Shown here piece by piece: positions 1 to 22,344 of a DNA stretch of 22,344 nt; position 1 is the stretch's first letter; each line of letters opens with the position of its first letter. The DNA is from a virus. The stretch lies in the IMG/VR virus record IMGVR_UViG_3300000596_000003, positions 1 through 22,344 of that record. One strand, written 5' to 3'. Position numbers and translations under genes: made by a program. The notes beneath the pieces are model-generated. The model saw only the letters and a list, made by a program, of their open reading frames with translations, had not been told where the DNA came from and searched no databases.

Positions 1-249
1 GAGCCGATCGACCGGCTCGGCCATCTGGCCAACGAGATGCTCTCAACGCTTCAGCGCGACGAACGAAACTCCGACGTGCGAGCGGTGGTCTTCCTCTCAG
101 ACGACGAACGTGGCATGACCGCTGGAGGCGGCTGGGACTCCGACCTCGACGCCATCGTCGCCGTGATGATCCACTTGAGGAAGGTTTTCGAGGCGAACGG
201 GCGCAAGCTCGTGATCGTCCCGATGAGTCAGGAGATTCACCATGGCTAA
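1..249 (+). CDS. Hypothetical protein, 5' end outside window
   Basis: The frame is open from the left edge, so the gene is probably cut there; 82 residues are visible. An internal ATG at 37 is a possible start, but the 12 codons before it are open and similar in character. The visible part looks like a small soluble alpha/beta protein: a hydrophobic strand (RAVVFLSDDERG), a helix (AIVAVMIHLRKVF) and a second strand (KLVIVPM). No catalytic motif was recognised. The stop TAA lies inside the start of the next gene (ATGGCTAA, 8-nt overlap), which suggests translational coupling within a five-gene plus-strand operon. The function is unknown. Confidence 0.6.
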   Translation, partial: EPIDRLGHLANEMLSTLQRDERNSDVRAVVFLSDDERGMTAGGGWDSDLDAIVAVMIHLRKVFEANGRKLVIVPMSQEIHHG

Positions 250-514
250 ATCGAGCAGCGGCCCCGACACGATCCGGGAGGCGCTTGATTACGCCTTTCG
301 ATACGAGTTCGATTCGCCAGAGGAAGAGGTGATGCACGCCAGAGCGCTCGCAGCGCTTGTCGCGCTTGTCGGCCGGGTGGAGCAGCTAGAGAACGTCGAG
401 AAGGCCGCACGGGCGTTTGTGGCGACGACAAGCTCGTTCCGTCAGCCTCACTCGTCGCGGCCTGAGTTCACCGATCTCGCGCTCGCGCTTGTGTCTGTCG
501 GGGAGCCGAAATGA
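242..514 (+). CDS. Small hypothetical protein, paralogue of next gene
   Basis: This 90-residue protein is mostly helical, with a DTIREAL segment near the N-terminus and an ALVGRVEQLE helix in the middle. An AGGAG box about 8 nt before the ATG supports the start. It shares three elements in the same order with the next gene: DTIR near the start, ALVxRxEQLE in the middle and ALVSxGEP at the end, so the two look like products of a tandem duplication that later diverged. It overlaps the previous gene by 8 nt and the next by 4 nt (ATGA). No enzyme motif is visible. The function is unknown. Confidence 0.7.
   Translation: MAKSSSGPDTIREALDYAFRYEFDSPEEEVMHARALAALVALVGRVEQLENVEKAARAFVATTSSFRQPHSSRPEFTDLALALVSVGEPK
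362..391 (+). repeat. Diverged direct repeat inside paralogous small genes
   Basis: The 30 nt at 362-391 match 691-720 at 27 of 30 positions. Both copies are read in the same frame and encode ALVxRxEQLE in two neighbouring genes. This supports tandem duplication of one ancestral gene rather than chance similarity. Confidence 0.7.
485..507 (+). repeat. Repeated gene-end cassette carrying a ribosome binding site
   Basis: The 23 nt here recur at 841-863 with one mismatch. The part at 849-868 recurs identically (20 nt) at 1058-1077. The first two copies end a gene with codons for ALVSxGEP, and their GGGGAG lies 5-8 nt before the next ATG, so the element codes for protein and acts as a ribosome binding site at once. 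The third copy sits inside the gene at 870-1199 and no start codon follows it. Confidence 0.75.
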
Positions 515-873
515 CTGGCGGCAGCGAAGCCGACACGATCCGGCGTGAGCGTCTCCGACGAGCAGCCGAGGACGGGGAGCGGCTGTACCGCGTCCGTATG
601 CATGCCCCGGATGGCCCGACTATCGCCGATGACAACCGCATCAACGGCATCCTGTCGCTCGACCTGACCGACGCTTTAGGATTCGTTGACGCGCTTGTCG
701 CCCGGGCCGAGCAGCTAGAGCGGGCGTTGGCCGCTCTGATCGATGATGTGGAAACCGAAGCGTTCGACTTCGCAACCTCGGGTCGTACTGCTGACGAGTT
801 CCTGACCCGCGTCGTCGCTGCGAAAAACAGGGCGCGCGCCGCGCTTGTGTCTGCCGGGGAGCCAGCCGAATGA
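511..873 (+). CDS. Small hypothetical protein, paralogue of previous gene
   Basis: This 120-residue protein is likely mostly helical. The ATG overlaps the preceding stop (ATGA) and has GGGGAG as a Shine-Dalgarno sequence inside the last codons of the preceding gene. The residues DTIRRERL, ALVARAEQLE and ALVSAGEP match in order the elements of the gene before it. An insert with HAPDGPTIADDNRING is found only in this copy. The gene also ends on the GGGGAG element, and so supplies the ribosome binding site of the following gene. No known domain was recognised. Confidence 0.7.
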   Translation: MTGGSEADTIRRERLRRAAEDGERLYRVRMHAPDGPTIADDNRINGILSLDLTDALGFVDALVARAEQLERALAALIDDVETEAFDFATSGRTADEFLTRVVAAKNRARAALVSAGEPAE

Positions 874-1199
874 CAGCACTAGAAGTTCTCAAGCCGTTTC
901 GGAAATGCTGTGACGTGGTGACCGGCTATGAGAGTTTCGGTGATGAGGAGCCGAGGCGGCCGGTTGTCTGCCTGCTTCCGCCTGGGCACGACGGCCCGCA
1001 CGCCGATTGGACGGCCTGGATCGGAGTGGCGCAACCGGATTTCGAGAAGGCTGGGGCGTCTGCCGGGGAGCCAGCCGCGCCAACGGAGACACGAGAAGCC
1101 AAGCGCAGCCCTAGCGGCCTAATCATCGGCAAATACGCGAAGGCACCGGGCGAGGACACCGTAGACCTGGCTGCGCCAACGGAGCCGGAAGCACCCTGA
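870..1199 (+). CDS. Small putative zinc-binding protein
   Basis: This 109-residue protein starts at an ATGA overlap. Residues 13-44 hold two adjacent cysteines (13, 14), then C34, H40 and H44 (CLLPPGHDGPH). The GHxGxH pattern with upstream cysteines recurs in small actinophage proteins and could bind one zinc; that role is inferred. The second half is low-complexity (Pro, Ala, Glu, Thr) and probably disordered. It contains an in-frame copy of the SAGEP element that ends the two preceding proteins, and two AAPTE segments encoded by repeats at 1077-1088 and 1173-1184. This tail may therefore have grown by duplication. The function is unknown. Confidence 0.65.
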   Translation: MTALEVLKPFRKCCDVVTGYESFGDEEPRRPVVCLLPPGHDGPHADWTAWIGVAQPDFEKAGASAGEPAAPTETREAKRSPSGLIIGKYAKAPGEDTVDLAAPTEPEAP

Positions 1200-1213
1200 G
1201 GAAGGAGAGGCAG

Positions 1214-1492
1214 ATGCCCTACGCCAACCGTGACGACAAACTGAAGCAGATGCGGCGCTGGCGAGTAGAGAAGATGAAGCAGGGCTACGGCAAGGCCCTC
1301 TATGCCAGACGCAAGCAGCGCTACGCCAACGAGGAGAGACTGAGAAAAGGAGTCGTGCAGGCGATCCTCCTGCTGGAGGCGAGATCCTTGTACACCGCCT
1401 TGGACGTGCTGCGCGACGCGCTCGCCGACGCTCCTCCGATCGGCCCTGTGATGGAGTACATGCCAACCAAGGATCAGCGAGAGGTGCAGTAG
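1214..1492 (+). CDS. Small basic protein, last gene of plus-strand operon
   Basis: The 92-residue product starts with MPYANRDDKLKQMRRWR followed by KALYARRKQRYANEERLRK, so the first 45 residues are strongly basic and could bind nucleic acid. The MPYxNxxxxxxxxRRW opening resembles a short motif seen in small phage proteins; no fold was assigned. The second half is a neutral to acidic helical segment (VVQAILLLEARSLYTALDVL). A strong ribosome binding site (AAGGAG, about 8 nt before the ATG) sets the start. Unlike the other genes of this arm it does not overlap its neighbour (14-nt gap). A factor-independent terminator follows 20 nt after the stop. Confidence 0.7.
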   Translation: MPYANRDDKLKQMRRWRVEKMKQGYGKALYARRKQRYANEERLRKGVVQAILLLEARSLYTALDVLRDALADAPPIGPVMEYMPTKDQREVQ

Positions 1493-1511
1493 AGTTCAGA
1501 TCGGCCATGTC

Positions 1512-1539
1512 AAGGCCCCTCTTCGGAGGGGCCTTTTTT
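1512..1539 (+). terminator. Factor-independent terminator ending plus-strand operon
   Basis: A perfect 10-bp stem (AAGGCCCCTC / GAGGGGCCTT) closes a TTCG tetraloop and runs into a T-rich tract (TTTTATTT). It lies 20 nt after the stop at 1492 and 7 nt before the end of the convergent minus-strand gene. On the minus strand the bases after the stem are not T-rich, so it should mainly stop plus-strand transcription. Confidence 0.9.
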
Positions 1540-1545
1540 ATTTGT

Positions 1546-4500
1546 CTACTTGCCAGCCTCGTAGTCGGCGCGTGCCTTGGCGAGGCTCATCTCTCTCAAC
1601 AGGTTGCCGAAGAACTGCTGGGCCAGGTCCCCTCGTCCCCTGGTCGGGTAAAGCTCCGAGGGGCGGTTACGGAGGATGCGAACTTCGGGCAGCCCGGTGA
1701 CCACGTCGCGAACGATGTCGTAGGCAAGACCGCCTGCGCTGCTCTTCGGAACTGCTTGGCCTCGTGAGGTGATGTTCTGACCGGCCCTGAAGGATGCGGT
1801 GATGAAAGGATTGAGCGATCCGACCAGGCGAGTGGCATTCGCTGGCGTTCCGCCTGGGAGAAGCGCGCTGAGACCGGAGACGACATCTGTCGCCGAGTTG
1901 TAGGGAACCAGAGGCCGGGTGGCAAGGATCCGTTGCAGGTCTCCTTGTGGCTCGCCGATCGCGACGCTGCCTTGCAGGTAGCTGGGGAGCGGGCCACCGA
2001 ACTGGTCGTTCGCCATTTGCTCCCCGACCTGGCCGATCTTGTAGAGGATGTTCGCCCGCAGCGGGGCGTCGAAAGGCATCTTCGCGGTGATCCTCAGGAT
2101 CTCCCTGAACCAGGCGTAGAAGGGGAAGACGTTGCGGATCGCGTTTGACTCCCTCGGCGAGAGCGAGAGGAAGTTCCCGAGCGCGTCGTTGATCTCGCGG
2201 TTGACGAACATGTTCGTCTGCGGGTCCTTCAGCCCCGTCTCCATCGCCGCCTGCCAGGAGCGTGTCTGCTTCGGCATCGCCAGGTAGGCGTCGCGCACCT
2301 CCTTCGACTGCCTGAGAACCCGCTCCGCTGTCCAGCGACGCAAAAACGATTCGGTCGTCTTGTCGATGTGCGGCAGCACGTTGATCACCTTGGTCACGGC
2401 CATCGCGTTCCACCTGATCAGCGGGTGCGCGGTTCGTGCCCACTGAGGGAGCGACTCCCCGGTGGTCGTCCCGAGGAAGGTTCCGCTCTTGCGCTGCTGG
2501 GGCGCGTACTTGGCGACTATTTCATCCGACAACCCAAAGCCGCCATCCTCCGCCATCCCGACCGCTCTGCGCGCGGCGCGGAGGCCCTTGGTCTGGGAGA
2601 TCGCCCCGAGCAGGGCCTCCGCCCCGCGCGGACCGGCGTTGCGGACAGTGGCGAGGATCGTGTTGCCGACGATGTTCGAGAACAGCCAGGGGATGCGCAC
2701 CTTCAGCACCAGCGCCCGCCACACGTCCATGATCTGGTTGAAGACCTGGTTCCACTGGCTGCGGGTCACCTTCAGGTCAGCGCCCAGCACCTTCGCGAAG
2801 CGCTCCGGCACCATCAGGTACTGGCCGCGCGCGTTCCGGGCTATCTGCTCCGGCGCTTCCCGGAGGAGATTGCGGTTCGGGCTGCTGAACCCCTCCGGGA
2901 ACAGGTCGGGGAACATCCTCTCAAGGCTCTGGATCTGCGTTCCGGCCGCAGTACGCTCGGGTGGGAAGTACTGTCCTTTCTTGGTTCGCACCCACTCGTA
3001 GCCACCGGCTAGCTCCCCACCGGGGGCGGGCACGGCGAGCCTCAGCACCTCGTTGTAGAGGTCGCTGGTCGCGTCGTTGCGGGCTGCGCGCAGGAAGTCA
3101 GGCCCCAGCTTGTCGATGTGCATCGCGACCCTGCCTGCGAGGAAGAGCCTGCCGGTGTTCGTTGGCTCCTCGGCACTGGGCGGGGCCAACCCTCGTGCCC
3201 GCGCCCTGCGGTAGATGTTCGGCTTCTTCGCCATCACGTCCGGCATGTAGAACGGCATCGGGCGTCCCGCAGCGGCGATCTCCTGCCGAAGCTCCTTCGC
3301 GCTCGGACCCCCGAAGACGGTGTTGACGCCCGCCCGCACCCTCTCCCCTGCCGCCTCCAGCCCCGCCTGCATGTCGAGCAACTCGTTCAGCAACTCTCGC
3401 TGGGTCCGCAGCGCCGAGATCCGCGCCTCGCGGGCAGCACCGATCCTCTGTCCCGAGGCAACCTGCTGCCTGGAGAGCACCGAGGCGTCGATCACCTTCT
3501 GCTGCAACTCCATCTCGGCGATCAATGCGTTCTGGTAGCGGGTGAACGCCTCCCCCGCAGCGTCGTAGACCTCGCCCAGCGTCCGCATCCGGGCATCCTC
3601 GATCGAGGCCTGGGCCGCTGCCCGTGCCGCCTGCTGGCTCTCGGCGGCCGGGGCCGCCCTCTCGGAGATGGTGACCTTGGTCTTCGGCGCGCTCCACGGC
3701 CGCACGTCCTTGATATCGAAGACGACCATGTCAGGCCCGTACTCGATCCCGGTGAAACCAGCCTTGGAGAGCCTCCGGTTCACCTTCGTCTTCGTCTCGG
3801 TCAGCGCCTTTGAGTGCAACAAGTTGTCGAAGCTCTTCGGGGTGAACGAGCCGGTGTGTGTCGCTTTCGCGAGCAGGAAGTACAGTTGCTTGGTTGTCAG
3901 GTCGCGCCTGTTGGCGGCGAGCAGCTTGTCGAGCTTCTTGGCGATCGCCTTGTTCTCGATCGCCTTCTGCACCCGGGCGAGAAGATCGGCGCTCACCGTC
4001 TCGTCTCCGAGCCGGAAGAGCGTCGAGCGGTCGACCTGATGGGTGGTAACCCCCTCACCCCTCATGCCCATGCGCGGGAGCAGCCCCTCGTCACCAGCTT
4101 CGGTCGTGAGGTGGACGCCCCGTCCGAGCCATTCGCGCCCGGTCACGTCCCCGGTGTGCAGCGGCCCAGCGGGAACGATCGGGGTGGCGTGGTAGGCGGT
4201 AACGATGTCCTCGCCCAGCCCCTCTGCTGCCGATGGGATCTCCTCGGGCGCTTTCGCTCCCGCCTTCGCGAACGCCTCGGCCATCGCTGTCCCGACCGTC
4301 GAGGGGCCAGCAGCGCTCTCGGGTGTGATCCCGACCTCTTCGGCGTAGACGCCAAGGTCGGTGTTCATCAGCCGGTCGAGTTGCGCGCTCAGACCCTCCC
4401 ACTCGGCCCTGGTCATATCGACCTGACCGGCGAGATCCTCCAGATCGATGGCCTCCTTCTCGCTGCGGGCCAGTTGTTTTGAGACCCGGCGCGACGCGGC

Positions 4501-5784
4501 GAGCGCCGATTTGAGTTCGACCTTCCCGGCCCTGCGGCCCTCCCTGACGATCCTCTGCTTGCCCTTCTCCAGCTTCGTCAGCGTCGAGTCGATCTTGTCG
4601 AGATGCTTCCGCGCCGCCTCCGGGGTCAGGAAACGTGCGCCACGAGCGATCCGCATGTGCGTGAGCGGGGCCATGTTGGCGGCGATCGGACTCAGCCATT
4701 CGCGCTTGACCTTGATCGTCGTCATGTAGTCGTCCAGGGCGTGCCCCTTGGCGTTCGCGTCCCACATCTTCTGGGTCGGGTTGCGGTAGTACTCAAGGAT
4801 CTTCGGGTCATGCAGGAAGGTGAGCGTCGCCTGACTCGTCAGGTCTCCGACCGGCAGGATGCCCCGCCACCAGTTCACATCCCGCTCCATCGGCAGCGAG
4901 TTGACCAGGTCGAAGGCGACTTTCTCCTTGCGGCTCATCCGGTTGTAGGAAACCCGGTAGTCATGGAACGCTGCCGACGACTCGTGCGCCAGGAGCTTCT
5001 GCTGGTAGGTATCGGTCAGCGCCCTCGCCGCGCGCGACTGCTCACCGAGCAGAGGAGTCGCCGACGGGAGCCTCTTCAGGACGGCGTTGGTTGCCACCAT
5101 CCGGGCAGCCCGGTAGCCCGTTCTCGGCAGGACGCGCCTAGTCACCGTCTGGAGCGACGTGGGGTCCGCTCTGACATCTATCGTCAGCCGCGGCCCCTGG
5201 TGTCGACCGGTGACGAGCGCACCAAGGCGCTCCGAACCCGTCACCGCCCTGCCCTCTGTGGCCGCTGCCCTCGCTGTCAACCCCAGCGCGCCAGCCCTCC
5301 CGGCGACCGGAAGAACGACCGTCAGGACATCCAGGCCCGTCCCGATCGGGTCCTCCCCCATCCGATGCAGGGTCTCCCCGAAGTCACCGTGAAAAGCGGG
5401 GCCGTACTTGTGCTCGTACGACTTCGCCATCGGCCTGAAGGCTTTGCGGTAAAGCTCGGAGTCGAGAACATCGCCGCCGTAGAGCACGCCATGAGGGCCA
5501 GCCGTAATGTCGTGGTAGGTCGCCTTGCCGAGCGTCGAGCCGATCGCGGCGGCCCCGCCAGCTATCCCGGAGATCGCGCTTCCGGCCTGACCGAACGCCC
5601 CCCTGATCCCACCGATGACACCGCTGGAAGGGAAAGGGTCGAAAACGTCTGTCAGCGTCGCGCCGCTCTGCTTCGCTTTCGTCTTCGCGTAGGCCGAGCC
5701 GCCCCCACCAGCCGAACGAGCCTTGACGACCGCGCCACCACCGCTCTTTGCCTTGGACTTCTGATACGCAGAAGGTTTAGCCAC
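1546..5784 (-). CDS. Large internal virion (ejection) protein with ADP-ribosyltransferase-like segment
   Basis: The product has 1412 residues and is the last gene of the late operon, after two other probable internal proteins; size and position match gp16-like ejection proteins of podoviruses. The start is GTG in an 8-nt overlap (GTGGCTAA) with the preceding gene. Residues 1-50 are basic and low in complexity (Gly, Ser, Ala, Lys). Residues 56-90 and 150-175 are Gly/Ala-rich with hydrophobic stretches that could enter a membrane. Residues 395-475 form a charged likely coiled coil. Residues 526-698 resemble an ADP-ribosyltransferase domain (separate entry). A second coiled coil lies at about 715-820. 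The 850-1412 part is helical and includes the hydrophobic stretch IPWLFSNIVGNTILATV (1031-1047). No transglycosylase motif was seen. Internal location and injection are inferred from size and gene order. Confidence 0.75.
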   Translation of the reverse strand: MAKPSAYQKSKAKSGGGAVVKARSAGGGGSAYAKTKAKQSGATLTDVFDPFPSSGVIGGIRGAFGQAGSAISGIAGGAAAIGSTLGKATYHDITAGPHGVLYGGDVLDSELYRKAFRPMAKSYEHKYGPAFHGDFGETLHRMGEDPIGTGLDVLTVVLPVAGRAGALGLTARAAATEGRAVTGSERLGALVTGRHQGPRLTIDVRADPTSLQTVTRRVLPRTGYRAARMVATNAVLKRLPSATPLLGEQSRAARALTDTYQQKLLAHESSAAFHDYRVSYNRMSRKEKVAFDLVNSLPMERDVNWWRGILPVGDLTSQATLTFLHDPKILEYYRNPTQKMWDANAKGHALDDYMTTIKVKREWLSPIAANMAPLTHMRIARGARFLTPEAARKHLDKIDSTLTKLEKGKQRIVREGRRAGKVELKSALAASRRVSKQLARSEKEAIDLEDLAGQVDMTRAEWEGLSAQLDRLMNTDLGVYAEEVGITPESAAGPSTVGTAMAEAFAKAGAKAPEEIPSAAEGLGEDIVTAYHATPIVPAGPLHTGDVTGREWLGRGVHLTTEAGDEGLLPRMGMRGEGVTTHQVDRSTLFRLGDETVSADLLARVQKAIENKAIAKKLDKLLAANRRDLTTKQLYFLLAKATHTGSFTPKSFDNLLHSKALTETKTKVNRRLSKAGFTGIEYGPDMVVFDIKDVRPWSAPKTKVTISERAAPAAESQQAARAAAQASIEDARMRTLGEVYDAAGEAFTRYQNALIAEMELQQKVIDASVLSRQQVASGQRIGAAREARISALRTQRELLNELLDMQAGLEAAGERVRAGVNTVFGGPSAKELRQEIAAAGRPMPFYMPDVMAKKPNIYRRARARGLAPPSAEEPTNTGRLFLAGRVAMHIDKLGPDFLRAARNDATSDLYNEVLRLAVPAPGGELAGGYEWVRTKKGQYFPPERTAAGTQIQSLERMFPDLFPEGFSSPNRNLLREAPEQIARNARGQYLMVPERFAKVLGADLKVTRSQWNQVFNQIMDVWRALVLKVRIPWLFSNIVGNTILATVRNAGPRGAEALLGAISQTKGLRAARRAVGMAEDGGFGLSDEIVAKYAPQQRKSGTFLGTTTGESLPQWARTAHPLIRWNAMAVTKVINVLPHIDKTTESFLRRWTAERVLRQSKEVRDAYLAMPKQTRSWQAAMETGLKDPQTNMFVNREINDALGNFLSLSPRESNAIRNVFPFYAWFREILRITAKMPFDAPLRANILYKIGQVGEQMANDQFGGPLPSYLQGSVAIGEPQGDLQRILATRPLVPYNSATDVVSGLSALLPGGTPANATRLVGSLNPFITASFRAGQNITSRGQAVPKSSAGGLAYDIVRDVVTGLPEVRILRNRPSELYPTRGRGDLAQQFFGNLLREMSLAKARADYEAGK
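3691..4209 (-). other. ADP-ribosyltransferase-like domain within ejection protein
   Basis: Residues 526-698 of the 1412-residue protein run from TAYHATP (Y531, H532, T534), through GRGVHLTTE (554-562), to AGFTGIEYGPDMVVFDIKDV (675-694). This order, a YHxT opening, a G-x-h-h-T-x strand and a closing G-hydrophobic-x-GI plus VVFD strand, is the pattern of the ART domains of phage polyvalent proteins. In such enzymes the first His contacts NAD. The usual Tyr after the second strand is not obvious and the catalytic acidic residue cannot be assigned, so activity is uncertain. The domain lies between two coiled-coil stretches. Confidence 0.55.
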
Positions 5785-7663
5785 TCGGCGGCCTCGGAGT
5801 TATGTGCGGGAAGATCTCGGCCAGTGCGGCGCGCAAAACCTCCTCCGAGAGCGACGTTGTCGCCCTGGCGAGATCGAGGATCTCCCAGTAGGAGGCCCCG
5901 TCGTCCTGTGCCTCCTTGACGTAGCGCTTCGCAAACGCGATCTCCGCCTTCTTGTTCGGGAACGGCCTGCCGTACAGCCCGACGGCGTACTCCGGCTGGG
6001 AGTTCAGAACTGTCCTGACGCGAGCCTTCCACTGAGCGGTCTGCGGCCCGAGCGCGTAGCCGTCGATGAGCGCCTGGTTGTAATCCTTGACCTGGGCTAC
6101 AGGTGGTTTGCTCCCCCACTGGAGAGCCTCCGGGTCCCAATACTCGAACTTGCTCCCGACCTTCCTCGACCTCGGTGGAGCGTTCCCCGTCCAAACCTTG
6201 ACGGCCTCGTTCAGATCCTTGATCTGGCCTACGGTGCCACCCGAAGCAGCGCCACCTTTCCCGGTAGTAGGGGCCTTCTTCGAGATGATCGTCCGTGTGC
6301 CGTCGATGGCGGTGCGCACCTTGTTGCCGTTCGCATCCGTCGTTATCCCATCGGAGACGACCGTCTGCTCCCAGTTGTCCGGGTTGATGATGACTCGGCG
6401 ACCGTAGGCGTCCTGGTAGGAGATCTTCGCCCCCGGCTTCACCGTCGGCTTCCTGATCCAGGTATAGGTGTTGCTGGCGGGATCGAAGGCCATGATCCCA
6501 CCACCGGAGGTGGTTATGTTCTGGATCTTCGGGGGCTTGACATCTCCGGGGAGCACGTCGACCCCTGTTCCGTCTGCCCTTATCCCACGCCAGACGCCGG
6601 TGTCGTCCTTGTAGACCCTGGAGTAGGTCACGTCCGGCTTGACGTTCCCGGGAAGACGATCGACTCCCCCGTCCGCTCTGATCCCCCAAACAACTCCGGT
6701 GTCGTCCTTGTAGGTCCTGGAGTAGATGGAGGTGGAACTCGCTCCGGGCTGGACGAGCCTGGTGAGCTTCCCGGTCGTTGTGTTCAGCGAGAAGTAACCC
6801 GTCTTCGAGTCGCCGATGATTTTGATGTCTGCCTGCTGCGCCTGAGACGCCTTCAGCGCCTGGTCGACCGCCTCTGCTCCGTACTTGAGAACAAGGCCTG
6901 GGATCTGAGCAGCGAGGTTCGCGCGCTGGGCGGAGAACTCCCTGTCGGCCTCCTGCTGGGCGCGGGCGAGTGAGGTGACCGCCTCGCCACCCATCGCTGC
7001 GATCTGTCCCGGCATCATCTGGGCGGCAGCGCCCGCAGCCGCGCCCGTGACGTTCAAGCCTTGCGCCTCAAGTCCGGCCCCGAGCCAGCCGAGCGCCCTG
7101 CCGACGGGTGAGTTGTCGACGGGCGGCATCGTCCCGCCGGTCAAGTTCATCGTGGCGGCATTCGCCGCGTTGGTCGCCGCGTCGCCGCTGGCGAGTGTCC
7201 CCCCGAATCCCCTGCCGAGCAACGCATCAAGCTCCGCCGCCTGGGTGTAGCCCGCCTGGACCTGGGGGACGATTCGCTCCAGGAGCGGTGTCAGCGCCCC
7301 GTAGTAGCCCTGGATCGCTTTCTGCCCCGCGACCGTGTTCGCCGCCGCGATCCGCTGCGCGTCGGCGATCTTCTGCTCCTCGGGAAGCGTGGCCGCCTTC
7401 ACCTGCCCCCAGATGAAATCCGACTGTGCCTTCGTGTAGCCCGGGATCTGCGGGCCAAGCAGGCTGGGAACGCTGGAAACGCTGGGCGTTACGGTTGTGA
7501 CCGGCGCTGGTTTGCTTCCCACCAGCGACGGCCCTCCCGACGCTCGGAAGGCTCGCTGCCTGTCGGCCTGATCCGGGGGCGTCCAGGTGGCGGAAGACCT
7601 CGGAGTGGGGGTGGCTTTCGTCTTTGTCTTCTTCTTCGGAGGGGTGTAGTCGGGGAGTGGCAT
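5777..7663 (-). CDS. Internal virion protein (ejection protein), 628 residues
   Basis: The protein lies between two other probable internal proteins and is about the size of podoviral gp15-like ejection proteins, although no direct similarity was recognised. Residues 1-60 are Pro/Lys/Thr-rich and disordered, starting MPLPDYTPPKKK, close to the first residues of the preceding gene product. Residues 75-280 are Ala/Gln-rich helices (for example AQRIAAANTVAGQKAIQ). Residues 285-460 are beta-rich, with a tandem YKDDTGV repeat at 315-381 and similar short units after it. Residues 480-620 are helical, with KDLNEAV and KDYNQAL segments. The ATG start follows the previous stop by 3 nt; the ribosome binding site is weak. 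The end overlaps the next start by 8 nt. Confidence 0.65.
   Translation of the reverse strand: MPLPDYTPPKKKTKTKATPTPRSSATWTPPDQADRQRAFRASGGPSLVGSKPAPVTTVTPSVSSVPSLLGPQIPGYTKAQSDFIWGQVKAATLPEEQKIADAQRIAAANTVAGQKAIQGYYGALTPLLERIVPQVQAGYTQAAELDALLGRGFGGTLASGDAATNAANAATMNLTGGTMPPVDNSPVGRALGWLGAGLEAQGLNVTGAAAGAAAQMMPGQIAAMGGEAVTSLARAQQEADREFSAQRANLAAQIPGLVLKYGAEAVDQALKASQAQQADIKIIGDSKTGYFSLNTTTGKLTRLVQPGASSTSIYSRTYKDDTGVVWGIRADGGVDRLPGNVKPDVTYSRVYKDDTGVWRGIRADGTGVDVLPGDVKPPKIQNITTSGGGIMAFDPASNTYTWIRKPTVKPGAKISYQDAYGRRVIINPDNWEQTVVSDGITTDANGNKVRTAIDGTRTIISKKAPTTGKGGAASGGTVGQIKDLNEAVKVWTGNAPPRSRKVGSKFEYWDPEALQWGSKPPVAQVKDYNQALIDGYALGPQTAQWKARVRTVLNSQPEYAVGLYGRPFPNKKAEIAFAKRYVKEAQDDGASYWEILDLARATTSLSEEVLRAALAEIFPHITPRPPSG
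6521..6721 (-). repeat. Tandem coding repeat, two units of about 33 codons
   Basis: Residues 315-347 and 348-381 of the 628-residue protein align as SR(T/V)YKDDTGV, W-GIRADG or WRGIRADG, then VD-LPG(N/D)VKP. The nucleotides are also similar, for example the stretch encoding YKDDTGV in both copies. Each unit resembles a beta-hairpin with a strand-turn-strand pattern, so the pair may form part of a small propeller or fibre-like stalk. That reading is inference. Confidence 0.75.
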
Positions 7664-7666
7664 CAG

Positions 7667-8506
7667 CTATCCGATGTTGAGCGCATTGAGGATTCCCTCC
7701 GGGATCTTCCCGGTCAGACCTAGCTGACGAAGGGCTGCTTGCTGCGCGCCCTGGCCCAGGGTTGCGAGTCCCTCCTGCTGGGCGGTGTTGTAGGCGCTCG
7801 CGATCTGGGTGAGCTTCTGGAGGAGCGCTTGAGCGCCGCTGTAGCGTCGCGCCTGGTCTTCGTAGGCGAGGTTGCGCAGCCCCACGCCGGTAGCGCCGGA
7901 GCGGAACGTCCCTCTCGCCCCCATCTGGTCGAGCCAGTTACCTCTTGCGAAGCGGTTCTGGCGGTTGTAGCCGCCGACCGTCGAGAGTTCCCTGGCAGTC
8001 AGGTCCTGGGCTGCCGCCAACGTGTTCGGGTTCTGGGCGGCGTTCATCAGGATGCCGTAGAGCGGATTAGTGGGATCGAGTCCGAGGTCGCGCGCGGTCT
8101 GCGCGAAGTCGGGAATCTCGCCCCAGTTCCCGAACGCCTGCCCGAACCCTGTCCCTGCTGCCGCCCCCGCAGCCGCGTTACGCGCGTTCACCTGCGCCCT
8201 GGTCATCTGGAAGATCGGGTCGTTCTCCAGCGACCAGTTGTAGTTCGGCTCGGGAAGAGCCGGGGGGTTGTAGTTCAGGCTGTACGGGTCGTCGGCATTG
8301 TAGTTCCCGCCCGGGTTGTACCCAGGGGGGTCGTAACCGTAGGGGTAGCTGGGAAGACCCGGACCCGGCCCGAGATCAGCCTTGTAGCCGGTCGTGTTCT
8401 TGGCGGTTTGCCCTCCAAAACCGTAGAAACCGCCCAGGGACGGCGCTGAGGAGGTCGGGGTTCCCAGTTTCTTCGGCGGTGACGGCGGTTCCCAGGGGAG
8501 GGGCAT
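7667..8506 (-). CDS. Internal virion protein, 279 residues
   Basis: This is the first of three probable internal (ejection) proteins. It begins MPLPWEPPSPPKK, similar to the MPLP-PP-KK opening of the next gene product. Residues 40-92 form a Tyr/Pro/Asn/Gly-rich stretch (PGYNPGGNYN, SLNYNPPALPEPNYN) that is probably disordered. Residues 95-279 are predicted helical and Ala/Gln-rich, with ARGTFRSGATGVGL (197-210) and a following helix, a pattern seen in small phage internal core proteins. AAGGGAGA lies about 5 nt before the ATG. The function, helping DNA pass out of the capsid into the cell, is inferred from neighbours and composition. Confidence 0.6.
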   Translation of the reverse strand: MPLPWEPPSPPKKLGTPTSSAPSLGGFYGFGGQTAKNTTGYKADLGPGPGLPSYPYGYDPPGYNPGGNYNADDPYSLNYNPPALPEPNYNWSLENDPIFQMTRAQVNARNAAAGAAAGTGFGQAFGNWGEIPDFAQTARDLGLDPTNPLYGILMNAAQNPNTLAAAQDLTARELSTVGGYNRQNRFARGNWLDQMGARGTFRSGATGVGLRNLAYEDQARRYSGAQALLQKLTQIASAYNTAQQEGLATLGQGAQQAALRQLGLTGKIPEGILNALNIG

Positions 8507-8517
8507 AGATCTCCCTT

Positions 8518-8709
8518 CTATGCTTGCTTGGCGAGGCCCAGTGCGACCAGCACATCAGCAATGTCCTGGACGGTCGGGGTTGTCGGGATCGTCGGGAGCA
8601 TGTCCAGGTCGCGGGCGTCTTCGACAAAGCGGTGCAGCCACCAGAGGTACTCGGACGGGAAGCTGGACGGGTTCCTCAGGTAGGCGGTGATCTCGTCGCT
8701 GACGCTCAC
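8518..8709 (-). CDS. Small hypothetical protein between nozzle and internal proteins
   Basis: The 63-residue product starts with GTG in a 4-nt overlap (GTGA) with the end of the tail-nozzle gene, which makes translation coupling likely. It has an aromatic segment SEYLWWLHRFVEDARDL at about 19-35 and a C-terminal TVQDIADVLVALGLAKQA helix. No transmembrane segment or enzyme motif was seen. A small tail-associated or chaperone role is possible from position, but nothing in the sequence fixes it. Confidence 0.6.
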   Translation of the reverse strand: MSVSDEITAYLRNPSSFPSEYLWWLHRFVEDARDLDMLPTIPTTPTVQDIADVLVALGLAKQA

Positions 8710-10208
8710 TGCTTCAGCCTGTTCTCTTCGAGGGCCTGGAACTCGGTCTCGATCGCGTGAAAACGAGTTTCGGAGCTACCGCCTATCTGCTTGATCCTGA
8801 AGGCGACACCAGACGACTGGAAGCCAAGCTCTCTGCGTGCCCGCTTGTAGACATCCGACTGCTCGAAGCTGCCGATCGTCGTGTAGTTCACCCCGCAAGG
8901 GTCGAGCAGGTACCCGGCCTCAAGCACGGGCGCTCCGACGTGAGAGTGCATGTCCCAGTTCGCGAACAGCCACTTCCACTGCTGAAGCGAGAAAGACATC
9001 TGCGTTCTGCCACTCGCAGACTGCCGCGCCCGGTAGAAGGGGGTCTCGAAAAAAGGCTGGATCGTGACGCCGTTCGCGTCGGCCTCGTCCGCTTGTTCGT
9101 GCGGATGGAAGAGCAGGTAGAGCGAGGCGACCCGGCCCTCGTTCGAGAGGCCCATGTAGACCTTCTCCGCCGTCCTTCCGGGGACGCGCATGAAGCAGAA
9201 CCCGGGCATGTTCTGCATCCGGTACCAGAACCCGCGCAGCAGGTCGTAACAGAAGCAGTCGAGCAGTTGGCCGTTACTCGTGATCGTGATGATGTAGGTG
9301 TCGTGGACGACCCCGGCGGCGAAACGGTAGGTGTCGTCCATGTCGCGCAGCGTCGTGAACCAGAGCGATGAGATCCCCCCGTCGGCGGTCAGGTTCTTGA
9401 GCGCGACCCCGTCTGTCTGGTAGACGCCCGTGAGGTCGGCCCAGATGACGGTGTCGTTGTACTTGACGACCGTGTGGGCGTTGACGCAGCCGACCTCGAA
9501 CGGAGCATCGGCGGTCAGGTCACCACTGGTGGTCGGACTGGCCGGGGTCGTCCCTTTCAGCCGTGAGGTCGAGCGGAAATGAAAGACGAGGATCGCGTTG
9601 CGCATCGCTGCGAGAGCGACCACAGGATCGGAGAAGTCGTACCAGGACTCGGTCGGCCAGACCTCCGCCGTCCCCAGGGCGCTGAACCAGACCCGGCCGG
9701 GATTCGCGAGGCTGTTCCCGAGCACGGTGCGGTCGTTCCAGACATCGGCGAACAGCGCCGGGGGCGGGCTGCCAGCCAGCGTGGCAACGGGAGTTATTCC
9801 GTCCCAGGACATCGGGGGATCGACACCGCTGTCTCGGGGGATGACCACCAGCCAGGAGTCTGCGTCCTTGCGGTGGACGACCGGGTTCTGCGAGATGGTG
9901 TCTGTACCCGTCCAGGAACCAATCAGGCTCGAAGTCGTGTCGGTGAACTCGTAGATCTCGCGCGCAAGCGTGACAGCGACGTTCTTGAACCCGGCTCCGT
10001 AGTAGAACGTCCTGCACATCCCCATGATCATGCTGCCCCCGAGATCGGGGGAGGCGTAATACCAGGCCGCCCGCTTGCGCAGCGGAGCGCCGAGCGACTG
10101 CGGGACGAAATCGACGCAGTTCCAGAGCGCCTGGTTTCGGATGTTGTCGCGGGGATCGTCCTGTCGCATTCCGGCGAAGACGGTTTCGAGCGTGGTCGGG
10201 AATGCCAC
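8706..10208 (-). CDS. Tail nozzle / DNA-stabilisation protein (P22 gp10-like)
   Basis: The 500-residue product is beta-rich, with many W/F/Y-containing strands and few helices. Residues 172-192 (RVWFSALGTAEVWPTESWYD) match the style of the propeller-like hub proteins that close podoviral tails: a residue run of R-hWFSxxG followed by W and a D-F segment. The N-terminus MAFPTTLETVFAGMRQDDPR fits the family's start. In P22 and SU10 such a protein sits below the adaptor and forms the tail tube or nozzle. The length is close to P22 gp10 (472). The gene starts with GTG directly after the TAG of the adaptor gene, and that pairing supports the call. T7 gp12-like tail tube B is the alternative name. 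Confidence 0.65.
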   Translation of the reverse strand: MAFPTTLETVFAGMRQDDPRDNIRNQALWNCVDFVPQSLGAPLRKRAAWYYASPDLGGSMIMGMCRTFYYGAGFKNVAVTLAREIYEFTDTTSSLIGSWTGTDTISQNPVVHRKDADSWLVVIPRDSGVDPPMSWDGITPVATLAGSPPPALFADVWNDRTVLGNSLANPGRVWFSALGTAEVWPTESWYDFSDPVVALAAMRNAILVFHFRSTSRLKGTTPASPTTSGDLTADAPFEVGCVNAHTVVKYNDTVIWADLTGVYQTDGVALKNLTADGGISSLWFTTLRDMDDTYRFAAGVVHDTYIITITSNGQLLDCFCYDLLRGFWYRMQNMPGFCFMRVPGRTAEKVYMGLSNEGRVASLYLLFHPHEQADEADANGVTIQPFFETPFYRARQSASGRTQMSFSLQQWKWLFANWDMHSHVGAPVLEAGYLLDPCGVNYTTIGSFEQSDVYKRARRELGFQSSGVAFRIKQIGGSSETRFHAIETEFQALEENRLKQ

Positions 10209-10889
10209 CTAGACCCCTGTCTGCGATGGTGACCCGACGAAGCGCCTGCGGTGCCCGACGACAGCGGGAGAGAGCCTTCTCCCTCCACGGTGCAGGGCCG
10301 CCCGTTTCATCCGGCCAAGCTCCTCACGGTAGAGCGTCCTGTAGCTCGACCCGTTCTCAGAGTACTTGTCGTTGATGTACTGCCCCGCCTGGAAGAGCAT
10401 GAAGTACTCGATCACCTTCTGCCACTCCCAAGGAAGATCGTTCGGTGTGTCGGTATCGGCGACGAGCGGCAAGGGACGCTTCACGAAGTAGACGAAGAGA
10501 CTGTCGCCCTCGACGGGAGCCGGGTAGATCATCAGCCGGTCGCCCCCATTCACGGCATAGCACTGAACCGGGGAGGAGGTCTGGCCCTGAGAGCCGATCC
10601 GGTAGTCGAGGATCTCCTGCGGGGAGACGCGCTCGATCCGGTAGGTCTGATCGCTAGTGGCGAGGTAGACCTCGTTGATCGCGATCATCGTCGGGTCGAT
10701 CGTGTAGTCGGAGCTACCGGCGATGAGCCGCATCGACGCGCAATTGATCTTGATCCGGCTCTCGGCCATCACCTCCAGGTAAGCCTGGTTCGCCCAGTCG
10801 TTCATCAACGTCTGGTCTTTCGAGCCGGTCGTGTTGTCAAGACCCATCTTGGCCGCTACCTGAGTCCGAAACTGAGCGAGTGAGGTCAC
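10209..10889 (-). CDS. Head-tail adaptor / connector protein
   Basis: The protein has 226 residues. A longer frame begins at 11048, but the GTG at 10889 is preceded by AAGGAGG with 4 nt between, and the upstream codons are low-quality and overlap the neighbouring membrane-protein gene. The sequence has a helical N-terminal part (LAQFRTQVAAKMGL, LMNDWANQAYLEVMAESR), a beta-rich middle (RLIAGSSDYTID, RLMIYPAPVEGDSLFVYFVK) and a C-terminal helical part with EWQKVIEYFMLFQAGQY. This order is typical of podoviral adaptors (P22 gp4 / T7 gp11 type), which bind under the portal. The next gene encodes the nozzle, as expected for a tail module. Sequence alone gives moderate support. Confidence 0.6.
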   Translation of the reverse strand: MTSLAQFRTQVAAKMGLDNTTGSKDQTLMNDWANQAYLEVMAESRIKINCASMRLIAGSSDYTIDPTMIAINEVYLATSDQTYRIERVSPQEILDYRIGSQGQTSSPVQCYAVNGGDRLMIYPAPVEGDSLFVYFVKRPLPLVADTDTPNDLPWEWQKVIEYFMLFQAGQYINDKYSENGSSYRTLYREELGRMKRAALHRGGRRLSPAVVGHRRRFVGSPSQTGV

Positions 10890-10893
10890 GACC

Positions 10894-10900
10894 CCTCCTT
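10894..10900 (-). promoter_or_regulatory. Ribosome binding site fixing adaptor start
   Basis: AAGGAGG lies 4 nt before the GTG at 10889. No comparable site precedes the longer candidate start at 11048. Confidence 0.8.
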
Positions 10901-10929
10901 GATGGTTCGCTGTCGGCCTAAGTGGTTGC

Positions 10930-11139
10930 TCACGGCTCCTCCTCTTGTTTCGGCCAAACTTCGGCCTCTGTGGTGTCAACGTCGAAGCGCTGCCGCTCGA
11001 CAAACCATCCGAAGCGGGCGACACGCACCTGCCGGTCACGCGCCACAAGTTGGGAGACGAAGACGATCACGACCACGGCCGCGAACACGACCACGATCAG
11101 TCCCGCGAGCGCTTTGCCGTCGAGGGAGACGGCGATCAC
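10930..11139 (-). CDS. Small single-span membrane protein, holin candidate
   Basis: The 69-residue product has one strong membrane segment at about 9-32 (ALAGLIVVVFAAVVVIVFVSQL) after a short N-terminus, then a basic and finally acidic tail ending KQEEEP. The GTG start overlaps the stop of the previous small gene (GTGA). It follows the endolysin gene and another tiny membrane protein, so a role in lysis is reasonable; single-span holins with this topology exist. A membrane-anchored structural or spanin-like role cannot be excluded, although a Gram-positive host would not need a spanin. Confidence 0.6.
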   Translation of the reverse strand: MIAVSLDGKALAGLIVVVFAAVVVIVFVSQLVARDRQVRVARFGWFVERQRFDVDTTEAEVWPKQEEEP

Positions 11140-11300
11140 GTCGCTCTCCGGTCGCGCTGGGCCTGGATGTCTTTGCCCTCTAGGATCGAGAGGCGCTCGC
11201 GGAGCTTGCTGATCGCGATCGCGAGGTAGATGATCCCGAGGATCTCAAGGCTGTTGATCGTGATCAGCGCCTCGTCGGGAATGGTGGTGAGGCCGATCAT
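11136..11300 (-). CDS. Tiny membrane protein, holin or antiholin candidate
   Basis: This 54-residue gene is shorter than common length cut-offs but is well supported. Its ATG overlaps the endolysin stop (ATGA), its own stop overlaps the next start (GTGA), and no other frame fills the gap. The product has a hydrophobic stretch at about 12-31 (LITINSLEILGIIYLAIAIS) followed by a charged tail rich in Arg, Glu and Gln (KLRERLSILEGKDIQAQRD) that is likely a short amphipathic helix. With the downstream 69-residue membrane protein it could form a two-component holin system. The assignment rests on context and the membrane segment. Confidence 0.65.
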   Translation of the reverse strand: MIGLTTIPDEALITINSLEILGIIYLAIAISKLRERLSILEGKDIQAQRDRRAT

Positions 11301-12211
11301 GGCTCCGCGACGCGGACAAAAACTGTTCCCTGAGCCTGGGTGTCGCGGGTGCGGCGCATGACCTCGCCGCCGTTCGAGTTGTCGCTCGTAGAGGTGTTTC
11401 CTTCTATGCAGGTGAACTGGGAGGGCTTCGTTCCGCCCCAGGACTCGAACAGGCCGATGTGGTCGTAGGTGCCGTCGCGGCTCCAGTCGAAACAGACGAG
11501 GTCCCCCGGCATCGGGGACGATGGGACGCTCAGCCCGTTACGGTTCGCTTTTGCGTCCCCCACGACGTAGGGCACGTAGGCGTAGGCGACTCCCTTGGCG
11601 AACGAGGGCGAGCCACCAGCCTCGACCTCGTACCAGTAGCTGACGGCCATAGCGCACCACGGCTGATAATCCTGCCCATACCAGCTACCGAATGTCGAGT
11701 GGTTGGTTCCAGGGGGATTCTCTTTGTAGCCCAGCCAGCCGATCGCAGCCTGCAAGGCGCGCTCGCGCGTGGTTCCCTTGACGGGTTTGTTGAACTCGTA
11801 GTAGGCCTCCGCGATCAGGTTCGCGGCGGTCACGTCCATCGCCATCTGGCCCGCGTTCGGGAGTCCCTTCGGGATCTTGATCGAGCGCAGCGTGTTGAAG
11901 GTCTTCTCCCCGACCCAGCCGCTGGGGTCGAGCTTCTGCTGGCGCTGGATGCCAGCGATGCCCGAGTCGGCAACGTTGCCTCCCGCTTTGCCGTGGGAGA
12001 AGGCATTGCTGAATGTGCGGTCGAAGGCCGAGGCGGGACCCGGCCAGCGACCCGCCCGCCAGACGGTGCGCTTGTACGCCTCGATATCAGCCCCATCTTC
12101 TGACGGCTCCTTGCCCTGCTTGTTCGCGTCAGGAGGATAAATCGGCCTCGGGAAGCCAGGAACGGCGACCATTGGTCCGCCCGGGTAAGCGCTCTCGTAC
12201 CATTCAGTCAC
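11297..12211 (-). CDS. Endolysin: peptidoglycan-binding plus CHAP-like peptidase/amidase
   Basis: The protein has 304 residues. Residues 40-112 look like a helical peptidoglycan-binding unit (GIAGIQRQQKLDPSGWVGEKTF). Residues 145-300 look like a CHAP or NlpC-type cysteine peptidase: C186 in QPWCAMAVSYW, H251 in TYDHIGLFE and E270/N272 in TCIEGNTS give the Cys-His-Glu/Asn order, with PMPGDLVCFDW just before the His as is usual. It would cut the cell-wall peptide or amide bond. There is no signal peptide, so export would depend on a holin. The GTG start is in an 8-nt overlap with the upstream gene; a GGTGA box precedes it. Confidence 0.85.
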   Translation of the reverse strand: MTEWYESAYPGGPMVAVPGFPRPIYPPDANKQGKEPSEDGADIEAYKRTVWRAGRWPGPASAFDRTFSNAFSHGKAGGNVADSGIAGIQRQQKLDPSGWVGEKTFNTLRSIKIPKGLPNAGQMAMDVTAANLIAEAYYEFNKPVKGTTRERALQAAIGWLGYKENPPGTNHSTFGSWYGQDYQPWCAMAVSYWYEVEAGGSPSFAKGVAYAYVPYVVGDAKANRNGLSVPSSPMPGDLVCFDWSRDGTYDHIGLFESWGGTKPSQFTCIEGNTSTSDNSNGGEVMRRTRDTQAQGTVFVRVAEP

Positions 12212-12407
12212 TCGTCACCATCGCCTGGTTGCCATCCTCGCTCGCGGTCATCTGAGCGAGTGAGGCCTCGAACTCGATCACCGCTCGCGCAGCCTCCTCC
12301 GCGTTGAAGACCGTGATCACCTGGGCTACCCGCTCGGCCACGATGCGGCCGTCCTGGTCGCGCTCGATGGCGACCGGCTGGAGCAAATACTTGTATGGCT
12401 CGATCAT
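12204..12407 (-). CDS. Small hypothetical protein between fibre and endolysin
   Basis: The 67-residue product starts with ATG in a 1-nt overlap (TGATG) with the fibre stop, and its end overlaps the endolysin start by 8 nt. The sequence suggests a strand-helix arrangement (YKYLLQPVAIERD, AERVAQVITVFNAEEAARAVIEFEASL). No membrane segment or known motif is visible. Position suggests a fibre-associated factor or chaperone, but this is a guess. Confidence 0.6.
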   Translation of the reverse strand: MIEPYKYLLQPVAIERDQDGRIVAERVAQVITVFNAEEAARAVIEFEASLAQMTASEDGNQAMVTSD

Positions 12408-14704
12408 CAGTTCGGGACCCTCAGCACCCGGTAACCCGTACCACCCGAGTCGGGCGCACCGACGACAACCTGCTTCGCCGCACCGTTTATCTTCAGGTAG
12501 AGCGGCGCAGCATCGGCGGCGGCACCACCGAGAACGACAAGGGTGCTGTCCGTTTGAAGTACGGCCGCGGCCGCACGGTAGAGGGTCGTGTCGGGAGCGG
12601 TCGTGCCGCCGGGGCCGAAGAGAAGCGCCGCGTCGTTACGCAGGAACGCGCGCGGCTGGGTGTCGCCGTCCACCCGCGCGTCGAATCCCCAACCACCAAC
12701 GCCTCCCGTGGAGCGAAGGCTACCGATGATGCCAATCGTGTAGGCGGCTACCCGAGAGAGGAAGGCGTCACTTCCGTAGCCGCCGAGGTAGAGGTTATTG
12801 CCCACTCCGAGGTGCGCCCCAGCCGTGAAATTGCCGTTCGTGTAGAGGCTGCTCGTCGCGTTGCGGTAGAGGGTCGTGTCTACGCCCGCAGACGGGTTCA
12901 GCCAGAGAGCGCCGTCAGAGGCGATTCGCAGGCGCTCAAGCTCGCTACCGGGCAGATAGCTGTTGTACATCGTGTAGAACCGGAGCGACGGGTTGAGGTA
13001 GGACGAAGACGAGTTCTCGAAGATCGCTTTGATCGCAGCGTAGTAGGAGGTGGCGTCGCTACCCATTCTGATCTCCACGCCTTTACCAGCTTGGGCCGCG
13101 CCCGTAGCGGCGTTCGCGACAGTCAAGGCGTTCACGACCGTTGCCTCGTTCCTGGTCACGTTCAATGCGAACGCCTGGAACGTGTCATCCGTCCTCAACG
13201 TGTCAGCCGCCGAGCGGTAGAGGTTCGTATCGGCAGCGCTTCCGAAGTAGAGCTTGCCGTCCGTGTGAAGTGTGATCTTCGTGGCCGCAGCGTTGTTAGC
13301 CGTTACATATCCCTCTGAATAAACGTTGGCTACGGAAAGCGCCCCATCCGTCTTGAGCACGCTCGCCGCCGAGCGGTAGAGGCTGGTGTCAAGCGCGCTC
13401 CCGAACCACACGCGCGCGGTGCTCGTATCGGCTCCGAATAACCACAAACGACTACCGACATCAAGAGCGCCGTCCGTCCTGAGATTGCTCGCCGCGGTGC
13501 GGTAGAGGTTCGTGTCGCCCGCTGAACCGAATATGAGGCCTGATTCGCCGGTGCCAAGAGCGCCCATATTGACCTGGCTCGCAGCACCGTCGCGCGCGAC
13601 AATGTTTCCCGAGGCCGTGAAATACCAGCCAGTCGTAAGCACCTGAGCGGCCTTACGGTAGAGGTAAGTATCGGCAGCGCTTCCGAAGTAGATTTTCCCG
13701 TCAGCGGCCAAGAAGAGTTGGTTCGCAACCGATCCGTTGTTCGCCATCACCCACGCCGACGACCGCAGACCCGCCTGCGCGAAAAACTCGCCGTCGGTCT
13801 TGAGCACGTTCGCAGCCGAGCGGTAGAGGTTCGTGTCGGTGGCGGCAGCGCCGCTGCCCCACTGGATCACGCCGCCCGCTTGGATCCTGACCCGGAAGAA
13901 GTTGTCTGCGGTGTCGGCGGTGGAGAAGGCGAAGTTAGCCGCTGGCGTGAATGCCTGGATCTGGGCGTTCGTCACAAGGATGCCCGCCCCCGCGCGGTAG
14001 AGATTCGTATCGGGGGCGCTCGCGCCACCCGGCCCCCACTCCTGCTTGCCGTCGCCCATGAGGCGGTAGACGGGCTGGGCATCGCCCGCGAGCAGCTTGT
14101 TCGCGATGATCCTCGTCGCGGCGGCGATGACGGTGTCGGCGGGGAGCGCGCCGCCGCCGCCGGTGACGGTTTGCCACGTTCCGTCGTCGCGGAGGAACTT
14201 GGTGCCGTCTCTCGTCCCCGAGCCAAGCGAATCGGGGGTGACCCGTCCTGTGGCGATGAAGATGCCGTCGGTCTTGAGGCTGCCAGCAGACGCGCGGTAG
14301 AGGTTGGTGTCGGCGGCAGCACCGAAATAGACCCCGCCGCCTCCTATGGAACTGGTGAGCCAGACCTGGCCTGCCAGCCCGTCGCGGGCGATGATGTCGC
14401 CCGAGGTTCGGAAGTAGGACGCGAACGCCTTCAGATCCGAGGCCGCTACACGCCGCAGAGTCACGTCGAGCGCCCCGCCGACGCCTCCCGGCCCCCAGGA
14501 GAGTTGCCCGCTGCCGAGCAACTGGAAGTTTGTAGCCTCGCCAGCGGCGAGCTTGTTCTGGACGATCCCGCTCGCCGCGGCGACGACGCCGTCCTTGTCC
14601 ACTTTGCCGGTGTCGAGCGCGACGATGCCGTTGTCCATCTGGTTCAGGTGGACCTGATCGACGGGCGTGACGAGGTTTTGCCAAACGACGGGCGTGTAGG
14701 TCAT
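12407..14704 (-). CDS. Tail fibre / receptor-binding protein with LYR repeats
   Basis: The 765-residue protein starts with a likely virion-attachment region (residues 1-60: VVWQNLVTPVDQVHLNQMDN), then becomes an array of short beta-rich units. Nine copies of a D-T-x-L-Y-R-x-x-x-x-x-L-x-T-(D/N/G) motif are visible, for example ADTNLYRSAADTLRTDDTF, separated by strands such as KLYFGSA. Such repeats usually form a trimeric beta-helical shaft. The C-terminal residues (KQVVVGAPDSGGTGYRVLRVP) follow the last unit; no S74 intramolecular chaperone was seen. The ATG directly follows the previous TAG, with TGGAGG as ribosome binding site. Receptor type cannot be read from the sequence. Confidence 0.85.
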   Translation of the reverse strand: MTYTPVVWQNLVTPVDQVHLNQMDNGIVALDTGKVDKDGVVAAASGIVQNKLAAGEATNFQLLGSGQLSWGPGGVGGALDVTLRRVAASDLKAFASYFRTSGDIIARDGLAGQVWLTSSIGGGGVYFGAAADTNLYRASAGSLKTDGIFIATGRVTPDSLGSGTRDGTKFLRDDGTWQTVTGGGGALPADTVIAAATRIIANKLLAGDAQPVYRLMGDGKQEWGPGGASAPDTNLYRAGAGILVTNAQIQAFTPAANFAFSTADTADNFFRVRIQAGGVIQWGSGAAATDTNLYRSAANVLKTDGEFFAQAGLRSSAWVMANNGSVANQLFLAADGKIYFGSAADTYLYRKAAQVLTTGWYFTASGNIVARDGAASQVNMGALGTGESGLIFGSAGDTNLYRTAASNLRTDGALDVGSRLWLFGADTSTARVWFGSALDTSLYRSAASVLKTDGALSVANVYSEGYVTANNAAATKITLHTDGKLYFGSAADTNLYRSAADTLRTDDTFQAFALNVTRNEATVVNALTVANAATGAAQAGKGVEIRMGSDATSYYAAIKAIFENSSSSYLNPSLRFYTMYNSYLPGSELERLRIASDGALWLNPSAGVDTTLYRNATSSLYTNGNFTAGAHLGVGNNLYLGGYGSDAFLSRVAAYTIGIIGSLRSTGGVGGWGFDARVDGDTQPRAFLRNDAALLFGPGGTTAPDTTLYRAAAAVLQTDSTLVVLGGAAADAAPLYLKINGAAKQVVVGAPDSGGTGYRVLRVPN
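12541..14311 (-). repeat. Coding repeats of the fibre shaft
   Basis: Nine units with the DTxLYR core are spread across this region, at irregular spacing. The nucleotides are also conserved in the core, reading GCGGTAGAG on the plus strand in most copies. A tenth, degenerate unit (LDVTLRRVAASDLK) lies nearer the N-terminus at about 14430-14470. The repeats may permit length change by recombination. Confidence 0.8.
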
Positions 14705-15112
14705 CTAGGCCTCCAGGCAAACGGATTCTTCGAGTTCGAGCGGCTCGCAACCGGCCGCCACCAGGACGAGGTCGTCGCAGCCAACCGCCACCAGGACGAG
14801 GTCGTCGCAGATCGAGGGCATCAGCAGCGGGTTGACATGCACCTTTCCGCCGAGCAGCTTGAGCGGCGGCGAGTCCGCGGGCCGAAGGATGTTCTCCAGC
14901 GTGAGCGGGACCGTCCCTCCCGTCAGGATGAGCGATAGCTGGACCGGCCTGATCGTGACGCCCGAGATGACGAGCACCGTCTCGCCCCAGAGGTGGATCG
15001 GGAGCGGTATCCAGTCGTCGGCGACGGTGGGTTCGCCGCAGAGCCTCTGGCCGCAGAGCCTCTGGCCGCAGAGAAACGGCCCGCCGGGGTCGGGGACGAG
15101 AGTGTCGGTCAA
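14705..15112 (-). CDS. Cys-containing repeat protein of unknown function
   Basis: The product has about 135 residues. A longer frame extends to 15274 but overlaps the previous gene in low-quality sequence. The best start is a TTG at 15112 that overlaps the previous stop (TTGA) and has GCAGG a few nt upstream. The N-terminal part holds a short tandem repeat (CGQRLCGQRLCGE); the middle has beta-strand character (ETVLVISGVTIRPVQLSLIL, GGTVPLTLENIL). Near the C-terminus CDDLVLVA is duplicated (CDDLVLVAVGCDDLVLVAAGC). The alternation of hydrophobic residues and Leu suggests a beta-rich virion protein. It precedes the fibre gene, so it could be a fibre or baseplate-like accessory. No family was recognised. 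Confidence 0.6.
   Translation of the reverse strand: MTDTLVPDPGGPFLCGQRLCGQRLCGEPTVADDWIPLPIHLWGETVLVISGVTIRPVQLSLILTGGTVPLTLENILRPADSPPLKLLGGKVHVNPLLMPSICDDLVLVAVGCDDLVLVAAGCEPLELEESVCLEA
14755..14810 (-). repeat. 30-nt period tandem repeat, two units
   Basis: The 26 nt at 14755-14780 recur exactly at 14785-14810. In the coding frame each encodes a C-D-D-L-V-L-V-A segment. The identity at nucleotide level shows a recent duplication. Confidence 0.85.
15035..15073 (-). repeat. 15-nt tandem repeat, 2.6 units
   Basis: The unit GCCGCAGAGCCTCTG occurs at 15035-15049 and 15050-15064, followed by nine matching bases. It encodes the repeated CGQRL segment of the Cys-containing protein. The identity between copies suggests recent slippage. 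Confidence 0.85.
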
Positions 15113-15540
15113 AACGCCTGCAAGCTCAGCACCCCCGAGGTTGGCCACTCGATGCGAAACAGGCCGTTCTCGGAGGTGCGGTCGGTGACGAAGTCGACGA
15201 ACCCGAGCAGCGGCTGCACCCCGGCGTTCATGTAGATGATCGCTCCTCTCGCGGCGATGGTCGAGTTGGGCCACTGCACCGGGTCACCGAGCAGACGGGT
15301 CCCGTTGGAGGAGGGGTCGATGACGACCGAGCGGTTGGCGATCACGGCACCGCCGACGACGTAGGCGGTGCCGGTCGTCTCGCTCGCGGACACGTCGGGA
15401 TAGGCCTCGGGACCGTCCTGGTTGAAGATGTAGCCGCTCGCCATCAGGATCACATGGATCGGGCTGGCGACCCAGCTAATCTCGGCCTCGATGAGGTTCT
15501 TGCCGCCCTTGGTGAACCACTTCGTCTCAAGGCTCGCCAT
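15109..15540 (-). CDS. Beta-rich virion-associated protein of a widespread phage type
   Basis: The 143-residue protein has the pattern of a common phage family of unknown exact role: a first strand block with SGYIFNQDGPEAYPDV, a GTAYVVGGAVIANRSVVID strand pair, WPNSTIAARGAIIYM, then LLGFVDFV and a final FRIEWPTSGVLSL strand. Members lie among head or tail genes and are likely structural (decoration, stabilisation or fibre-linked). The start ATG overlaps the preceding stop by 1 nt (TGATG). Its position, after capsid-side small genes and before the Cys-containing protein and fibre, fits a virion surface protein. The call rests on recognised pattern only. Confidence 0.6.
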   Translation of the reverse strand: MASLETKWFTKGGKNLIEAEISWVASPIHVILMASGYIFNQDGPEAYPDVSASETTGTAYVVGGAVIANRSVVIDPSSNGTRLLGDPVQWPNSTIAARGAIIYMNAGVQPLLGFVDFVTDRTSENGLFRIEWPTSGVLSLQAF

Positions 15541-15857
15541 CAGGACCCCTTCGCACCAGCGTCCTTGAGTGCGGCTCTCGCCTCGGAGGCGTCCTTGGTC
15601 GCGGCGTCTCGCTCGGCGGTGATCGAAACGATATCCTCGGTCAGGATCTCGACCTGGTCACGAAGCTTGGCCACCTCGTTCTGGTAGCCCCCAAGTTGGC
15701 TGATCCGTCGCTGAAGCTCCTCGTTCTCGGCTGCTGCCTGGACGAGCTTCGCTTCCAGCTTCTCCTCGGCGCTCTGCTTCTCGCTCTGCTCGGACTCCCC
15801 GTTTTGCTCTTCTTCCTGCTCTTCTTTCTGCTTTGGGACGGTCCTTGTTCCTGCCAT
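15540..15857 (-). CDS. Acidic coiled-coil protein
   Basis: The 105-residue product has a Glu/Gln/Ser-rich N-terminal stretch (KQKEEQEEEQNGESEQSEK) followed by heptad-like helices (EEKLEAKLVQAAAENEELQRR, VAKLRDQVEILTEDIVSITA), so a parallel coiled coil from about 30 to 95 is likely. AGGAGGA lies about 5 nt before the ATG. It sits between a zinc-ribbon gene and a beta-rich virion protein. It could be a minor scaffold, a linker or a fibre-associated stem; the sequence does not decide. Confidence 0.65.
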   Translation of the reverse strand: MAGTRTVPKQKEEQEEEQNGESEQSEKQSAEEKLEAKLVQAAAENEELQRRISQLGGYQNEVAKLRDQVEILTEDIVSITAERDAATKDASEARAALKDAGAKGS

Positions 15858-15865
15858 CGCTCCTC

Positions 15866-16228
15866 CTAGTCGTCCAAATTGACACCGCGAGGCACCACGA
15901 TGCTCGCCCCCGGCTTGAAGTTCTTGCGCTCGTCTCTCTCTTCTAGCTCGGAAAGCTCGTCGTCAATCGAGATCCGTGAGCCAACCCAGACCTTCCCCTT
16001 GTAGTGCCGCTCCAGGTTGGTGGCGGCCTCCGCCCGGACCGGGTAGGCACAGAGGGGGCAGGTGACCGGGAAGGGGACCTCGAACGGCTCGAAGCAGTTC
16101 GGGCAGACGTAGCCCTCCCTGATCCGTTGCAGGTCGTCGGAGTCTTGAAGGACGACGGTCTCGTCGTTTTCGTCTCCCGAAGCTTCGATCGCCGCGATGA
16201 TCACCGGCTTTCGCCAGCGCTCGCTCAT
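15866..16228 (-). CDS. Small zinc-ribbon protein
   Basis: The 120-residue protein has CPNC (C42, C45) and CPLC (C57, C60) separated by 11 residues, a typical four-cysteine zinc ribbon. The flanks are acidic (ASGDENDETVVLQDSDD and DDELSELEERDERK), and the C-terminus KPGASIVVPRGVNLDD is probably a strand. The start ATG overlaps the previous stop (ATGA). Zinc ribbons in phage late operons can be structural or can touch host transcription; position between head genes favours a virion or assembly role. This is inference. Confidence 0.7.
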   Translation of the reverse strand: MSERWRKPVIIAAIEASGDENDETVVLQDSDDLQRIREGYVCPNCFEPFEVPFPVTCPLCAYPVRAEAATNLERHYKGKVWVGSRISIDDELSELEERDERKNFKPGASIVVPRGVNLDD

Positions 16229-16785
16229 GCCGAGACGAAGATCGCCAGATCCTCGTCTGCCTCCTCGGTGCTGCGCAGCGCCTCCAGGGCATCGAGCACC
16301 TGCTGTCTGGCGGCGTTCTCGGACTCGTAGGCGATCACCTGATCCAGGTCGTAGCCGTCCTCGCGCACGCGCTGGGCGATCTGGGCTGCGTCCTGGAAGG
16401 CGTCGTAGTTCGGCCAGGGGGCAGGGGTGGCAGGCTTGGCGACCATGATGAAGTCGATGCCGTGCTCGAAGCGGCCGAGCAGGAACTGCTCGATCTTCTC
16501 TCGTTCTGCGTCATCGAGGCGGTGGGCCTGGGCGAAGCTGACGCTGTCGAAGACCGAGTAGCGGCCTGCCGGGTCTTCCTGGGTGACGCGGTCCTCGTAG
16601 ACACCAAGGCCCTGGTGGACGAAGTGGCGCTGGGCCGTCTCCATCTCCCAGGGGTGCATCCCGACGACGAGGAACTTGCAGTCCAGAAGCGGCTGCACCA
16701 ACTGCGAGTTCCCGTCCCCGAAGTAGTTGGTTTTGTCGAGTTGGTAACAGATCGAGTAGCCCGCGTACTTGCTGATGAACCTCAC
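16225..16785 (-). CDS. Conserved phage protein after major capsid gene
   Basis: The product is 186 residues from a GTG at 16785. A longer frame reaches 17094 but would run backward through the capsid gene; an AAGGAG site 5 nt before the GTG settles the start. The N-terminus (VRFISKYAGYSICYQ) matches the short strand motif RFhSKYxxYS common to small proteins next to actinophage head genes. The middle contains EREKIEQFLLGRFEHGIDFIMV and the end a helical acidic region. The role is unknown; a head-associated or connector-linked protein is possible. It is the first gene after the terminator-like hairpin that follows the capsid gene. Confidence 0.7.
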   Translation of the reverse strand: MRFISKYAGYSICYQLDKTNYFGDGNSQLVQPLLDCKFLVVGMHPWEMETAQRHFVHQGLGVYEDRVTQEDPAGRYSVFDSVSFAQAHRLDDAEREKIEQFLLGRFEHGIDFIMVAKPATPAPWPNYDAFQDAAQIAQRVREDGYDLDQVIAYESENAARQQVLDALEALRSTEEADEDLAIFVSA

Positions 16786-16790
16786 GTTGT

Positions 16791-16796
16791 CTCCTT
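16791..16796 (-). promoter_or_regulatory. Ribosome binding site fixing the 16785 start
   Basis: AAGGAG lies 5 nt before the GTG. It defines the N-terminus of the conserved protein and rules out the much longer frame that overlaps the capsid gene. Confidence 0.8.
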
Positions 16797-16823
16797 CTTT
16801 GTGGGGCCGTTTCCGGGTCTCCC

Positions 16824-16864
16824 AAGGAAAGAGGGGGGTTCGCCCTCCAGCGCAACCCCCCTCT
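16824..16864 (-). terminator. Terminator-like hairpin after major capsid gene
   Basis: On the minus strand AGAGGGGGGTT pairs perfectly with AACCCCCCTCT (11 bp, 13-nt loop), followed by TTCCTT. It begins 7 nt after the capsid stop. The T-rich tract is short, so readthrough into downstream genes is likely. It would give the capsid gene a higher transcript level than the genes after it. Confidence 0.65.
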
Positions 16865-16871
16865 CGCGATG

Positions 16872-18041
16872 CTAACCGGTCACGCCCTTGATCACCGCGT
16901 GGCAGGACTCCTGCGCGAACTGCAAGGAGAACTCCGTGCGGTACTCGTGCGTGACCTCGTCCGCGTCGTTTGCCTGCCGGTTGCGCAGAAGCTGCGTGTT
17001 CCGGTTGCGGAGCGGACGAAGCTGGACGTAGTCCATGTCGATCAGGAACGCCCAGCTTCCGTACTGGCTGCCGGTCGCGCTGAAGTCGTTCCACTCGCGC
17101 TTGACGACAACCGGGATGCTCCAGCCGTAAGCGCCGGAGATGTACCCGTCCACCTTCGCGCCGAACTTGCGGTCATCGACCGAGGGCGGGTTCCAGGCCG
17201 ACTTGAGGAAGCCGGAGATCGCCCTTGCAACGAGCGGTGAAGCGAACAGGACCTTGTTCTTCGAGCCGTGTGCGAGGTCGGCCTGAAGGTAGGTGTCGAA
17301 CAGGACGTGCGTCAGCGCGCCTGCCGGGTTGTGGACGTTGGTCGCGATGAACTCGACCGCTCCACCGCAGTAGCCGATGGAGTTCGGGGCAGCGGTGGTG
17401 AAGGAGCGGGCACCCCAGAACAGGGTCTGCTCGATCGCCCGCTTGTGCTCCACGAGCTTCTTCACTTCCTCCTGCATCGGGGCGGGGCCGCCGTAGACCT
17501 CGATCACCGATTCGGTGCCGGTGAAGCCGAACGGGTCGCGCTGGATCTGGGTGTAGTTGTAGCCCAGGACCTTCTTGGTGATGTGCCGCACCCCGAGCGT
17601 CGCACCCTGCGGGGCGGCGTTCGAGACGATCAGCAGGTCGGAGATACCGGCTGCTGCCGTGCCGATGATCAGGCCGATCCCGCGCGTGACCGTGAGCACG
17701 TCGCCCGCGATCGAGTCGACGCGGAACGCTTCGCCGGTCAGCGCGACCCGGACGATGTCGCGGGGCCGGAAGTAGGCCCCCTGCCCGGTCGTGACCGTGA
17801 TCGAGGTTGCGACGTTGGTGATCGCGCCGGTCGTCGCCGACAGACGCGGGAAAAGCTGGTCTTCGAGCCAGTTGATCTGCTCTCTGACCGCCTGGTTCGA
17901 CCCGAGTTGCATCAGCATCGTCGTGAACTGAGACTCGTCCGGGTCGAGCATCTTGATCTGGTTGTCCATGTCCACGACGTTCTCGTTGGAGAGCGGGACA
18001 GTGGTGTCCACCAGACCGGTAGCAACTGCGACGTTTGCCAT
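16872..18041 (-). CDS. Major capsid protein, SU10 family
   Basis: The 389-residue protein lies after the scaffold gene and has the features of the SU10 major capsid family (HK97-type fold): an N-terminal arm, then the early segment LDPDESQFTTMLMQLGS and REQINWLEDQLFPR (53-66) containing the W-x-x-D/E signature, and beta-rich middle sections such as ITVTTGQGAYFRPRDIVRV. The C-terminal half contains the long helix EEVKKLVEHKRAIEQTLFWG. GGAG precedes the ATG by 7 nt. It is flanked by a 17-bp hairpin upstream and a terminator-like hairpin downstream. SU10-type capsids are known from podoviruses such as SU10 and phiEco32. Confidence 0.85.
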   Translation of the reverse strand: MANVAVATGLVDTTVPLSNENVVDMDNQIKMLDPDESQFTTMLMQLGSNQAVREQINWLEDQLFPRLSATTGAITNVATSITVTTGQGAYFRPRDIVRVALTGEAFRVDSIAGDVLTVTRGIGLIIGTAAAGISDLLIVSNAAPQGATLGVRHITKKVLGYNYTQIQRDPFGFTGTESVIEVYGGPAPMQEEVKKLVEHKRAIEQTLFWGARSFTTAAPNSIGYCGGAVEFIATNVHNPAGALTHVLFDTYLQADLAHGSKNKVLFASPLVARAISGFLKSAWNPPSVDDRKFGAKVDGYISGAYGWSIPVVVKREWNDFSATGSQYGSWAFLIDMDYVQLRPLRNRNTQLLRNRQANDADEVTHEYRTEFSLQFAQESCHAVIKGVTG

Positions 18042-18106
18042 TTCAGTCTCCAGTGACTTGAAGGGAAAGGTTCTTCCCGTGTCGCTAGAGGGGTGTCCTC
18101 ACCAGG

Positions 18107-18146
18107 CCCGAACGACTGGTCTACTCATTGAGTAGACCAGTTCGGG
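18107..18146 (-). promoter_or_regulatory. Long imperfect hairpin between scaffold and capsid genes
   Basis: The 12-bp perfect stem (ACTGGTCTACTC / GAGTAGACCAGT, 18115-18141) has a 3-nt loop, and a further 5 bp (CCCGA / TCGGG) pair outside a 3-nt bulge. No T-tract follows in either direction, so a plain terminator is unlikely. It begins 10 nt after the scaffold stop. An RNase processing site, attenuator or mRNA-stability element that separates scaffold from capsid expression is the best guess. Confidence 0.75.
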
Positions 18147-18155
18147 GTCTCTGGA

Positions 18156-19073
18156 CTATTCGAGGCCCGCTGCTTTACGGAACGCCGCCGAGTTCTCGAA
18201 CGCTTCGAGCCACTCGTCGTTCGGCGTTTTACGGACCGGGTTTCGGTCCGAGGATGCTGCGCCGGACGCCACCGAGGCGTCCCTGCGTGTTGCGGCTGCC
18301 TCGGCTGCCTGTTGCGCCTGGGCGTTCGCCGCTGCCTGCGAAAGTGTCCCGGCCTGCTCCGCTTTCGTCCAGCGGTAGAGGGTTTCGAGCACTTCCAGCT
18401 TGGTCTGCTTGTCGCCGCGTTCCAGGGCCGCAAGTACCGGCTTCGGGAACCCGTCGATCGCTTCGGCGGTGAGGGAGTTCATCACCAGGTCGAAGTCGGG
18501 GTGCTGCTGCTTTTTTTCCGAGTAGGCGTCGGCGAACTCCTGCGCGATCTCGTTCCGCACTGTTGTCTCACGGACGGGGGCGAACTCCTGCCGGAGTGCG
18601 TCGACCTCCCGGGCGCTCACCTGGCGAGCGTGGAAGTCCATCGCCCCCAGGTTGTCGTACTGCGACCAGGCAGCCATCGCCTGCTGGTAAAGGACGCTGT
18701 TGCCTTGCTCGATTGCCGCCTGGGCGACCACGGGAATCTGGGAGGGGTTCATGTCGAGCCACTCCCCGATCGTCTCCGGGTCGTAGGGGGCCTGCTGGGG
18801 GCGTTGTGTCTCCTGGCGGAACTGGGAGAAGTCGTCGCGCAGCGCGCGAAGCTCCTCCAGTTCAGCCCTGGAGGTCTCGCCGAGGATCGACTGGGCCTCG
18901 ATGTAGCCCTTCTCCAGGTCCTCGACCGTCTTGTACTTGCCAGCGAGAAGCGGCTCGGTGGGGGCCGCTTCTGCCTCGGTCTCGGCGGTCTCCGCCTCCT
19001 CGGCGGGCGCTTCGGGAGTGACCTCGCCGTTGTAACGGGCTGAGATCTCCTCCTCGACCGATCTCTCACTCAC
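18156..19073 (-). CDS. Capsid scaffolding protein
   Basis: The 305-residue product is charged, lacks cysteine and is helical. The first 45 residues are Glu/Ala-rich (EAPAEEAETAETEAEAAP), followed by LAGKYKTVEDLEKGYIEAQ (43-61), a motif common at the start of phage scaffold proteins. A coiled-coil stretch (RAELEELRALRDDFSQFRQE) and a long helical middle follow, with Gln/Ala-rich repeats around 250-270. The C-terminus DEWLEAFENSAAFRKAAGLE is helical and basic to acidic, as in the capsid-binding tail of scaffolds. It precedes the capsid gene directly. The GTG start overlaps the previous stop (GTGA) and has GAGGAAG upstream. Confidence 0.85.
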   Translation of the reverse strand: MSERSVEEEISARYNGEVTPEAPAEEAETAETEAEAAPTEPLLAGKYKTVEDLEKGYIEAQSILGETSRAELEELRALRDDFSQFRQETQRPQQAPYDPETIGEWLDMNPSQIPVVAQAAIEQGNSVLYQQAMAAWSQYDNLGAMDFHARQVSAREVDALRQEFAPVRETTVRNEIAQEFADAYSEKKQQHPDFDLVMNSLTAEAIDGFPKPVLAALERGDKQTKLEVLETLYRWTKAEQAGTLSQAAANAQAQQAAEAAATRRDASVASGAASSDRNPVRKTPNDEWLEAFENSAAFRKAAGLE

Positions 19074-19336
19074 GCTGCTTCCTCCTTGGGTCTGCTCTTG
19101 GCGAGATCGCGTTCGAGCGTTCTTGCGGCCTTGTCGGGGTATCGCACTGCTGCCAGCAGTCCGGCCCAGTAGCCGCGCTTGTACTCAAAGTCGTCGAAGG
19201 GGTGGCCGGTGGTCATCATCGTCCGGGCCAGGGCGGTGGAGTAGTCGAGGTACAGGGCCTCGATCTCGGTTTTTAGCTCCTGGAAGGGAAGGTAGCTGGC
19301 GAGCGCCTGGATCTTGGCGGCGCGCTCTGCGTCCAC
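19070..19336 (-). CDS. Small conserved protein between portal and scaffold
   Basis: The 88-residue product starts at GTG, sharing one base with the portal stop (TAGTG). It is helical (AAKIQALASYLPFQELKTEIEALY) and has the segment FEYKRGYWAGLLAAVRYP near residues 50-67, an F/Y-x-R-G-x-x-x-G-L pattern seen in small proteins next to podoviral portals. The function of these proteins is not established. A helper in portal or scaffold assembly is plausible from position. Confidence 0.65.
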   Translation of the reverse strand: MDAERAAKIQALASYLPFQELKTEIEALYLDYSTALARTMMTTGHPFDDFEYKRGYWAGLLAAVRYPDKAARTLERDLAKSRPKEEAA

Positions 19337-21180
19337 TACTGGTTCACCGGGCCACCCGTGGTTGCGCCCATCCGCTGGAGGGCTGCAACCGGGGACTGGG
19401 AGAAGGCATTGGAGGGGGAGTTCACGTCCGTTGCCTGCGGGGCACTAACGCCCCCTCCCGGTGCTTGTGCCGCCGAGGCAGATGGGGGCGCACCGGGAGG
19501 AAGCTGCTGCATGTTCGGCAAGACCGGCGCGAGCGTGTAGAAGGGCGCGGTGTCGGTGATGTCGAACGATTCGAGGTAGCGGTCCATGAACGCCTTCAGG
19601 TTGAGCGGCGTCTTCGACTGCGCGAAAGGCAGCGCGGAGGAGACCGCGACCTGGAGCATCGCCTGCGCCTCGGCGCGGCGCTCCTGGCGCATCAGCGACT
19701 CGTCCATCGAGGCGAGGGCGAGGTGGTAGCGGCCCTGGATCTCCATCGGGGTGATCCGGATCATCTCCTGCTCGCCGTCGGCCCCGAGTTGGGATAGGTA
19801 GCGGTCGTTGCGGATGAACTGCTGGTTCATCGCGATCCACTGCTCGCCGACCCGGTTGTAGGCCCAGGTGTAGTTCATCTTCTTGGCCGCGATCCGCCGC
19901 TGCGCGAGCGTGGTGAAGATGCTCGCTGCGGTGGCGGTGTTGTTGTCCAACTGTGAGGAGTCGCCGCCCAGCAGCGGCATCCCGCCGGAGATGTTCTGCA
20001 TGTCCTGCTTGATCTCCGACTCTGCGCGCAGGGCTAGCTCGGCGGTGATCGGCGGTGTCTCCAGGAACTTGACCTGGTTTACGTCGTCGACGAGCCAGCG
20101 CTCGCCGGGGGCGAAGACGTACTCGTCCGGGTCGTCAACGTCGGAGCGGATGATCGCGATCGCGTTGTTCAGAAGCTGGAGGTTGTCGAGGCGCTGGTTC
20201 TGGAGCGTCCAGAGCATCTCCTGCAAGTCCTGGATCACCTCGACCTCGCTGATCCCCGGGATGCGGAACAGGTCGGGCATCGAGGAGGTGACGACGAACG
20301 GGTAGCCGCCGTGCCAGAACGGGTTCGGCTTCGCGAGGCCGCCGGGGGTCAGGCAGACGGCGCGGTTCCCGATCGTGACCACCCAGATCTCGCCTTCGCT
20401 GTAGAACCAGTGCTCCAGCACCTCAACCTGGTTTTTGGCCCGGTTGACGTTGAAGAGTTCGTTCTCGCGCCGGGTCAGCGCGCCCGAGTAGTCCTTGGTG
20501 TCGGAGAGATCCTTGACGTTCGCGTACACGCCCGCCGCTTCCAGTTGTCGCAACTCGTCGAGCGAGTACCAGCAGCGGTGGGTGACCCGCATCGACTTCT
20601 CAAGGCTGGTCGCTGCTTCGTGCCAGAAGAAGTCGCGCACATCGACAACCTCCATCGTCGGGTCGTTGTGGAAGATCTCGGTTCCCTCGACCGCGCCCAG
20701 GCTCGGCATCGTGATCCCCTCGATGTCGGTCGGGACCTGCCTGACCCCGAGCCTGCGGGTCGTCCCTTCCGAGTAGCGCCAGTAGTTCTTGGCGACGGTC
20801 AGTCCGGCGATGAAGCCCTGCATCGCGAACGGGCGCTGCTTCTCGGAGAACTTGTCGATGTCCTGCTGGTAGGCGAGGAGCGCCTGCATCTTCTTGGCTC
20901 CATGGAGGTCTGCTGGCTGGTCGAAGCGGGGGCGGGCCTTGACCCGCCACTGCGGGTTCGGGTCGAGCGCCGAGGCGATCATCGTCTCGATGATCTGAAG
21001 GACGTACTTGGGGGCCTGCTTGTTGTTCCAGGTCTGGGCTTCGGAGCGCTGCTCGATCACGCCCCGGTAGGCGCGGTAGCGGCGGTCGACATCCTCGGCG
21101 AAGCTGTCGTGGGCTTTCGAGTCGCGCTCGAACGCGGCCATCACCCTGTTGACGGACTCAGCTTCGGAGCGTTTGCTCAC
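19336..21180 (-). CDS. Portal protein
   Basis: The protein has 614 residues, within the normal range for podoviral portals. It starts with helices (NRVMAAFERDSKAHDSFAED), then QAPKYVLQIIETMIASALDP, a wing region with beta strands (GEIWVVTIGNRAVCLTPGG), an extended stretch with FRIPGISEVEVIQDLQEMLW, and the helical stem/crown region including ATAASIFTTLAQRRIAAKKMNYTWAYN. The C-terminus is Pro/Gly/Ala-rich. The order portal-small protein-scaffold-capsid is the standard head module, which supports the call. The start is GTG in a GTGA overlap with the preceding gene. It forms the twelve-subunit DNA gate at one capsid vertex. Confidence 0.85.
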   Translation of the reverse strand: MSKRSEAESVNRVMAAFERDSKAHDSFAEDVDRRYRAYRGVIEQRSEAQTWNNKQAPKYVLQIIETMIASALDPNPQWRVKARPRFDQPADLHGAKKMQALLAYQQDIDKFSEKQRPFAMQGFIAGLTVAKNYWRYSEGTTRRLGVRQVPTDIEGITMPSLGAVEGTEIFHNDPTMEVVDVRDFFWHEAATSLEKSMRVTHRCWYSLDELRQLEAAGVYANVKDLSDTKDYSGALTRRENELFNVNRAKNQVEVLEHWFYSEGEIWVVTIGNRAVCLTPGGLAKPNPFWHGGYPFVVTSSMPDLFRIPGISEVEVIQDLQEMLWTLQNQRLDNLQLLNNAIAIIRSDVDDPDEYVFAPGERWLVDDVNQVKFLETPPITAELALRAESEIKQDMQNISGGMPLLGGDSSQLDNNTATAASIFTTLAQRRIAAKKMNYTWAYNRVGEQWIAMNQQFIRNDRYLSQLGADGEQEMIRITPMEIQGRYHLALASMDESLMRQERRAEAQAMLQVAVSSALPFAQSKTPLNLKAFMDRYLESFDITDTAPFYTLAPVLPNMQQLPPGAPPSASAAQAPGGGVSAPQATDVNSPSNAFSQSPVAALQRMGATTGGPVNQ

Positions 21181-21542
21181 AGGCGCTTTCTCATCAGCCT
21201 GGTCGCGGGGCCTCCGCCGAGGGCCGCCTCGGCGTCCTGCTGGTCTTTTGCCAGGTACTGGTGCAGGGTCGCCAAGAGCTTCGACATCGTCGCCTGGTCT
21301 TCGGCGTCGCGCTCGACCGAGATGTAGCGGTTGGCTAGCTCGATCATCTGCTTGAGGATGTCGATCGGCTCATCCTCGGGTCCGCCTGCGGTCGGTTCGG
21401 CGGGGGACGGCGCTGCTGGCGCTCCTGCCCCACCCCCAAGCAGAGCCATTAGCTCGGGCGGCAGGCCCCCATCCTCCGGGGGCGCTCCGCCCAGGTCGGG
21501 TGGCGCTCCCCCGTAGGGGTCTTCGGGCATGAACTGTGACAT
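21177..21542 (-). CDS. Small acidic protein before portal
   Basis: The 121-residue product has a Pro/Gly-rich, probably disordered N-terminal half (GGAPPDLGGAPPEDGGLPPE, LLGGGAGAPAAPSPAEP) and a helical second half (DILKQMIELANRYISVERDAEDQATMSKLLATLHQYLA). AAGGAGG lies 5 nt before the ATG, one of the best ribosome binding sites in the operon. It overlaps the portal start by 4 nt. Similar short helical proteins are found just before portals of metagenomic podoviruses; a portal- or terminase-linked role is inferred only from position. Confidence 0.65.
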   Translation of the reverse strand: MSQFMPEDPYGGAPPDLGGAPPEDGGLPPELMALLGGGAGAPAAPSPAEPTAGGPEDEPIDILKQMIELANRYISVERDAEDQATMSKLLATLHQYLAKDQQDAEAALGGGPATRLMRKRL

Positions 21543-21551
21543 CGAGCCTCC

Positions 21552-22344
21552 TTAGGCGAGCGGCGGTCCGCCGCGCGGGTCCGTCGTGCCAAGCATGTCA
21601 ACGTGGACCGGGTCGGGTTGGCCGTGGTAGAAGCCGGGGACGTTCCCGGAGCGAAGGCCGAAGCGCCCAACGACCGGCTGGAGCGCGATCCCGAGCGGGA
21701 TGCGCTGCCCGTTGATGATCGCGTAGCCGTCGATCGCGTGTCCGGTCAGGTGGTTGGAGCGCGGCACTCCGCCAACGGCCTTGTTGTGGGCGGGGCTGCG
21801 GTAACCGGAGGTGATCTGGATCTCGGTCGCACCGACCGCCTTGGCCGCGTCGGCGACGAGCGCCGCGAAGACCGGGTCGATGCCGGTCGCCTCGCCGGTG
21901 AAGGAAACCTTGCCCTGCGCCTTCGGCGCGCTGTAGCCGCTCGTGACCGGGAAGCTGTAGCCGCCGCCCGACCAGAGCCTGAACGCGGACTGGAGTTCGG
22001 GGTCGGAGGCGAGGGCGTAGGGGTTACCGGAGGCGAGCGCCTTTCGGATCGCGCTGAAGTTCGACTGCGAGAACATCTTCGCGAGCGCGCTCGTTCCCGC
22101 CTCGAAGGAGGGGTAGCTCTGGACGCCCGCCCTGTTCGTGCCGCGGCTACCGCCGACCGGGAGCGTCGTCCCGAGCAGGTTGAAGCGGTCGATCTCCTGC
22201 GGGACGCCCTCGCGTCGCGCCCAGGCACCGAGAAAGGCCAGGTTCTGCGGGGTGGTCGGCAACCCCAGCTTGTTGAGGACGGTCGAGAAGTAGCGGCTGT
22301 TGGATCCGTCTGAGGGTTGAGAGTACTGATCTGTCGAGTACTGG
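21552..22344 (-). CDS. Peptidoglycan hydrolase: lysozyme-like domain plus M15 peptidase, 5' end outside window
   Basis: The frame runs open to the right edge, so the gene is cut there; 263 residues are visible. A TTG at 22262 could be read as a start, but the 27 codons before it continue the first domain (FSTVLNKLGLPTTPQNLAFL), so it is not chosen. The first domain has the ALxAW-xxEG style helix and the NLLGTTLPVGGS and GVQSYPSFEAG segments of actinophage lysozyme-like domains. The last 110 residues have SGYRSPAHNKAVGG, SNHLTGHAIDGY and PDPVHVDM, the zinc-binding His, Asp, His of M15 peptidases. It probably cuts glycan and peptide cross-links, perhaps as a virion-associated lysin because it precedes the portal. 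Confidence 0.8.
   Translation of the reverse strand, partial: QYSTDQYSQPSDGSNSRYFSTVLNKLGLPTTPQNLAFLGAWARREGVPQEIDRFNLLGTTLPVGGSRGTNRAGVQSYPSFEAGTSALAKMFSQSNFSAIRKALASGNPYALASDPELQSAFRLWSGGGYSFPVTSGYSAPKAQGKVSFTGEATGIDPVFAALVADAAKAVGATEIQITSGYRSPAHNKAVGGVPRSNHLTGHAIDGYAIINGQRIPLGIALQPVVGRFGLRSGNVPGFYHGQPDPVHVDMLGTTDPRGGPPLA

What the first reader, a model, noticed from the sequence alone, without database searches (positions are those of the whole stretch)
3691..4209. ADP-ribosyltransferase-like domain inside a probable ejection protein
The segment has YHAT, GRGVHLTTE and a closing GI/VVFD strand in the order of ART domains of polyvalent proteins, lying between coiled-coil stretches of a 1412-residue internal protein. 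If correct, the phage would inject a host-modifying enzyme with its DNA, much as T4 injects Alt. The second catalytic residue is not visible, so it may be inactive or a diverged relative.
Basis: partly seen in the sequence, partly recalled or inferred. Interest (0 to 1): 0.78.

Follow-up and report, generated by a model that had tools for sequence, protein, structure and literature searches.

The report
Divergent ADP-ribosyltransferase-like domain in ejection protein
A short-tailed phage known only from metagenomic DNA appears to carry, inside a large protein probably shot into the bacterium with its DNA, a diverged relative of enzymes that tag host proteins with ADP-ribose; such injected tagging enzymes are known in other phages, and whether this one still works is open.

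Summary
Residues 526-698 of the 1412-aa protein (window 1546-5784, minus strand) carry YHAT, GRGVHLTTE and, about 110 residues on, LSKAGFTGIEYGPDMVVFD, in the order of ADP-ribosyltransferase (ART) domains. No Pfam, NCBIfam, PHROG or PDB-sequence profile matches. A motif-chain test built so that no motif was scored with sequences fetched through it gives 36.6 bits; none of 3000 shuffles (max 35.1) and none of 1218 other ORFs (max 29.1) reaches that. The fold stays undecided: AlphaFold gave low confidence (pLDDT 40 and 52).

The context fits an ejection protein. Portal, major capsid and adaptor genes are phage SU10 type, and this gene follows the adaptor, a nozzle-like gene and two further genes. 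Relatives share its N- and C-terminal parts but lack the segment. In Saffermanviridae cyanophages the large protein at the same gene position also carries an ART-like domain; GenBank names one "mono-ADP-ribosyltransferase-like".

The first histidine is present. The usual tyrosine is histidine, also seen in clear ART-PolyVal members. The usual aspartate is threonine. Activity is therefore open.

Verdict: a probable new, divergent member of a known kind (virion-carried phage ARTs), not a new kind.

The parts
1546..5784 (-). CDS of 1412 aa, GTG start, probable ejection (internal virion) protein carrying the ART-like domain
   Evidence: ORF listing; gene position after adaptor, nozzle-like gene and two further genes; N- and C-terminal parts conserved in related phages
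3691..4209 (-). ART-like segment, residues 526-698
   Evidence: motif-chain tests; HMM of cyanophage ART-like domains peaks at residues 624-691
4180..4203 (-). motif 1 VTAYHATP, residues 528-535; H532 at the place of the first catalytic histidine
   Evidence: alignments A5, A7, A8
4090..4131 (-). motif 2 WLGRGVHLTTEAGD, residues 552-565; H558 at the place of the usual tyrosine
   Evidence: ART-PolyVal members L208 and L222 have H here too
3781..3996 (-). helical stretch inside the domain, residues 597-668, including LTTKQLYFLLAKA
   Evidence: AlphaFold helices here in both low-confidence models; resembles TIKQAYALLDKA in Pf-WMP3 gp26, not tested for significance on its own
3733..3780 (-). motif 3 NRRLSKAGFTGIEYGP, residues 669-684; T678 at the place of the usual aspartate
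   Evidence: 23.7 bits in the crossed test; Arthronema virus TR020 has GVTGIE here
3703..3729 (-). motif 4 MVVFDIKDV, residues 686-694, closing strand; D685 just before it
   Evidence: weak by itself, 3.1 and 0.4 bits
4609..5484 (-). conserved N-terminal part, residues 101-392
   Evidence: matches residues 87-381 of the 1237-aa protein in L158
1552..3354 (-). conserved C-terminal core, residues 811-1411
   Evidence: E 3e-106 to L158; profile A4 (ten rows, window included) finds it in 15 of 50 related records, some of which supplied its rows
5777..7663 (-). 628-aa gene directly upstream, overlapping the start of the large gene; probable second internal protein
   Evidence: position; a 600-aa gene stands in the same place in L005; no family hit
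7667..8506 (-). 279-aa gene, probable small internal protein
   Evidence: position only; no family hit
8706..10208 (-). nozzle or tail-tube-like protein, 500 aa
   Evidence: phrog_511 E 4.9e-9; position after the adaptor
10209..11048 (-). SU10-type adaptor protein (longest ORF; true start may lie inside)
   Evidence: PF24175 E 3.8e-19
16872..18041 (-). SU10-type major capsid protein
   Evidence: PF17236 E 5e-40
19336..21180 (-). SU10-type portal protein
   Evidence: PF23899 E 4.2e-24

Best explanation
The segment is a divergent ADP-ribosyltransferase-like domain (this part alone: about 0.75) set into the middle of a large ejection protein of an SU10-type short-tailed phage. Most likely the protein is packed in the head, leaves it ahead of or with the DNA, helps to form the channel across the envelope with its conserved N- and C-terminal parts, and brings the ART-like domain to the host cytoplasm or inner membrane, where it binds NAD and modifies a host molecule early in infection. 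Shown here: motifs and their order, gene position, conserved flanking parts, absence of the segment in relatives. Inferred: ART fold, virion location, ejection, NAD binding, target, activity.
For: Crossed motif test, 0 of 3000 shuffles and 0 of 1218 ORFs. Cyanophage ART HMM peaks at the expected stretch. The ARTs aligned with it are genuine: seven of nine proteins scanned hit PF18760, four of them above its cut-off. SU10 portal, capsid and adaptor families; [quoted passage not shown] Large proteins at the corresponding position in Saffermanviridae cyanophages, after tail A, tail B and two internal-protein genes, hold ART-like domains. The unmatched middle is 418 residues here and 235 in L158, a difference of 183, close to the 173-residue segment. 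ARTs are reported as by far the commonest predicted protein-modifying enzymes of polyvalent phage proteins (PMC5512222).
Against: No family, PDB-sequence or BLAST match for the segment, and no close relative in viral or genome contigs. Both structure models are poor and the N-terminal half has almost no strand; Foldseek found nothing at E below 0.001. Two of the three usual active-site residues are changed. The large protein matches no known ejection protein. With the cyanophage motifs alone the score is not outstanding: 18 of 2000 shuffles and several ORFs equal or exceed it.
Confidence: 0.5

Rival explanations
1. The domain has the ART fold but is catalytically dead; it serves as a structural or NAD/ADP-ribose-binding module, or as a spacer within the ejection protein.
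For: Usual tyrosine is H558 and usual aspartate is T678; a single sequence with no close homologue, so constraint on the remaining residues cannot be judged.
Against: Clear PF18760 members L208 and L222 also have H at the second position, and the aspartate is also absent from L233 and L236 (P) and TR020 (T), so the changes recur among ARTs. D685 lies next to the closing strand and could stand in (inference).
Confidence: 0.25
2. The domain is an ART, but the gene product is a virion structural protein that stays in the particle and is not delivered to the cell.
For: No direct evidence of ejection; the closest proteins are known only from DNA.
Against: Gene position after adaptor and nozzle-like genes; SU10 releases five proteins at the corresponding stage (PMC9509320); a relative carries a peptidoglycan-binding domain at residues 78-109 of its large protein (L201).
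Confidence: 0.07
3. The motifs are a chance likeness in a helix-rich spacer; there is no ART domain.
For: No profile match at any threshold tried; low-confidence models that are mostly helical; cyanophage-only motif test p about 0.02.
Against: Crossed test p about 3e-4 with all blocks in the right places; 12-ART chain p about 8e-5 (partly circular); independent HMM peaks at the same stretch.
Confidence: 0.18

Closest known systems
ART-PolyVal (PF18760), Tox-ART-HYD2-like ARTs of phage polyvalent proteins (PMC5512222)
   Same: Order and spacing style of YHGT, GxGxYF/GxGFHL, a strand, GYDGI and VVFD; setting in a large protein encoded among virion genes; H at the second position is found in members L208 and L222
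   Different: Below detection by the Pfam model; A for G in YHGT, H558 for Y, T678 for D; a helical stretch of about 70 residues before the last motifs
Large proteins of Saffermanviridae cyanophages: Pf-WMP3 gp26, Pf-WMP4 gp32, Anabaena phage A-4L ORF27, Plectonema phage Pbo-yong3 (UVD33202.1, annotated mono-ADP-ribosyltransferase-like)
   Same: ART-like domain in a 1459-1717-aa protein that follows tail A, tail B and two internal-protein genes
   Different: No detectable homology outside the ART-like domain (tested with Pf-WMP3 and A-4L); their ART-like domains form a subfamily scoring 47-108 in a test where the window scores 20
T4 Alt
   Same: Head-packaged ART injected with DNA (PMC5512222, PMC9503650): a functional model
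   Different: R-S-E class ART in a separate protein; the window has H at the first position
SU10 ejection proteins gp20-24 (PMC9509320)
   Same: Same type of portal, capsid and adaptor; genes following the nozzle gene
   Different: No sequence match of the large protein to any phage record; I saw no ART domain reported for SU10 in the passages read

Membership tests
ART-PolyVal (PF18760) | Profile match above the curated cut-off | tested here: not met
   No match at E up to 10 for the segment or the protein; search of the record with PF18760 empty (whose controls also gave nothing)
ART-PolyVal (PF18760) | Ordered motifs of the ART core | tested here: met
   Crossed chain test, p about 3e-4
ART-PolyVal (PF18760) | Active-site histidine in strand 1 | tested here: met
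   H532 in YHAT aligns with H of YHGT in all ARTs
ART-PolyVal (PF18760) | Active-site tyrosine in strand 2 | tested here: not met
   H558; histidine also in PF18760 hits L208 and L222
ART-PolyVal (PF18760) | Active-site aspartate in strand 5 | tested here: inconclusive
   T678 at the GYDG aspartate; D685 and D690 nearby; strand assignment not established without a structure
ART-PolyVal (PF18760) | ART fold | tested here: inconclusive
   pLDDT 40.3 and 51.9; Foldseek viral library lists a PolyVal ADP-ribosyltransferase at E 0.7 and cyanophage ART-bearing proteins at E 0.08-0.4, none significant
Polyvalent phage proteins | Encoded among virion genes | tested here: met
   Same strand and cluster as portal, capsid, adaptor
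Polyvalent phage proteins | Several domains of disparate activity in one polypeptide | tested here: inconclusive
   Only the ART-like domain could be named
Ejection proteins of short-tailed phages | Gene position after adaptor/nozzle genes | tested here: met
   same order in cyanophages
Ejection proteins of short-tailed phages | Sequence homology to a characterised ejection protein | tested here: not met
   tblastn against 50,697 phage records, no match at E up to 1
Ejection proteins of short-tailed phages | Present in virions and released with the genome | not testable with these tools
   needs virions of a cultured relative
Alt/VIP2 ARTs | R-S-E active site | tested here: not met
   H532 at the first position; Alt/VIP2 uses R, S, E (PMC5512222)

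The most novel reading that the evidence does not exclude
Ejection proteins of unrelated short-tailed phages have a tolerated region that takes up different cargo domains, and ARTs were put there independently in SU10-type phages and in Saffermanviridae; the window's copy would be an altered (H-H) ART adapted to delivery through the ejection channel.
Probability: 0.2. Interest if true: 0.6.

Novelty: new member of a known kind. Interest (0 to 1): 0.42.

Why it matters
If right, injected ADP-ribosylating cargo extends to SU10-type short-tailed phages, in a form that current profile libraries miss. The cultured cyanophages found here (Pf-WMP3, Pf-WMP4, A-4L, Pbo-yong3) would let one test directly whether an ART-bearing large protein is ejected and what it modifies. 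The idea itself (head-packaged ARTs delivered early) is published, so the gain is reach and testability, not a new principle.

Tried and rejected
Single-protein searches for close relatives of the large protein and of the segment: nothing. Pfam, NCBIfam, PHROG, PDB sequence search: nothing for the segment; the weak names listed (Herpes_BLRF2, DUF7639, CmaX) are far below cut-off and taken as chance. tblastn of the segment in phages and plasmids at E up to 10: two microvirus hits and one Streptomyces plasmid hit, judged chance. Foldseek of the model: histones from PDB (an artefact of a helical low-confidence model) and no significant viral hit; its viral list was used only as a lead to the cyanophages, which were then checked by sequence. 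A first motif chain with a wrong minimum gap missed the last motif and was corrected; the gap was widened after seeing the window, although L217 and L223 have the same short gap. A cyanophage-only chain placed the window outside that subfamily, so I dropped the idea that it is a close relative of the cyanophage domain. Membership of the Alt/VIP2 class was rejected on the first residue.

Full report
The observation. The window is a virus record of 22,344 bases with late genes of a short-tailed phage on the minus strand. The large ORF 1546-5784 encodes 1412 aa. Flanking residues are rich in A, E, K, R, Q and L.

Curated libraries are silent on the segment: Pfam, PDB sequences, PHROGs, NCBIfam. 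tblastn in phages and plasmids gives only chance-level hits. No close relative was found in viral or genome contigs.

Comparison set. A DNA pattern modelled on YH[AG]T...GxGxHx in viral contigs gave 24 stretches, about half of them ART domains with a downstream GYDGI...VAFEP-like motif that the pattern had not asked for. A second pattern on the closing motif gave L233/L238 and L236, whose upstream sequence holds [WH]HGS and GxGLYF. Pfam names most of these ART-PolyVal: L208, L222, L224 and L233 above the cut-off, L211, L212 and L236 below it. The window aligns with them over the whole order of motifs.

Is it more than chance? A chain of five motif blocks from 12 ARTs scores the window 48.2 bits; 1000 shuffles reach at most 36.1 and 1218 other ORFs at most 31.1; known ARTs with their own row removed score 40.9 to 97.4. 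Because most of those ARTs were fetched through the window's own motifs, I crossed the design: motifs 1-2 were scored with sequences fetched by the closing motif or by other routes, and motifs 3-4 with sequences fetched by the opening motifs or by other routes. The window scores 36.6; 0 of 3000 shuffles (max 35.1) and 0 of 1218 ORFs (max 29.1) reach it, Gumbel p about 3e-4; no other protein of the window exceeds 18.1. The largest share (23.7 bits) comes from NRRLSKAGFTGIEYGP. An HMM of seven cyanophage ART-like domains peaks at residues 624-691, with the caveat that one unrelated ORF ties in score. With cyanophage motifs alone the window is not outstanding, so it is not in that subfamily.

Fold. 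AlphaFold on the single sequence gave pLDDT 40.3; with 13 aligned sequences 51.9, with a strand pair at about FTGIEY and MVVFD and helices before it. Neither model supports or excludes the ART fold. Foldseek gave no significant hit.

Setting. Portal, major capsid and adaptor match the SU10 families of Pfam, and a nozzle-like protein follows (phrog_511), then genes of 279 and 628 aa, then the large protein. [quoted passage not shown] Relatives found with portal and capsid profiles have homologous large proteins of about 930 to 2574 aa: the C-terminal core is shared widely and the N-terminal part (about 101-392) in the nearer relatives, while the middle is not conserved. In L158 the unmatched middle is 235 residues against 418 here, a difference of about the size of the ART-like segment; the 1013-aa relative in L005 is about 400 residues shorter overall. 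Other relatives carry other modules: DUF7178 in L170 and L193, a peptidoglycan-binding domain in L201. The segment thus looks like a lineage-specific insert.

Parallel. The weak Foldseek list pointed to cyanophage proteins. By sequence, Pf-WMP3 gp26 and A-4L ORF27 hold FHGTRV/YHGTRV, LGTAIYLT/GSGTYFS, GIDGV/GVDAL and a closing strand; relatives of the Pf-WMP3 domain occur in 18 phage records, and the protein of Pbo-yong3 is annotated mono-ADP-ribosyltransferase-like. Gene order is tail A, tail B, internal protein, peptidase or murein hydrolase, ART-bearing protein. Outside the ART-like domain, Pf-WMP3 gp26 and A-4L ORF27 show no detectable homology to the window's protein.

Active site. The polyvalent ART family is described with H in strand 1, Y in strand 2 and D in strand 5 (PMC5512222). 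The window has H532, H558 and, at the GYDG aspartate, T678. H at the second place occurs in L208 and L222, and non-D at the third in L233, L236 and TR020. Activity cannot be predicted either way.

Verdict. A divergent ART-like domain (about 0.75) in a probable ejection protein is the best reading; that it is delivered and active is about 0.5. Under the rules of membership it is not filed in PF18760, since the profile and one active-site residue were tested and not met; that it works like a delivered phage ART remains the leading but unproven idea. Virion-carried phage ARTs are published (PMC5512222, PMC9503650), so the finding is a new member of a known kind, of moderate interest.

Noticed in passing
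L162:2678-10399 (-), L170:752-8428 (+), L193:611-8035 (-): Homologues of the C-terminal core sit near the end of very large proteins (2475-2574 aa); L170 and L193 carry DUF7178, and L162 has a stretch DLFRAVHDVFGHAKEGVGF...ETRGQNSWVN without a Pfam name.
   Followed up: partly
L201:578-6670 (+), residues 78-109: A relative's large protein begins with a peptidoglycan-binding domain (PF01471, E 6.7e-6), fitting a protein that crosses the cell wall.
   Followed up: partly
L233:2-6292 (+): A 2097-aa viral protein with at least three ART-PolyVal domains and a RadC-like JAB domain.
   Followed up: partly
L239:21214-25701 (-) and relatives in 18 cyanophage records: ART-like domain without a Pfam match (Pf-WMP3 gp26, A-4L ORF27) in proteins annotated ParB-like partition nuclease, tail protein or tail fiber protein; the annotations disagree and look unreliable.
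   Followed up: yes
window 12407-14704 (-): 765-aa probable tail fibre with many repeats of a motif like FGSAADTNLYRSAA.
   Followed up: no
window 21552-22343 (-) and 11297-12211 (-): Two cell-wall enzymes in one late cluster: an M15-type peptidase (E 1.9e-10) and a CHAP endolysin (E 1.4e-8).
   Followed up: no
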